In this document: one piece after another, positions 1 to 64,000 of the stretch
Numbering within the stretch: the stretch's first letter is position 1
Layout: every line of letters begins with the position of its first letter
Assembly: GCF_013409785.1 (NCBI RefSeq)
Contig: NZ_JACCBV010000001.1
Coordinates: forward strand, 3,224,001-3,288,000
Length of the DNA: 64,000 nucleotides
Direction of reading: 5' to 3'
DNA from: Microbacterium immunditiarum
GTDB lineage: Bacteria > Actinomycetota > Actinomycetes > Actinomycetales > Microbacteriaceae
Made by a program: the position numbers and the translations under genes
The notes under the pieces: generated by a model
The model's input: only the letters and a program-made list of their open reading frames with translations
The model's database searches: none
Told to the model about the DNA's origin: nothing

Positions 1-1430
1 CAGAAGCGGTCGAAGACGTGCTCGGCGTCTTCCGGCCGCATGCCGATGCCGAAGTCCCGCACGCCCAGTGCGACCGCCTGCTGGTCGCTGTCGACCGTCA
101 CCACGATCGGGCGGCCCTCGCCGTGCTCGATGGCATTGCCGAGGAGGTTGCGCACGATGCGTCGCACGCGCCGCGGGTCGAGCTCCACGGGCGAGTACCC
201 GCCCGGGGCGACGAGACGCACGTCGCTTCCGTGCTGTTCGGCGAGCGCGTGCATCGACGCGATGACGTCCTCGGCGAGGTGCGCGAGGCTCGTCGGCTCG
301 AGCTCGAGCTGCACGGAGCCCGCATCGTAGCGGCTGATCTCGAGGAGGTCCGACAGCAGCGTCTCGAAACGCTGCACCTGCGCATTGAGCAGCTCCGCGG
401 CCCGCGCCGTCGCCGGGTCGAACTCCTCGCGCCGGTCGTTGATCATGTCGGCCGCGAGGCGGATCGTCGTCAGCGGCGTGCGCAGCTCGTGCGAGACGTC
501 CGACACGAAGCGCTGCTGCACGAGCGACAGGTCGGCGAGCTCCTTGATCTGCGACTCGATGCTGTCGGCCATCGCGTTGAACGAGCGGCCGAGCGTCGCG
601 AACTCGTCCTCGCCGCGCACGGGAAGCCGCACGCCGAGCTCGCCGGAGGCGAGCCGCGCGCTCGTGTCGGCGGCCTCGCCGATCGGCGTGGTCACCGAGC
701 GCAGCACGAACCATGCGATCGCCCCGATGAGCAGCACGAGTCCCACGCCGACGACCCACAGCGTGAGCTGCACGAAGCCGAGCGTCTGCTGCGCCGCGGC
801 GAGGTCGTACGCGAGGTAGAGCTCGTACGCGCCGAGCTCCGGCACCTGCAGCTGCTGGCCCACCACGATGCCGGGGATCGTGCGATCTCCGACCTCGATG
901 CCCACCGACTGCCACCACTGGCGCGAGGCATCCGTCTGCACCGCGGCGCGCATCGAATCGCTCACCATCACGTACGACTCGAACCCGCCCGAGACGAGGT
1001 CGGGCGGCGCGATCGACGACGGCGTCTGGTCGGATCGCTTCATCGTGAACAGGTCGGACTCGGACTGCTGCGCGATCGTGGCGCCCACCGCGAGCAGGAG
1101 GTTCTGCAGCTGGACCTCGCTGCCCTGCGCCTCGGCCGAGTCGAGCGTGGCCTGCGCCTCGACGCTCGCCCGCAGCGCGTCGGCCTGCACCTGCCGGGCG
1201 CGCGAGTCGAAGAGGTCGTTCTGGATCGCGAGCGCCATCCACACGCACGCGACGAGGATCGCGAGCGCCGTGAGCGCGAGCGTGATGACGACCGTGCGGA
1301 AGCGCAGCGACCGCCGCCACAGCAGCGCCACCTCACCCGGCCACGCGCGCCAGTCGCGCGCGCGGCTCGCGGCGGAGCGGACAGCGGGCGTCGTCGTTCC
1401 GCCCGGTGCCTCGGCGCTGCCCCGGGCCAT
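1..1430 (-). CDS. mtrB: MtrB-type sensor histidine kinase (C-terminus cut by window edge)
   Basis: Membrane histidine kinase that would phosphorylate MtrA. About 476 residues are present, read from the ATG at 1430. The protein has a membrane segment at about residues 45-68, an extracellular sensor region, a second membrane segment near 220-243, a HAMP linker, the H-box SDVSHELRTPLTTIR with the phospho-acceptor His near residue 314, the N-box NLLGNAIEHG near 435 and the start of the G-box (DFGIGM). The last residues lie outside the window. It starts 7 bases after the mtrA stop, so the two form one operon; in related genomes lpqB usually follows. MtrAB controls cell wall metabolism and division in Actinobacteria. 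Identity rests mainly on the unmistakable MtrA partner and the gene order. Confidence 0.93.
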   Translation of the reverse strand, partial: MARGSAEAPGGTTTPAVRSAASRARDWRAWPGEVALLWRRSLRFRTVVITLALTALAILVACVWMALAIQNDLFDSRARQVQADALRASVEAQATLDSAEAQGSEVQLQNLLLAVGATIAQQSESDLFTMKRSDQTPSSIAPPDLVSGGFESYVMVSDSMRAAVQTDASRQWWQSVGIEVGDRTIPGIVVGQQLQVPELGAYELYLAYDLAAAQQTLGFVQLTLWVVGVGLVLLIGAIAWFVLRSVTTPIGEAADTSARLASGELGVRLPVRGEDEFATLGRSFNAMADSIESQIKELADLSLVQQRFVSDVSHELRTPLTTIRLAADMINDRREEFDPATARAAELLNAQVQRFETLLSDLLEISRYDAGSVQLELEPTSLAHLAEDVIASMHALAEQHGSDVRLVAPGGYSPVELDPRRVRRIVRNLLGNAIEHGEGRPIVVTVDSDQQAVALGVRDFGIGMRPEDAEHVFDRF

Positions 1431-1437
1431 GAGGACC

Positions 1438-2118
1438 TCAGACGACAGCGCCGGCGCGATAGCCGACGCCGCGCACCGTCGTGACGATCTTCGGGTTGTC
1501 GGGGTCCTGCTCGACCTTCGCGCGCAGACGCTGCACGTGGACGTTCACGAGCCGCGTGTCGGCCTTGTAGTGGTAGCCCCAGACCTGCTCGAGCAGCATC
1601 TCGCGCGAGAAGACCTGCTGCGGCTTGGAGGCGAGCGCGACGAGCAGCTCGAACTCGAGCGGCGTGAGCGCGATCACGGTGTCGCCGCGGCGCACCTCGT
1701 GGGCGGTGACGTCGACGGTGAGGTCGCCGACCCGCAGCATCTCGCCGGCGGGCTGCGCCGCCGGGCGCAGGCGCGTGCGGATGCGGGCGACGAGCTCCTT
1801 CGGATTGAAGGGCTTCACGATGTAGTCGTCGGCCCCGGACTCGAGGCCCTTCACGACGTCGGCGGTGTCGGTGCGCGCGGTGAGCATGATGATGGGCACG
1901 CCGGACTCCGTGCGCACGCGCGTGCAGATCTCGATGCCGTCCATGCCGGGCAGCATCAAGTCGAGCAGGATGAGGTCGGGGCGCTCCGATCGCCACACGT
2001 CGACGGCCTTCGCGCCGTCGGCGCAGAAGACGGTGTCGAAGCCTTCCGTGCGCAGCACGATCCCGATCATCTCGGCGAGGGCGGTGTCGTCGTCGACCAC
2101 CAGAATTCGTGAAGTCAT
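1438..2118 (-). CDS. mtrA: DNA-binding response regulator MtrA
   Basis: OmpR/PhoB-family response regulator of 226 residues. The receiver domain carries the acidic triad DDD at residues 9-11 and the phospho-acceptor Asp53 in LLDLMLPG; the Lys of VKPF follows. The C-terminal winged helix includes LTPLEFELLVALASKPQQVF and VWGYHYKADTRLVNVHVQRL, which closely match mycobacterial MtrA as I remember it. An upstream in-frame start at 2253 is possible, but ATG 2118 is preferred because it gives the family's usual N-terminus and has an AAAGGAC ribosome site about 10 bases upstream. It is first in the mtrA-mtrB operon and diverges from the membrane-protein operon starting at 2300. Confidence 0.96.
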   Translation of the reverse strand: MTSRILVVDDDTALAEMIGIVLRTEGFDTVFCADGAKAVDVWRSERPDLILLDLMLPGMDGIEICTRVRTESGVPIIMLTARTDTADVVKGLESGADDYIVKPFNPKELVARIRTRLRPAAQPAGEMLRVGDLTVDVTAHEVRRGDTVIALTPLEFELLVALASKPQQVFSREMLLEQVWGYHYKADTRLVNVHVQRLRAKVEQDPDNPKIVTTVRGVGYRAGAVV

Positions 2119-2299
2119 GTAACGCGTCGGTCCTTTGCGTCCGGCCCGGGTGCGGCTGCGGGCACGACAGTGGTGCGCGTCCGCCGGGCGCTGTCGCCCA
2201 GCGTAATCCACACCACCTGAAGGCAGGCCGAGGGATCGCCGCGCGTGTGACACGATAGGGATTCAGCCCGCGACGGGCCGTGCATCGAGGAGGCGAACC

Positions 2300-3718
2300 G
2301 TGAGCGCCTATCCGGCCTGGACACCGGCATCCCGGCCCGGGATCATCCCCCTGCATCCGCTCGCCTTCGGGACGATCCTGGGCAAGTCGTTCGCCGCGCT
2401 GCGGCAGAACCCGCGTGTGCTGCTGGGCTTCGCGCTGTGCGTCCAGACCGGTGCGTACCTGCTGCTGCTGGTCGCCATCGGCGCGATCGCCTTCGCGTCG
2501 TTCTCGCGACTGGACACCGTCCGCCCGGGCACCGACGAGTACGAGGCGATCGCGGCCGGCTCGACCGCGATCACGCTCGTCGCCGGCGTCGTGCTGGCGC
2601 TCGCCGTGGGCGTGCTGAGCGTGATCGTTCAGGGGATCGTCGTCAGCGAGGTCGCGCACGCCGCGGTGGCCGAGAAGCTCACGCTCGGGGCCCTGTGGCG
2701 GCGCGTGCGTCCCGTCGTGTGGCGTCTCATCGGCTACACCCTCCTGCTGCTGCTCATCACGGTGGTCGCCATCGCGCTCGTGGGCGGCGTGCTCTTCGCG
2801 ATCGGGGTGGCATCGCCGCCCGCGGCGGCCGCGCTCATCGTGCTCGTCGTGCTCGGGGCGATCCCGCTCGGCCTGTGGCTGTCGACGAAGCTGCTGCTCG
2901 CTCCTGCGGCGATCATCCTCGAGAAGGCGGCGGTGTTCGGCGCGATCGCCCGCTCGTGGACGCTCATCCGCGGCCGGTTCTGGCCGGCGCTCGGCGTCAT
3001 CGTGCTCATCTCGCTCGTGTTCGGCGTCGTCGGCCAGGTCGTCGGCATTCCGTTCACGATCATCGCCGCCGGCTTCGGCACCGTGATCGCCCCGACGGGC
3101 GACCCGGGTGCGACCGGGATCGTCGCGCTCATCGTCACGGGCCTGCTCACTCAGGCGGTGACGCTGCTCATCCAGTCGATGGCGCTCATCGTGCAGGCGA
3201 CCGCCGCCGCGCTCATCTACATCGACTGCCGCATGCGTCGCGAGGGTCTCGACCTCGACCTGCTCGCGTACGTCGAGCGGCGCGACGCGGGCGCGTCCGG
3301 CCTTCCCGATCCCTACACGCAGGGCGTCGGGCGTTCGTTCGTGCGACCGGCGCCGGTGGGCGTGCCCTACGGGGCAGCCGCGTACGGTCCCCCGGCCGGG
3401 TATCCGCACCTCCCCCAGAACACACCCGTCGCGTACGGGGCGCCCGCGGGTCCGGGCGCGTACGCACCGGCACCGGGCGGCCACCCCCCGGCGCCGAGCG
3501 CCTACCCGCAGACCCCGGGCGGCTTCGCGCCCCCGCCGGCAGCCCCGCCGTACGCGGCCTACCCCCCGCCTCCGGGAGCGACGCCCGCTCCACCGGCGCC
3601 CCAGGCTCCGGCCGAAACCGGCGCTCCCGCACCCGACCCGAACGCGCCCCAGCCGACCCAGTGGGCCGCACCCGGCCGCCCGGCGGGTGACGCCGACCGC
3701 GAGCATCCGTGGTCCTGA
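2300..3718 (+). CDS. Polytopic membrane protein, glycerophosphodiesterase-type membrane domain, Pro-rich tail
   Basis: Protein of 472 residues starting with GTG after a strong GAGGAGG ribosome site at 2287-2293. Residues 1-330 hold about six long hydrophobic segments with large soluble loops, the pattern of the glycerophosphoryl diester phosphodiesterase membrane-domain family; no catalytic phosphodiesterase domain is present. Residues 350-470 are a low-complexity Pro/Ala/Gly/Tyr tail, presumably cytoplasmic and disordered. It heads an operon with DUF4129, DUF4350, MoxR and DUF58 proteins, and its stop overlaps the next start by 10 bases. The function is unknown. The neighbourhood suggests a membrane-associated role linked to the MoxR complex and possibly to the MtrAB cell-envelope response. 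Confidence 0.75.
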   Translation: MSAYPAWTPASRPGIIPLHPLAFGTILGKSFAALRQNPRVLLGFALCVQTGAYLLLLVAIGAIAFASFSRLDTVRPGTDEYEAIAAGSTAITLVAGVVLALAVGVLSVIVQGIVVSEVAHAAVAEKLTLGALWRRVRPVVWRLIGYTLLLLLITVVAIALVGGVLFAIGVASPPAAAALIVLVVLGAIPLGLWLSTKLLLAPAAIILEKAAVFGAIARSWTLIRGRFWPALGVIVLISLVFGVVGQVVGIPFTIIAAGFGTVIAPTGDPGATGIVALIVTGLLTQAVTLLIQSMALIVQATAAALIYIDCRMRREGLDLDLLAYVERRDAGASGLPDPYTQGVGRSFVRPAPVGVPYGAAAYGPPAGYPHLPQNTPVAYGAPAGPGAYAPAPGGHPPAPSAYPQTPGGFAPPPAAPPYAAYPPPPGATPAPPAPQAPAETGAPAPDPNAPQPTQWAAPGRPAGDADREHPWS

Positions 3719-4401
3719 ACGGCTTGCCCGCGGCGCGCGCGGCGGTGCTCTTCGCGAGCGCGCCCCCGCTCACACCCGACGGTGAGGAAGGGCGCGAGTG
3801 GGCCGAGCGCGAACTGTCGGACCCGGTCTACGAAGCCGCCGAGCCCACTCTGTTCGACCGCATCGCACGGGCGATCGGCGATTTCTTCGCGAGCCTCTTC
3901 GACGTGCAGCTCGGCGGCGGGTGGGGCTCGGCGTTCGCGATCGTCGCGGCGATCGTGGTCGCGGCCATCGTCGTCGCGGCGCTGCTCGTGTGGGGCGTCC
4001 CGCGCGCGACGCGGCGCGCGGCGACCGGCGTGGGCGAGCTGTTCGGCGAGGCCGAGGGCCGCAGCGCGGCCGAGCTGCGGCGGGCCGCGACGGCGCACGC
4101 GAACGCGGGCGAGTGGGACGCCGCCGTCATCGTGCGCTTCCGAGCGCTCGCGCGCGGGCTCCTCGAGCGCGACGTCGTCGACGTGCCCCCGGGCGCGACC
4201 GTCCACGCCTTCGCGAGGGCGGCCGCTCATGCGTTCCCCGCTCGCGCCGACGACCTCGAGCGCGCCGCCACCGCGTTCGACGACGTCCGATACCTGCGTC
4301 GTCCGGGCACACGCGAGCTGTACGGCGTCGTCGCCGACGCCGACGACGCCGTCGGGTCGGAGCGTCCCGTCCTCGTCGACCGGCTGGGGGCGCTTCGATG
4401 A
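3709..4401 (+). CDS. DUF4129 domain protein
   Basis: Protein of 230 residues. It has one long membrane segment at about residues 69-95 (alternating Ala/Ile/Val), followed by a helical cytosolic domain containing the RFRALARGLLER and YLRRPGTRELYG features of the DUF4129 C-terminal domain. The GTG start at 3709 lies inside the end of the upstream gene, and its TGA overlaps the ATG of the next gene (ATGA), so translation is probably coupled throughout. DUF4129 proteins commonly sit beside MoxR ATPases and DUF58 proteins. The molecular function is not established. Confidence 0.85.
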   Translation: MVLNGLPAARAAVLFASAPPLTPDGEEGREWAERELSDPVYEAAEPTLFDRIARAIGDFFASLFDVQLGGGWGSAFAIVAAIVVAAIVVAALLVWGVPRATRRAATGVGELFGEAEGRSAAELRRAATAHANAGEWDAAVIVRFRALARGLLERDVVDVPPGATVHAFARAAAHAFPARADDLERAATAFDDVRYLRRPGTRELYGVVADADDAVGSERPVLVDRLGALR

Positions 4402-5594
4402 CCCTCACTGCCCCACCGGATGCGGCCGCCACGACTCCGCCGGCCGCCGCGACGCGCGCGCGAAGCGCGATGGCCTGGATCGTCATCGTGATCGTGCTCC
4501 TCGTCGCGGCCGGCTTCGGCGTCGTCCTCTCGGGCATCGGGCAGTGGGCCGAGCGCGGGATGCTCGATCCCGAGTCGGCGGGCCCGACCGGAACCCGCGC
4601 GATCGTCGAGATCCTGCGCGACCACGGGGTCGAGGTCACTGTGGCGCGCGACCGCGCGACCGCCGCGCGCGAGCTCGCCGACGGCCCGGCGACGCTCGTG
4701 CTGCCGGATGCGCCCGCGCTCTCGGACGAGGCGATCGCAGAGCTGACGGATGCGGCATCCGACGTCGTCCTCATCGACCCGCGCTCCCGCACGCTGCGCC
4801 TCGCGTTCGACGCCGGGCCGGCCGGCTCCGCCGGCGCCGACCCCATAGAGCCGCAGTGCGAGCTGCCCGAGGCGCAGCGCGCAGGCGCCCTCGCACCGGG
4901 CGCGGTGTTCCTCGCGGGCGACGCCGCGGACGCGTGCTACCCGTCCGGCGACGGCTTCGGGCTGCTGTCCGCGCCGATGGAAGGTGACGGGCGCATCTCC
5001 GCCGTCGACGGGCGCGCGCTCTTCACGAACGAGCACCTCGCCGCCGACGGCAACGCCGCCCTCGCCGTGAACCTCATGGGCCGCCTCCCGCACGTCGTGT
5101 GGTACGTGCCGAGCCCGGACGACTCCGACCTCGAAGACGCGAATCCGTCCCTCGGCGAGCTGACCCCGCCGTGGGTGAGCCCGGCGATCCTGCTGTTGCT
5201 CGTCGCCGGCGTCGCGGCCGCGATCTGGCGCGGACGCCGGTTCGGTCCGCTCGTGACCGAGCGCCTGCCCGTGACCGTGCGCGCGTCCGAGACGACCGAG
5301 GGCCGCGCGCGGCTGTACGCGCAGTCGCGCGACGCGGTGCACGCGCTCGACCAGCTGCGCATCGGCGCCCTCGAGCGCCTCTCGCTTCTGCTCGGACTCG
5401 GCCAGGCCGCATCCGCCCCCGAGATCTGCGACGCCGCCGCCGCGCGCGTGGGCGCCGACCGCGCGATCGTGCGCGGCATCCTCATCGACCAGATCCCCGC
5501 AGACGACGCCGAGCTCGTCGCGCTCGCCCAGCGCATCCAGCAGCTCGAGCAGGCCGTGCGGGCCGCCGTCCGTCCCGAAAGGAACACTCCATGA
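4398..5594 (+). CDS. DUF4350 domain membrane protein
   Basis: Protein of 398 residues. The open frame extends further upstream, but ATG 4398 is chosen because it forms an ATGA overlap with the DUF4129 stop and begins just before the first membrane helix (about residues 24-46). An extracytoplasmic domain contains the ESAGPTGTRAIVEILRDHGV and LVLPDAPALS stretches typical of DUF4350. A second membrane helix near residues 260-280 is followed by RRFGPLV and a cytosolic helical tail. Its TGA overlaps the moxR ATG. It is a component of the conserved MoxR/DUF58 operon of Actinobacteria; its biochemical role is unknown. Confidence 0.85.
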   Translation: MTLTAPPDAAATTPPAAATRARSAMAWIVIVIVLLVAAGFGVVLSGIGQWAERGMLDPESAGPTGTRAIVEILRDHGVEVTVARDRATAARELADGPATLVLPDAPALSDEAIAELTDAASDVVLIDPRSRTLRLAFDAGPAGSAGADPIEPQCELPEAQRAGALAPGAVFLAGDAADACYPSGDGFGLLSAPMEGDGRISAVDGRALFTNEHLAADGNAALAVNLMGRLPHVVWYVPSPDDSDLEDANPSLGELTPPWVSPAILLLLVAGVAAAIWRGRRFGPLVTERLPVTVRASETTEGRARLYAQSRDAVHALDQLRIGALERLSLLLGLGQAASAPEICDAAAARVGADRAIVRGILIDQIPADDAELVALAQRIQQLEQAVRAAVRPERNTP

Positions 5595-6571
5595 CCGATG
5601 CCGCGACACCGACCTTCGACGACGCCGCGCTGCGCGAGGCGATGAACCGGGTCCGCCTCGAGGTGGGCAAGGCCGTCATCGGGCAGGACGGCACCGTCAC
5701 GGGCCTGCTCATCGCGCTCCTCGCCCGCGGGCACGTGCTGCTGGAGGGCGTGCCCGGGGTCGCGAAGACGCTCCTCGTGCGCGCGTTCAGCACGGCGCTG
5801 GGCCTGGACACGAAGCGCATCCAGTTCACTCCCGACCTCATGCCCGGCGACGTGTCGGGGTCGCTCGTGTACGACGCGAGGAGCGGCGAGTTCGAGTTCC
5901 GCGCGGGGCCGGTGTTCACGAACATCGTGCTCGCCGACGAGATCAACCGCACGCCGCCGAAGACCCAGGCGGCGCTGCTGGAGGCGATGGAGGAGCGGCA
6001 GGTGTCGACGGACGGCGTGACGCGGCCGCTCCCCGAGCCCTTTCTCGTCGCCGCGACGCAGAACCCCATCGAGCACGAGGGCACGTACACGCTTCCCGAG
6101 GCGCAGCTCGACCGCTTCCTGCTCAAGCTCATCGTCGACGTGCCGCCGCGCGACGCCGAGCTGGCGGTGCTGCGCCGCCACGCGAACGGCTTCGACCCCC
6201 ACGACCTGGCCGCGGCGGGGCTCGTGCCGGCGGCGGGCGCCGACGAGATCCGCGCGGCGCAGAGGGCCGCGGCATCCGTCACCGTCGCCGACGACGTGCT
6301 CGCCTACGTCGTCGACCTCGCGCAGGCGACCCGCCGCAGTCCATCGGTCCAGCTCGGCGTGAGCCCGCGCGCCGCGACGGCGCTGCTCGCGGCGGCGAAG
6401 GCGTGGGCGTGGCTCGGCGGCTATCCCGCGATCACGCCCGACCACGTGCAGACGATGCTCGTGCCGACGTGGCGCCACCGCATCCGCCTGCGCCCCGACG
6501 CCGAGCTCGAGGGCGTGTCCGTCGACGCGGTGCTCGGCGCGGTGCTGCAGCAGACCCGCGTGCCCATCTGA
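5591..6571 (+). CDS. MoxR-family AAA+ ATPase
   Basis: Cytosolic AAA+ ATPase of 326 residues. The Walker A motif is GVPGVAKT (residues 53-60), Walker B is in VLADEINR, sensor 1 is in AATQNPIEHEGTYTLPEAQL and the sensor 2 region is GVSPRAATAL, all hallmarks of the MoxR/RavA group. MoxR proteins act as chaperone-like ATPases with VWA/DUF58 partners. The start ATG overlaps the DUF4350 stop, and the DUF58 gene follows 20 bases later, so partner and ATPase are expressed together. ORF length is normal for the family and no motif is damaged. Confidence 0.95.
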   Translation: MTDAATPTFDDAALREAMNRVRLEVGKAVIGQDGTVTGLLIALLARGHVLLEGVPGVAKTLLVRAFSTALGLDTKRIQFTPDLMPGDVSGSLVYDARSGEFEFRAGPVFTNIVLADEINRTPPKTQAALLEAMEERQVSTDGVTRPLPEPFLVAATQNPIEHEGTYTLPEAQLDRFLLKLIVDVPPRDAELAVLRRHANGFDPHDLAAAGLVPAAGADEIRAAQRAAASVTVADDVLAYVVDLAQATRRSPSVQLGVSPRAATALLAAAKAWAWLGGYPAITPDHVQTMLVPTWRHRIRLRPDAELEGVSVDAVLGAVLQQTRVPI

Positions 6572-6591
6572 GTTCCAGAGCCGCGCCGCCC

Positions 6592-7905
6592 ATGTACCTC
6601 ACCTTCCGCGCTCCCCTGCTCGTCGCCGCCGGCGTCGTGCCGGTCGTGCTTCTCTCGCTCGCGGGCGTCGACGCATGGCTCGCGACGGCCGCGTGGGTGG
6701 CGCTGAGCGCGATCCTGGTGCTGGCGGATGCCGCGGCCGCCCCCGATCCGCGGGCGATCCGCGTCGAGCGCAGGGGCGCCCGCCGCACCCTCCTCGGCCA
6801 GCACGTCACGACGGAGCTCGTGGTCGCGAACGCGGGCTCGCGCACGGTCCGGGCGCGCGTGCGCGACGCGTGGCAGCCCACCGCCGGTGCGCCGGCGGAT
6901 CGGCCGCGCGTCGTGCTGCCCCCCGGTGAGCGCCGTCGCATCGCGGTGCCGCTCCTGCCGCGGCGTCGCGGCGAGCTGGTGTCGGACTTCGTCGTGATCC
7001 GCTCGGAGGGTCCGCTCCGGCTCGCCGGTCGCCAGGCGCGCATCGCGTCGCGTGGCGCGATCCGCGTGCTTCCGCCGTTCACCGCGCGACGCCACCTGCC
7101 CTCGCGCCTCGCGCGCCTGCGGGAGCTCGACGGCAACACGAGCGTGCAGGTCCGCGGGCAGGGCACAGAGTTCGACAGCCTGCGCGAGTACGTGCGCGGT
7201 GACGACGTGCGCTCGATCGACTGGCGGGCGACCGCGCGCGCGACGACGACCATGCTCCGCACGTGGCGACCCGAGCGTGACCGCCACGTCGTGATCGTCG
7301 TCGACACCGGTCGCACCGCGGCCGCGCGCGTGGGTGACGGCGTGAGGCTCGACGCCGCGATGGAGGCGGCGCTCCTGCTCGCGGCGCTCGCGACTCGCGC
7401 CGGCGACCACACGCACCTGCTCATGTTCGACCGGGTGACGCGGGCGCGCGTGACCCGTGTCGACGGACCGGCACTCCTTCCCGCGATGGTCGACGCGATG
7501 GCCGGCGTCGAGCCGCAGCTCATCGACACCGACTGGGATGCCGCCTTCGCCGAGATGCGCACGCTCACGTCGCGCCCGTCGCTCGTCGTGCTCCTCACGG
7601 CGCAGGACGCGCCCGAGGCCGCGCGAGGCTTCCTCGGCTCGCTGCCGGCCCTCACGCGGCGCGCGCACGTGCTCGTGGGGACCGTCTCCGACTCCCCCGA
7701 GGCCCTCCCCGCCGACCGCGAGGTGCGACCCGACGCGGCCGACGTCTACCGGGCGGCGGCGGTCGAACGGGCGGCGCGCGACGCCGCGCGCGTGGCCGCC
7801 GCCGTCGCGCGCGCCGGGGCCGAGGCGATCTCCGCGGGGCCTGACGACCTTCCCCCGAAGGTCGCCGACCGCTATCTCGCGCTCAAGGCCGCGGGGCGCC
7901 TTTAA
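6592..7905 (+). CDS. DUF58 domain protein (MoxR partner)
   Basis: Protein of 437 residues. Two closely spaced N-terminal hydrophobic helices (about residues 8-45) anchor the protein. The soluble region contains the DUF58 signature GTEFDSLREYVRGDDVRSID followed by WRATAR, then a VWA-like fold with VIVVDTGRT. It lies 20 bases behind moxR and ends the operon. DUF58 proteins are thought to work with MoxR ATPases in assembling or activating surface or metal-dependent complexes; the target here cannot be read from sequence. No terminator is obvious directly after the stop, and a 124-base gap precedes aqpZ. Confidence 0.92.
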   Translation: MYLTFRAPLLVAAGVVPVVLLSLAGVDAWLATAAWVALSAILVLADAAAAPDPRAIRVERRGARRTLLGQHVTTELVVANAGSRTVRARVRDAWQPTAGAPADRPRVVLPPGERRRIAVPLLPRRRGELVSDFVVIRSEGPLRLAGRQARIASRGAIRVLPPFTARRHLPSRLARLRELDGNTSVQVRGQGTEFDSLREYVRGDDVRSIDWRATARATTTMLRTWRPERDRHVVIVVDTGRTAAARVGDGVRLDAAMEAALLLAALATRAGDHTHLLMFDRVTRARVTRVDGPALLPAMVDAMAGVEPQLIDTDWDAAFAEMRTLTSRPSLVVLLTAQDAPEAARGFLGSLPALTRRAHVLVGTVSDSPEALPADREVRPDAADVYRAAAVERAARDAARVAAAVARAGAEAISAGPDDLPPKVADRYLALKAAGRL

Positions 7906-8029
7906 CCGCGCCACCGGCGGCCCGGGGCATCCGTCGACACGCCACGGGTCCCCGACTCGCCCGGAGCGGCGCCGTCTCAGCGACACGCCCGAACGCTACG
8001 CTCGCGCTCGAAAGGAAGGAGTCCGCAAA

Positions 8030-8818
8030 ATGTCGGATGCCACCGCGAGCGCCCCCAGTACCGCGACGAAACTCGTCGCCGAGGCGCTCGGAACGTTCCT
8101 GCTCGTGTTCGGATCCCTCGGGGCCGCGCTGTTCGCGGCCGATTTCGGCACCGGCTCCAACGGCACGTCGTTGGGGATCGGGTTCCTCGGGGTCGCGCTC
8201 GCCTTCGGCCTCACGCTCATGGCGGGCATCTACGCGTGGGGCCCGATCTCGGGCGGCCACTTCAATCCCGCTGTCACGTTCGGCCTCGCGGCGGCCGGCC
8301 GCTTCGAGTGGCGCAACGTCGCCGGGTATGTCATCGCCCAGATCGTCGGCGGTGCGGTCGGCACGACGCTTCTCGTGCTCATCGGCCTGTTCGGGCCGAA
8401 CGGCTGGCTGTCGTCGGCGCAGGATGCCGGCTTCGCGAGCAACGGGTTCGACGAGCACTCGCCCGGCGGCTTCGGCCTCGGGGCGGCGATCATCGCCGAG
8501 ATCCTGTTCACGGCGATCTTCGTGCTCGTGATCCTCGGCGTGACGCACCCCCAGCGCGGCACCGCCGGGTTCGCGGGGCTCGTCATCGGTCTCACGCTGA
8601 CGTTCATCCACCTCGCGTCGATTCCGATCGACAACACGTCGGTCAACCCGGCGCGTTCGATCGCGGCGGCGATCTACGGGGGACCGGACGCACTCATTCA
8701 GCTGTGGGTGTTCCTCGTGTTCCCGCTCGTCGGAGGCGTGCTCGCCGGATTCCTGCACCGCGCCCTCTTCGAGAAGCAGCCCGTGGCGCCCGCGCAGCGC
8801 GAGGCGCGCACGCGGTGA
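8030..8818 (+). CDS. aqpZ: Aquaporin Z-type water channel
   Basis: Six-helix membrane channel of 262 residues. Both NPA boxes are present (GGHFNPAVTFG and NTSVNPARS). The selectivity-filter context is of the water-channel type: FGLT in helix 2 and IHLASIP in helix 5 place Phe and His where AqpZ has them, and Arg follows the second NPA. It is therefore more likely a water channel than a glycerol facilitator. ATG 8030 is preceded by an AAGGAAGGAGT ribosome site, which decides the start over the upstream open frame. A perfect hairpin follows the stop, so the gene is probably monocistronic. Confidence 0.95.
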   Translation: MSDATASAPSTATKLVAEALGTFLLVFGSLGAALFAADFGTGSNGTSLGIGFLGVALAFGLTLMAGIYAWGPISGGHFNPAVTFGLAAAGRFEWRNVAGYVIAQIVGGAVGTTLLVLIGLFGPNGWLSSAQDAGFASNGFDEHSPGGFGLGAAIIAEILFTAIFVLVILGVTHPQRGTAGFAGLVIGLTLTFIHLASIPIDNTSVNPARSIAAAIYGGPDALIQLWVFLVFPLVGGVLAGFLHRALFEKQPVAPAQREARTR

Positions 8819-8845
8819 CCTGACAGCCGAGCGCTCGAGAACGCG

Positions 8846-8879
8846 GAAGCCCGCCCCCGACCAACCGGGGGCGGGCTTC
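8846..8879. terminator. Bidirectional terminator hairpin between aqpZ and katG
   Basis: A perfect 13-bp stem, GAAGCCCGCCCCC paired with GGGGGCGGGCTTC, encloses an 8-base loop. It lies between two convergent genes (aqpZ ends at 8818, katG ends at 8908). There is a short TTCT after the stem but no long T run, as is usual in high-GC bacteria. It should stop transcription from both sides. Confidence 0.85.
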
Positions 8880-8907
8880 TGCGAGGGTCCTGCGTGGGTT
8901 CCGCGGA

Positions 8908-12746
<3,839 letters not shown>

Positions 12747-13610
12747 ATGCCCGACCCCGCCCCTTCGCCCGGACCCGGGATCTCGGTGGTGCAGCTGCAC
12801 CAGGACGAGATCCTCACGGGCGAAGCCGTCGCCCTCGACGTGCAGCCGCTGGGGTACTTCCTGCGCGCGCTCGGCACGCTGATCGACATCCTCGTCGGCG
12901 TCATCGTGCTGATCCTGTTCGCGCTCGTGACATCGTGGCTCCTCGCGCAGGAGGCGATCGACCCGAACATCCTGCCCATCCTCACGATCGCGGTGCTCGT
13001 GCTGGTGATGGTCGTGATCCCGACCGTCGTCGAGACGACGACGCGGGGGCGCAGCCTCGGACGCCTCGCGGTGGGCGGCCGCATCGTTCGCGTCGACGGC
13101 GGGGCATCCGGCTCCCGTCAGGCGTTCATCCGCGCACTCATCGGCGTCATCGAGCTCTGGTTCACCTTCGGCGCGGTCGCGGCGATCGTGGGCGCCTTCA
13201 CCCCGCGGTCGCAACGGCTGGGCGACCTCGTGGCAGGGACCTACTCGGAGCGCACGCGCACACCGCGGCTCCCCGAGGCCGCGCCGGGCGTGCCGCCGTC
13301 GCTCGCGGCGTGGGCTGCGACAGCCGACGTCGCTCGCCTTCCGGACACGCTGGCCCGGCGCATCGCGCGGTTCGCGCAGAGCGCCGACCGGCTCGATCCT
13401 CCGGCGCGGGTGCGGCTCGCGTCGACCCTCGCGCACGAGACGCGGGCGTTCGTGTCGCCCGTGCCGGCGGCCGATCCCGAGACGTTCCTGCGGGCCGTCG
13501 CCGCTGTCCGCCGTGAGCGCGAGCTGCGCGCGCTCACGCTCGAGGCGCAGCGCGTCGACGCCCTCACCGCCGCGGGCCCGGCCGCGCCGCGCGGGTTCCC
13601 GGCGCGCTGA
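12747..13610 (+). CDS. RDD-family membrane protein
   Basis: Protein of 287 residues. After a short cytosolic start, helices at about residues 38-65 and 72-92 are followed by the RDD-family signature TTTRGRSLGRLAVGGRIVR, a third helix near 130-155 and QRLGDLVAGT. The C-terminal 110 residues are soluble and contain the LARRIARFAQSADRLDPPAR region seen in actinobacterial members. It is paired divergently with the SpoIIM-like gene, a common association. RDD proteins have been proposed as transporters or regulators; no function is assigned here. The ORF could be extended upstream, but ATG 12747 fits the shared 18-bp promoter gap. Confidence 0.87.
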   Translation: MPDPAPSPGPGISVVQLHQDEILTGEAVALDVQPLGYFLRALGTLIDILVGVIVLILFALVTSWLLAQEAIDPNILPILTIAVLVLVMVVIPTVVETTTRGRSLGRLAVGGRIVRVDGGASGSRQAFIRALIGVIELWFTFGAVAAIVGAFTPRSQRLGDLVAGTYSERTRTPRLPEAAPGVPPSLAAWAATADVARLPDTLARRIARFAQSADRLDPPARVRLASTLAHETRAFVSPVPAADPETFLRAVAAVRRERELRALTLEAQRVDALTAAGPAAPRGFPAR

Positions 13611-13626
13611 CGCTTGAAACGCGTCA
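13608..13626. terminator. Small stem spanning two convergent stop codons
   Basis: TGACGC (13608-13613) pairs with GCGTCA (13621-13626) around a 7-base loop. The arms contain the TGA stops of the RDD gene and of ahcY on the opposite strand. With only 13 bases between the convergent genes this weak hairpin is the only candidate terminator. Confidence 0.35.
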
Positions 13627-15144
13627 GTACCGGTAGTGGTCGAGCTTGTACGGCCCCTCGACCGGCACGCCGAGGTAGGCCGCCTGCTCGGGCGTGAGCT
13701 CGGTCAACTGGGCACCGAGGGCGGACAGGTGCAGGCGCGCGACCTTCTCGTCGAGCGTCTTCGGAAGCGTGTAGACCCCCGTGGGGTACTGCGCGCGCCG
13801 CGTGAACAGCTCGATCTGCGCGAGCACCTGATTCGCGAACGACGCGCTCATGACGAACGACGGATGCCCCGTGGCGTTGCCGAGGTTGAGCAGGCGCCCC
13901 TCGCTCAGCACGAGCACGCTGCGGCCGTTCGGCAGGCGCCACTCGTGCACCTGCGGCTTGATCTCGACCTTCTCGACGCCCGGGAGCGCCTCGAGCCCCG
14001 CCATGTCGATCTCGTCGTCGAAGTGGCCGACGTTGCCGACGATCGCGAGGTGCTTGAGGCCGAGGAGATGCTCGACGGTCACGACGCGCGTGTTGCCCGT
14101 TCCCGTGATGACGATGTCGACCTCGCCGATCACGTCGTCGAGACGCGCGACCTGGTAGCCGTCCATCGCGGCCTGCAGCGCGCAGATCGGGTCGATCTCG
14201 CCGACGATGACGCGTGCGCCCTGGCCGCGCAGCGCCTCAGCCGCACCCTTGCCGACGTCGCCGTAGCCGGCCACGAAGGCGACCTTGCCGCCGATGAGCA
14301 CGTCGGTCGCGCGGTTGATGCCGTCGGGCAGCGAGTGGCGGATGCCGTAGATGTTGTCGAACTTCGACTTCGTCACCGAGTCGTTGACGTTGATCGCGGG
14401 GAACAGCAGCTCCCCCTTCGCCGAGAGCTCGTACAGGCGGTGCACGCCGGTCGTCGTCTCCTCGGTGACGCCGATGAGGTCCTTCGCGATGCGCGTGAAG
14501 CGCTGCGGATCGCGCGCGAGGCTCGCGCGCAGCGTGTCGAGCACGACGCGGTACTCCGCGGATGCCGTGTCACCGGTCCCCGAGCCCGCCGAAGGGTCGG
14601 GAACGGCGCCCGAGTTCTCGAACTCGACGCCCTTGTGCACGAGCAGGGTCGCGTCGCCGCCGTCGTCGAGGATGAGGTTCGGGCCGTCAGCGCCCTCGGC
14701 CGTCCAGTCGAAGATGCGGTCGGCGAGGCGCCAGTACTCCTCGAGCGTCTCGCCCTTCCACGCGAACACGGGGACGCCCGCGGGAGCCTCTACCGTGCCG
14801 TTGGGTCCGACGACGACGGCGGCGGCGGCCTCGTCCTGCGTCGAGAAGATGTTGCAGCTCGCCCAGCGCACCTGCGCGCCGAGCGCGACGAGGGTCTCGA
14901 TGAGCACGGCGGTCTGCACCGTCATGTGCAGCGAGCCGGCGATGCGCGCGCCCTGGAGGGGCTGCGTCGGACCGAACTCCTCGCGCAGCGCCATGAGGCC
15001 GGGCATCTCGTTCTCGGCGAGACGAATCTGGTGGCGGCCCGCCTCGGCGAGCGAGAGGTCGGCGACCTCATAGTCGAGGCGACCGACGGATGCCTTAGCG
15101 GCAGCGTCGGTCGAGGCGGAGCGAGGCGAGACGTCGATCGGCAT
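13624..15144 (-). CDS. ahcY: Adenosylhomocysteinase (S-adenosylhomocysteine hydrolase)
   Basis: NAD-dependent enzyme of 506 residues that splits S-adenosylhomocysteine to adenosine and homocysteine. Characteristic segments are [34 protein letters not shown], the NAD-binding [21 protein letters not shown], and the C-terminal KLDHYRY that contributes to cofactor binding in the tetramer. ATG 15144 is the conventional start; -10-like GAGAAT lies 7 bases before it. Odd feature: a Gly/Ser/Pro insert [13 protein letters not shown] between the VHKGVEFE and [10 protein letters not shown] segments is encoded by a palindromic repeat-like DNA element. Length slightly exceeds the usual 480-495 residues partly for that reason. 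Confidence 0.97.
14575..14604. repeat. Palindromic repeat-like element inside ahcY
   Basis: Thirty bases beginning GGTCCCCGAGCCC and ending GGGTCGGGAAC form an imperfect palindrome around CGCCGAA. The sequence resembles the GC-rich 'gagcc...cgaaggg' dispersed elements I remember from Microbacteriaceae intergenic regions. Here it is in frame within ahcY and encodes the [10 protein letters not shown] insert. No second copy was seen in the window. Confidence 0.5.
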
Positions 15145-15188
15145 CCGGCCATTCTCCCACGCCCGTGCCGAGGACGCCTCGGCCCGCT

Positions 15189-15395
15189 TCAGACCTGCAG
15201 CGTCTCGTGCCGCACGACGACCCAGCCCTTCGGCACGGACAGCCGCTCGGTGTGGATCGCGCACAGGTCGTGGGCGTGCGGGTCGTGCGTGCCGCCGAGG
15301 GGGCCGATCGCGGCCATCTGGTCGCCGTAGTCGTACGTCAGGGTCGACACCGCCTCGCGGGCGCACCCGACCTTGGAGCAGAATCTCTCGCGCAT
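15189..15395 (-). CDS. DUF3499 family protein
   Basis: Small protein of 68 residues. Cys residues in [12 protein letters not shown] and in [13 protein letters not shown] could bind a metal, and [10 protein letters not shown] is a family feature. The start at ATG 15395 is chosen over an upstream in-frame ATG because a TAGCGT -10 element lies 7 bases before it. DUF3499 genes are conserved beside whiB2, manA/manB and zincin-fold genes in Actinobacteria, including Mycobacterium (Rv3258c region). Function unknown. Confidence 0.88.
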
Positions 15396-15408
15396 CGCCG
15401 CAACGCTA
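15396..15408 (-). promoter_or_regulatory. Leaderless-type -10 element of the DUF3499 gene
   Basis: TAGCGT occupies 15408-15403 on the minus strand and is followed by 7 bases and the ATG at 15395. The spacing predicts transcription starting at or near the start codon. It also argues against the upstream alternative ATG. Confidence 0.5.
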
Positions 15409-15451
15409 CAGGCGAGACGGATGCAGCGTGCGGGGGCACGCCGCACGCAGG

Positions 15452-15508
15452 CGGTTGAGCGAGCGAACCCGCACCCCGGTCGCTGAGCGAGCGAAGCGAG
15501 ACGAAGCG
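15452..15508. repeat. Dispersed-repeat remnant (TGAGCGAGCGAA motif, two copies)
   Basis: The 130-base gap between the DUF3499 and zincin genes holds two copies of TGAGCGAGCGAA, at about 15456-15467 and 15484-15495. The second copy continues into GCGAGACGAAGCG. This resembles a repeat family common between Microbacteriaceae genes, often at gene ends. It has no coding potential of its own. Confidence 0.45.
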
Positions 15509-15525
15509 CACCACTCCGGCGCGCG

Positions 15526-15957
15526 TCAGAAGTACCGGAAGCGCTCCGGTCCGAGGTCCCACGGGTCGCGGTCGAGGTACTCCGCGGCGGCCCGGAAAAC
15601 GCAGCTCTCCACCATCATGCGGCGGTGGAGATCGTCGTTGCGGTGGAGGTGGCTGAGCCGCTCGATCGGCAGGCGGTAGAGGATGATGCGCCGCTCGTCG
15701 GCGAGCACCTTCCAGCGCGGGATGCCCTCGGCGTCGGCCGCGGGCGGCATGTCGGCGACCTCGAAGCGCACGTCGCGCAGCTCGGGCCACGCCGAGCGGA
15801 GGAACTCGGCGGCGGTCGTGACCGCGAGGTCGAACCGGTCGACGCGCGTGTCGAGCGGAGGAAGGGGCGGCCGCACCACGGGGCTGCGTCCTTCGCGCCC
15901 GTGACGACCGTGCCGCGCGGGCCGCCGCACGGCGCTCCGGGTTCTGCGCCACGCCAT
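15526..15957 (-). CDS. Zincin-fold metallopeptidase-family protein lacking HExxH
   Basis: Protein of 143 residues with a basic N-terminus. The middle part (RFDLAVTTAAEFLRSAWPEL and IILYRLPIERL) matches the small zincin-like family found beside whiB2 in Actinobacteria, such as the Rv3259 group. Where a zinc protease would carry HExxH, the sequence reads MMVESCVFRAAAEYL, so no catalytic zinc site is visible and it is probably not a peptidase. A TAGGAT -10 element lies 6 bases before the ATG. It sits between DUF5719 and DUF3499 genes on the same strand. Function unknown. Confidence 0.75.
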   Translation of the reverse strand: MAWRRTRSAVRRPARHGRHGREGRSPVVRPPLPPLDTRVDRFDLAVTTAAEFLRSAWPELRDVRFEVADMPPAADAEGIPRWKVLADERRIILYRLPIERLSHLHRNDDLHRRMMVESCVFRAAAEYLDRDPWDLGPERFRYF

Positions 15958-15969
15958 GCGCCCATCCTA
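15958..15969 (-). promoter_or_regulatory. Leaderless-type -10 element of the zincin-like gene
   Basis: TAGGAT at 15969-15964 on the minus strand stands 6 bases before the ATG at 15957. No ribosome site is visible between them. This supports a leaderless transcript. Confidence 0.45.
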
Positions 15970-16030
15970 GGCGGGCGATCGGTCGCGGGCGCCGCCATGG
16001 CCGGGCGGCGGATGGGCGCCGCGGGGCCGC

Positions 16031-17413
16031 TCAGGGATAGACGACGATGGACTCGGAGCCCGTGTCGGCGGGCCACACAGGGAAACCGGCGAGCGCACCG
16101 TCGCCGGTCAGCGACAGGCTCGCATGCACGGGTGCCGTGGCCTCCAGCGTCACCAGGCCCTGCGTCGCGATGCGCACGACCGTCGATCCGAGCGGCGGAA
16201 CGACGGTCTGCGACGACTGCTCGCCGTCGCTCACGCTCACGATCGCCTCCGCCTCGCCGCGGTTGACGAGGCTCAGCGTGCGCAGCGGCCCGGCGGGAAC
16301 GGCGAGCATCGCGGTCCCCTCGAGCTCCGGCGCGGGCGTGTACCACGCGAAGTCCGCACCGGGCGCGAAGTCCGTCGTCTGCCAGACCGCAGCGAGGATC
16401 GGGACATCCGCGGTCACCTCGACCGTGTAGTCGCCCGGCGGCAGCCCGCCGAGGTCGACCTCGATCGGAAGTCCCGCCGAGAGGGCGATCGGCTGCGGCT
16501 CGCGCGCCGGCGTCGCGTTGCGCGCATCAGTGACCGTCAGGGTCGCTGTGCCGGCCGCCGTGGGCGAGAGCACGCGCGCGATCGTCGCGACCTGCCCGTC
16601 GGCGGCCGCGCCGGCCATGACGGGCACGCCGGCGATGATCTGATCCGTCTCCGGGCTCGCGATCGCCTCGACCTGGTCGACGCCGCCCGTCGCGAGCGTG
16701 CGAGTGATGCTCGTCTGCAATGACGCCGTCACCGGCGCGCCGCTCGCGCTCACCCTGACGATCGGGCTCGCCTCGCCGCGGGCGAGGCCGGCCAGCGGCA
16801 CGACATGCTGCTGACCCGCCGGGATGACGATCGCCGCACCTCCGGGCGGCACGACCGGTCCGGTCGCGCCGAACACGGTGAGCTCGACCGTCGCCGCGAC
16901 GCGTCCCGGGTTGGAGATGACGACGATGTCGGCCGCGCCGGTCTCGCCCGAGCCGCCGACGAGCCACGACTCGATGAGGGGCGGACGGCAGGCCGAGGCG
17001 GCGTAGCCGCGCAGGAAGGGCGTGTCGGCGGCCGCCGCGCCGGATGCAGCGACCGCGACGCGCCGCGACCCGTCAGGCTCCTTGCTGTAGGCCCTCGGGG
17101 CCCCCGGGCCGCCGAGGACGAACTCGGCCATCGCCCCGTCCTCGGCCCCGGAGACGACGGACTGTGAGGCGGCGACGACCACTTGGTCGGGGTCCTCCAC
17201 GATCTGTCCGAGCGCGAGGAGATCGCCGGAGCACACGAGCACCGACGCCGACGGAACGGGCATCGCGGCGACCTCGACCGGGCGCCGCTCGTAGGTCGGC
17301 CACGGCACTCCCGCCGCGGTCACGACGGCGACGACGAACGCGACGGCGACGACGGTGCCGGCGATGGCGCGGGCGCCGGTGGTGGCCCAGCGGAAGATCC
17401 GACGGTCACTCAT
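16031..17413 (-). CDS. DUF5719 family exported protein
   Basis: Protein of 460 residues with a single hydrophobic N-terminal segment at about residues 18-36 (TVVAVAFVVAVVTAAGV), a signal anchor or signal peptide. The remainder is an extracytoplasmic beta-rich domain with repeated short motifs such as VVISNPGRVAATVELTVFGA and a C-terminal MLAVPAGPLRTLSLVNRG region, as in DUF5719 proteins. It lies downstream of the membrane glycosyltransferase, and its start overlaps the stop of a 35-codon bridging ORF (ATGA). In Actinobacteria DUF5719 genes accompany this glycosyltransferase and whiB2, suggesting a joint envelope role. Biochemical function is not known. Confidence 0.85.
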   Translation of the reverse strand: MSDRRIFRWATTGARAIAGTVVAVAFVVAVVTAAGVPWPTYERRPVEVAAMPVPSASVLVCSGDLLALGQIVEDPDQVVVAASQSVVSGAEDGAMAEFVLGGPGAPRAYSKEPDGSRRVAVAASGAAAADTPFLRGYAASACRPPLIESWLVGGSGETGAADIVVISNPGRVAATVELTVFGATGPVVPPGGAAIVIPAGQQHVVPLAGLARGEASPIVRVSASGAPVTASLQTSITRTLATGGVDQVEAIASPETDQIIAGVPVMAGAAADGQVATIARVLSPTAAGTATLTVTDARNATPAREPQPIALSAGLPIEVDLGGLPPGDYTVEVTADVPILAAVWQTTDFAPGADFAWYTPAPELEGTAMLAVPAGPLRTLSLVNRGEAEAIVSVSDGEQSSQTVVPPLGSTVVRIATQGLVTLEATAPVHASLSLTGDGALAGFPVWPADTGSESIVVYP

Positions 17414-17517
17414 GAGATCGCCCCCTTCGGGCGATCGGCGCGCTGGGCGCGCCGGACGCGTACCGCGTACTCACTTGATCGCCCCCTTCGGGCGATCGGC
17501 GCGCCGGGCGCACTCAT
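17410..17517 (-). CDS. Possible 35-residue ORF linking two genes by ATGA overlaps
   Basis: A short frame starts at ATG 17517, which overlaps the stop of the upstream glycosyltransferase (ATGA), and ends in a TGA overlapping the ATG of DUF5719 (ATGA). The peptide begins MSAPGAPIARRGR and is highly basic. It is encoded mostly by a duplicated palindromic element, so it may be a non-functional relic that nevertheless keeps ribosomes moving between the two genes. Coding function is doubtful; translational coupling is the more plausible role. Confidence 0.3.
   Translation of the reverse strand: MSAPGAPIARRGRSSEYAVRVRRAQRADRPKGAIS
17416..17512. repeat. Two direct copies of a 35-bp palindromic element
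   Basis: Copies at 17416-17450 and 17477-17511 match in 34 of 35 positions and are offset by 61 bases. Each begins with a hairpin, GATCGCCC paired with GGGCGATC around a short CCTTC loop region. The downstream copy places a hairpin right before the DUF5719 ATG; on the minus strand the GAAGGGGG that could serve as its ribosome site lies in the loop and 3' arm. Confidence 0.75.
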
Positions 17518-20500
17518 CGCCCCTCCTGCCAATGCGGCCCGACCACGCGCGACGTGTGCCGAGCGGCGCGGCGCGAGGCCGCGGTGGGGATCGCGAGCAG
17601 CACCGCGACGCCGAGCACGATGAGCTGCGCCGCCGTGATCCAGCCCGCGAGCGCGGTGGCCGATGTGGGCGCGGCCGGGCGGGGCGCGACCTCCCCCGTC
17701 ACGCGCCACAGCGAGCCCTTCGCCGTGTCGCCGACGGCGACGAGGCCGTCGCGCTGGTCGAGCGACGTCGCGGTGCCGAGGCGCAGCGTGCGCGCCGCAT
17801 CCGACTCGGGCGGATCGCTCGGCGCCAGCAGCACGAAGCCGATGCCGTCCTCGGCGAGGCGTGCCACGACATCGGTCGCGGCGGGTGTCACGAGGTCGGC
17901 GGTGAGCTCGGCGAGGTCGCGGTCCTGGTCCGTCGCGCGCGGGCGCGTCGAGACGATGGTCGCCTGCCCGCCGAGCGTCTCGCTCGCACCCCACACCACG
18001 CGGGCGGCGACGCCGCCTTCGTTCTGGGGACGGAGCACGATCGTGCCGACATCCGCATCCTCCCGGCCCTCTGCCGCGACGAACGCCGGCAGTGTGCTCG
18101 CGTCGCCGAGTCCGATGAGGGCGGCGCCGCGGGTGAGCGCGGTGAGGCTCGGCACCGCGAGCACCGCGATCGCGACCATGACGAGGAGCGCGAGTCCCGC
18201 GCGAGCGGCGCCCAGGCGCCTCGCGAGGACCGGTGAGGCGACGTGTCCGAGGCCGGGCTCACGCCCGGAGCCGATGGCGGCGTCGAGCGTGACGAGCGCG
18301 CCGCCGAGCGCTCCGAGCCACGCGAGGCTCAGCCCGGTGCCGGGCCAGATCGGCACGGATTGCGACTGCGTGAACGCCACCGAGAGCCCGACCGATGCGA
18401 ACGCGGTCACCAGTCCGAGGGCGCCGACGACGAGGAGCACCGCCCCCGCGGCCCACCGCTGCGTGAGCGGCGCGATGAGGGCGAGCACGGCGACGGGCGC
18501 GGCGAGCAGCGGGACCCACCACAGGTCGGCGGCGGGCAGCATCGTCGCCCAGCCGGCGAGGTCGCCGGTCGGCAGCCCCGCGGCGAGCGATGCGCGGCCC
18601 GAGGCATCTGCCGCGACCTGCGGTCGCGACCACACCACACCGGGGTCGGCGAGCAGCCCGAGCGCGGAGCCGCTTCGCAGCTGGTGCCAGACGAGCGGCG
18701 CCGCGAAGAGCACCGCGGGCACCATCACCCACACGATCCGGCCCACGCCCCGCCCACCGCGCAGGATGATGTCCAGCGCGAGGGCGCCGATCCAGATCAC
18801 GACGAACTCCGGCGCGAGGGCCGGTGCGCACGCGGCGCACAGGGCGAGCACGATCGAAGCGGCGCCCGCCGGCACCCACGCGCGATGCGCGACCGACCCC
18901 GCGTAGAAGAGCCACGGCAGCAGAAGGTGCAGCAGCACGGCCGACGGCCTGCCCTGGATGAGCGCTGCGAGGAAGGTCGGCGCGAGCGCCCACACGACTC
19001 CGCCGGTGAACCGCAGCACCGGGCGATCGCTCACACGCGTCGACGCGAACCACCCGCCGAGCGCCGCGAGGGGGATCGCGAGCACCCACAGCACGACGAG
19101 CGCACGCGACGGCGCGATGGGCCACAGCGACCCGATGGCGGCGACGATCGCGGCGAACGGGTCGGCCGGCCCCACGGTGTCGAGGCCGATCGCGCGAGAT
19201 CCGTAGGCCGTGTCGGCCCACAGCTGACCGAGCACCGGATGCAGCGGCAGCAGTCCCCCGCCGCCGAGCACGGGCCACGCGAGCAGCGCGGGGAACGCGG
19301 CGATCGACACGACGAGCGCGCCGAGCACGAGCCACGCGCCGCCGCCGGTGAAGAAGCGCAGCTCTCCGCGTGCGGGCGTCGTGGTCGCGGCATCCGGTTC
19401 CTCTTCGAGCCGTTCGCGCAGCTCGAGCTGCGAGATGCGCAGCGGCGCGAGCTGCGACCACGGCACCTTGCGGATCTCGCGGATGCGGCGGCGCGAACGC
19501 GCGATCGCCGGCAGGCGCACGAGCGCCACGGCCGCGGCGGCCCACTCCGGCGCAACGAGGCCTGGCTGCTTGGCCGCGAGGCGGCGGATCGTGCGCCACA
19601 GCGCGAGCGGGAGGATCGCGAGCCAGTGCAACGGCAGCGCGACCGGATGCGCGTACGCGAGCCGGCGGTGCAGCCGCGCCGTGCGCGCGGCGTACGCGAT
19701 GTGCCGGCGGCGGACGGCGTCGACCGGAGTGGGCAGGCCTGCGACGCCGTCCCCTGCGACGGCGACGAGCGCCTGCGACGCGAAGGTTACGCGGTGGCCC
19801 GCGAGGCGGGCGCGCACACCGAGATCGAGTCCTTCGTCGGCGCCGGCGAGGGCGCGGTCGAGCCCGCCGAGCTCGCGCCACGCGTCGCCGCGCACGAGGA
19901 TTCCGCGCACGTCCGAGCCCAGGACGTCCTCGACGACGTCGTGCTGTCCCTGGTCGAGCTCGCCGTCGGCGAGGCCGACCGTCCGCCCGTATCGGGTCAT
20001 CGTCACGCCCAGCGACACGAGCTCGCCGCGATCGTCCCAGCGCACGAGCTTCGGCGCGGCGAACGCCGCCGTCGGAGCGACCTCGAGCGCACCGGCCAGC
20101 CGCTCGAGAGCGGCGGGCTCGGGCGCGGTGTCCTGTGCGAGGAGCCACACGGCGTCGCCCGTTCGTGCGACGGGAGGCTCGGCAGTCGCCGTTCGGGCCA
20201 CGGCCGTGGCCCCGGACGCCGCGTCGCCCAGCCACGCGACGGCATCGGCGGATCCGGATGCCACTGCTGACGTCTCGGTCGCGGGCAGGATCTGCACCGT
20301 GCGGGTCGCGAGCTCGACCGCATCCGCGAAGGACGTGCCGGCCGGCGCCCGAAGGACTGTTGCCCCGCTTTCGGCGGACGCGGACTCGGGCTCGGCGTCT
20401 CCGCCCGCGGCGGCTCCGACGGCCTCGAGCGTGCGCGGGTCGTCGCCGCACAGGACGATGGTCACGTCATCGGGGAGTCTTGTCTGCCGGTCGAGAGCCG

Positions 20501-20582
20501 CCAGAGTCCGTCGCGCGTGGAACGGAGCCGCCGGGTGACCGTCGGCGCGCACAACGAGGATGGCGTGGACTCTGGCGGGCAT
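17514..20582 (-). CDS. GT2 glycosyltransferase fused to large polytopic membrane domain
   Basis: Very long protein of 1022 residues. The first about 300 residues resemble a family-2 glycosyltransferase: an N-terminal HAILVVRADGHP strand, DVTIVLCGDDP, WLLAQDTAPEP, and ADEGLDLGVRARLAGHRV. The usual HDD-type metal site before APEP reads AQDTAPEP, so catalytic metal binding may differ or be lost. From about residue 400 to the end there are a dozen or more membrane helices separated by short loops, and a final helix near residue 980. A TAGGCT -10 element lies 9 bases before ATG 20582. Gene order with whiB2 upstream and DUF5719 downstream is conserved in Actinobacteria. It probably acts in envelope glycan assembly; acceptor unknown. 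Confidence 0.8.
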   Translation of the reverse strand: MPARVHAILVVRADGHPAAPFHARRTLAALDRQTRLPDDVTIVLCGDDPRTLEAVGAAAGGDAEPESASAESGATVLRAPAGTSFADAVELATRTVQILPATETSAVASGSADAVAWLGDAASGATAVARTATAEPPVARTGDAVWLLAQDTAPEPAALERLAGALEVAPTAAFAAPKLVRWDDRGELVSLGVTMTRYGRTVGLADGELDQGQHDVVEDVLGSDVRGILVRGDAWRELGGLDRALAGADEGLDLGVRARLAGHRVTFASQALVAVAGDGVAGLPTPVDAVRRRHIAYAARTARLHRRLAYAHPVALPLHWLAILPLALWRTIRRLAAKQPGLVAPEWAAAAVALVRLPAIARSRRRIREIRKVPWSQLAPLRISQLELRERLEEEPDAATTTPARGELRFFTGGGAWLVLGALVVSIAAFPALLAWPVLGGGGLLPLHPVLGQLWADTAYGSRAIGLDTVGPADPFAAIVAAIGSLWPIAPSRALVVLWVLAIPLAALGGWFASTRVSDRPVLRFTGGVVWALAPTFLAALIQGRPSAVLLHLLLPWLFYAGSVAHRAWVPAGAASIVLALCAACAPALAPEFVVIWIGALALDIILRGGRGVGRIVWVMVPAVLFAAPLVWHQLRSGSALGLLADPGVVWSRPQVAADASGRASLAAGLPTGDLAGWATMLPAADLWWVPLLAAPVAVLALIAPLTQRWAAGAVLLVVGALGLVTAFASVGLSVAFTQSQSVPIWPGTGLSLAWLGALGGALVTLDAAIGSGREPGLGHVASPVLARRLGAARAGLALLVMVAIAVLAVPSLTALTRGAALIGLGDASTLPAFVAAEGREDADVGTIVLRPQNEGGVAARVVWGASETLGGQATIVSTRPRATDQDRDLAELTADLVTPAATDVVARLAEDGIGFVLLAPSDPPESDAARTLRLGTATSLDQRDGLVAVGDTAKGSLWRVTGEVAPRPAAPTSATALAGWITAAQLIVLGVAVLLAIPTAASRRAARHTSRVVGPHWQEGR

Positions 20583-20597
20583 GACGTCGTCAGCCTA
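20583..20597 (-). promoter_or_regulatory. Leaderless-type -10 element of the GT2-membrane gene
   Basis: TAGGCT at 20597-20592 on the minus strand is 9 bases before the ATG at 20582. No ribosome site is seen. The element suggests a separate promoter within the whiB2 downstream region. Confidence 0.5.
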
Positions 20598-20616
20598 GGC
20601 GGACGATCCGGCTGCA

Positions 20617-20734
20617 CCCGGCGCCACGCGCCGGGAGGACCCGGATCCCGAATGGACGTCGGGTGAGGGCGCGAATCCGCTCGTATACGTGCGATTCGCG
20701 AAACCTTCTGGGCGCCGCACCCCCGCGCGGCGCC
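20617..20734 (-). terminator. Two GC-rich hairpins downstream of whiB
   Basis: GGCGCCGC (20711-20718) pairs with GCGGCGCC (20727-20734), directly after the whiB stop. CCCGGCGC (20617-20624) pairs with GCGCCGGG (20628-20635). Neither is followed by a T run. They are the only structures between whiB and the next gene and probably act as whiB terminators. Confidence 0.45.
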
Positions 20735-20749
20735 TGCCCGTGCCCGTCT

Positions 20750-21079
20750 TCAGCCGGCGCGGCGCTTGAGCTTGCGCCGTTCGCGCTCGCTCAGGCCGCC
20801 CCAGATCCCGAAGCGCTCGTCGTTCTGCAGCGCGTACTCGAGGCACTCCGAGCGCACCTCGCATGACGTGCAGATCCGCTTGGCGTCACGAGTCGACCCG
20901 CCCTTCTCTGGAAAGAAGGCCTCCGGATCGGTCTGCGCGCACAGCGCATCGGTCTGCCAAGCCAGAGGATTGTCGTCATTGCCCTCAACGGGCCGACGCA
21001 CCCCCGGGACGCCTAGCTGAACCGGATCGACGTACCAATCTTCGGGAACGCCGGAACGGTACTGTGAAGCCCCCGTCAT
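20750..21079 (-). CDS. whiB2: WhiB-family iron-sulfur transcription regulator (WhiB2 type)
   Basis: Protein of 109 residues. Four Cys ligands for a [4Fe-4S] cluster are at residues 47, 70, 73 and 79 in the C...CxxCx5C spacing. LCAQTDPEAFFPEKGGSTR, the beta-turn GIWGG (91-95) and the basic tail SERERRKLKRR match WhiB2/WhmD, which controls septation and division. The start at ATG 21079 is favoured by a GTGGAG ribosome site 6 bases upstream; a longer frame to 21181 would run into the promoter. It lies beside manA, DUF3499 and zincin genes, the same neighbourhood as whiB2 in mycobacteria, which supports the WhiB2 rather than WhiB1 assignment. Confidence 0.93.
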   Translation of the reverse strand: MTGASQYRSGVPEDWYVDPVQLGVPGVRRPVEGNDDNPLAWQTDALCAQTDPEAFFPEKGGSTRDAKRICTSCEVRSECLEYALQNDERFGIWGGLSERERRKLKRRAG

Positions 21080-21124
21080 CTCGTTCTCCACCCTGTGTTT
21101 CCCCCCGCACGCTTGTCGCGCGTT

Positions 21125-21159
21125 GGTGTAATTACACCGGTGTAGTTCTCGACGGTCAA
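21125..21159 (-). promoter_or_regulatory. whiB2 promoter with perfect 14-bp palindrome over the -10
   Basis: On the minus strand TTGACC (21159-21154) and TGTAAT (21136-21131) stand 17 bases apart, a good sigma-70-type promoter. The -10 lies inside GGTGTAATTACACC (21125-21138), a perfect palindrome. Transcription would begin about 45 bases before the whiB ATG. The dyad is placed where a repressor or regulator would compete with RNA polymerase. Confidence 0.65.
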
Positions 21160-21264
21160 GTCGGGAATCGTAAAGCCTCAACCGCGGAATGAACCTTAGG
21201 GACGCGCCGACGGCGTGTCACGATTGTGATACGGAGTCCATCTACCGGTCGATCGGACGGCGGT

Positions 21265-22422
21265 TCACTCCCCCGGTTCGCCGATGAAGACCTCGCCCGC
21301 GCCCGACAGGACGAGCCGATCGGCTCCCGCCGCGAGCACCGCGCGGCCCGCGTCGAGCACGACGCTCTCGCCGGTCTCGGGATCGGACACCGTCACGGGT
21401 CCCGCCACGGCGAGCGCGATCGCCGCGCCGCGAAGCGCGACCGCGGCATCCGCTCCCGCGTCGACGCGCACCCGCACGAGCGCGAAATCCGGCACACCCG
21501 GGGCGTAGAGATCGACCCCGGATGCCACCTCCCGCGCCTCGAGCACGGGCGCCGGCCCCGGCGTGGGATCGAGGACCTCGAGGAGCCCCGGGACGTCGAT
21601 GTGCTTCGGCGTGAGCCCGCCGCGGAGCACGTTGTCGCTCGCCGCCATGATCTCGACCCCGAGCCCCTCGACGTAGGCGTGGAGCACGCCCGCGTCGACG
21701 AACAGCGCCTCCCCGCGCCGGAGCGCGACGAGGTTCATGAGCAGCGCGACCACGAGGCCGGGATCGCCCGGAAAGGCCGCGCCGAAACGTCGGATGAACC
21801 CGAACTCCGCCCCGAACTCCCGAGACTCCGTTTCGGATGCCGCGGCGACCACCGCCTCGACCTCGGCGTGCGCCTCGCCCGACAGCAGCCACGCGATCGT
21901 GTCGCGGACGGCGGCGGCATCCGATTCGCCCGTCAGGCGATCCGCGATCGCGCGACCCGCGTCGCCCAGCTCGGAGAGCATCCGCCGGGTCGCGGCGAGG
22001 TCGCGCACACCCGCGAGCGCGGTGAACGTGTCGCTCACGGCGACGATGAGCTCGGGCTTGTGGTTGTCGTCGCGGAAGACGCGGTGAGCGGCGTCGGCCG
22101 GAACGCCCGCCGTCTCTTCGCGCTCGAACCCGGCTCGTGCCTGTGCCTTCGACGGGTGCGCCTGGATCGACAGCGGCGAGGCGGCCGCGAGCAGCTTGAG
22201 CAGATACGGCAGGCGATCGGGAACGCCGGATGCCCCGCCCTCTTCGCGCAGCCAGCGGTCGAGGGTGCGGCCGTCGGCCGTCTTCGCGGGGCTTCCGGGA
22301 TGATCGCCGAACCACACCTCGGCCTCTCGAGAGCCTGCGGGCTTGCGACCCTCGAGCTCGGCGATGAGGGTCGTAGACCCCCACGCGTAGTCACGGGGCA
22401 CGTTCGACAAGGGGACCAGCAC
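21265..22422 (-). CDS. manA: Mannose-6-phosphate isomerase, class I
   Basis: Zinc enzyme of 385 residues interconverting fructose-6-phosphate and mannose-6-phosphate, the entry to GDP-mannose. Type I signatures are IQAHPSK, DDNHKPELIVA (metal-binding His and Glu) and FVDAGVLHAYVEG with the third metal His. The N-terminal NVPRDYAWGSTTLIAELEGR is also typical. The GTG at 22422 is 6 bases behind a TAGGCT -10 element, indicating a leaderless transcript. It diverges from the polymerase gene at 22470 with 47 bases between. It can feed the gmd operon (37.9-41.1 kb), which needs GDP-mannose; the mutase and guanylyltransferase are not in this window. Confidence 0.95.
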   Translation of the reverse strand: MLVPLSNVPRDYAWGSTTLIAELEGRKPAGSREAEVWFGDHPGSPAKTADGRTLDRWLREEGGASGVPDRLPYLLKLLAAASPLSIQAHPSKAQARAGFEREETAGVPADAAHRVFRDDNHKPELIVAVSDTFTALAGVRDLAATRRMLSELGDAGRAIADRLTGESDAAAVRDTIAWLLSGEAHAEVEAVVAAASETESREFGAEFGFIRRFGAAFPGDPGLVVALLMNLVALRRGEALFVDAGVLHAYVEGLGVEIMAASDNVLRGGLTPKHIDVPGLLEVLDPTPGPAPVLEAREVASGVDLYAPGVPDFALVRVRVDAGADAAVALRGAAIALAVAGPVTVSDPETGESVVLDAGRAVLAAGADRLVLSGAGEVFIGEPGE

Positions 22423-22469
22423 GCGACCAGCCTAGATCGAGGCGACGCGCGCGGTAGCCTGAGTGCGCG
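22423..22469. promoter_or_regulatory. Divergent leaderless promoters of manA and the Wzy-like gene
   Basis: TAGGCT (22434-22429, minus) lies 6 bases before the manA GTG, and TAGCCT (22455-22460, plus) lies 9 bases before the ATG at 22470. Both fit the TANNNT -10 consensus. The two promoters are almost back to back. Confidence 0.55.
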
Positions 22470-23873
22470 ATGGCCATCCACACGAAGCATCCGGCGTCGG
22501 CCCCGCCGGTCGCGCCGCCGCGGGAGAAGACGAGGCACCACCTGCTGCGGGGCTGGTGCATCCTGGTGCTGTTCATGGCCCTCGCGGGCGTGGCGCTGAT
22601 CAACGCCTTCGGCGCAGAGACGACCGCCGCCATCACGATCGCCTCGGCCGGCGTGTCGATCATCCTGTGGGTGCTCGTGCGGCCGGCGTACCAGTGGCGG
22701 CGTCTGCCCTGGTACGCGCTCGGGTACGTCGGCTGGGCGACGCTGTCGATCGCGTGGTCGGCGTGGCCGGGGGCATCCGCCACGACCTGGCTGCTGCTCG
22801 CGATCACGACCCTGCAGGCCCTGTTCGTCGGCGCGATGCTCACATGGCGAGAGCTCGTGCGCGCGATCGCGTCGGCCCTCAAGTGGGTCATCGCGCTGTC
22901 GCTCGCGTTCGAGCTGTGGGTCTCGATCTTCATCGGCGGGCCGATCCTGCCGCGCTTCGTCATCCCGACGGAGCCCGCCGACGATCCGATCGTCTACTGG
23001 TCGCGCGACAACCTCTTCGACGGCGGACGCATCCAGGGCATCATGGGCAACGCCAACCTGCTGGGGCCCGTCGCGCTGCTCGCGATCATCGTCTTCGCGA
23101 TCCGCCTCGCCTCGGGTGCGCCCCGCAAGGTCGTGCTGTGGATCTGGATCGGCGTGTCGGCGTACCTCTTCGTGCGCGCCTCGTCGGCCACGGCCTATGT
23201 CGCGGCGGCCGCCGTCGCGCTCGTGCTCGCGACCGTCCTGCTCATGCGCACCGCGAAGCGCCCCGGCGAGCGCACGAAGTACTACCTCGCCTACGCCGCG
23301 ATCGGGCTGGGGAGCGCGATCGCGCTGCTGCTGTTGCGCGACCCGATCTTCGAGGCACTTGGTCGCAGTTCCGATCTCACCGGTCGTGAGGCGATCTGGC
23401 AGGCGGTCGCAGAGCGCGCGGCCGAGCGCCCGTTCGCGGGCTGGGGGTTCGCGACGCCGTGGATCCCCTCCGAGCCGGCGTTCGACGGCTGGATCATCGA
23501 CCACGGGCAGACGGTGATGCAGGCACATAACATGTGGCTCGACGTCTACCTGCAGCTCGGCATCGTCGGCGTCGTGCTCATCGCGATCACGTTCTTCGCC
23601 TTCGTCTGGCGGTCGTGGTTCTTCGCCATCGACCGGCCGCGCTGGGATCTGCGCGCCGATCGACCGTACTCGCCCCTGTCGCTGCTGCCGACGCTCGTCG
23701 GCGCGATCCTGCTCGTGCAGGGGCTCGCCGAGTCCACGCCGCTGCTGCTGTGGGGCTGGATGTTCCTCGTGATGCTCGGCGCGAAGATCAAGCAGGCGCC
23801 GCACATCGGCGTCGGACCCGCTGAGCAGACGCTCGCTATCGAGCGCGGCGAGCCGACCAAGCGGGTGCCGTGA
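22470..23873 (+). CDS. O-antigen ligase/polymerase-like membrane protein (Wzy_C family), copy 1
   Basis: Protein of 467 residues with about eleven membrane helices. The periplasmic-loop features of the Wzy/WaaL family are present: IQGIMGNANLLGPVALLA, SSDLTGREAIWQAV and MQAHNMWLDVYLQLGIVGV, with the conserved Arg and His that are thought to act in glycan transfer. A TAGCCT -10 element lies 9 bases before the ATG. It overlaps the next, homologous gene by GTGA. Such proteins polymerise lipid-linked repeat units or attach glycan to an acceptor; which applies here cannot be read from sequence. Confidence 0.85.
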   Translation: MAIHTKHPASAPPVAPPREKTRHHLLRGWCILVLFMALAGVALINAFGAETTAAITIASAGVSIILWVLVRPAYQWRRLPWYALGYVGWATLSIAWSAWPGASATTWLLLAITTLQALFVGAMLTWRELVRAIASALKWVIALSLAFELWVSIFIGGPILPRFVIPTEPADDPIVYWSRDNLFDGGRIQGIMGNANLLGPVALLAIIVFAIRLASGAPRKVVLWIWIGVSAYLFVRASSATAYVAAAAVALVLATVLLMRTAKRPGERTKYYLAYAAIGLGSAIALLLLRDPIFEALGRSSDLTGREAIWQAVAERAAERPFAGWGFATPWIPSEPAFDGWIIDHGQTVMQAHNMWLDVYLQLGIVGVVLIAITFFAFVWRSWFFAIDRPRWDLRADRPYSPLSLLPTLVGAILLVQGLAESTPLLLWGWMFLVMLGAKIKQAPHIGVGPAEQTLAIERGEPTKRVP

Positions 23874-25195
23874 GCGACGCGCCCCGCCGGAGCGCCCCGA
23901 CGTGGCTCGGCGTGCTCCTGGCCTCAGCCGAGTTCGCGCGCGCGTACACGTTCGCCGTGCTGGGCACCGTATTCGCGGCGTTCGCGATCGAGCGCCTCGC
24001 TGGCCGCGTGACGTACGCGACGATCGTGGCGGTGCTGTGCGTCGTCGGCGCGGGAGTGCTCGTCAGCCGCGGGCGCGAGATCTCGTTCCTGCGCCTCGTG
24101 CCCACGACGCTGCTGGTGCTCCTCGCGTGGATGCTCGCGAGCGTGTTCTGGAGCTCCGACCCGACGATGTCGTTCTGGAACTGGGTCTACACGCTCGGCG
24201 TGGCGTTCCTCGCGGTCGTCATCGGGCACATCCGCGACACGCTGCAGACCGCGCGGGCGCTCGGCGACGTGCTGCGGATGCTCCTGTCGATCTCGCTCGG
24301 CATCGAGGTGCTCTCCGGCATCCTCATCGACACGCCCCTCGAGTTCCTCGGGGTGCAGGGGAACATCGCGTCGTTCGGCCCCATCCAGGGCATCTTCGGC
24401 ACCCGCAACGCGCTGGGCTTCGTCGCGGTGATCGCGCTCATCACGTTCCTCATCGAATACCGCACGCAGTCCGTGCGGCCCGGCCTGTCGCTGTACTCCG
24501 TCGTCCTGGCAGGCGTCCTCGCCGCGCTGAGCGACTCCCCCACGGTCGTCGTGCTCGCGGCCGCGGTGGGCCTCGCGACCGGCGTGCTCGCCCTCGTTCG
24601 GCACACGCGGCCGGAGCGCCGCTCCGCGCTGCAATGGACGATCGGGGTCGTCGTGGTCCTCGGGCTCGCGATCGCGTATCTCGCGCGAGGTCCGATCATC
24701 TCCCTCCTCGGCGCGCGCACCGACCTCGCGATGCGCACCGAGCTGTGGGTCGACATCATCGGCTACGTGCGGTTCCGTCCCGTGCAGGGGTGGGGCTGGT
24801 TCGGGCCGTGGGTGCAGACGGAGTTCCCCTTCAACGGCCTCAACTACTGGCTGCAGCAGAACCACGCGAGCGCGCTCAACGCGTACTTCGACGTGCTCCT
24901 GCAGCTCGGGTGGGTCGGGCTCGTGCTGTTCGCGGGGCTCGCCGGCGCGGCCCTCGTGCGCTCGTGGCTCGACGCGAGCGAGCGGCGGGCGGTCGTGTAC
25001 GCGTGGACGCCGCTCATCCTCGTCGCCCTGCTCGTCGACTCGATCTTCGAGAGCTTCACGCTCTTCGGCCTCGGGTGGCTCATGCTCGTGCTGTGCGCCG
25101 TGCGCGCGGGGCAGTCCCGCTCGTGGCGCGAGCGGTTCCGAGAGGGCCCGGTCGACGACGTCGCCGAGGGCGCGGGGCTGCCGCACGAGGCGTGA
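23870..25195 (+). CDS. O-antigen ligase/polymerase-like membrane protein (Wzy_C family), copy 2
   Basis: Protein of 441 residues with about eleven membrane helices. Family features are GIFGTRNALGFVAVIALI, DLAMRTELWVDIIGYV, WGWFGPW and NHASALNAYFDVLLQLGWVGL, clearly parallel to those of the gene before it. The GTG start overlaps the upstream stop, so the two are translationally coupled. The pair looks like an ancient tandem duplication with strong divergence. One may polymerise and the other ligate, or they may act on different linkages; this is inference. Confidence 0.85.
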   Translation: MSDAPRRSAPTWLGVLLASAEFARAYTFAVLGTVFAAFAIERLAGRVTYATIVAVLCVVGAGVLVSRGREISFLRLVPTTLLVLLAWMLASVFWSSDPTMSFWNWVYTLGVAFLAVVIGHIRDTLQTARALGDVLRMLLSISLGIEVLSGILIDTPLEFLGVQGNIASFGPIQGIFGTRNALGFVAVIALITFLIEYRTQSVRPGLSLYSVVLAGVLAALSDSPTVVVLAAAVGLATGVLALVRHTRPERRSALQWTIGVVVVLGLAIAYLARGPIISLLGARTDLAMRTELWVDIIGYVRFRPVQGWGWFGPWVQTEFPFNGLNYWLQQNHASALNAYFDVLLQLGWVGLVLFAGLAGAALVRSWLDASERRAVVYAWTPLILVALLVDSIFESFTLFGLGWLMLVLCAVRAGQSRSWRERFREGPVDDVAEGAGLPHEA

Positions 25196-25318
25196 GCAGA
25201 ACCGGATGCCGGACGGCTCGCGCCCGACCGCCGTCCACGCAGGGAACCCACGTGAGCGCAAGGTAGGATCGTCACTCGGCTCGACGACTCGCGCCCCCGC
25301 CAACCTCGGAGACTTTGC

Positions 25319-27229
25319 GTGCCTCACGTCCTGCAGAACGTCGTCTTCCCTCTCGACCGCGACCCCGACCTCCTCCCGCTCTATGTAGACCCCGAAACGT
25401 GGTCGGTCATCGACGAGGAACCGGTGCGCGTGTCCAACAGGGCGCAACTCGGGCACGTCCTCGATCGCCACCGGGCCCGCATCGTCGCGGGGCGCCGCGT
25501 CTCTTTCGGCACGTACTTCAACGCCTTCCCCGCGTCGTACTGGCAGCACTGGACTCCCGTCCGCGACGTGCGCCTCACCGTGCGCACGAGCGGGCCCGCG
25601 ACGATCCTCGTCTACCGGTCGAACGGCTCGGGCGTGCGCCAGCGGCTTGAGACGCGGGAGGTTGAGGGCGACGCGACCTCGACGTTCGACCTGACGCTCG
25701 ACCAGTACAGCGACGGCGGCTGGATCTGGTTCGACATCGTCGCCGACGAGCGCAATGCGATCTTCAACGGCGCGGAGTGGACCACCGAAACGGCGCCCGC
25801 GCGCGAAGGCAAGGCGTCGATCGGAATCACGACGTACAACAAGCCCGACTACTGCATCTGGACGCTCAGGAACCTCGCCGAGTCACCCGAGGTGCTCGAA
25901 CTCATCGACCGCGTCTTCGTCGTCGACCAGGGCGACCGGCGGGTCGACGCCGAGGAGACGTATCCCGAGGTCTCCGCCGCGCTCGGCGAGACCCTCCAGA
26001 TCGTGACGCAGCCGAACCTCGGCGGCTCGGGCGGCTTCGCGCGTGCGATGTCCGAGACGCTCGCCCGTTCCGAGAGCGAGTTCGTGCAGCTCCTCGACGA
26101 CGATGTCCGCATCGAGCCCGAGTCCATCCGTCGCTCGATCGTCTTCGGACGCTTCGCGACCGTTCCCACGATCGTCGGCGCGCACATGTTCGATCTCCTC
26201 GACCGCCCCAAGCTGCACGCGTGGGCCGAGGTCGTCGACGACGTCCCGTTCATGTGGCGCACGCTCTATCAGGAGGAGATGCCGCACGACTTCAGCGCGG
26301 CGAACCTGCGCCAGTCGCCCATGCTGCATATGCGGCTCGACGCTGACTACAACGGCTGGTGGATGTGCCTCATCCCGGTCGAAGCTCTCCGCAATACGGG
26401 GCTTCCGCTCCCCGCATTCATCAAGTGGGATGACGCGGAGTACAGCCTCCGTGCGCGCGAGCACGGCATCCCGACCGTGTCGATGCCCGGCGTCGCGCTG
26501 TGGCACGTCTCATGGGTGGGCAAGGACGACCAGATCGACTGGCAGGCGTACTTCCACGCCCGCAATCGCATCGTTGCGGCCCTCATCCACTCCGCCATGC
26601 CGCGCGGCGGCACGCTGCTGCGTCACAGCCGTCGCATGGATCTCAAGCACCTCATGATGATGCAGTACTACCCCGTGGCGCTGCGTCACCGGGCGATCCG
26701 CGACATCCTCTCCGGGCCGGAGCACATGCGTGCCGGTCTTGAAACCACGCTGCCCGCGGTGCGCGCCCTCGCGAAAGACTTTCCCGAGACGGTCGTCCAC
26801 AAGGACTCCGGCGTGCCGATGCGCTCGCGCAAGGGCCGCCAGGTCTTCAAGCGTCAGCGCAAGCACACGTTCGACAGCCCGACCGGGCTGCGGCTGCGAT
26901 GGTTCACGTTCTCGACCCTCGTGTCGCACTGGATCCACGCCCCGCGGCCCGAGAACCTCACGACGCCCGAGGTGGAGTTCGGCAAGGGCGACGCCTACTG
27001 GTGGCGGCTGCCCCTGTTCGACAGCGCGCTCGTGAGCGCCGCCGACGGGTCGGGCAAGAACATCTACACACGCGACCGCCGCAAGTACCGCCGGATGCTC
27101 TTCGACACGGTCGTGCTGCACGCGCGCCTGCGGCGACGGTGGCCCGAGCTGTCGCGGCGGTACCGCGACGCGATGGGCGAGCTCACGTCGCTCGAGTCCT
27201 GGCGGAAGACGTTCGAGGAGTCGAAGTGA
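25319..27229 (+). CDS. glfT2: Galactofuranosyltransferase GlfT2
   Basis: Protein of 636 residues, nearly the length of mycobacterial GlfT2 (637), which polymerises alternating 1->5/1->6 galactofuranose from UDP-Galf. The N-terminal beta-domain contains VSFGTYFNAFPASYW. The GT2 core has PNLGGSGGFARAM, the metal motif DDD at residues 260-262, FIKWDDAEYSLRAREHG with the likely catalytic Asp371/372, and WHVSW with His396, the same numbering as recalled for the mycobacterial enzyme. GTG 25319 is preceded by GGAG. A TAGGAT hexamer at 25264-25269 is a possible -10. It overlaps the next GT2 gene by GTGA. UDP-Galf would be supplied by glf at 43.6 kb. Confidence 0.93.
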   Translation: MPHVLQNVVFPLDRDPDLLPLYVDPETWSVIDEEPVRVSNRAQLGHVLDRHRARIVAGRRVSFGTYFNAFPASYWQHWTPVRDVRLTVRTSGPATILVYRSNGSGVRQRLETREVEGDATSTFDLTLDQYSDGGWIWFDIVADERNAIFNGAEWTTETAPAREGKASIGITTYNKPDYCIWTLRNLAESPEVLELIDRVFVVDQGDRRVDAEETYPEVSAALGETLQIVTQPNLGGSGGFARAMSETLARSESEFVQLLDDDVRIEPESIRRSIVFGRFATVPTIVGAHMFDLLDRPKLHAWAEVVDDVPFMWRTLYQEEMPHDFSAANLRQSPMLHMRLDADYNGWWMCLIPVEALRNTGLPLPAFIKWDDAEYSLRAREHGIPTVSMPGVALWHVSWVGKDDQIDWQAYFHARNRIVAALIHSAMPRGGTLLRHSRRMDLKHLMMMQYYPVALRHRAIRDILSGPEHMRAGLETTLPAVRALAKDFPETVVHKDSGVPMRSRKGRQVFKRQRKHTFDSPTGLRLRWFTFSTLVSHWIHAPRPENLTTPEVEFGKGDAYWWRLPLFDSALVSAADGSGKNIYTRDRRKYRRMLFDTVVLHARLRRRWPELSRRYRDAMGELTSLESWRKTFEESK

Positions 27230-28230
27230 CGATGGTCTCTCCGATGACCCCCAGCACCGAAATGTTCGATCCGGCGACCGCGACGATCGCCATCGTGACG
27301 TTCAACCGCTCGAACCTCCTCTCGCGCCTGCTCGAGAGCATCGAGCGCATGGACCCCAAGCCCGGGCACATCGTCGTCGTCGACAACGCGTCGGTCGACG
27401 ACACGACCGAGGTCGTCGAGTCCTTCCGCGAGCGCCTCGCACCGTCACAGCTCGTCTACCGCCGGCTCGAGACGAACACGGGCGGCTCGGGCGGTTTCAG
27501 CGAGGGCATGCGAGTCGCGTACGAGCTGGGTTCGACGTGGATCTGGCTCATGGACGACGACGTCGAGGTCATCCCCGACGGCCTCGCGAAGATGGGCAGG
27601 TGGGCGCCGCGGTTCAAGAGCATCCAGGGCCGCCGGTACGACTACGACGGCAGCGAGTTCTACTGGCAGTACCGCATCGCCGAGCGCATGGGCATCCCGA
27701 TCCCGTTCGCCCCTGCGGGCTTCGACGAGAGCGGCTACAAGCCGATGAACTCCGGATGCTTCGAGGGCATGTTCATCCACCGCGATGTCGTGCGCGAGAT
27801 CGGCCTGCCCGACCCGCGGTTCTTCATCTACTGGGACGACCAGCTGTACGGCTGGCTCGCGTCGCGCAAGACGCAGTCCGTGATCGTGGACGAGTTCGTG
27901 CTACGCCGCACCCGCGAGATCAAGCAGTGGGACATGGGCATCCGGCACCTGAACGCGTCGAGCAACGCGTACCGGTACTACATCATGCGCAACCGCGCGA
28001 TCATCAAGCGGTACTACCGCGCGTTGGGTGTCTACAACCCCGTGCTGTTCGGGCTCGGCACGTTCATGACGTTCTGCAAGGAGCTCATCCGGCTCATCTT
28101 CGTCGAGCGGACGATCCGCGGCACGTCGAACCTCCTCCGTGGCATCCGCGACGGCCGGAAGATCGCGAACGACCGGTCGTGGCAGCCGATGCCACCCCTC
28201 GCGACGACGTCCGGCAGCGCGCCGCGATGA
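27226..28230 (+). CDS. GT2 glycosyltransferase, possible GlfT1-like initiating galactofuranosyltransferase
   Basis: Protein of 334 residues. The GT2 core shows TIAIVTFNRSNLL, VVVDNASVDDT, NTGGSGGFSEGM, the metal motif MDDD, then YWDDQLYGWLASRK and YRYYIMRNRAIIKRYY in the acceptor half. The GGSGGF and MRNR patterns are shared with Galf transferases. It sits between glfT2 and a pyruvyl-transferase-like gene, overlapping both by GTGA or ATGA. By analogy to mycobacteria, where GlfT1 primes the chain that GlfT2 extends, it may add the first Galf residues. A rhamnosyltransferase role is the main alternative. Confidence 0.8.
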   Translation: MTMVSPMTPSTEMFDPATATIAIVTFNRSNLLSRLLESIERMDPKPGHIVVVDNASVDDTTEVVESFRERLAPSQLVYRRLETNTGGSGGFSEGMRVAYELGSTWIWLMDDDVEVIPDGLAKMGRWAPRFKSIQGRRYDYDGSEFYWQYRIAERMGIPIPFAPAGFDESGYKPMNSGCFEGMFIHRDVVREIGLPDPRFFIYWDDQLYGWLASRKTQSVIVDEFVLRRTREIKQWDMGIRHLNASSNAYRYYIMRNRAIIKRYYRALGVYNPVLFGLGTFMTFCKELIRLIFVERTIRGTSNLLRGIRDGRKIANDRSWQPMPPLATTSGSAPR

Positions 28231-29645
28231 CGAGCGCGTCCTTGCCGCGGATCCTTGCGAGCGGCGCGTACGAGCGCGACAACGTCGGGGATCTCCTGTT
28301 CCAGGTCGTATCCGCCCACTACGCCACGGGTCGCATCGACATCGACTGGGCTGCGCCGATCGCGAATGAATCGCCGGAGCCCTTGGGCCGCGCCGTCCCG
28401 TCATCCGGAGCCCTTCTCTCGGCCCAGGGCTACGACGGGCTTTGGACCGTCGGCGGCGAAGTCGGCGCGACGCAGCGCTGGTACGCGTACCGCACGTCGA
28501 TCCCGCGGGAGTCGTGGCCCGAGTTCCAGCGCCTGCCCGCCGCCGAGCAGGATGCCCTCATGCGGGCCGCGATGGGCGGCGCGCACCTCGACTCCCCGTA
28601 CATCCCTCGACCGAGCGCCTTTCCGCGGAGTCGACACGCGCGTCTCGCGATCAACTCCGCCGGTGTCGCCGGCATCGCCGCGCTGCCCGCGTGGCGACAG
28701 GTGACCGCGCTCGCTGCGATCCGAGAAGCCGGCTTCGTCTCGGTCCGAGATTCGTCGTCGAGTCGACTGCTGACGGAGCACGGCGTGCCCCACCGGCTCG
28801 CGCCGGACCTGATCCACACCATCGCGCGCGTCATGCCGGCCGCGCACGAGCGCACCGACGATGTGCTCGTCCAGATCTCAGAGGCGCATGTGCGCAAGTT
28901 CGGACTCGCCGCGTGGGCGGATGCGCTCGCCGGCACGGATGACTTGAGCGCCCTCCCTGTGCGTCTCTTCACGGCGGGGACTGCTCCCGACCACGATTCC
29001 GTGGAGATGTATGAGCGGCTGCGAGAGCTGGTCTCGAAGCGCAGGCCGGAAATCGACATCCAGCTGTCCTCGGCGATGGGGATCGAGGATCGAGTTCGCG
29101 AGATCTCCCGGGCACGATTGTGGCTGGGCAGCTCCCTTCACGGGCGCATCATCGCGTCCGCGTACGGCGTTCGCCGCATAAGCATCGAGAAGCCGAAGCT
29201 CGACTCATACGTAGAGACGTGGGATCCCAACTTCCCGTATGCCGTCGAGCCGTCGGATGTCGCGCGGGCGGTTGAGCACGCGCTCGAACGGACGGATCCG
29301 AATGAGGTCGGAGACCTCCTGGCGGACCAGGCCGAAGCTAGCGTGGAGGCCGCGATCACGTACCTGGCGGGTGCGGGCGATCGGGCGACCTCCGCGGAGA
29401 GAGTCGAAGACCTCCTCACGATGCGAGTCGAGGAGTCGCGGGAGCTTCAGGTGGCAGCGGCGGAGCTGGAATCCGCGCTCAACGTAGCACTGCGCAGGCT
29501 GCGCACGACGCGCGCAGAGGCCGAACGCCTTGATGCCGAGAACGCGAAAATGCTCGGGTCGGCGACGTGGAGAGTGGGCCGCGTCTTCGCACGGTTCTAT
29601 GCGGCGGCTCGGGTCCCCTTCGCCCGGATGCGCAGGAAGCGCTGA
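28227..29645 (+). CDS. Polysaccharide pyruvyl transferase family protein with C-terminal coiled coil
   Basis: Protein of 472 residues. The first about 350 residues match the polysaccharide pyruvyl-transferase fold: YERDNVGDLLFQ near the start, GEVGA, RDSSSSRLL, LAPDLIHTI and the diagnostic LGSSLHGRIIASAYGV. The C-terminal 100 residues are charged and heptad-like (ELQVAAAELESALNVALRRL), predicting a coiled coil, and end in a basic tail that may touch the membrane. The family places pyruvate ketals on sugars, but members with other chemistry exist. The ATG overlaps the upstream stop, and its own stop abuts the wzt stop on the opposite strand with no gap. Base composition is slightly less GC-rich than in neighbouring genes. 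Confidence 0.82.
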   Translation: MTSASLPRILASGAYERDNVGDLLFQVVSAHYATGRIDIDWAAPIANESPEPLGRAVPSSGALLSAQGYDGLWTVGGEVGATQRWYAYRTSIPRESWPEFQRLPAAEQDALMRAAMGGAHLDSPYIPRPSAFPRSRHARLAINSAGVAGIAALPAWRQVTALAAIREAGFVSVRDSSSSRLLTEHGVPHRLAPDLIHTIARVMPAAHERTDDVLVQISEAHVRKFGLAAWADALAGTDDLSALPVRLFTAGTAPDHDSVEMYERLRELVSKRRPEIDIQLSSAMGIEDRVREISRARLWLGSSLHGRIIASAYGVRRISIEKPKLDSYVETWDPNFPYAVEPSDVARAVEHALERTDPNEVGDLLADQAEASVEAAITYLAGAGDRATSAERVEDLLTMRVEESRELQVAAAELESALNVALRRLRTTRAEAERLDAENAKMLGSATWRVGRVFARFYAAARVPFARMRRKR

Positions 29646-30404
29646 TCAGCCGCTGGCGTAGTCCGAGTTGTAGCGGTCGAGCACCTCGCCGATCGGCGCG
29701 TCCATCGCGAGGCGGCCCTTGTCGAGGTAGAGGCCGCGCGTGCAGAACCGCCGTAGATCCTTCTCGTTGTGCGACACGAAGAAGAGTGTTCGTCCCGCGG
29801 CCAGCAGCTCGTCGATGCGCCGGTAGCACTTCTCGCGGAACGCCTTGTCGCCGACCGCGAGGACCTCGTCGACGAGGAGGATCGGCTCCTCGAGCTGCGA
29901 CACCACGGCGAACGCGAGGCGCACCTTCATGCCGTTCGAAAGGTGCTTGTAGGGGGTGTCGAGGAAGCCATCGAGCTCGGCGAAGGCGATGATGTCGTCG
30001 AACCGCCGCTCGACCTCGGCGCGCGACATGCCGTGCAGCCCCGCGGTGAGACGCACGTTCTCACGCACGGTGAGGTCCCCCACAAAGCCGCCGGTGATCT
30101 CGATCAGGGGGGCCACGCCGCCGTGCACCCGCACGCTCCCCTCGTCGGGAAGCAACACGCCCGCGACGAGCTTCAGGAGGGTCGACTTGCCCTGGCCGTT
30201 GCGCCCGACGACACCGATCGCCTCGCCGGCACGCACGTCGAAGGTCACGTCCCGGAGCGCCCAGAACTCCCCCGGGCGACTGCGCCGCGACGAGTCGGCG
30301 AACAGATCCTTGAAGTTGCGACGCCCGCGGCGATTGCGACGAAACCGGATGCCGAGGTCGCGCACCTGGATTGCGACGTCGGTCGTGAGCGTGGTGTCGG
30401 ACAT
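29646..30404 (-). CDS. wzt: Polysaccharide ABC exporter ATP-binding protein (Wzt)
   Basis: ATPase of 252 residues. Walker A GRNGQGKS (67-74), Q-loop region ITGGFVGDLTVREN, signature LSNGM (155-159), Walker B ILLVDE (175-180) and the switch His in FVSHNEKDL are all intact. The SNGM form of the signature and the extended FKDLFAD start are typical of polysaccharide and teichoic-acid exporters. There is no C-terminal carbohydrate-binding domain, as in the mycobacterial galactan exporter and unlike E. coli O9a Wzt. Its ATG overlaps the wzm stop (TGATG). With glfT2 nearby, the likely cargo is a lipid-linked galactofuranan. Confidence 0.93.
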   Translation of the reverse strand: MSDTTLTTDVAIQVRDLGIRFRRNRRGRRNFKDLFADSSRRSRPGEFWALRDVTFDVRAGEAIGVVGRNGQGKSTLLKLVAGVLLPDEGSVRVHGGVAPLIEITGGFVGDLTVRENVRLTAGLHGMSRAEVERRFDDIIAFAELDGFLDTPYKHLSNGMKVRLAFAVVSQLEEPILLVDEVLAVGDKAFREKCYRRIDELLAAGRTLFFVSHNEKDLRRFCTRGLYLDKGRLAMDAPIGEVLDRYNSDYASG

Positions 30405-31210
30405 CACAGCTCCTTCAGCACCGGACGCTCGAGGCGACGGAACACGAACGCCCCGAGCGCGAGGAAGGCGAGCGAGATGACGGCGCCCATCACCACGGCG
30501 AGCGTGTCCCACACATCGGGGAAGAACCCGACGCGGTACAGCGTGAAGATCCCCGACAGCGGGTTGAAGACGGCGAGCGTCGGGAAGATCCCCGGCAGGT
30601 CGCCGATGCTGTAGATGACCGGCGACGCGTAGAACAGCAGGCGCAGGATGAGCTTCGTTGCGCGCTCGAGGTCGGTGTAGAGAGTGCACAGCGGCGCCAC
30701 GAGCAGGCCGAGGCCGACGAGGAGCGCCGTCTGCAGGAGGACCGCGACGGGGATCCACAGCAAACCCCAGTTGAGCTCTGCGGGCGTCTTGGAGAACTGC
30801 GCCACGATGACGAACAGCGCGAGCACCGGAAGCGAGAAGAGGAACTCGAGGCCCTTGCTCAGCACGATGCGGTTCACCCAGATCGAGCGCGGGATCGCGG
30901 TGGACCGCACGAGGCGCGCGTCCTTGCTGAACGCGCGCGTGAAGTCCGACACGGCGGAGTTGAACCACACCCACGGCAGCAGCGCCGTAATGAGGAAGAC
31001 GATGTACGGCTCCTGGCCGACCGTGCGCTGGAAGACCTGCGTGAAGACGAACCAGTAGATCGCGCTCATCAGGAGCGGATCGAGCACCGACCACAGGTAG
31101 CCGAGCGCGCTCGTCGCGTAGCGGACGCGGAGGTCTCGCGCCGACAGGAGCCACAGGGAATGGAGGTAGCGACGGGGGGATCCCGGTACGCCGACGGTGG
31201 CTGTCGTCAC
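30404..31210 (-). CDS. wzm: Polysaccharide ABC exporter permease (Wzm)
   Basis: ABC-2 type permease of 268 residues with six membrane helices. LLSARDLRVRYATSALGYLW and PLLMSAIYWFVF at the N-terminus and RLLFYASPVIYS near the C-terminus are family features. A longer frame reaches a GTG at 31237, but a TAGGAT -10 element (31223-31218) lies inside that extension, 7 bases before the GTG at 31210, so 31210 is the better start. It overlaps wzt by one base. Together they form the ABC-dependent export route. Divergent from the GT2 gene at 31275. Confidence 0.92.
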   Translation of the reverse strand: MTTATVGVPGSPRRYLHSLWLLSARDLRVRYATSALGYLWSVLDPLLMSAIYWFVFTQVFQRTVGQEPYIVFLITALLPWVWFNSAVSDFTRAFSKDARLVRSTAIPRSIWVNRIVLSKGLEFLFSLPVLALFVIVAQFSKTPAELNWGLLWIPVAVLLQTALLVGLGLLVAPLCTLYTDLERATKLILRLLFYASPVIYSIGDLPGIFPTLAVFNPLSGIFTLYRVGFFPDVWDTLAVVMGAVISLAFLALGAFVFRRLERPVLKEL

Positions 31211-31274
31211 GCCAACGATCCTACGGGGCCGACTCACAGGTGCCCGGAGTTGACCGGCCTATGCTGTATTGGCC
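31211..31274. promoter_or_regulatory. Divergent leaderless promoters of wzm and the GT2 gene
   Basis: TAGGAT (31223-31218, minus) is 7 bases before the wzm GTG 31210. TATGCT (31260-31265, plus) is 9 bases before ATG 31275. TTGACC at 31250-31255 is too close to TATGCT to be its -35. The minus element decides the wzm start. Confidence 0.55.
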
Positions 31275-32165
31275 ATGACCCTCGAGATTTTCGTGCCGTT
31301 CTGGGGCGATCCGTCCCTCCTCTACGAGACGGTCGACTCCGTGATCGCCCAGGAGAACCCGGACTGGCGGCTCATCGTCATCGACGACTGCTACCCTGAC
31401 CCGTCCGTCGCCGAGCACTTCGAGAAGCTGGACGACGCGCGCGTCACGTACACGCGCAACGAGACCAACCTCGGCATCACTGAGAACTACCGCGAGGCGA
31501 TCCGGCGCGCCACGACCGAGTTCATCACGATCCTCGGATGCGACGACCTGCTGCATCCGAATTACGTCGATGTCATGTCGAGGACGATCGCCGCCGTCCC
31601 CGCGACCGACGTCATCCAGCCGGGTGTCGAGGTCATCGACGAGCAGGGCACCGTCGTACGTCCCCTCGTCGACCGCGTGAAGCAGGGGCTTCTCGCGCCG
31701 CGCGGGCGCGGGGGAATCGCGGTGCTGCAGGGTGAGCGCATGGCGACGAGCCTTATCCGCGGGGACTGGCTGTACTGGCCGTCGCTCGCGTTCCGGACAG
31801 ATTCCCTGCGACGGATCGACTTCCGCGACGGCCTGCCGATCATCCAGGACCTCGCACTCCTCATGGACATCGCATTCGAAGGAGGAACGCTCGCGTACAA
31901 CCCGACCCTGGCGTTCGCGTACCGTCGACACGGATCGAGCGCGTCGCAGAAGACGCTCCTGGACGGCCGCCGCTTCCGCGACGAGCGCACCTACTACGCG
32001 ATGGCGCGCTCGCTCGCCGCGGCGAAGGGCTGGCGCTCGACCGCGCGCACGGCCCGCGTAAGGGCAATGTCGCGCCTCCACGGAATCGCGGAACTTCCCG
32101 GCGTGATCAGGCACGGGACGAGTGCCGGGATACAATCGACCGTGGCGCACATCTTCGCGCCCTGA
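31275..32165 (+). CDS. GT2 glycosyltransferase
   Basis: Family-2 transferase of 296 residues, A-fold only and without a membrane helix. It has LEIFVPFWGDPSLLYETVDS, VIDDCYPD for nucleotide binding, ETNLGITENYREAIR, the metal site GCDDLLHPNY, and DLALLMDIAFEGG where the catalytic base is expected. ATG 31275 is chosen because a TATGCT -10 element is 9 bases upstream; a TTG two codons earlier is not needed. It precedes the rhamnose-4-epimerase-like SDR by about 50 bases. Donor and acceptor are unknown. Confidence 0.85.
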   Translation: MTLEIFVPFWGDPSLLYETVDSVIAQENPDWRLIVIDDCYPDPSVAEHFEKLDDARVTYTRNETNLGITENYREAIRRATTEFITILGCDDLLHPNYVDVMSRTIAAVPATDVIQPGVEVIDEQGTVVRPLVDRVKQGLLAPRGRGGIAVLQGERMATSLIRGDWLYWPSLAFRTDSLRRIDFRDGLPIIQDLALLMDIAFEGGTLAYNPTLAFAYRRHGSSASQKTLLDGRRFRDERTYYAMARSLAAAKGWRSTARTARVRAMSRLHGIAELPGVIRHGTSAGIQSTVAHIFAP

Positions 32166-32214
32166 GCCCCCGTCGCGCATCCGCATCATCCCCTGAACAC
32201 CACGGAGACCAGGC

Positions 32215-33354
32215 ATGTCCGCACACGTCCTCATCACCGGTGGAGCCGGATTCATCGGTTCGAGGCTCGCGCGACGCTTCGTTGACGGCGGCCACACCGT
32301 CACCGTTTTGGATGCGCTCATCCCCCAGGTGCACGGCGACGACCCGCGAACGACGTCGACGCTCCTGCGCTCGCTCGACGGCGTCGCGACTGTCATCGAG
32401 GGCACCGTCACGTCCACGGACGACCTCCGTGCGGCGCTCGCGGGCGCCGAGATCGTCGTCCACCTCGCGGCGGAGACCGGGACAGGTCAGTCGATGTACG
32501 AGATCGACAGGTACGTCGACGTGAACGTCGGCGGCACCGCCAAGCTGCTCGACATCCTTACGAACGACGAGAAGAACTCCGTCCGCCGCATTGTCGTGGC
32601 GTCCTCTCGCTCCATATACGGTGAGGGCGCGTACCGCACCGAGGATGGGCGGATCGTGCATCCGCCGCACCGCGCCGACGCCGACATGGCTGCGGGTGAC
32701 TTCGAGGTGCACATGCCGGGCGAGGGTCCGCTGACGATCGTTCCGACCGACGAGGACGCGAAGCTGCATCCGTCATCCGTCTATGGAATCACGAAGCAGA
32801 CCCAGGAGTCGCTCGTCATGACCGTCGGACCGGCCATCGGGGTCGAGTCGGTCGCGCTGCGGTACCAGAACGTGTACGGCCCCGGACAGTCGCTCAAGAA
32901 CCCGTACACGGGGATCCTGTCAATCTTCTCGACTCTCATTCGCCAGAGCAGCCCGATCAACATCTTCGAGGATGGCCGGGAGAGCCGGGACTTCGTATAC
33001 ATCGACGACGTCGTCGAGGCGACCTTCCGCGCCGCCACGCTCCCTCGCGCCGCGGGTCGGACGATCAATGTCGGCAGCGGTGTCGCCACGACGGTCACCG
33101 AGGTCGTCGACTCGCTGTTGGCCGCGTTCGGCACGTCGGTGCCGACGTCCGTCACGGGCAACTACCGCCTCGGTGACATCCGCCACAACGTCGCGGACAC
33201 GACGCTCCTACGCGACGTGCTCGGATACGAACCGCAGACCGACTTCCGCACGGGCGTCGACCGGTTCGTCGAATGGGTACTCTCCGAGCCCGCCGAGTCT
33301 AGCGGCTACGAGCGCTCTCTGAAGGAGATGGCCGAGCGGAGCCTGCTCAAGTAA
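32215..33354 (+). CDS. Extended SDR, dTDP-L-rhamnose 4-epimerase-like
   Basis: NAD-dependent sugar-nucleotide enzyme of 379 residues. The Rossmann motif is GGAGFIG, the catalytic Ser lies in VASSRSIYGEG, and YGITK supplies the Tyr-xxx-Lys pair. AAETGTGQSMYEI and ALRYQNVYGPGQSLKNPYTGIL resemble WbiB/Tll-type dTDP-rhamnose or dTDP-6-deoxy-talose epimerases. An insert around HPPHRADADMAAG is also typical of that group. dTDP-L-rhamnose is made by the rml genes at 56-59 kb. A start ATG 32215 has GGAG about 10 bases upstream. It overlaps the acyltransferase gene by one base. Substrate remains inference. Confidence 0.8.
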   Translation: MSAHVLITGGAGFIGSRLARRFVDGGHTVTVLDALIPQVHGDDPRTTSTLLRSLDGVATVIEGTVTSTDDLRAALAGAEIVVHLAAETGTGQSMYEIDRYVDVNVGGTAKLLDILTNDEKNSVRRIVVASSRSIYGEGAYRTEDGRIVHPPHRADADMAAGDFEVHMPGEGPLTIVPTDEDAKLHPSSVYGITKQTQESLVMTVGPAIGVESVALRYQNVYGPGQSLKNPYTGILSIFSTLIRQSSPINIFEDGRESRDFVYIDDVVEATFRAATLPRAAGRTINVGSGVATTVTEVVDSLLAAFGTSVPTSVTGNYRLGDIRHNVADTTLLRDVLGYEPQTDFRTGVDRFVEWVLSEPAESSGYERSLKEMAERSLLK

Positions 33355-34490
33355 TGGTCACCGCCCCCACGACGAGTCGCGCGTTCCCGCACAGCCGGAA
33401 CAGCCTCAACATGTTCCGGCTGATCCTGGCAGCGGCCGTGCTCTTCGCGCACGCGTTCTACATCACCGGGAACGGTACCGGGCCGATGCTCCACGGTGAG
33501 AACCTCGGCGGCTGGGCGGTCGCAGGGTTCTTCGTGCTGAGCGGTTTCCTCATCACCGGTAGCCGGCTCCGGCATTCGACGGGCGAGTTCCTCGTACATC
33601 GCATTGCCCGCATCTTCCCCGCGTTCCTCGTGGTGCTCGTTGTCACAGCACTCGTGTTCGCCCCCATCGCCGCACTCCTCGAGCGCGGTGACCTCGCGGG
33701 CTTTTGGACGACTCCCGTGACGCCACTCGAGTACATCTGGGGCAACGTCGACCTCCACATCAGCTCGTACTCGATCTCGTGGACGTTGCAGACCGTACCC
33801 TACCCCGGCGCGTGGAACGGCTCGCTGTGGACCCTGTACTACGAGTTCTTCTGTTACGTCATCGTCTGGGCCCTCGGGTTCCTCGCGATCTTCCGCCGCA
33901 GTGTTTGGCTCCCGATCGCCCTGTGGGTCGCTTCGGTCGGCGTGCACGCGACGATGGGGTTCTGGCAGCGGCTGGGGCTCGACACCGACTTCACGCTGCT
34001 GATGAAGCTGCTGCCGTTTTTCCTCGGCGGTGTCGTCGCCTACGTCGTGTTCGACCGGTGGGGCATGCGGGCGCCGATCGGCATCGTCAGTCTCGCGCTC
34101 GCGCTCGTCATCGTGTTCGCGGTCCCCGGATTCGGCGGCCAGCTCGCATCCCCACTCCTCGCGTACGGGCTCCTGTGGCTCAGCACCGTCGTGCGGCAGC
34201 CCCCGCTCATCGCCAAGCACGACGTGTCATACGGCTTCTACATCTATGCGTGGCCGACGGCTCAGCTGCTCGTCCTCGTTGGCGCAGCGAACCTCGGGGT
34301 GTGGGGCTTCATCGCGGTCAACGTGCTGGTGACCCTCATGTTCGCGACAGCGAGCTGGCTGCTCATCGAACGGCCGATTATGCGCGCGACCCGGCGATCG
34401 CGCACGGCGACCTCCGCGAGACCCGCCCGCACGGGCGCGGAGGCCGCGGACACTCCAGGCGCCGCCGGCACCGCCGACGCCGCCGCCTGA
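33354..34490 (+). CDS. Acyltransferase family 3 membrane protein (OafA/YrhL type)
   Basis: Integral membrane O-acyltransferase of 378 residues with about ten helices. The N-terminal FRLILAAAVLFAHAF carries the conserved His, GFFVLSGFLITGSRLR and FLVHRIARIFPAFLVV contain the conserved Arg residues, and NGSLWTLYYEFFCY is a further signature. The C-terminus is a disordered Ala/Thr tail. TAATG overlap with the preceding SDR indicates an operon. Such proteins transfer acetyl or other acyl groups onto sugar hydroxyls of surface glycans. No SGNH domain is fused. Confidence 0.9.
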   Translation: MVTAPTTSRAFPHSRNSLNMFRLILAAAVLFAHAFYITGNGTGPMLHGENLGGWAVAGFFVLSGFLITGSRLRHSTGEFLVHRIARIFPAFLVVLVVTALVFAPIAALLERGDLAGFWTTPVTPLEYIWGNVDLHISSYSISWTLQTVPYPGAWNGSLWTLYYEFFCYVIVWALGFLAIFRRSVWLPIALWVASVGVHATMGFWQRLGLDTDFTLLMKLLPFFLGGVVAYVVFDRWGMRAPIGIVSLALALVIVFAVPGFGGQLASPLLAYGLLWLSTVVRQPPLIAKHDVSYGFYIYAWPTAQLLVLVGAANLGVWGFIAVNVLVTLMFATASWLLIERPIMRATRRSRTATSARPARTGAEAADTPGAAGTADAAA

Positions 34491-34530
34491 CCTTACCCTC
34501 CTCACCGGCGGACTGCCGGAACTCGATTGA

Positions 34531-34543
34531 TAGGCTCGACCCC
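34531..34543 (+). promoter_or_regulatory. Leaderless-type -10 element of the GT4 gene
   Basis: TAGGCT at 34531-34536 is followed by seven bases and the ATG at 34544. It fixes the start within a much longer open frame. Confidence 0.5.
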
Positions 34544-35653
34544 ATGCCCCGCGTCCTCGTCGACCTCCTCTCGTACACGGGCACCAAAGGCGGCATGGAG
34601 GTCTACGCGCGCGAGCTGTACCGCAAGCTGGGTGAGCTCGCCCCATCCTGGGAGTACATCGGCTACATGAGCCGCGAGGGGTACGCACAGGATCGCTCGT
34701 GGTTCCCCGGCGAGACGGTCGACTCCGGCATCAGCGGCGAGAACCGGTTCGAGTGGGCGTTGGGCGAGCTCTTCGCGGTGGGGCGTGCTGCGCGCCGGCA
34801 CGGAGCCGACCTTGTTCACTCCCCCGCCACGCTCGGGCCGCGCAAGACCGCAATGCCCACCGTCGTCACGATGCACGACATGCTGTACTGGAGCCACCCG
34901 GAGTACATGTCGACGCCGCTCTACACGGAGCCGGTGAAGTTCATGGAGCGTCTCGCGTCGCGCAACGCCACACGGATCCTCACGATCAGCGAGGAGTCGC
35001 GCGAAGCCATCGTCCGGTACCTGAGGGTGCCGCACGACCGCATCGACCTCGTGCCGCTCGCGGGCACTCCCTTGCCGGGAGTCGACCGCTCACGCGCCGG
35101 CGAGCACGGCCCGATGGTCCTCGCGACCGGCAACCGCCGACCGCACAAGAACTGGCCGTCGCTCATTCGCGCCCTCCCCCTCGTCGCTGAGGCGGACCGC
35201 CCGCGCGTCGTCGTCACGGGGAGTCACGGCGACGACCCTCTGACTGCGGTCGTCGAGGAGACCGGCATGCTCGACTGGGTCGAGCTCAAGTCTTGGGTCG
35301 ACGCTGACGAGATGCGCGACCTCTACTCGACCGCGACGGTGCTCGCGATGCCGTCCTTCGCGGACGGGTTCTCGCTGCCCGCCCTCGAGGCGATGATGGC
35401 CGGCCTTCCCGTCATGATCAGCGACCTGCCCGTGTACCGCGAGGTCGTCGGCGACGTCGCCCTCTTCATCGACCCGTACGACTTGACCTCGATCGCCACC
35501 GCGATGACGACCGCCGCCACCGACTTGGCGCTGCTCGCCGACCTCGCCCAGCGGGGGCACGAGCGGGCGTCGCTCTTCTCGTGGGACCGAACCGCGCGCG
35601 AGACGCTCGCGACGTTCGAGGCTGCACTCGCGCAGGGAGCGCCCCGACGCTGA
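34544..35653 (+). CDS. GT4 glycosyltransferase
   Basis: GT-B fold transferase of 369 residues. N-terminal LLSYTGTKGGMEVYARELYR is the glycine-rich acceptor side, TMHDMLYWSHPEYM and ISEESREAIVRYL lie in the linker half, and the C-terminal donor site shows TGNRRPHKNWPSLIRAL and MPSFADGFSLPALEAMMAG, the E...E (here FSLPALE) motif of family 4. The ATG is 7 bases behind TAGGCT, a leaderless-type promoter, so the long upstream frame is not part of the gene. Likely a mannosyl-, rhamnosyl- or fucosyl-type transferase of the same locus; donor not determinable. Confidence 0.9.
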   Translation: MPRVLVDLLSYTGTKGGMEVYARELYRKLGELAPSWEYIGYMSREGYAQDRSWFPGETVDSGISGENRFEWALGELFAVGRAARRHGADLVHSPATLGPRKTAMPTVVTMHDMLYWSHPEYMSTPLYTEPVKFMERLASRNATRILTISEESREAIVRYLRVPHDRIDLVPLAGTPLPGVDRSRAGEHGPMVLATGNRRPHKNWPSLIRALPLVAEADRPRVVVTGSHGDDPLTAVVEETGMLDWVELKSWVDADEMRDLYSTATVLAMPSFADGFSLPALEAMMAGLPVMISDLPVYREVVGDVALFIDPYDLTSIATAMTTAATDLALLADLAQRGHERASLFSWDRTARETLATFEAALAQGAPRR

Positions 35654-35721
35654 CGCCCGGGGCCCGCCCGATCGATGTCGCGACACGCGGCCCCGGGTGG
35701 TGCGCGCACGCACCCGCACAC

Positions 35722-35736
35722 TAAGGTCGAGGCGTC
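35722..35736 (+). promoter_or_regulatory. Leaderless-type -10 element of the cell-wall-binding protein gene
   Basis: TAAGGT at 35722-35727 lies 9 bases before the GTG start at 35737. There is no ribosome site between them. Confidence 0.5.
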
Positions 35737-37959
35737 GTGTCGAGATCCTCGCAGCGGAAGTGGGCGCGATCGTCCTCGTGGGCGATCGCAGGAATGACTG
35801 GTCTGCTCACGCTCTCGCTGCTACTTGCCCCCATACCGGCGATCGCCGATGAGGAACTCGTCGATCCGACGCCGGCTCCCGTCGAGACGGCGACCCCCAC
35901 GCCCTCCCCGACAGCACCGGATCCTTCTCCAACGGACCCGCCGCCGGAGACACCGAGCCCGACGCCGACACCGGTCACTCCCCCTCCCGAGCCGCCGCCG
36001 GACGAGACTCTGGACGAGACGTCTGACGAGGCCGCCCCGGAGGCCGACGGGCCCGTGGTCGATCCGACGCGACCCGTCCTCCCCGTCTCGCCGATCGAGC
36101 CGATCGAGCCGGGTGCGTCGCGCTACGCGCAGGCGTCGGCGTACGACCGCGCGGTCGCCGTCTCGCGCGCCGCCTACCCGGCGGGTGCGCGTGTGGCCCT
36201 CGTGGCCTCCGGTACAACCTTCTGGGACGCCGTCGCCGCGGCAGGGATCGCGGGAGCGCTCAACGCACCCGTGCTCCTTGTCGCCGCCGCGAACGTTCCG
36301 GCTGCGGTCGCCGCGGAGCTCTCGCGCCTCGCGCCCACGACGATCGTCATCGTCGGATCGCCGGCGACGGTGTCGGCGGGCGTCGAAACCCAGTTGAGGT
36401 CGATCACGGCCGACGTCCGCCGGGTCGACGGCGGCAGCGACTACGGAACCTCGCGCCTTGCGCTCACGATGCTTCCGACCGACGTCGACGCGGTGTACCT
36501 CGCCGGGAGCAGCGTCGTCGGCGGCCCGGCATCCGTCGTCGACATCGCGCTTGCCGCCGGCACCGCATCGGGCACGGGCGGTGGCGTGCTCCTCGTCGAC
36601 GGCACCGCACCCGCAGTGGACCCCGACACCGTGGCGGCGCTCACGCGCGTAGGCGCCGCCAATGTGATCATCATTGGTGCAACGAACACCGTGACGACGC
36701 AGTATGAGCAGTCGCTCGCGGCCGCGGGATTCGCCGTCCGGCGAGCGGGCCATGCGACCCCCGACCGTCGCGCGGTCCAGGCGGCGGGACTGCGCGCGGT
36801 CCCGCCGCAGCGCATGTTCGTCGCGCACACGGCGGTGATGACCGACATCATGGTGGCCGCGGTGGCGGCGGGCGGAACCGAGCAGCCGGTCGGCTACGCG
36901 TACTACGCGTGCGTGCCCGACACGACCTCGGCATACCTCGCGGGGCATGGAGCGAAGGTCGCGGCGGTCGGCGGCACATCGTGGCTAGCTCCGCCCGTAG
37001 AGTCCAACGGCTCGTGCTCGGGCGAGAAGCCTAAACGGGACGCCCTGCTGACTGATGCAATACGCCGAATCGCGAGTCAGTACGGCGGCATCTACTACGT
37101 CAGCGTGCGGGAACTGAGCGGCGCGGCCGAGATCTACAGCTTCAACGCCTCGACGCAGGTGGAGCCCGCCAGCATGATGAAGCTGTACGCAGCGTGGGCC
37201 GCGCTGGCCCACGTCGACGTGGGGCTCGCGTCGTACTACAAGGTGCTCCCCGGCGGGATGTATCTCATTGACTGCGTCGCTGTCATGATCCATGCATCCG
37301 ACAACGAGTGCCACAACGACATCGTCCACTGGATCGGCACGACCGGCCTGAACCGGATGATCCGCGAAGCAGGCTTTACCGGGACGAGCTACGGGAACGT
37401 CGGATCGGGCCCTGTGCTCTACGCCGGGAACCGCACCACGACGCACGACCTCACGCGCTTCGCCCAACGGCTGCGGGCCGGCGCCCTGCTGTCTCCGGCG
37501 AACACGAACCTGCTCCTCGGGTTGATGGGCAAGCAGGTCTTCCGCTCGCGGCTGGCTTCGGGGATCCCTCCGGGGGTGGGGCAGCAGTCAAAGCCCGGCT
37601 CACTGTGGATCGGGTCGGGCCTGCTGCAGGCCGACACGGGCATCATCTACGGCAAGCGCTCCGTCGTCGCCCTCTCGATGGTGGTCACAGGCGGTGTCGA
37701 CAGAGCGGCGTTGCGCGCGATCGCACGGCTCGTCTACTCCCACTACAACGGCTCATTCGGCGCGGCGGCGGTCTACCCCGCCCAGCAGATGGCGACGAAG
37801 TACGCCACGACCATGAGGGCGAGCCCCGGCGGACGCGCCGTGGGCACGATCCCGGGGGGCGCGATGCTCGAAGTCACCGACGCGCACCGCAAGTGGTACA
37901 AAGTCTGGTGGCGCGGAGCGCTGGTCTGGGTTGACTTCCGCTCGCTGCGGGACCGCTAG
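35737..37959 (+). CDS. Secreted protein: CWB2 repeats + beta-lactamase-like domain + SH3 domain
   Basis: Multi-domain exported protein of 740 residues. A signal peptide (residues 1-37, cleavage near PAIADEE) is followed by a Pro/Thr/Asp-rich linker to about 125. Residues about 128-425 form cell-wall-binding repeat 2 units (VALVASGTTFWDAVAAAG, APVLLV, IVIVGSPATV). Residues about 435-665 look like a class A beta-lactamase/serine hydrolase: SMMK at 479-482, SDN at 521-523 and KPG at 619-621, the three active-site elements. A C-terminal SH3-like domain (684-736) has VWWRGALVWVDF. It may bind the surface glycan through CWB2 and act on peptidoglycan. The stop overlaps the convergent ColD-like gene at CTAG. 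Confidence 0.85.
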   Translation: MSRSSQRKWARSSSWAIAGMTGLLTLSLLLAPIPAIADEELVDPTPAPVETATPTPSPTAPDPSPTDPPPETPSPTPTPVTPPPEPPPDETLDETSDEAAPEADGPVVDPTRPVLPVSPIEPIEPGASRYAQASAYDRAVAVSRAAYPAGARVALVASGTTFWDAVAAAGIAGALNAPVLLVAAANVPAAVAAELSRLAPTTIVIVGSPATVSAGVETQLRSITADVRRVDGGSDYGTSRLALTMLPTDVDAVYLAGSSVVGGPASVVDIALAAGTASGTGGGVLLVDGTAPAVDPDTVAALTRVGAANVIIIGATNTVTTQYEQSLAAAGFAVRRAGHATPDRRAVQAAGLRAVPPQRMFVAHTAVMTDIMVAAVAAGGTEQPVGYAYYACVPDTTSAYLAGHGAKVAAVGGTSWLAPPVESNGSCSGEKPKRDALLTDAIRRIASQYGGIYYVSVRELSGAAEIYSFNASTQVEPASMMKLYAAWAALAHVDVGLASYYKVLPGGMYLIDCVAVMIHASDNECHNDIVHWIGTTGLNRMIREAGFTGTSYGNVGSGPVLYAGNRTTTHDLTRFAQRLRAGALLSPANTNLLLGLMGKQVFRSRLASGIPPGVGQQSKPGSLWIGSGLLQADTGIIYGKRSVVALSMVVTGGVDRAALRAIARLVYSHYNGSFGAAAVYPAQQMATKYATTMRASPGGRAVGTIPGGAMLEVTDAHRKWYKVWWRGALVWVDFRSLRDR

Positions 37960-39143
37960 GCGGCGGCCACCCGCGACACGATCTCAGCGACCCGGTCGAT
38001 CCCCTCGCGGACCGGGAAGTGGTGGTTGCCGACGAACAGGCCGTCGACGTGCACCTTATCCGCTGCCGGCAGTGATTCGGGCACGACGGCATCGAGATGC
38101 GCCATCACGGGATTGCGCGTGAAGTTGCCGGCGACGACGGGGCGGGACTCGATCCCGGCCTCGTCGAACGCGCGCACGAGTTCGCGGCGACGGCCGGCGA
38201 GTGCACGCTCCAGGACCAGCGAGAACCCGAACCAGCTGCTCTCGCCGGTCTCGCGCTGCAGGCGCACCGAGTCGATGCCCGCGAACCGCTCCCGGAAGTA
38301 GGCGGCATTCTCGCGCCGGCCGGCGATGAGGTCGGGCACCTTCTTGAGCTGCTCCAGGCCGAGGGCTCCCTCCATCTCGAGCGGACGGACGTTGTAGCCG
38401 GGAAGGACGAAGCGGAAGAGATCCTCCCACGCATCGCCCGCCTTGTCATGGACGAAGTTCGCGTCGGAGAGCTCACGCGTCCAGCCATGGGCGCGAAGGG
38501 ACAGCATCTCCTGATACAGCTGCTCGTCATCGGTGAGGATCATCCCGCCCTCCATCGTCGCGATGTGGTGCGAGAAGAACGAGCTGAACGTGCCTGCGAG
38601 GCCGGCCGTTCCGGCGTTCACGCCCTGGTGGACGGCGCCGAGCGACTCGCAGTTGTCCTCGAGCAGGACCAGGCCGTGCCGCGCGGCGATCGCGCGCAGG
38701 CGGTCGAAGTCGTTCGGGTTGCCGAGTAGGTTCACTGCGAAGATCGCCCTGGTGCGGGGGCCGATCGCCTCTTCGGCGAGGTCGAGGTCGAGGTTGAGTG
38801 TGTCCAGGTCGATATCGACGAAGCGCGGTCGCAAGCCGTACTGGCTGAGCGGGTAGTACGTCGTCGGCCACGACACCGCGGGCACGATGACCTCGTCGCC
38901 GCGGTTCAGATCGATGCGCGGGTCGAGCACAGCCGCCGCCACAGCGATCAGGTTGGCGGAGCTCCCCGAGTTCACCATGACGCCGAACTCTGCGCCGAAA
39001 TGCGCCGCGAAGGCGGCCTCGTACTCCCGGACGAGCGGACCCATCGTGAACCGCCCACTCGCGATGACCCTCTGGAGCGCGGCGTACTCCGCCTCGTCCC
39101 AAGTCGTGGTCGCGAGGGGGTAACCGGTGGGCGTCGAGGTCAT
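37956..39143 (-). CDS. DegT-family PLP enzyme with catalytic Lys replaced by His, ColD-type 3-dehydratase candidate
   Basis: Protein of 395 residues with the DegT/DnrJ aspartate aminotransferase fold (NSGSSANL, VSWPTTYYPLSQYG, Asp163 in LEDNCESLG). Where aminotransferases have the PLP-binding Lys, the motif reads FSSFFSHHIATMEGG, so His192 takes the Lys position, as in ColD and RfbH. RfbH also needs a Cys-rich iron-sulfur site that is not visible here, so a ColD-like GDP-4-keto-6-deoxymannose 3-dehydratase fits best. The substrate would come from gmd in the same operon. ATG 39143 overlaps the stop of the Fcl-like gene (ATGA). Product would be a 3,6-dideoxyhexose precursor; substrate identity is inference. 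Confidence 0.8.
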   Translation of the reverse strand: MTSTPTGYPLATTTWDEAEYAALQRVIASGRFTMGPLVREYEAAFAAHFGAEFGVMVNSGSSANLIAVAAAVLDPRIDLNRGDEVIVPAVSWPTTYYPLSQYGLRPRFVDIDLDTLNLDLDLAEEAIGPRTRAIFAVNLLGNPNDFDRLRAIAARHGLVLLEDNCESLGAVHQGVNAGTAGLAGTFSSFFSHHIATMEGGMILTDDEQLYQEMLSLRAHGWTRELSDANFVHDKAGDAWEDLFRFVLPGYNVRPLEMEGALGLEQLKKVPDLIAGRRENAAYFRERFAGIDSVRLQRETGESSWFGFSLVLERALAGRRRELVRAFDEAGIESRPVVAGNFTRNPVMAHLDAVVPESLPAADKVHVDGLFVGNHHFPVREGIDRVAEIVSRVAAA

Positions 39144-40078
39144 GAGGCGGCTCCGTTCGCGAATGTTTCGAGGAAAGCGCGGTAGCACTGGGCCATCCCG
39201 TCACGCAGGGTGGTGTGCGCCGACCAGCCTTGCGCGCGCGCCAGGGAGGAGTCGATAAGCCGGCGAGGCACGCCGCTCGGCTTGGTGGGGTCGAAACTCA
39301 GCCCGCCCGAGTAGCCGACGACCTCGGCCGCGACCTCGTAGTATTCGCGGATGCTGTGATCTTCGCCGTCGCCGACGTTCATGAGCGGGGGCCATGCGCC
39401 GATCGCATTCGCCTCTCGCACGATCCACTCGGCGAGATCGGGTGCGTACGTGAACTCGCGACGGGCGGTCCCGTCGCCCCACACCTCCACCGTGGGCTCC
39501 CCCGCCCGCTTGGCGAGGTGCGTCTTCAGCAGCGTGGACGCGATGAGGTGCGCGCGGTTCGGACCGAAGGAGTCGCCCGGCCCGTAGAGGTTCGAGGGCA
39601 GGATCGCGCGATACACACCTCCGGTCTGGCGTGCGGCGTACTCGACCCCGATGAGGCCTGTGAGCTTGGCGAGTCCGTATGGCTCGTTCGCCTGCTCGAG
39701 CCGCCCGCCGAACAGCGCCGTCTCGGGGATCGGGCTCACCGCGTCGGCCGGGTAGGCCGCCGCACTTCCGATGTAGAGATATGAGGGCACCTCGAGTTCG
39801 ACCGCGGCGGTGAGCATGCTCGCGTCGATGCGCACATTCTCGAGCAGGTATGGCAGCGGGCGAGCGATCTTGTCTGCGATGCCGCCGACGAACGCCGCGG
39901 TGTGGATCACGAGATCCGGGCGCGCCGCGGCGACGGCGTCGTGCGTCGCACGCGCATCGCGGAGGTCGGCGTCCTTCCGGGTCAGGACCGTCAGCTCGTC
40001 GTCAGGACGCAGCCGTCTCCACGCGGCGGCGATGCTGGAGCCCAGCATCCCGCCCCCGCCGGTCAGCAGTGCACGCAC
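39140..40078 (-). CDS. GDP-L-fucose synthase/ColC-like SDR lacking the epimerase Cys
   Basis: Extended SDR of 312 residues closely resembling GDP-fucose synthase (AAFVGGIADK, NEPYGLAKLTG with Tyr134 and Lys138, PSNLYGPGDSF, His177 in NRAHLI, WGDGTARREF, DPTKPSGVPRRL). The E. coli enzyme's SSCIYP motif, whose Cys is the epimerisation base, reads SAAAYP here, with Ala107 in the Cys position. Reductase residues are intact. It may therefore be a 4-keto reductase with altered or no epimerase activity, or a ColC-like enzyme acting on the product of the ColD-like neighbour. GTG 40078 starts 6 bases after gmd. Whether the final sugar is fucose, colitose or another deoxy sugar is open. Confidence 0.8.
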   Translation of the reverse strand: MRALLTGGGGMLGSSIAAAWRRLRPDDELTVLTRKDADLRDARATHDAVAAARPDLVIHTAAFVGGIADKIARPLPYLLENVRIDASMLTAAVELEVPSYLYIGSAAAYPADAVSPIPETALFGGRLEQANEPYGLAKLTGLIGVEYAARQTGGVYRAILPSNLYGPGDSFGPNRAHLIASTLLKTHLAKRAGEPTVEVWGDGTARREFTYAPDLAEWIVREANAIGAWPPLMNVGDGEDHSIREYYEVAAEVVGYSGGLSFDPTKPSGVPRRLIDSSLARAQGWSAHTTLRDGMAQCYRAFLETFANGAAS

Positions 40079-40084
40079 GTGGGA

Positions 40085-41113
40085 TCAGCTCTGCACCTGG
40101 TCGATGTAACGGCGACCCTCGACCTCGAGTGCGGCGATGTCGGCGTCGACCATGATCTGCGCGAGTCGCGGCGTGTGCACCTTGGGCTCCCAGCCGAGCA
40201 GATCCTTGGCACGGCTGTAGTCGCCGATCAGCGCGTCCACCTCCGTCGGCCGCAGGTACCGCTCGTCGAAGCGCACGTACTTCTCCCAATCGAGGTCGAC
40301 GTGCTCGAACGCGAACTGGAGGAAGTCGCGCACCGAGTACGCGGTGTTCGTAGCGAGGACGTAGTCCGTTGGCTCGTCGTGCTGGAGCATCCGCCACATG
40401 CCCTCGACATACTCGGGGGCGTAGCCCCAGTCGCGCACCGCCTCGAGGTTGCCGAGGTACAACTCGGACTGGAGGCCCGCCTTGATGCGGGCGACGGCGC
40501 GCGTGATCTTGCGGGTCACGAACGTGCCGCCGCGTCGGGGGGACTCGTGGTTGAAGAGAATCCCGTTCACGGCGAAGAGGCCGTACGCCTCGCGGTAATT
40601 GCGTGTGGTCCAGTACGAGTACACCTTCGCGACGCCGTACGGCGATCGCGGGTAGAACGGGGTGTGTTCGTTCTGCGGGGGCGGCGTCGCGCCGAACATC
40701 TCGGAGCTCGACGCCTGATAGAACCGGGTCTCTATCTTCGCGGCGCGGATCGCCTCGAGGAGGCGGATCGTGCCGAGGCCCGTGACGTCGCCGGTGTACT
40801 CGGGCTCGTCGAAGCTGACGCGCACGTGCGACTGCGCGGCGAGGTTGTAGACCTCGCTTGGCTGGATCTCGTTGAGCAGGGTCACCAAGCGCGAGCCGTC
40901 GGAAAGGTCGGCGAAGTGCAGGAACAGCCGGTGGTCCGGGGCCTGCGCCGGCTGGTAGATGTGGTCGATCCGCTCGGTGTTGAACGACGATGAACGTCGG
41001 ATAAGACCGTGGACCTCGTAGCCCTTTGAGAGGAGGAGTTCGGCGAGGTAGCTGCCATCCTGACCGGTGATGCCGGTGATGAGGGCGCGTCGAACGTGCG
41101 CGTCTGTCGTCAT
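40085..41113 (-). CDS. gmd: GDP-mannose 4,6-dehydratase
   Basis: NADP-dependent enzyme of 342 residues making GDP-4-keto-6-deoxy-D-mannose. Signatures: [73 protein letters not shown] with Tyr-xxx-Lys, [20 protein letters not shown] and [22 protein letters not shown] 41113 has GGAG six bases upstream; the longer frame beyond it lacks family sequence. First gene of the gmd - fcl-like - ColD-like trio, and downstream of the flippase/DUF2304/GT2 genes on the same strand. GDP-mannose supply starts with manA at 22 kb. Confidence 0.97.
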
Positions 41114-41159
41114 GGGGTTCTCCAATAAGGTCGCACGGTCATCCGCGCGCCGGTCAAGT

Positions 41160-42401
41160 CTAGTCGTCCCTACTCGTCGCGCCGTGGCCGGTGCGAATGG
41201 CCGTGAGGTGGGTGATCGCTCCAAGCGCGGGGGCGGCCAAGAGCGCCAGCAGGACGCGCGGGGTCGTGTCGAGAGGCACGAGCAGAAACGCGACCGTTGC
41301 TGCCGCCGCGACCGCCCACCCCGCGACGTAGCGCCCATGGCGATTCTCCGCGAGCAGGGCGGGACCCGTGAGGAACAGGAGCGCGACGAGTCCCCCGCTG
41401 ACCACGACGCCCGCCGCCGTCAACGACTCGATGTGGTATCTGCCTGACGAGATGATCTCGATGAGCCACGGACCCCACACGGCCGCGGCGAGCGCCAGGA
41501 CCGCGGTCGCACCCACGAGCGCACCGACGAGCCGTAACAGGCGCCCCCCGATGGCTGCCGCACCGTCTCGGAATTCGACGATGAGGAAGCTCTGCAGCGC
41601 CATGAGCGGAACGACGAGCGGCGCGCGCGTGATCGTGATCATGAGCACGAGCCCCGCGAGCTCGACGACGTCGGCGTCCGGGATAAGCGTGCGCATCAGC
41701 AGGGGCAGACCGGTGACCATGACACCCGTCGCGGCGGCGGCTCCCACCGTCCGCGCCGCGTTGGCGGTGAGCCGCCCGGCACGGACGTCAAGGCGGAAAC
41801 GGCCGACGACGCGACCGCGCACGACGAGCCATCCCACGCCGAACGCGAGGCTGAACGGCAGGCTGATGAGGATCGCGAGCACGCCCGCATCGAGACGTGC
41901 CACGAGGCCGACCGTCACTGCGGCGGCGCGGACGACCGCGTCGAGCGTCATGAGCAGCGCGATCCCGCGCCATTGCGATAGCCCGTAAAGGACGCCGCTG
42001 AGCACGGCGGTGAGGAGGTAGCCGACGAGACCCAGTGCGAAGGCCGCTGTCATGACCGCCGGAGCCTCCGAGAACGCCGTTGGAGCGAGAACGGCCCCGA
42101 CCGCGGCGGCGGTCACGGTCAGCCCGAGCGCCCCGAGGATGGTGAAGGTCCGCAGCGTCGTGCTGCCCGGCGGAGTCGCGGCGGGGCGGGTGGCCCGGGT
42201 GACCTCTTGCTGCACTCCCGCGATCGCCGCGAGAAATAGGTAGAGCGTCGACCAGAAGATGCTGAACGCGAGGTATGCGGAGGGCTCCTCGATGAGAGCG
42301 GGCGCGAGGAGCTGGAGGAGGTAGCCGCACACCCCCGCGATCGCGGTCGCGGCGAGGATGAGCGCGAGCCCGCCGCGGCGCGACTCAGTCGGCGCGGTCA
42401 T
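41160..42401 (-). CDS. Wzx-like polysaccharide flippase (MATE/MVF-like membrane protein)
   Basis: Protein of 413 residues with about twelve hydrophobic helices and few charged loops ([20 protein letters not shown] at the start, [20 protein letters not shown] mid-protein). The [14 protein letters not shown] segment resembles polysaccharide exporters of Actinobacteria. The start at ATG 42401 lies 17 bases inside the DUF2304 gene; an upstream alternative would overlap further. Operon order GT2 - DUF2304 - flippase - gmd points to translocation of a lipid-linked glycan unit. Family assignment is from topology and context, not from strong motifs. Confidence 0.7.
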
Positions 42402-42819
42402 GGTCGTCCGGTCCTGCGGAGCCCTCATCGGTCGCGGACCGTGTCGACGACGGTCCGTCGGCGCTGGCCTGCGACGCGCGATCGGCAGTCAGCGCATCGA
42501 CCTCGGCGCGCAGGATTGCGACGTCTTCGGCGACCCGGCGCACCTCTTCCTCGGAGGTGGACAGCTCCCACGACAAGTGGAGGGTCACGCCGATGAGCAG
42601 CGCGAGAGACATCGCGAAGAGCAGGTTGGACGCCACCTGCACGCCGAGGAGCTGCGCCAGCCACACGAGCATCCCGGGGAAGATCGCAAGCAGCAGCGTC
42701 GCGAGCCCGATCACGAGCCACAGAACGGCGTACTTCTCGCGCAGCTTGCGCCGCAGCAGGAGGACGAGGATGACGACGAGGACAGCGAGGGCGAACCCGA
42801 TCCCGATCGGGACGATCAT
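42385..42819 (-). CDS. DUF2304 domain membrane protein
   Basis: Protein of 144 residues with three hydrophobic helices in the first 95 residues (IVPIGIGFALAVLVVILVLL; KYAVLWLVIGLATLLLAIFP; NLLFAMSLALLIGVTLHL), followed by a heptad-like charged segment (SEEEVRRVAEDVAILRAEVD) and a disordered tail. This is the DUF2304 arrangement. The ATG overlaps the stop of the upstream polyprenyl-phosphate glycosyltransferase, with which DUF2304 genes are usually found. It may anchor or assist that enzyme at the membrane; this is inference. Confidence 0.88.
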   Translation of the reverse strand: MIVPIGIGFALAVLVVILVLLLRRKLREKYAVLWLVIGLATLLLAIFPGMLVWLAQLLGVQVASNLLFAMSLALLIGVTLHLSWELSTSEEEVRRVAEDVAILRAEVDALTADRASQASADGPSSTRSATDEGSAGPDDHDRAD

Positions 42820-43544
42820 GCGGACGGCCTCCTTCGCAGGATCCCGCGCATGAGCGCGAGTGTGAGCGCGAACACCGACCGCAGCAGGTAGACCGTTGCA
42901 CCGATCGGATTCTGGCTCGGGCGGCCGTGCAGACGCGGGCGCATCGCGACGGGCACCTGCGTGACCTTGAGGCCCGCGTGGATGGCCTCGACGAGCGAGT
43001 CGAGGGTGTCGCCCAGATACTCGGCCGGGTAGTACCGCACGTACTGGTCGATCGCGCGCGCGTTGGCGGCGCGGAATCCGCTCGTGACGTCCGTCAGTCG
43101 CCTCTTGGCGACGCGCGAGACGACCGCGGCCAGGAACACCATCGCCCAGCGTCGCGGTCCGCGCACGGTGTAGTCGCCGACGTCGGCGAATCGCGCGCCG
43201 ATGGCGATGTCGGCCTCCTCGAGTCCTCCGAGGACGCGGGCGATGTCGGCAGGGTTGTGCTGTCCGTCGGCGTCGACCTGGATCGCACGGCGGTACCCGT
43301 GGCGCTTCGCGTAAGTGAAGCCCGTCTTCATCGCGCCGCCGACGCCGAGGTTGAACGACAGGGGCACGACGGTCGCACCCGCCGCGCGGGCGACCGCGGC
43401 CGTGGCATCCGCCGACCCGTCGTCGATGACGATGACGTCGTAGGCCGGGTCTGCGGCGATGATCTCGGCGACGGTCCGACCCACGTTGCGCTCTTCATTC
43501 CACGCGGGGACGATGACGAGCACGCGGTCGTGTGCTGACGTCAT
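42816..43544 (-). CDS. GT2, dolichyl/polyprenyl-phosphate mannose synthase-like
   Basis: Protein of 242 residues. VLVIVPAWNEERNVGRTVAE, VIDDGSADAT, NLGVGGAMKTGFTYAKRHGY and VDADGQHNPADI match DPM1-type enzymes, which transfer a sugar from a nucleotide to polyprenyl phosphate. There is no C-terminal membrane domain; the next gene (DUF2304) may supply it. ATG 43544 is chosen because a TAGGAT -10 element ends 8 bases before it, and the extension upstream lacks family sequence. First gene of the minus-strand operon that runs to the ColD-like gene. Confidence 0.9.
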   Translation of the reverse strand: MTSAHDRVLVIVPAWNEERNVGRTVAEIIAADPAYDVIVIDDGSADATAAVARAAGATVVPLSFNLGVGGAMKTGFTYAKRHGYRRAIQVDADGQHNPADIARVLGGLEEADIAIGARFADVGDYTVRGPRRWAMVFLAAVVSRVAKRRLTDVTSGFRAANARAIDQYVRYYPAEYLGDTLDSLVEAIHAGLKVTQVPVAMRPRLHGRPSQNPIGATVYLLRSVFALTLALMRGILRRRPSA

Positions 43545-43558
43545 GTGAGTTGATCCTA
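43545..43558 (-). promoter_or_regulatory. Leaderless-type -10 element of the GT2-DUF2304-flippase operon
   Basis: TAGGAT at 43558-43553 on the minus strand is 8 bases before ATG 43544. It lies in the 32-base gap after glf, so the operon can be transcribed separately from glf. Confidence 0.5.
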
Positions 43559-43576
43559 GTGGCGCCGCCGAGCGGG

Positions 43577-44731
<1,155 letters not shown>

Positions 44732-44755
44732 TCATGAGACGGATGCCGCGGACAC

Positions 44756-44796
44756 GGCGATGCGGCGGGAATCGTGACCGCCGCATCGCCAGTCTA
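44756..44796 (-). promoter_or_regulatory. glf promoter candidate followed by a perfect 13-bp inverted repeat
   Basis: TAGACT (44796-44791 on the minus strand) is a TANNNT -10. Immediately downstream GGCGATGCGGCGG and CCGCCGCATCGCC (44756-44768 and 44778-44790) form a perfect 13-bp inverted repeat with a 9-base spacer. The repeat covers the expected transcription start and ends 43 bases before the glf ATG. It could be an operator or an RNA hairpin. The 203-base divergent gap also holds TACCCT at 44862-44867, a possible -10 for the plus-strand operon. Confidence 0.6.
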
Positions 44797-44916
44797 CGCG
44801 GAGAGCGCTGAGCGCCCGCCGAGGACATGCACTCGGCCGCGGCTACGCGAAGACCGGCTGGTACCCTGGTCTGCGGCGCTCTCGTGTTCGAGGCGCCGTC
44901 GTATGTGTGAAAGGAA

Positions 44917-45894
44917 ATGATGGCGCCGGCGAAACCCCTGGTGAGTCTCGTCATCCCGGCGTACAACGAAGTCGACTCCGCGGGCGACATCGCGGAGTTC
45001 TACGCGCAGATCCTCTCGACCTACACGGATGTCTCGTTCGAGCTCATCCTCGTTGACGACGGCTCGACCGACGGCACCGCCGACGCGCTCCAGACGACGC
45101 TCTCGGGCGTCGGCCCGGCGCGCATCGTGAGCCTGTCACGCAACTTCGGCTCCCACGCGGGCATCACCGCGGGGTTCGCCCACGCGCGCGGCGACGCGGT
45201 GCTGACGCTCAGCGCCGACCGCCAGGAGCCGCTCGAGGCGATCGGGCAGTTCCTCGAGCAGTGGCACGCCGGCGCCGACATCGTGTGGGGTCTTCGCTCT
45301 GTTCGGGCGGTCCGCAAGGGCATGGGCGAGACCTTCGCGCGCGTGTTCTCGCGCATCTACGGTGCCAACTCTGATGTCCCGAACTATCCGTCCGAGGGGC
45401 CCTCGCAGATCCTCGTCTCGCGCGCCGCCCTCGACGCGCTCAACGCGATGCCCGAGCTCAACCGCAACGTCCTGGCGATGGCGGCCTGGGTCGGCTTCGA
45501 CCAGCGGCGCATCTACTTCGAGCAGCTCCCCCGTCCGCACGGCACGAGCAAATGGACGACGAAGCGCAAGATGAAGCTCGTCGTGGACTCGTTCGTGGAG
45601 TTCTCGCACGCGCCCGTCGAGTGGGTCGCGTGGGGCGGCCTGCTCATCGGCGCGATCGGCGGCCTGCTGCTCATCCTCGCGATCCTGCTGGCGTTCTTCC
45701 AGCCGTTCGGTGCCGCGGTCGCGCTGCTGAGCGGCCTCATCCTCATCGTCGGCGGGATGATCCTCGTCGGGATCGGCGTCCTTGGCGAGTACGTCTGGCG
45801 CGCCGGGGACGACGCCCGCCGCCGCCCCGTCTACGTCGTCCGCTCCATCGCCGAAGTCGGTGGCGCGCAGCCCGCTACCACTGGAGATCAATGA
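44917..45894 (+). CDS. Polyprenyl-phosphate glycosyltransferase with C-terminal membrane helices (GtrB/ArnC type)
   Basis: Protein of 325 residues. The cytosolic GT2 domain has LVSLVIPAYNEVDSAGDIAE, ILVDDGSTDGTAD, LSRNFGSHAGITAGFAHARGD and SADRQEPLE, the ArnC/GtrB/PglC-like pattern; two membrane helices at about 240-265 and 272-298 follow. It would load a sugar onto undecaprenyl phosphate for use by membrane-bound (GT-C) transferases. AAGGAAATG places a ribosome site just before ATG 44917. The ATGA overlap links it to the DegT aminotransferase that follows. Confidence 0.9.
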   Translation: MMAPAKPLVSLVIPAYNEVDSAGDIAEFYAQILSTYTDVSFELILVDDGSTDGTADALQTTLSGVGPARIVSLSRNFGSHAGITAGFAHARGDAVLTLSADRQEPLEAIGQFLEQWHAGADIVWGLRSVRAVRKGMGETFARVFSRIYGANSDVPNYPSEGPSQILVSRAALDALNAMPELNRNVLAMAAWVGFDQRRIYFEQLPRPHGTSKWTTKRKMKLVVDSFVEFSHAPVEWVAWGGLLIGAIGGLLLILAILLAFFQPFGAAVALLSGLILIVGGMILVGIGVLGEYVWRAGDDARRRPVYVVRSIAEVGGAQPATTGDQ

Positions 45895-47030
45895 ACCGCT
45901 CCGTCGCCCTCGGCGCACCGACTGTAGGCCAGGAGGAGCTCGACGCCGTCCGAGACGTCTTCGAGTCCGGATGGCTCTCGGGCGCCGGCCCGTCCTGCCT
46001 CGCGTTCGAGAAGGAGTTCGCCGCGGTCGCCGGCGTCGAGAACGTCCTGTCGACGAGCAACTGCGGCTCGGCCCTCCACCTCGGCCAGCTCGTGCTCGGC
46101 GTGAAGCCGGGCGACGAGGTCATCGTCGGCGACTACACGTTCCCGGCGACCGGCCACTCGGTCATGTGGTCCGGGGCGAAGCCGGTCTTCGTCGACGTCC
46201 GCCCCGACATCTGGTCGATCGACCCGGCGCAGATCGAGGCGGCGATCACGCCCCGCACCGCCGGCATCATCGCGGTCGACCCCTTCGGGCAGCCCGCCGA
46301 CTACGACGAGATCCGGGCGATCGCCGACCGCCACGGTCTGTGGCTGATCGAGGACGCCGCCTGTGCGACTGGAGCCACGTACAAGGGTCGCAAGGTCGGC
46401 GAGATCGCGGATGTCACGGCCTACAGCTTCCACGGACGCAAGGGAATCACGTCGGGTGAGGGCGGCGCGCTCGCGAGCCCGCGAGCAGACCTCGTCGCGC
46501 ACGCTCGGAAGCTCCACACGTACGGGATCGCGCCGGCCATCACGCGCGAGGGCCTCGCGGAGCTGCCCGTCCCCTCCTTCGATGAGCTCGGGTACAACTA
46601 CCGCCTCTCCGACGTGCAGGCGGCCATCATGCGCGTGCAGGTGCGCCGGCTCCCCGAACTGCTCGCCGCGCGCACCCGCGTCGCGAACGGGTACCGCGAG
46701 CTGCTGGGCGACCTCGAGCAGATCACGCTCCCGGTCGCGCTCGACGACCGGACGCACCCCTGGCAGTCGTACGTGATCACGGTCGACCCCGCACTCGACC
46801 GTGGATCGGTCGCGATGGCGCTGCGCGCCCGAGGGGTCGGATGCAACTTCGGCACCTACGCGAGCCATGTGCAGCCACTCTATGGCGAGCAGCGCGAGCT
46901 TCCGGTCTCGGCCGACCTGTTCCGCCGCCACATCGCCATCCCCATGCACGCGAACCTGGCCGAGGACGACGTCGCCTACGTCGCGGAGGTTCTGCGCGAC
47001 GTCGTCTCGGACTCGACTCACCGACACTGA
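45891..47030 (+). CDS. DegT/DnrJ/EryC1-family sugar aminotransferase
   Basis: PLP enzyme of 379 residues. SNCGSALHLGQLVLGVKPGDEV binds the cofactor phosphate, the Asp of IEDAACATGATYKG pairs with the pyridine nitrogen, and the catalytic Lys is present in SFHGRKGITSGEGGAL. ELGYNYRLSDVQAAIM is a family hallmark. ATG 45891 overlaps the GT2 stop. Downstream are an SDR and a hexapeptide acyltransferase, so the module could make an N-acylated amino sugar nucleotide: keto-sugar, amination, acylation. The position of the amino group cannot be deduced. Confidence 0.9.
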   Translation: MNRSVALGAPTVGQEELDAVRDVFESGWLSGAGPSCLAFEKEFAAVAGVENVLSTSNCGSALHLGQLVLGVKPGDEVIVGDYTFPATGHSVMWSGAKPVFVDVRPDIWSIDPAQIEAAITPRTAGIIAVDPFGQPADYDEIRAIADRHGLWLIEDAACATGATYKGRKVGEIADVTAYSFHGRKGITSGEGGALASPRADLVAHARKLHTYGIAPAITREGLAELPVPSFDELGYNYRLSDVQAAIMRVQVRRLPELLAARTRVANGYRELLGDLEQITLPVALDDRTHPWQSYVITVDPALDRGSVAMALRARGVGCNFGTYASHVQPLYGEQRELPVSADLFRRHIAIPMHANLAEDDVAYVAEVLRDVVSDSTHRH

Positions 47031-47053
47031 AGCCCCCGATCAAGGACTGAGAT

Positions 47054-48001
47054 ATGAGCAACACCCGCACCGCGTTCGTCACCGGCGGCGCCGGCTTCAT
47101 CGGCCTCCACGTCGTCGAGCAGCTGCTCGAGCGCGACTGGAACGTCCGCATCTTCGACAACATGTGGCGAGGCGACCGCGACCGCGCCAACGAGCTCGCC
47201 AAGACGGGCAAGGTCGACGTCGTCGACCAGGACGTGCGCTCCGGCGGTGCCGTCGCCGCCGCGATGAAGGGCTCGACCCACGTCATCCACCTCGCCGCGG
47301 ACTCCATCAACAAGAGCGTCGCCGATACCTACAGCTCGCTCGACGTGAACGTCGTCGGCTCGCACAACGTGTACTCGGCGGCCGTCGACCAGGGCGTGCA
47401 GCGCGTCGTGTACGCGTCGAGCGCGTCGGTGTACGGCGACCCAAAGAAGCTGCCCATGCACGAGGACGACGAGCTCAACCCGCTCACGCCGTACTGCATC
47501 GGCAAGCGCACCGGCGAGGACCTACTGCGTTACTACGAGCGCAAGGCCGGCCTGTCGTGGATCGCGCTGCGTTTCTTCAACGTCTACGGCCCCGGGCAGA
47601 AGACGACGGCGTACTACACGAGTGTGATCAACCACTTCGTGAACCGCCTCCGCAACGGCGAGCCGCCGGTAATCGACGGCAAGGGCGAGCAGTCGATGGA
47701 CTTCATCCACGTGAAGGACATCGCGCGCGCCGTGGTACTTGCAACCGAGTCCGAGAAGGCGAACGCCGCGATCAACGTCGGAACCGGCATCGACACGAGC
47801 GTCGCCGATCTCGCCCGCATCCTTATCGACGCCATCGGCGCCGACGTCGAGCCGCAGTTCAACCCGCGCGACGTCCTCGTCAGCCGTCGTGCGGCCGACA
47901 CCCGCCGCGCGAAGGAGATGATCGGGTTCGAGTACTCGATCGACGTTCGCGACGGCATGACCGACCTCATCCGCTTCGAGCACGAGCGCGCGGCGGTCTG
48001 A
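47054..48001 (+). CDS. Extended SDR, UDP-glucose 4-epimerase-like
   Basis: NAD-dependent sugar-nucleotide epimerase/dehydratase of 315 residues. GGAGFIG nucleotide-binding motif, [11 protein letters not shown], catalytic Ser in [10 protein letters not shown], Tyr-xxx-Lys in [25 protein letters not shown] and [15 protein letters not shown] at the C-terminus are seen. It sits 23 bases after the aminotransferase and one base before the acyltransferase. It may provide the keto or epimerised substrate for the aminotransferase. It lacks features that would distinguish 4-epimerase from dehydratase. Confidence 0.85.
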
Positions 48002-48002
48002 A

Positions 48003-48440
48003 ATGGCGACGACGGGGCTCCCCGAGAACCCGTACAACCCGCACGCCTGGATCATCGGAGAGCCCGAGATCGGCGAGGGCACCTGGATCGGGGCGTTCAC
48101 CCTGATCGACGGGTCGGGGGGCCTCACCATCGGCCGCGGCTGCGACATCTCGTCGGGAGTCCACATCTACACGCATTCGTCCGCGCGCCGGTGCGTCTCA
48201 GGACGACGCTTCGCAGACGTGGAGCGGGAGCCGGTCGCCATCGGCGACCGCGTCTTCATCGGGGCGAACGCCGTCGTGAACATGGGCGTCACGATCGGCG
48301 ACGAAGCCGTGGTGGGCGCGGGTGCCGTCGTCACGAAGGACGTGCCGCCGCGGACGGTCGTGGCGGGCGTCCCCGCGCGGATCGTGGCCGACGTCGACCT
48401 GTCGGGCGACCGACCGGAGTTCTTGCCGACGCGGAGCTGA
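48003..48440 (+). CDS. Left-handed beta-helix (hexapeptide) acyltransferase
   Basis: Protein of 145 residues built almost wholly of hexapeptide repeats ([55 protein letters not shown]), ending in PARIV as in NodL/WbbJ/VioB-type acetyltransferases. A probable catalytic His is in HIYTHSS. The position after an aminotransferase and an SDR suggests acetylation of an amino or hydroxy group on the sugar nucleotide. ATG 48003 is one base after the SDR stop. The gene ends just before two terminator-like hairpins. Confidence 0.87.
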
Positions 48441-48441
48441 C

Positions 48442-48471
48442 GCGGATCGATCCGCGCCGCTCCTGCGGCGT
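48442..48471. terminator. Tandem hairpins between convergent genes
   Basis: CGCGGATCGATCCGCG (48442-48457) is a perfect 16-base palindrome. CGCCGC (48456-48461) pairs with GCGGCG (48466-48471) around TCCT. They fill the 30-base gap between the convergent acyltransferase and oxidoreductase genes. Probable bidirectional terminator without a T run. Confidence 0.6.
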
Positions 48472-49430
48472 CAGCGCTTCGTCGCGAGCGCCGCGTCGAC
48501 GATGCGGTGCGCCGGCAGGATGCTGTGGCGCTCGATGTCGGGGTCGACGTCACCGGCGATGAGGTCGAGGAACCTGTCGAACTGCGTCGCGAGCGGCTCG
48601 CGCCCGGTGATCTCGGGCACCTCCATCTCGGTCACCTGCCGGAAGCCGCTCCCCCCCGGGCGGTCCGCGTCGATCGTCGTGTGACGGAAGAGCGTCACGC
48701 CGCGCCGCAGGAGGTCGACCTCGATCATGTCGTCGAGCGTCTGCACGACCAGCGACCGGACCTTCCGCTGACCCAGGCGGCTCGCGGATGCCGAGGCTAA
48801 TCCCTGCTCCGCGAACCGGAGCGAAACGTCGACAACGTCCTCGGCATCCGGCGCGGATGACGGGTGGAAGTGACCCACCTCGACGTTGATGGCGTCGGGC
48901 TCGCTGCCGCCGAAGATCTGGGTGATGAGATCCACGTCGTGAACGAGCAGGTCCCACGCGACGCCGGTCTTGATCCTCGGCGCGTACGGGGAATGGCGCT
49001 CCGCGCGCACGTAGAGGGGGTCGTCGATCATGCGCCGGGCGACCATCACGGCGGGGTTGTACCGCTCGAGGAACCCGCACATGATCGGCGTGCCGGCGGC
49101 TTCGGAGAGCTGTAAGATCTCGGTCGTCTGCTCGAGCGACGGGCACACCGGCTTCTCGATGAGGAGCGGCCTGCCCGCCGCGATGACGTCCTTGGCGATG
49201 CGGTAGTGGTGCTCCGTCGACGCGGAGACGATCACGGCGTCGACATCGGCGATTGCGTCAATCGTCGGGCTCCACTGCGTATCGTGCTCGACCGCGAGCG
49301 GAGCGCCGGACTCCTCCAGCGGGTCGATGATGACGGAGAACTCGGCCCGCGAGGACTGCGCGATGATCCGGGCGTGGTTGCGCCCCATCGACCCCGCCCC
49401 GATGAGGCCGATCCGTGGCCGCGTGCTCAT
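48471..49430 (-). CDS. Gfo/Idh/MocA oxidoreductase, UDP-GlcNAc 3-dehydrogenase (GnnA/WbpB) candidate
   Basis: NAD-dependent dehydrogenase of 319 residues. IGLIGAGSMGRNHARI is the nucleotide-binding start, STEHHYRIAKDVIAAG and LLIEKPVC carry the conserved EKP Lys, and VAWDLLVHDVDLI places the catalytic His/Asp. MGRNHAR and the length fit GnnA, which oxidises UDP-GlcNAc at C3 before amination. ATG 49430 overlaps the stop of the aminotransferase (ATGA), so the two are coupled. An alternative is WbpB/WlbA, which acts on UDP-GlcNAc uronic acid. The choice between these is inference. Confidence 0.8.
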   Translation of the reverse strand: MSTRPRIGLIGAGSMGRNHARIIAQSSRAEFSVIIDPLEESGAPLAVEHDTQWSPTIDAIADVDAVIVSASTEHHYRIAKDVIAAGRPLLIEKPVCPSLEQTTEILQLSEAAGTPIMCGFLERYNPAVMVARRMIDDPLYVRAERHSPYAPRIKTGVAWDLLVHDVDLITQIFGGSEPDAINVEVGHFHPSSAPDAEDVVDVSLRFAEQGLASASASRLGQRKVRSLVVQTLDDMIEVDLLRRGVTLFRHTTIDADRPGGSGFRQVTEMEVPEITGREPLATQFDRFLDLIAGDVDPDIERHSILPAHRIVDAALATKR

Positions 49431-50518
49431 CGCACCGCCTGCCGCACGGCCGCGGCGATCGTGTCGAGATCGCCCTCCTGCAAATGCTGGTGCACGGGCA
49501 GTGACACGCAGCGCCGCGCGACGTCTTCGGCCACGGGTGTCTCGCTGCGGATGACATCCGGCCGGTCGCGGTACGTGTCGTAGTCGTAGACCGGCTTCGG
49601 GTAGTAGATGCCGCTTCCGACGCCGCTCGCCGTGAGCGCGTCGACGAAGCCCTGGCGGTCGAGACCCTCGGGGAGCAGCACGGTGTACTGGTGCCACACG
49701 TGGCCTCGGCCCTCGACCTCGCGAGGCAGGATGAGCCCGTCGATGTCGGCGAGCCGCTCGGTGAGCCCCGCCGCGTTCGCGCGCCGCTTCTCGAGCTGGC
49801 TCGGGTAGTCGGCCAGCGCCGGCAGCACGAGCGCCGCCTGCAGGTCGGTCATGCGGTAGTTGTGGCCCGCCATCACGTACTCGTAGCGCGCCCGCATCCC
49901 CTGGTTCCGCAAGATGCGCAGCTTCTCGGCGATCGCGTCGTCGTTCGTGGTGATGATGCCGCCCTCACCGGTCGTGAGGTTCTTGGTCGCATAGAAGGAG
50001 AAGCACCCGAGGCCGAAGTTGCCGACGGGCGTCCCCGCGTACGTCGCGCCGTGGGCCTGCGCCGCGTCCTCGACGATCGCGAGACCCGCCTCGTCGGCGA
50101 TGTCGACGATGGGCGCCATGTCGGCGGATTGCCCGTACAGGTGGACGGGCATGATCACACGCGTGCGGTCGGTGAGCTGCGCGCGCACCGACTCCGGGTC
50201 GAGGCAGAAGTCGTCGACCCGGATGTCGCCGAACCGCACCGTCGCGCCCGCTTCCAGGATCGCGTTGAGCGTCGCGATGAACGTGAAGGGCGTCGTGATG
50301 ACCTCGTCGCCGGGCCTGAGATCCAGCGCCTGGACCGCCGCGACGAGGGCGGTGGTGCCGTTGTTCACTGCGACGGCGTGCTTCGTTTCGACAAGCGAGG
50401 CGAACGCCGACTCGAACTCGGCGACGACCGGACCCTGGGCGACGACGCCGGAGCGTACGACCTGCAAGACGCGCTCTTCGACGGCAGGCCCGAGGACCAC
50501 GGTGGAGATGGGGATCAC
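49427..50518 (-). CDS. DegT-family aminotransferase, GnnB/WbpE candidate
   Basis: PLP-dependent aminotransferase of 363 residues. NNGTTALVAAVQAL binds phosphate, Asp is in IVEDAAQAHGATYAG, the catalytic Lys is in SFYATKNLTTGEGG, and GHNYRMTDLQAAL is the dimer-interface hallmark. The DEVITTPFTFIATLNAIL segment resembles 3-aminotransferases of the WbpE/GnnB group. GTG 50518 has AAGGAAG seven bases upstream, which fixes the start inside a longer frame. It would aminate the 3-keto sugar made by the coupled dehydrogenase, using glutamate and releasing 2-oxoglutarate. Confidence 0.85.
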   Translation of the reverse strand: MIPISTVVLGPAVEERVLQVVRSGVVAQGPVVAEFESAFASLVETKHAVAVNNGTTALVAAVQALDLRPGDEVITTPFTFIATLNAILEAGATVRFGDIRVDDFCLDPESVRAQLTDRTRVIMPVHLYGQSADMAPIVDIADEAGLAIVEDAAQAHGATYAGTPVGNFGLGCFSFYATKNLTTGEGGIITTNDDAIAEKLRILRNQGMRARYEYVMAGHNYRMTDLQAALVLPALADYPSQLEKRRANAAGLTERLADIDGLILPREVEGRGHVWHQYTVLLPEGLDRQGFVDALTASGVGSGIYYPKPVYDYDTYRDRPDVIRSETPVAEDVARRCVSLPVHQHLQEGDLDTIAAAVRQAVR

Positions 50519-50760
50519 GTGACTTCCTTCAGCCGGATCTGTGTGGGGGACGAGCACACGTCCAGGAGAGAAGCCTACCGGCGGTGTCGCACGGCACCGG
50601 CGGCCACGGTGTGCGATCACCGGACGCTCGGGGAACCTCGGCTATCATGAGTGGGCTCGCCGCCGGACGGCGCGCGTTCCCAGACCACACTTCGTCGTGG
50701 TTTCCGCATGCGAACCGCTTAGGTCACCGTGACTGAGCCGGCAGAGAACCACTTGGAGTC
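50519..50760. promoter_or_regulatory. Divergent promoter region between GnnB-like and LpxA-like genes
   Basis: A 242-base gap without genes. TAGGCT (50577-50572, minus) is a -10 candidate for the aminotransferase, giving a leader of about 47 bases with a ribosome site. TATCAT (50643-50648, plus) is a -10 candidate for the acyltransferase, giving a leader of about 105 bases. ACCAC (50684-50688) and GTGGT (50697-50701) could form a small hairpin in that leader. GGAG at 50755-50758 is rather close to the ATG. Confidence 0.45.
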
Positions 50761-51483
50761 ATGACCTCGAACCGGATCCATCCGTCCGCCGTCATCAGCG
50801 ACGCCGTCGAACTCGGCGCGGGTGTGACCGTGGGACCGAACGCCGTCATCCTCGGACCCGCCGAGATTGCCGACCGCGTCTGGATCGGTCCCGGCGTCGT
50901 GATAGGAACGCCGCCCGAGATCGCGGACCGCGTACAGAACGCAGCGTGGACCGGCGAAGTGATGCACACCGGTGTCCGAATCGGCGAGGGCACCGTCATC
51001 CGTGAACTGACGACCATCCACCAGGGAAGCCACCGCACGACGACGATCGGCTCGAACTGCTGGATCCTCAATTCGTCGTACGTGGCCCACGACTGCCTCA
51101 TCGGCGACGGCGTGACGATCTCGGCCGGCACTCGGCTCGGCGGCCACGTCATCGTCGGCGATATCGCGAATCTCGGGATGTCGGTGGTCGTCCACCAGCA
51201 CCGCGTCATCGGGGCCGGCGCCATGGTCGGGATGGGAACGCCCATCACGAGAGACGTCCCGCCCTTCACGAAGGCGTACGGGAACCCGCCCCGACTGCAC
51301 GGCGTCAACGAATACGCCCTGCGCCGACTGTCGTACGACGACGAGACGATCGACCGCGTCCGCGACTCGCTCCTGGCAGCCGACCCCTCCGTCCTCGCAG
51401 GCGGGCTGGCGGCGGCTCCCGTGCGCGAGTGGCTCGAGCTCGCCCAGCGCGAAGCGCTGACGGTGATGGGAGTCGAGGAGTGA
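50761..51483 (+). CDS. LpxA-like sugar-nucleotide acyltransferase
   Basis: Left-handed beta-helix protein of 240 residues. Hexapeptide coils begin at residue 7 (IHPSAVISDAVELGAGVTVG), and the LpxA active-site region is recognisable: ELTTIHQGSHRTTTIG and NSSYVAHDCLIGDGV with the His that acts as base in LpxA. A helical C-terminal domain (VNEYALRRLSYDDETIDRVR) also matches LpxA. A monoderm has no lipid A, so it probably acylates an amino sugar nucleotide, perhaps the 3-amine made by the divergent GnnA/GnnB-like pair. The next gene starts in the GTGA overlap. Whether the acyl group is short or long is unknown. Confidence 0.85.
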   Translation: MTSNRIHPSAVISDAVELGAGVTVGPNAVILGPAEIADRVWIGPGVVIGTPPEIADRVQNAAWTGEVMHTGVRIGEGTVIRELTTIHQGSHRTTTIGSNCWILNSSYVAHDCLIGDGVTISAGTRLGGHVIVGDIANLGMSVVVHQHRVIGAGAMVGMGTPITRDVPPFTKAYGNPPRLHGVNEYALRRLSYDDETIDRVRDSLLAADPSVLAGGLAAAPVREWLELAQREALTVMGVEE

Positions 51484-52490
51484 CCTTCGAAGAGCCGACC
51501 GAGCCGACGACGGCGCCAGCCCGCAAGAGCGGGCGCGCGGTCGTCATCAACGTGCTCCGGTGGATCCTCATCGCCCTCGTCGTGGCGGCCGCCGTGTGGC
51601 AGCTCTGGGTCAACTGGGAGGCCGTCGCCTTCACGATCGGCGATCTTCAGTGGCATCGCACGACGCTGTCCTTCATCGCCGTGATCGTCGGCATGGCGTG
51701 CGCGACCTTGAGCTGGCAGGTGCTCCTCGACGACCTCGGCAAGCCCATCGGCTTCGGCCGCGGCGCGCAGATCTTCCTCGTCGGCCAGCTCGGCAAGTAC
51801 CTCCCCGGGTCGATCTGGGCGTACGTCCTCCAGATCGAGCTCGGCAACAAGGCGGGGCTCGCCCGCGCCCGCACGTTCGCCGCGACGCTCTTCTCGGTCG
51901 TCATCGCGGTCTTCGCGGCGCTGGTGTGCGGCTCGGTGGCGATCCCCTCGCTCATGGCGAGCGATCCGCGGCTCTCGTGGCTGCCGTGGCTGTACATCGT
52001 CCTTCCGTTCGCGGCGATCCTGCTGTGGCCGCCGGTCCTCACCGCGATCGTCCGGATCGGATTCAGGATCCTCCGTCGCCCGCGGCCCGACCACCCCGTG
52101 ACGCTCTCGGTCGTAGCGAAGTCGCTCGGCCTCGCCATCGGGTCTTACCTCGCCTTCGGCACGCACCTCTGGCTGCTCGCCGACACGCGGCAGGGCCTGA
52201 CCATCAACCCGTGGGCGCTGTGCGTCGGCACGATGGCGGTCGCGATGCTCGCGGGCCTCGCGTTCTTCCTGCTCCCGAGCGGCGTCGGCGCGCGCGAGCT
52301 CGTCATCATCGCCGCCCTGACGCCGATCGTCGGCGTCGGCCCCGCGACGGCCTACGCCGCCGTCTCCCGCGTCATGTTCATCCTCGCCGACCTACTCACC
52401 GCGGGCACCGCCGCGGGTATGGCCGTCATCGCACGCCGCCGGCTCGGCCCGTACACCGGCGACCCCGACCCCGGCCCCGCCGCCGTCTGA
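51480..52490 (+). CDS. UPF0104/lysylphosphatidylglycerol synthase-type transmembrane protein
   Basis: Integral membrane protein of 336 residues with about eight helices. VGQLGKYLPGSIWAYVLQ is the family hallmark, and FFLLPSGVGARELVIIAAL near the C-terminus is also conserved. No aminoacyl-transferase domain is attached, so the enzyme activity of MprF is absent; stand-alone members often occur in polysaccharide loci and may flip lipids or lipid-linked sugars. GTGA overlap with the LpxA-like gene indicates translational coupling. Function by family is uncertain. Confidence 0.87.
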   Translation: MTFEEPTEPTTAPARKSGRAVVINVLRWILIALVVAAAVWQLWVNWEAVAFTIGDLQWHRTTLSFIAVIVGMACATLSWQVLLDDLGKPIGFGRGAQIFLVGQLGKYLPGSIWAYVLQIELGNKAGLARARTFAATLFSVVIAVFAALVCGSVAIPSLMASDPRLSWLPWLYIVLPFAAILLWPPVLTAIVRIGFRILRRPRPDHPVTLSVVAKSLGLAIGSYLAFGTHLWLLADTRQGLTINPWALCVGTMAVAMLAGLAFFLLPSGVGARELVIIAALTPIVGVGPATAYAAVSRVMFILADLLTAGTAAGMAVIARRRLGPYTGDPDPGPAAV

Positions 52491-52507
52491 TCCCGAGGAG
52501 CACATCT

Positions 52508-53692
52508 GTGACCACCGTCGTCGTGGGGGCCGGCATCGTCGGCCTGGCTGTGGCTCGCGCGCTGGCACGGTCCGGCGAGCACGTCATCGTCATCGAGAAG
52601 GAGGCCGGCGTCGCCCGACACCAGACGGGCCGCAACTCCGGCGTCATCCACTCCGGCCTCTACTACACGCCCGGGTCGTTCAAGGCCCGCATGTGCGTGG
52701 CCGGCGGGGCGTCGATGAAGCAGTACGCCGCCGAGCACGGCATCGCCCACGAGATCACGGGCAAGCTGGTCGTCGCGACGCATGAGGCGCAGCTCGAGAA
52801 GCTCGCCGTCCTCGAGCAGCGGGCGATCGCGAACGGCGTTCCCGCGCGGCGGATCACGAGCGACGAGGCGCACAAGTACGAGCCGGGTGTGCGCTGCGTC
52901 GCGGCGCTCCGCGTCGAGTCGACCGGAATCATCGATTACACGGGTGTGTGCCTCGCCCTCGCCAACGAGATCACGGCGGCGGGTGGAGAGCTGCGGTTCT
53001 CGACGAAGCTCCTGCGCGCGGCATCCGGCGACGACGGCGTCGTGGTGGAGGCGGATGCCGGGCCGGTCCGCGCCGACTACCTGATCAACTGCGCCGGGCT
53101 ACACAGCGACACCGTCGCGAAGCTGTGCGGCGTCGAGCCGGATGTGCGCATCATCCCGTTCCGCGGCGAGTACTACACTGTCGCTCCCCCGAGCGCCGAC
53201 CTCGTGCGCGGGCTCATCTACCCGGTCCCCGATCCGCGCTTCCCGTTCCTCGGCGTGCATCTCACCAAGATGGTCGACGGCTCGATCCACGCCGGCCCGA
53301 ACGCCGTGTTCGCTTTCGCGCGCGAGGGCTACCGCTGGCGCGACATCAACGTCGCGGACCTGTGGCGGTCGGCTACGTGGCCGGGCCTCTGGCGCCTCGG
53401 GGCGAAGTACGCCGGCACGGCCTATGGCGAGGCCCGCCGCTCGTTGTCGCGGGCGGAGTTCGCCCGCAGTCTGTCCGAGCTTGTGCCCGGGATCACCGCC
53501 GCGGATCTCGTGCCAGCGAAGTCAGGTGTGCGGGCGCAGGCGATGCGCCGCGACGGGTCGCTCGTCGACGACTTCGAGTTTCAACGCGGGCCGCGGCAGT
53601 TCCACGTGCTCAACGCGCCATCGCCTGCGGCGACGGCCGCATTGGAGATCGCCGACATGGTGCTCGCCGAAGCCAGGAAGGGTGTCGCATGA
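52508..53692 (+). CDS. lhgO: L-2-hydroxyglutarate oxidase (LhgO)
   Basis: FAD-dependent oxidoreductase of 394 residues of the DAO superfamily. VVVGAGIVGLAVARALA binds FAD, GRNSGVIHSGLYYTPGS is the LhgO signature, ESTGIIDYT and FRGEYYTVAP precede the catalytic part, and HLTKMVDGSIHAGPNAV and SGVRAQAM complete it. It oxidises L-2-hydroxyglutarate to 2-oxoglutarate. GTG 52508 follows GAGGAG (about 52493-52498). The next gene overlaps by ATGA. Its place inside a glycan operon is unusual and may be explained by the GnnA/WbpB-like step nearby, whose family can dump hydride on 2-oxoglutarate. Confidence 0.9.
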   Translation: MTTVVVGAGIVGLAVARALARSGEHVIVIEKEAGVARHQTGRNSGVIHSGLYYTPGSFKARMCVAGGASMKQYAAEHGIAHEITGKLVVATHEAQLEKLAVLEQRAIANGVPARRITSDEAHKYEPGVRCVAALRVESTGIIDYTGVCLALANEITAAGGELRFSTKLLRAASGDDGVVVEADAGPVRADYLINCAGLHSDTVAKLCGVEPDVRIIPFRGEYYTVAPPSADLVRGLIYPVPDPRFPFLGVHLTKMVDGSIHAGPNAVFAFAREGYRWRDINVADLWRSATWPGLWRLGAKYAGTAYGEARRSLSRAEFARSLSELVPGITAADLVPAKSGVRAQAMRRDGSLVDDFEFQRGPRQFHVLNAPSPAATAALEIADMVLAEARKGVA

Positions 53693-55929
53693 CCGCCGCC
53701 GTCACCGAGGTCCGCGACGAGAGCACGGACGAGCCGGCCGAGTCCCCCGCAGGGTCCCAGGCCGCGAGTCGCCGTCGCTGGCTGCCGCCGGCCGCGATGC
53801 TGCTCGTCACGTTTATCGGCTCCCTCCTCCCCCTGATCCGCAAGCCCGGGTTCTACTTCTGGGACGACACCGCCGGCGTCGCCGTCGGCGTGTGGCAGCG
53901 CATCGCCCAGGACGTCCTGAGCGGCCAGAGCCCGTTCCTGCAGACCGACATGTGGCGCGGCGGCGATTTCATCGCCGAAGCCGCGACGGGCATGTGGAAC
54001 CCGGTGATGCTGGGCCTCATGATCGGCACCTACCCGATTGACGACGTAGGCGCGGCCATCACCGTGGCGAAGATTTTGCTCTTCCTCCTCACGGCAGGCG
54101 GCGTCTACGTGCTTGCCCGCAGCTTCGGCGCGACGCCGTGGCTGTCGGCGATCGCCGGTGCGACGCTCTCGCTGAGCGGCTGGGCGATCTTCATGGACGG
54201 ATCGTCGTGGGTCAACGGCACCGCGATCACGGCGTTCACGCCGTGGGCGTGGTGGGCGCTACGCCGCGCGTACAAGCGCGGTTTCGACGCGTGGTCGATC
54301 GTCCTGGCGGCGGTGCTGTGCTACCTCGCTCCGTCCACCGGCAACCCCTATGGCGTGCTTACGCTCGCGATCGTCTTCCTCGCCGTCGCCGTCGAGGCTA
54401 TCGTCGACCGGCGGCCGAGCGCGATCGGGTGGTTGGTCTCGATCGGCGTCGGCGTCGTCCTCACGGTCGTCATCGTCTACCTGCCTTTCGTCTACACGTC
54501 GGCATACGGCTTCCGCGCCAACTCCGGCATGTGGAACGACGAGTTCCTCTCGATCTCGCTCAGCGACCTCATGGGCCTGAGCTCCCCGACGCACCGCCCC
54601 TACATCACGATGTTCGGCGGCACCCCGATGGGCTTCCCGGGCACCTACCTCGGGTGGTTCGTGCTGCCGCTGCTTCCGTGGCTGCACTGGCGCGGTGCGC
54701 GCATGTGGGCGAGACTCGCGGGTCCGCTCGTGTTCGGGGCGGTCTTCCTCCTCTTCACCCTCGGCCCGTCGCAGTTCGGCATGTTCCGCTGGCCGGCGCG
54801 CCTCGTGCCGTTCCTCTACCTCGCCGTGATCCTCGTCTTCGCGGTGGTGGCGTCGCGAGGGCTTCGCACCGACCGCCGCTGGGTCCGCAGCGCCGTCTCG
54901 GCGGGCATCATCCTCCTCGGCGCATGGATCGCGTGGGCTGACGTCCCGGGCGCGTGGAAGTGGCACGCTCTCGCGACCGCCGCCGTCTTCGCCGGCACGG
55001 CCGTGCTCGTCTTCTGGGCGAAGTTGGGCGGCCGCGGGTTCGCGACGATCACCGCAGGACTGCTCGTCTTTCTCGGCGCGCAGTTGACCCTCACACCGTC
55101 GAACCGCAATGTGGCCGACTACGAGATGCCGTCGTCGCGCTCGGCGCTGGCCGAGCAGTTCGCCGACCGCTCCGACGGCTTGACGGTGCAGGTTTTCGAC
55201 ATCCACGCGCTCGTCCGCCACCACCCCGCGCCCGAGCGCTGGGACGACCTCCTCGCAGGCAACATGCCGTCCGTCGCCGGCTTCGAGTCGACGACGGCGT
55301 ACAGCGGCATCGGCTTCACCGCGTTCGACAGCGCCCTGTGCCTCACGTACAACGGCGGCACGTGCGCCGGCGCGTGGGACGCGCTGTGGGAGGAGCCGTC
55401 CGGCTACGACGTGCCGCTGGCCGACCTCCTCAACGCACGCTACGTCGTCGTGCTCAACGACTACGCCGATGTCGAAGACACCCCGCCCGGCTGGACCGAG
55501 ACGGAGTCCACGAGCGTCGTCACGATCTTCGAGCGCGACGAGGCGCCGGGCGGGGCGACAGGCACCATCTCCTTCGCAGGCGACGATGTCGACATCGCGT
55601 CCGCACAGCGCAGCGGCAAGACAGACGAGAGCGTCGAGGTCACGACCGGCTCCGGCGACACGCGTCTCACGTTCGCCCGCATCGCGTGGCCCGGCCACAG
55701 CGCGACGTTCGACGGGGAGGATCTACCCGTCGAGATCGGGCCGGCCGGGCTGCTCTCGGTCGAGCTCCCCGAGAACGCGAGCGGCACGCTGTCGATCTCG
55801 TTCGCGCCCCCGGGTCTGCTGATGGGCGCGGCGGCCGCCGGCATCGGCGTCCTGATCCTCGCCGCATGCGCAGTCGTCGGAGCCCGTAGGCGAGCACGTC
55901 GGTCCGCAAGCCCGACCGGCCGTCTGTGA
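53689..55929 (+). CDS. Large GT-C/YfhO-like membrane protein
   Basis: Protein of 746 residues. Around twelve membrane helices occupy residues 30-460, followed by an extracytoplasmic beta-rich domain (about 465-715) and a final helix near 718-740. The first extracytoplasmic loop has [14 protein letters not shown], an acidic pair placed as in GT-C glycosyltransferases, and [17 protein letters not shown] further on; overall layout resembles YfhO. Such enzymes use polyprenyl-phosphate sugars outside the cell, possibly those made by the GT2 at 44.9 kb. ATG 53689 overlaps the lhgO stop. Confidence 0.72.
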
Positions 55930-55942
55930 AACGATTGTCCGT

Positions 55943-59228
<3,286 letters not shown>

Positions 59229-59389
59229 CGGCGCGGCGGTCGAGGTCGAGGTCGATCGGTCACGGGAATCGGCGTCGGCGGGTCTTCCGGGTAGGGTTGT
59301 TGCGGTGGTCCGCATCCCGCGCCGCGGCTCGTCGCAGACGGCTGCATGATCCCGCGCCGTGCCGCCACGACTCACCCTGAAAGAACTCG

Positions 59390-60937
59390 ATGACAACGCC
59401 GACTACGCCCTCCAACCGACGTAGTGCTAGAAGCCTGATCAGGACTTTCTGGATCCCGTTCGTACTGCTGTTCCTCGCGAGCACCGCGTGGACGTTCGCC
59501 ACGCCCCTGGCTGCGGCACCGGATGAGCCGGCCCACATCCTCAAAGCCGCCGGCACCGCGCGGGGGCAGTTCCTACCGGACGGATTCGATGAGGCGGGGC
59601 GGGGCTACTTCACAGTCCCTGCCTCGCTCAGCGATGCCCGTGAGTGGGAGGACTGCTTCGCACACAAGGCGGCGGCACCGGCATCGTGCCAAGTGATCGA
59701 CGGGGCGACGCCGGGCACGGAACGAGCGTCTACGACGGCGGCAGCCTACAACCCGCTGTACTACGGCGCGGTCGGGTGGGCCAGCCTTCTGACGGATGAC
59801 CCGCATGCGATCGTCTACGGCATGCGGCTCGCGACCGCGCTTGGGACGGCCGCGCTCATCGCTCTCGCGTTCCATTTCCTCTCAGCGATGATGGGGCTCC
59901 GCCGTGCGTCCGTCGTCCTGGCGGCCACCGCAACGCCAATGCTCCTCTTCCTCGGCGGAGTCGTGAACCCCAACGCGTGGGAGATCGCCGGCGGGATGGC
60001 GCTCTTGGCCGCGGTTCTGGCGCTTGCCCATCGTCGTGACGGCGTTCCGTCGCCGAACGGCGCATTGGCGACCATAGCGGCCGTCGGCTTCATCGTGTGC
60101 AACCTTCGCGGCATCTCGCCACTCTGGGTCGCGGTCCTGGGACTCCTCGGCCTTTCGACCATTCCCTGGCCGACACTTCGCGTGCTCTTCCGAAGTCCGG
60201 CCACGTGGGTTGCCGCCGCCGCACTCCTCGCCGGTGCCACCACAGCCCTTCTCTGGGGCGCCGCGGCCAACTACTACGCGCTGGAGGGCGACTTCAGGAA
60301 CAAAGACTGGACGGCAGGGCGCGTCCTCGAGATGATGTTCCGCCGGACGATCTTCGAGCCCGCGTATGTCGGGCTCTTCGGCTGGACCGACACGTCGTCA
60401 CCGACGATCGCAATCGTGATCCTCGGCGGCCTCGGCGTGCTCACGGTTGTCGCCGCGTTCTGGCTTGCTCGTCGCCGTTTCCTCATCGTCACCCTCGTCG
60501 CAGGGGCTGCGTGGCTGCTGCTGCCGGCCCTGGTCCAACTGTCGTACGTCAGATCGGCGGGCATGATCTGGCAGGGCCGCTATTCGATGGTCATGTACGT
60601 CGGGATGGTGATCCTCGCAGCCGTCGCTGCGAACATCGGTTGGGGCGATCGCCCGATCCCGCATCCTCGGCGACTTGCGTGGAGTCTCGGTGCATTCGTG
60701 TGGGCGGCACACGTCTACACGTTCGTTCTGACCCAGGTGCGCTACGCGCGCGGTGCGGGAGAAACGATCTGGATGCTCTTCAAGGAGCCGCTCTGGTCAC
60801 CCCCGCTGGGGGCGTCAGTCTGGCTCCTCCTCATCGCCGTCGCCGTCAGCGGCTTCGTCGTCCTCGCCGCTCGACAGCCAACGTCAACGGCTGCACCTGA
60901 GACGATCGAGCCCATGCGGGCGTCAGAAGAGCGGTAA
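59390..60937 (+). CDS. DUF2142 family membrane protein
   Basis: Protein of 515 residues with about twelve membrane helices. FATPLAAAPDEPAHILKAAG after the first helix is the DUF2142 hallmark and puts acidic residues in the first outer loop, as in GT-C transferases; NPLYYGAVGWASLL and YALEGDFRNKDWTAGRVLEMM follow. Probably a membrane glycosyltransferase using a lipid-linked donor. A 161-base gap precedes it; TAGGGT at 59293-59298 is a possible -10 and GAAAGAA before ATG 59390 a weak ribosome site. The gap also holds three tandem GTCGAG-like hexamers near 59240. Confidence 0.85.
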   Translation: MTTPTTPSNRRSARSLIRTFWIPFVLLFLASTAWTFATPLAAAPDEPAHILKAAGTARGQFLPDGFDEAGRGYFTVPASLSDAREWEDCFAHKAAAPASCQVIDGATPGTERASTTAAAYNPLYYGAVGWASLLTDDPHAIVYGMRLATALGTAALIALAFHFLSAMMGLRRASVVLAATATPMLLFLGGVVNPNAWEIAGGMALLAAVLALAHRRDGVPSPNGALATIAAVGFIVCNLRGISPLWVAVLGLLGLSTIPWPTLRVLFRSPATWVAAAALLAGATTALLWGAAANYYALEGDFRNKDWTAGRVLEMMFRRTIFEPAYVGLFGWTDTSSPTIAIVILGGLGVLTVVAAFWLARRRFLIVTLVAGAAWLLLPALVQLSYVRSAGMIWQGRYSMVMYVGMVILAAVAANIGWGDRPIPHPRRLAWSLGAFVWAAHVYTFVLTQVRYARGAGETIWMLFKEPLWSPPLGASVWLLLIAVAVSGFVVLAARQPTSTAAPETIEPMRASEER

Positions 60938-60972
60938 GCGACTCGAGCGCCGCCGGAAGGAACACTACGGAC

Positions 60973-61776
60973 ATGAAGAGCGCCCTCATCGGCTACACAG
61001 GTTTCGTCGGCACCAACATCCACGCCGTCCAGCCGTTCGACGATCTCTACAACTCGTCGAACATCGGCGACATTGCGGGCCGCGAGTACGACCTCGTCGT
61101 GTCGGCGGGCAATCGCGCCGACTCGCACCGGATCAACACACACGGGGCCGAGGACCGGCGTGAGATCGACGGACTCGTCGATCTCGTCCTCCAGGCAAGG
61201 ATCCGCAAGCTCGTGCTCATCTCGACCGTGTGCGTCTATCCCGAGGGCGGTTCGCCCGACGAGGGCACCCCGCTCACCGAGGACGGGCTGACGCCGTACG
61301 GCGTAAACCGACTGCACCAGGAGCGCCGGCTCGCGGCATCCGTCGACACGACGATCGTCCGCCTGCCGCAGCTCTACGGCAACGGACTCAAGAAGGGCGT
61401 CGTGTACGACCTGCTGAACGACTACCGCGTCGAGTACATCCGGCCGCAGACGGAGTTCCAGCATTACGACGTGCGGCGCCTGTGGCGCGACATCAGCACA
61501 GCCCTCGACGCCGGCCTCGAAAGCTTCAACGTTGCGACGCCCCCGATCGCGAACGAAGACCTCGCGCGCGAGGTCTTCGGCCGCGACATCGCCGACCAGG
61601 AGCCGCTCACGCCCGAGTCGCCGTTCGCGCAGATGTACACGCGGAACATGACGACCCGGCATGCCGAGCTGTTCGCCGGATCGGGGCCGTATCTGCTGTC
61701 GCGCGAAGATGAGCTGGCGGGCCTGAAGGCGTTCGTCGCCGAGGCACGCTCCGATCAGACCAGAAGGAGAGGCTGA
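60973..61776 (+). CDS. Atypical SDR with catalytic Lys replaced by Arg
   Basis: Protein of 267 residues. The Rossmann start ALIGYTGFVGTNI keeps GxxGxxG, and STVCVYPEG retains the Ser/Thr and Tyr region. Where extended SDRs have Tyr-xxx-Lys, the sequence reads YGVNRLHQE, so Lys is Arg. The C-terminal half (IRPQTEFQHYDVRRLWRDI) resembles NAD-dependent epimerases of capsule loci. GGAAGGA lies ten bases before the ATG. It is followed at once by an IspD/TarI-type cytidylyltransferase; SDR and cytidylyltransferase domains are fused in Haemophilus CDP-ribitol synthesis enzymes, so a related role is possible. Activity is uncertain. Confidence 0.7.
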   Translation: MKSALIGYTGFVGTNIHAVQPFDDLYNSSNIGDIAGREYDLVVSAGNRADSHRINTHGAEDRREIDGLVDLVLQARIRKLVLISTVCVYPEGGSPDEGTPLTEDGLTPYGVNRLHQERRLAASVDTTIVRLPQLYGNGLKKGVVYDLLNDYRVEYIRPQTEFQHYDVRRLWRDISTALDAGLESFNVATPPIANEDLAREVFGRDIADQEPLTPESPFAQMYTRNMTTRHAELFAGSGPYLLSREDELAGLKAFVAEARSDQTRRRG

Positions 61777-61777
61777 C

Positions 61778-62482
61778 ATGCATCGCGGACACAAGGTCTC
61801 AGCGATCGTGACCTGCGCGGGCAAGGGAACCCGGTTCGGGTCGAACAAGCTCCTCGTCGAGCTCGGTGGCAGGACGATCCTCGAGAAGACGGTGCGGGCG
61901 ATGCTCGTGCCGGCCGTCGACGAGCTCGTCGTCACGATCAGCGCCGACAACGAGGCTGAGTATCGGCGCATCCTCATCGACGAGGCCGGGCTCCCCGTCA
62001 CGCTCGTTCGGGGCGGCGCGGAACGCCACATCAGCGCGCAGCGCGGGCTCGAGGCCACCTCGGGCGACATCGTCCTCGTCCACGACGGGGTGCGCCCCTT
62101 CGTGACGGAGGATCTCGTGATGCGCGTCCTCGACGCGGCGATCGACCACGGCGCAGCGATGATCGGAACCCCGAGCACCGTCCAGGTCAAGCTCGTCACC
62201 GACGACGGATTCATCGAGGGCTCGCTCGACCGGGCGCATTCGTGGCTGGGTCAGACCCCGCAGGGCTTCCGCCGCGAGCTTCTCGACGCCGCGTACCGCG
62301 CGGCGGCGGCCGAGGGATACTCGCGCGTGAGCGACGACGCGGATCTCGTGCACGAGTACACGGGCACGCCGGCTCGCATCCTGCCCGGGCACGTCAACAA
62401 CATCAAGATCACGACGCCGCAAGATCTCGGCACCGCGCAGCTCATCGAGCAGCACCTCATCGAAGAGGTTGACCGCGTATGA
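61778..62482 (+). CDS. IspD/TarI-family cytidylyltransferase
   Basis: Protein of 234 residues. AIVTCAGKGTRFGSNKLLVEL is the CTP-binding start, RTILEKTVRAM, VTLVRGGAERHISAQRGL, VLVHDGVRPFV, SLDRAHSWLGQTPQGFRREL and SDDADLVHEYTG match the IspD/TarI family, which makes CDP-methylerythritol or CDP-ribitol. The genomic setting between an SDR and a TarS-like glycosyltransferase favours a polyol-phosphate activating enzyme such as TarI over the isoprenoid enzyme. AAGGAGAGG precedes ATG 61778. The next gene starts in the ATGA overlap. Substrate is inference. Confidence 0.85.
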   Translation: MHRGHKVSAIVTCAGKGTRFGSNKLLVELGGRTILEKTVRAMLVPAVDELVVTISADNEAEYRRILIDEAGLPVTLVRGGAERHISAQRGLEATSGDIVLVHDGVRPFVTEDLVMRVLDAAIDHGAAMIGTPSTVQVKLVTDDGFIEGSLDRAHSWLGQTPQGFRRELLDAAYRAAAAEGYSRVSDDADLVHEYTGTPARILPGHVNNIKITTPQDLGTAQLIEQHLIEEVDRV

Positions 62483-64000
62483 CAGAGGGGCCCGTGAAGG
62501 TCAGCGTCGTCGTGCCGACCTATCGGCCCGGCAAGGGGCTGAACCGACTCGTCGCGTCGCTGGACGCGCAGACGCTCCCGACGAGCGACTGGGAAGTCGT
62601 CTTCGTGGACGACGGCTCGCCGGATGACACATACGAGCGGCTGCTCGCCATCCAGAGTGCGAGGCCGAACGTGCGCGTCGAGCGCATCGAGAACTCCGGT
62701 TGGCCGTGCCGCCCACGCAACATCGGGACGGACCTCGCGCGGGGGGAGTACGTCGCGTACATGGACCACGACGACGAGTTGTACCCCGACGCGCTACGCG
62801 CGGCGTACGAGTTCGCGAAGGCGAACGACTCCGACGTCGTCAACGGCAAGGAAGCCCGGACGCACGACAGCGGATGGGCGATCGACCAGTACCGCGCCGA
62901 CAGCGGCCAGGTGATCGACCGCACGGACTTCCACCCGCTCATCCCGACCAACCCCCACAAGCTCTATCGCCGCGCGCTGCTGCAGGAGCACAGCATCCGC
63001 TTTCGTGAAGGCGGACGCGTGCTGTGGGAGGACATCTTCTTCAACGTGCTCGTTGCCCGCCACGCAAAGGTCATCTCGACGATGGCGAGCACGCCCTACT
63101 ACCACTGGTTCTCGACCCCCGGCAGCGGCTCCAGCACGTTCGTCCGGTCGAGCCCGGAGTGGTGGTACTGGCTCGACAAGGTCGTCGAAGCCGTCAACAC
63201 CGACCTCGCCGGCGAGGAGCTGGCCACTCAGCGGCGACTGCTCCGCGTGCACCAGTACCGCTCGAGGCTCCTGGACTCGTTCAACAACCTCTACGCCCCG
63301 AGGGACGCGGCGGAGCGGAAGATGATCTTCGAGAAGGCGTCGGCGCTGCAGGCGAAGCACTTCCCCGAGTCCGACGACGATCACCTCAACCGGTCGCTGC
63401 GGATGCGGGCGCAGCTGCTGCGACGTGGATACCGGCATCTGCTCGAGCGGCTCACCGTGGACGACCCGAACATCCCGGGAGCCGCCCGCATCACCGACGC
63501 GCAGTGGGACGGGGCCGTCCTGCGGCTCAGCACGCGCGCCGACTGGGAGGACAGCACCGGCCGCCGCCACCGGCTCGTCGAGCGCGACGGACGGATCGTG
63601 AAGGACCTTCCGAAGGCGTACCACGACGCGCTGTCGCCCGACCTGTTCGATGTGACCGACGACATCCACGCGGCCACGGTCGAGATCGGCGTGAGGTCGG
63701 AGGCGTCCCGGGTCACGTGGATGGCGTCGTCGGCGTCTGAGCTGCACACAGCGGTCACCGACGGAGCGGTGCGCTGGCACCTGACCGGCACCGCGACGGT
63801 CGACCCGGCGACGGATGCCATGGGCCGCCCGCTCGAGCGCGGCGTGTGGCTCATCAACGGGCGCTGCACGCTGGCCGGGACCGTCCAGCATCGCATCATC
63901 CGCAGCAGCCACATCCCTCCCGCGATCCGGTTCGACGACGACGGCGTCATCGCAGTCTTCAGCCGCACGGACGGCGCCGTCGCCCTGGACTTCGACCAGA
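62479..64000 (+). CDS. GT2 glycosyltransferase, TarS-like (runs off window edge)
   Basis: At least 507 residues, incomplete at the right edge. The N-terminal GT2 domain has VSVVVPTYRPGKGLNRLVAS, VFVDDGSPDDTYERL, ENSGWPCRPRNIGTD, the metal motif YMDHDDELYP, PTNPHKLYRRALLQEHSIRF and WEDIFFN with the probable catalytic Glu-Asp. The order and spacing recall TarS/TarP poly-ribitol-phosphate transferases. From about residue 320 on there is a helical region, then beta-rich repeats, possibly a binding domain. It is translationally coupled to the cytidylyltransferase, supporting a teichoic-acid-like polymer. Confidence 0.85.
   Translation, partial: MTEGPVKVSVVVPTYRPGKGLNRLVASLDAQTLPTSDWEVVFVDDGSPDDTYERLLAIQSARPNVRVERIENSGWPCRPRNIGTDLARGEYVAYMDHDDELYPDALRAAYEFAKANDSDVVNGKEARTHDSGWAIDQYRADSGQVIDRTDFHPLIPTNPHKLYRRALLQEHSIRFREGGRVLWEDIFFNVLVARHAKVISTMASTPYYHWFSTPGSGSSTFVRSSPEWWYWLDKVVEAVNTDLAGEELATQRRLLRVHQYRSRLLDSFNNLYAPRDAAERKMIFEKASALQAKHFPESDDDHLNRSLRMRAQLLRRGYRHLLERLTVDDPNIPGAARITDAQWDGAVLRLSTRADWEDSTGRRHRLVERDGRIVKDLPKAYHDALSPDLFDVTDDIHAATVEIGVRSEASRVTWMASSASELHTAVTDGAVRWHLTGTATVDPATDAMGRPLERGVWLINGRCTLAGTVQHRIIRSSHIPPAIRFDDDGVIAVFSRTDGAVALDFDQ

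Follow-up and report, generated by a model that had tools for sequence, protein, structure and literature searches.

A gene for an L-2-hydroxyglutarate oxidase (LhgO), an enzyme known chiefly from lysine and glutarate breakdown and, under the name L2HGDH, from human disease, lies among amino-sugar genes in the monoderm Microbacterium immunditiarum, and this raises the question of what it does there. In the window, the 64,000-nucleotide stretch that was analyzed, the overlapping GnnB-like and GnnA-like genes diverge from the LpxA-like gene, and the well-supported lhgO is the second gene after the latter with a PF03706 membrane gene between, all as the preliminary description had it (Table 1). 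That description was silent on the other half of the module, directly left of its interval; the module comprises a second aminotransferase, an SDR, a small acetyltransferase, GnnA, GnnB, the LpxA-like protein, the PF03706 protein, and LhgO. We tentatively read it, at a little under an even chance, as one envelope-glycan nucleotide-sugar module with two “oxidise, aminate, acylate” triads and LhgO as a dedicated recycler of L-2-hydroxyglutarate (L-2-HG).

Table 1. Genes of the locus, in window coordinates.
Product	Position	Strand	Match or remark
GT2 glycosyltransferase, ArnC/PgfS-like (polyprenyl-phosphate sugar transferase type)	44917..45894	+	PF00535, 80.3 bits
DegT2, second DegT aminotransferase	45891..47030	+	PF01041, 344.4 bits
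Extended SDR, GalE-like	47054..48001	+	PF01370, 181.7 bits
AT480, left-handed beta-helix acetyltransferase, 145 aa	48003..48440	+	Hexapep_2, 59.3 bits
GnnA-like Gfo/Idh/MocA dehydrogenase, 319 aa	48471..49430	-	Closest solved: A. ferrooxidans GnnA
GnnB-like DegT aminotransferase	49427..50518	-	4-base overlap with GnnA-like dehydrogenase gene
LpxA-like acyltransferase, 240 aa	50761..51483	+	Below LpxA cut-offs
PF03706 (LPG_synthase_TM) membrane protein	51480..52490	+	42.3 bits; 4-base overlap with LpxA-like gene
LhgO, FAD-dependent L-2-hydroxyglutarate oxidase family	52508..53692	+	NF008726, 527.8 bits
Multi-pass membrane protein, 746 aa	53689..55929	+	4-base overlap with lhgO

No promoter-like match was found in the divergent region 50300-50900; two terminator-like matches, which overlap each other, fall within the GnnB-like gene. 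An Rfam scan of the window gave no match reaching the gathering score.

Family matches support the identity proposed for the GnnA/GnnB/LpxA-like trio, and a structure model of the dehydrogenase (pLDDT 92.7), suggested in the preliminary description, matched the GnnA fold best. Acidithiobacillus ferrooxidans GnnA (structures 7bvj and 7bvk) is the closest solved relative by sequence as well as by fold, and the best NCBIfam match, at 124.2 of 450 bits, is to an archaeal UDP-GlcNAc 3-dehydrogenase model; the protein is a putative UDP-GlcNAc 3-dehydrogenase with predicted oxidation at C3. The 240-aa acyltransferase misses the cut-offs of the curated LpxA models (161.6 of 231.05 and 176.2 of 226 bits) and is named LpxA-like only; lipid A synthesis was rejected as its role on this ground. 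Its His110-Asp111 pair is invariant in 14/14 aligned sequences, with H110 presumably the catalytic histidine as in LpxA, and its structure model (pLDDT 70.9) found no fold match at E 0.001. The best single-sequence PDB match is 8e62, Pcryo_0615 of Psychrobacter cryohalolentis, by title an N-acetyltransferase for a diacetamido sugar; with a profile of the window's LpxA-like family, true LpxA proteins rank first and 8e62 seventh. Contrary to what had been implied, a 2,3-diamino sugar is no oddity for a monoderm, since GlcNAc3NAcA and ManNAc3NAcA are reported from Streptomyces wall polymers (PMC13274773).

Mapping the module onto samples of genus, family, order, and class genomes, we found nine full loci, DegT2 being among the genes that define them: five from the order (including the window), L039 from another family, and L013-L015, found through LhgO. 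The closest solved structures to DegT2 are 3bn1 (213 bits) and 8sng (205 bits), and its closest solved relatives, perosamine synthetase and ArnB, are what we take to be C4 aminotransferases. The SDR reaches 146.7 bits against the galE model (cut-off, 262.3) and carries the motifs SSASVYG and YCxxK, and no dehydratase-type acidic pair is present at its active site in the alignment. AT480 is 71-84% identical to its counterparts in the other eight full loci. The GT2 protein scores 167.2 bits against NF047588 and 111.8 bits against the ArnC model, both under cut-off; its gene adjoins that of DegT2 in L013, L015, and the window, the two are about 2 kb apart in L026, no GT2 match was found in L027, L029, L031, or L039, and the L014 stretch begins too near DegT2 to tell. 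The PF03706 protein, possibly flippase-like, is present in 9/9 full loci (40-78% identity). The 746-aa membrane protein has no Pfam match and by appearance may be GT-C/YfhO-like; its homologue directly follows lhgO in L013 and L015.

With these assignments, the first triad would place an amine at C3 of a UDP-GlcNAc-type sugar and the second probably at C4, and the polyprenyl-phosphate GT2, the PF03706 protein, and the GT-C-like protein would pass the sugar outwards. We infer that a sugar dehydrogenase of the module holds NADH tightly and has it re-oxidised by 2-oxoglutarate (2-OG), which the aminotransferases would supply; LhgO would then turn the resulting L-2-HG back to 2-OG, relieving product inhibition.

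LhgO passes the curated equivalog model NF008726 (cut-off, 299 bits), and its best PDB match is the Drosophila enzyme dmL2HGDH (8w75, E 2.1e-91). Residues S88, H92, Y289, L299, H302, and R393, which in dmL2HGDH serve the substrate and catalysis (PMC10726252), appear in the window protein as S44, H48, Y238, L248, H251, and R342. All six are kept in 10/10 cluster LhgOs (nine of full loci plus that of G854, about 18 kb from the G854 trio), in 44/44 other LhgOs aligned, and in the three Deinococcus sequences checked. Thus, family and active site support the proposed identity, and the cluster protein is a putative L-2-HG oxidase. It is the only LhgO match in the window genome at E ≤ 0.001 (15 of 26 first-look candidates scored), and full-length LhgO at E ≤ 1e-90 occurs in 20/119 genus genomes, the window's included.

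The linkage of lhgO to the module is real and conserved rather than an accident of position. An SDR orthologue is found in 5/396 order genomes, and in 5/5 (4/4 without the window genome) lhgO lies less than 5 kb from it (1.4-4.7 kb), with differing gene orders and with the GnnA/GnnB/LpxA/DegT2/AT480/PF03706/LhgO set nearby (the contig of L027 ends within GnnB). In 9/9 full loci, no more than 8 kb separates lhgO from the SDR, and four placements of lhgO with respect to the module occur. Moreover, these LhgOs come from more than one lineage: a single clade of all nine is rejected (p-AU 4e-44). A clade of the eight of the window's lineage has a borderline p-AU of 0.045. Genomes G667 (L039) and G854 carry a second LhgO elsewhere.

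Of the coupling proposed in the preliminary description, the part concerning the full module stands, whereas the part concerning the GnnA/GnnB pair does not, the pair occurring regularly without lhgO. Although the GnnA-like gene is present in 9/9 full loci, each with lhgO, no lhgO was found in the stretches read around the orthologous trios of L030, L038, and L158. The contrast is 9/9 full loci versus 0/3 trio-only regions free of contig-end cuts (Fisher 0.0045; loci not independent), and 5/5 versus 0/3 (Fisher 0.018; loci not independent) when the window and L013-L015, known through LhgO, are left out. Contig ends truncate L028 and L036, and the sole GnnA of L037 is a distant one (27%). L030 and L031 belong to one genus and their GnnAs are 62% identical, but only L031, in which the second triad is present, has lhgO; a genome-wide search, which did not extend to G876, gave no LhgO match at E ≤ 1e-60 for G350, the genome of L030. 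Among 15 fetched loci with distant GnnA/GnnB pairs, lhgO is found in 0/15 (9.8-19.9 kb read). Thus, lhgO tracks the complete module, not the pair, and since it tracks the SDR half, we slightly favour that half over the GnnA half as the source of L-2-HG. Against the preferred reading, L179 has, next to a distant GnnA/GnnB pair, diverged second-triad relatives (SDR 52%, DegT2 42%, AT480 64%), L175 has two such relatives, and L177 has that of the SDR, with no lhgO found in the 20 kb read.

Also against it, LhgO of at least 51% identity lies outside such a module in 26/31 order genomes. LhgO at E ≤ 1e-90 occurs in 100 order genomes, and the neighbourhoods read were all 31 of at least 51% identity and 15 others. 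A conserved partner of stand-alone LhgO was rejected from the 25 most widespread ORF families listed around 49 loci, of which those present in many loci are frames overlapping lhgO itself, the rest being for the most part surroundings common to a single family, f18, or spurious GC-rich frames; 3 of the 49 lie near an rfbF-SDR-rfbC-DRL set. A partner of lhgO elsewhere was thus found in part, at rfbF-type loci: an rfbF-lhgO-SDR-rfbC-DRL operon without an aminotransferase occurs in Deinococcus in 4/4 plasmid records matched (207 plasmid records have an LhgO match, and ten neighbourhoods were read), and in L085, L088, and L090 lhgO is followed, after about 2.2-2.6 kb, by the start of a similar co-directional set. 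DegT or rfbF-type genes, a criterion chosen post hoc, lie near 7/53 non-module loci (L040, L041, L082, L085, L088, L090, and L115) versus 0/20 controls, which is not significant (Fisher 0.09); lone SDR or acetyltransferase matches in L104, L107, and L108 are uncounted. One of the 53 is L127 of G854, for which the trio sits on the same contig at a distance of about 18 kb.

These distributions bear on whether LhgO serves metabolite repair in general and is only a passenger of the cluster, spreading along with it. The 26/31 genomes speak for this unlikely view, as does the window genome, whose only LhgO found is in the cluster and may therefore have a housekeeping role; its retention near the SDR in four arrangements, the several lineages, and the second copies in G667 and G854 speak against it, and with full-length LhgO in only 20/119 genomes, the genus as a whole is not in need of it. 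It is improbable that the cluster enzyme acts on a different 2-hydroxy acid, or on a sugar-linked hydroxyl in the pathway, instead of on L-2-HG. The rfbF-type loci fit such a role, since without an aminotransferase, aminotransferase-derived 2-OG is not the common factor; however, the six 2-OG-site residues are unchanged in the cluster LhgOs and in the three from Deinococcus alike, and dmL2HGDH is inactive toward L-malate, L-lactate, and D-2-HG (PMC10726252).

The GnnA-like dehydrogenase might itself, as the preliminary description proposed, convert 2-OG to L-2-HG, with LhgO closing the loop with GnnB, and its presence in every full locus and the membership of 2-OG-recycling WbpB in the Gfo/Idh family are consistent with this. 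We consider it unlikely, given the trios and distant pairs without lhgO and the L030/L031 difference. Moreover, WbpB-type enzymes had been said to release the L form, but Pseudomonas aeruginosa WbpB forms D-2-HG (PMC8651671). The D product also weighs against the preferred reading, as does WlbA of Bordetella pertussis and Chromobacterium violaceum, which is described as sequential, in contrast to the ping-pong, 2-OG-using WbpB (PMC10622841); for every enzyme here, the use of 2-OG as oxidant is a prediction. Nor is a coupling of this kind without description, as had been supposed: the D-2-HG dehydrogenase PA0317 is described as supporting WbpB and O-antigen synthesis, and loss of D2HGDH lowers the O-antigen, for which its authors tentatively blame WbpB inhibition by D-2-HG (PMC8651671). 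In open-licence literature, no title or abstract opening ties LhgO to polysaccharide in the present sense, and 2-hydroxyglutarate with UDP-N-acetylglucosamine and 3-dehydrogenase gave no match.

That related clusters retain a nearby lhgO through reshuffling of their genes suggests that sugar synthesis includes a hidden recycling step. In a wider reading, possible though on the doubtful side, L-2-HG would be an obligate by-product of several nucleotide-sugar pathways, in which extended SDR or GnnA-type sugar oxidoreductases would pay their electron debt to 2-OG, and LhgO would have been recruited repeatedly, in Actinomycetota and Deinococcota, as a built-in recycler; this would mirror the D-2-HG/WbpB cycle in the L series, except that it would be encoded within glycan loci. 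For LhgO, the analysis offers a probable role in surface-glycan building and a small conserved module in which that role becomes testable, and the module suggests that some Micrococcales carry an envelope sugar that is probably doubly aminated and acylated. If the proposal is true, some bacteria form L-2-HG as an ordinary intermediate when they make sugar nucleotides, and a redox debt paid to 2-OG is a general design in which either enantiomer is possible. Already known are 2-HG recycling in glycan synthesis, in the D form (PMC8651671), and diamino sugars in monoderm walls (PMC13274773).

Among known systems, the LhgO of E. coli acts with CsiD, a known L-2-HG source, in glutarate breakdown. 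The module resembles it in having LhgO as the partner that would remove L-2-HG, but CsiD was found in 0/6 module genomes (E. coli control positive) and is rejected as the source here. A. ferrooxidans GnnA/GnnB/LpxA, which reportedly make UDP-GlcNAc3N, belong to the same three protein families; the module differs in its ~25% identity, monoderm host, LpxA-like protein under the LpxA cut-offs, and added second triad and LhgO. Pcryo_0615 was deposited as a UDP-GlcNAc acyltransferase, yet N-acetylates; unlike the LpxA-like protein, it has 189 aa and serves another pathway. In P. aeruginosa WbpB/WbpE with PA0317, as proposed here, a 2-HG-oxidising flavoenzyme serves an amino-sugar 3-dehydrogenase pathway, and 2-HG inhibits the dehydrogenase; there, however, the enantiomer is D, the flavoprotein is of an unrelated family and is not presented as a linked gene, the substrate is UDP-GlcNAcA, and there is one amination only (PMC8651671).

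The five genes at 48471..53692, in a window that covers bases 3,224,001-3,288,000 of a single-contig genome of 3.9 Mb, have the places and directions given in the preliminary description, and their labels (GnnA-like, DegT, LpxA-like, PF03706, and LhgO) are backed by Pfam, NCBIfam, and PDB comparisons. A. ferrooxidans GnnA is the nearest solved protein to the GnnA-like dehydrogenase, the LpxA-like protein scores under the LpxA cut-offs, and LhgO scores far over its equivalog cut-off. Four-base overlaps join GnnB/GnnA, LpxA-like/PF03706, and lhgO/the next membrane gene. These genes are part of a larger module, with a polyprenyl-phosphate sugar-type GT2 glycosyltransferase, a second DegT aminotransferase (DegT2), a GalE-like SDR, and a 145-aa hexapeptide acetyltransferase (AT480) immediately to the left. 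Apart from GT2, which is not present in every locus, the set recurs in Microbacterium hydrocarbonoxydans (L013, the closest full locus in a named species), Schumannella soli, and Cellulosimicrobium funkei, reached via LhgO, and in five further genomes reached via the LpxA-like protein, with protein identities of 36-89% (in L027, GnnB is a contig-end fragment only). In the LhgO-based scan, three of six loci carry the set, and the others (one Cellulomonas, two Vibrio) have no other set gene within 10-kb flanks. Since the enzymes fall into two sets, the GnnA/GnnB/LpxA-like trio and the SDR/DegT2/AT480 triad, each with an oxidoreductase, an aminotransferase, and an acyltransferase, they suggest a sugar that would be aminated and acylated twice. 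By alignment the SDR motifs are epimerase-type, not dehydratase-type, which bears on the source of any second keto group.

lhgO is genuinely linked to this module, through LhgOs of more than one lineage. SDR orthologues (E<=1e-95) occur in 5 of 396 sampled genomes of the order, including the window genome, and lhgO lies 1.4-4.7 kb from the SDR in all five; LhgO at E<=1e-90 is found in just 100 of the 396. Counting L039, from another family, and L013-L015, lhgO is present in 9/9 full loci, with the SDR no more than 7.5 kb away. It follows the PF03706 gene in the window, L013, L015, and L026 (2.8 kb further on in L014), follows AT480 in L027 and L029, lies upstream of and divergent from DegT2 in L031, and is convergent with the PF03706 gene in L039. 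A single clade for the nine module LhgOs was rejected (p-AU 4e-44). The L039 LhgO is a separate lineage, and that of genome G854 is a third, ~18 kb from the trio on a contig that begins inside the module, so that SDR and DegT2 status there cannot be judged. G854 and G667, the L039 genome, have a second LhgO elsewhere. Among 119 genomes of the window's genus, full-length LhgO occurs in 20 and an LpxA-like match at E<=1e-30 in the window genome only. At G091:C1:2001448-2002565, a native LhgO seems split into two fragments that lie in separate reading frames, the result of a frameshift or of a sequencing error.

The coupling of lhgO to the GnnA/GnnB pair, as initially proposed, was not borne out. 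Orthologous trios without the second triad (L030, L038, and L158, in G350, G614, and G876) have no lhgO in the regions read around them; G350 has no LhgO genome-wide at E<=1e-60, and the LhgO of G614 is unlinked to its trio. Nor was lhgO found within the 9.8-19.9 kb read at 15 loci of one family with distant GnnA/GnnB-type pairs (GnnA 26-31% identical). Thus, lhgO goes with this complete module, in small numbers: it is present in 5/5 full versus 0/3 trio-only loci (Fisher 0.018, leaving out the window and the LhgO-found loci). Three distant-pair loci count against reading this as a strict rule, since diverged relatives of all three triad genes (L179), of two (L175), or of the SDR (L177) occur there with no lhgO in the stretch read. 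L030 (trio without lhgO or second triad) and L031 (G488; full module with lhgO) belong to one genus and form a natural pair for biochemical comparison, with identities of 62% for GnnA, 66% for GnnB, and 70% for the LpxA-like protein.

While the linkage stands, the suggested loop from GnnA to L-2-hydroxyglutarate (L-2-HG) is weakened by the trio-only loci and by stereochemistry. Its premise, L-2-HG release by WbpB-type enzymes, conflicts with what has been shown for P. aeruginosa WbpB: this enzyme produces D-2-HG and is inhibited by it, and loss of the D-2-HG dehydrogenase PA0317 reduces O-antigen there (PMC8651671). D-2-HG is not a substrate of Drosophila L2HGDH, and the six residues lining the 2-oxoglutarate site of that enzyme (PMC10726252) are unchanged in 10/10 cluster LhgOs (the nine of the module and that of G854). 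The same residues are kept in 44/44 other LhgOs and therefore identify the family as a whole, not a variant peculiar to the cluster. WlbA from two other species is reported to be sequential (PMC10622841), and CsiD was not found in the six module genomes searched. Given the WbpB product, the sequential WlbA, and the CsiD result, L-2-HG could come from the GnnA-like enzyme, if its stereochemistry is the reverse of that of WbpB, from the SDR/DegT2/AT480 triad, or from minor activities of housekeeping dehydrogenases; we favor the module itself as the putative source.

LhgO has a second context, an rfbF-lhgO-SDR-rfbC-DRL operon in all four Deinococcus plasmid records matched, with DRL scanned in three and the fourth judged by similarity. 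In three Micrococcales loci, the rfbF-SDR-rfbC-DRL set begins ~2.2-2.6 kb downstream of LhgO in the same direction and is 61-66% identical to that of Deinococcus, but only 45-47% for rfbF, and their LhgOs do not group with Deinococcus LhgOs in a rapid tree whose deep branches are weakly supported. This set includes neither aminotransferase nor GnnA; it has LhgO and an extended SDR in common with the window module (SDRs 26% identical). As part of a CDP-sugar operon, DRL (PF21135) points to an unusual sugar, perhaps branched or ring-altered. Six other plasmid LhgO records (two Streptomyces, Priestia, Rhizobium, Niallia, and Bernardetia) have no recognizable glycan operon around LhgO, and DegT or rfbF-type genes near non-module LhgO (7/53 loci versus 0/20 controls) are not significant.

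Coordinates of rfbF-type sets and of other glycan genes in the window
Feature	Locus	Coordinates	Context
rfbF-lhgO-SDR-rfbC-DRL operon	L183	6148-11077	Deinococcus plasmid
rfbF-lhgO-SDR-rfbC-DRL operon	L184	4639-9562	Deinococcus plasmid
rfbF-lhgO-SDR-rfbC-DRL operon	L185	4644-9607	Deinococcus plasmid
rfbF-lhgO-SDR-rfbC-DRL operon	L189	4726-9721	Deinococcus plasmid
rfbF-SDR-rfbC-DRL set without embedded lhgO	L085	13061-16722	Micrococcales
rfbF-SDR-rfbC-DRL set without embedded lhgO	L088	3192-6823	Micrococcales
rfbF-SDR-rfbC-DRL set without embedded lhgO	L090	3651-7258	Micrococcales
GlfT2-like galactofuranosyltransferase	window	25319-27229	glycan region
CWB2/PF13354 protein	window	35737-37959	glycan region
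putative deoxysugar set	window	37956-41338	
UDP-galactopyranose mutase	window	43577-44713	glycan region
IspD-type cytidylyltransferase and weak SDR match	window	60973-62482	

Elsewhere in the window, the mutase (GLF 281.7 bits) and the GlfT2-like gene make a galactofuranose-containing polymer likely. Another protein encoded in the glycan region combines a CWB2 cell-wall-binding repeat with a PF13354 beta-lactamase-like domain. An RfbH-like DegT (256.5 bits, under cut-off), an epimerase, and a gene that matches GDP-mannose 4,6-dehydratase strongly (456.7 bits) would constitute a separate deoxysugar set. The IspD-type cytidylyltransferase (169.5 bits) adjoins a weak SDR match, an arrangement that we take to resemble TarI/TarJ polyol phosphate genes.

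It is well established that walls of monoderm actinobacteria can contain diamino sugars; a Streptomyces teichuronic-acid-like wall polymer has ManNAc3NAcA and GlcNAc3NAcA (PMC13274773). There is also a known N-acetylating protein of the LpxA-like kind, Pcryo_0615 (PDB 8e62), which belongs to a diacetamido-sugar pathway and comes from an organism with a triacetamido sugar in its O-antigen (PMC8040287). The trio is therefore of an already known type, and the dedicated LhgO is, as far as the literature searched goes, the new element.
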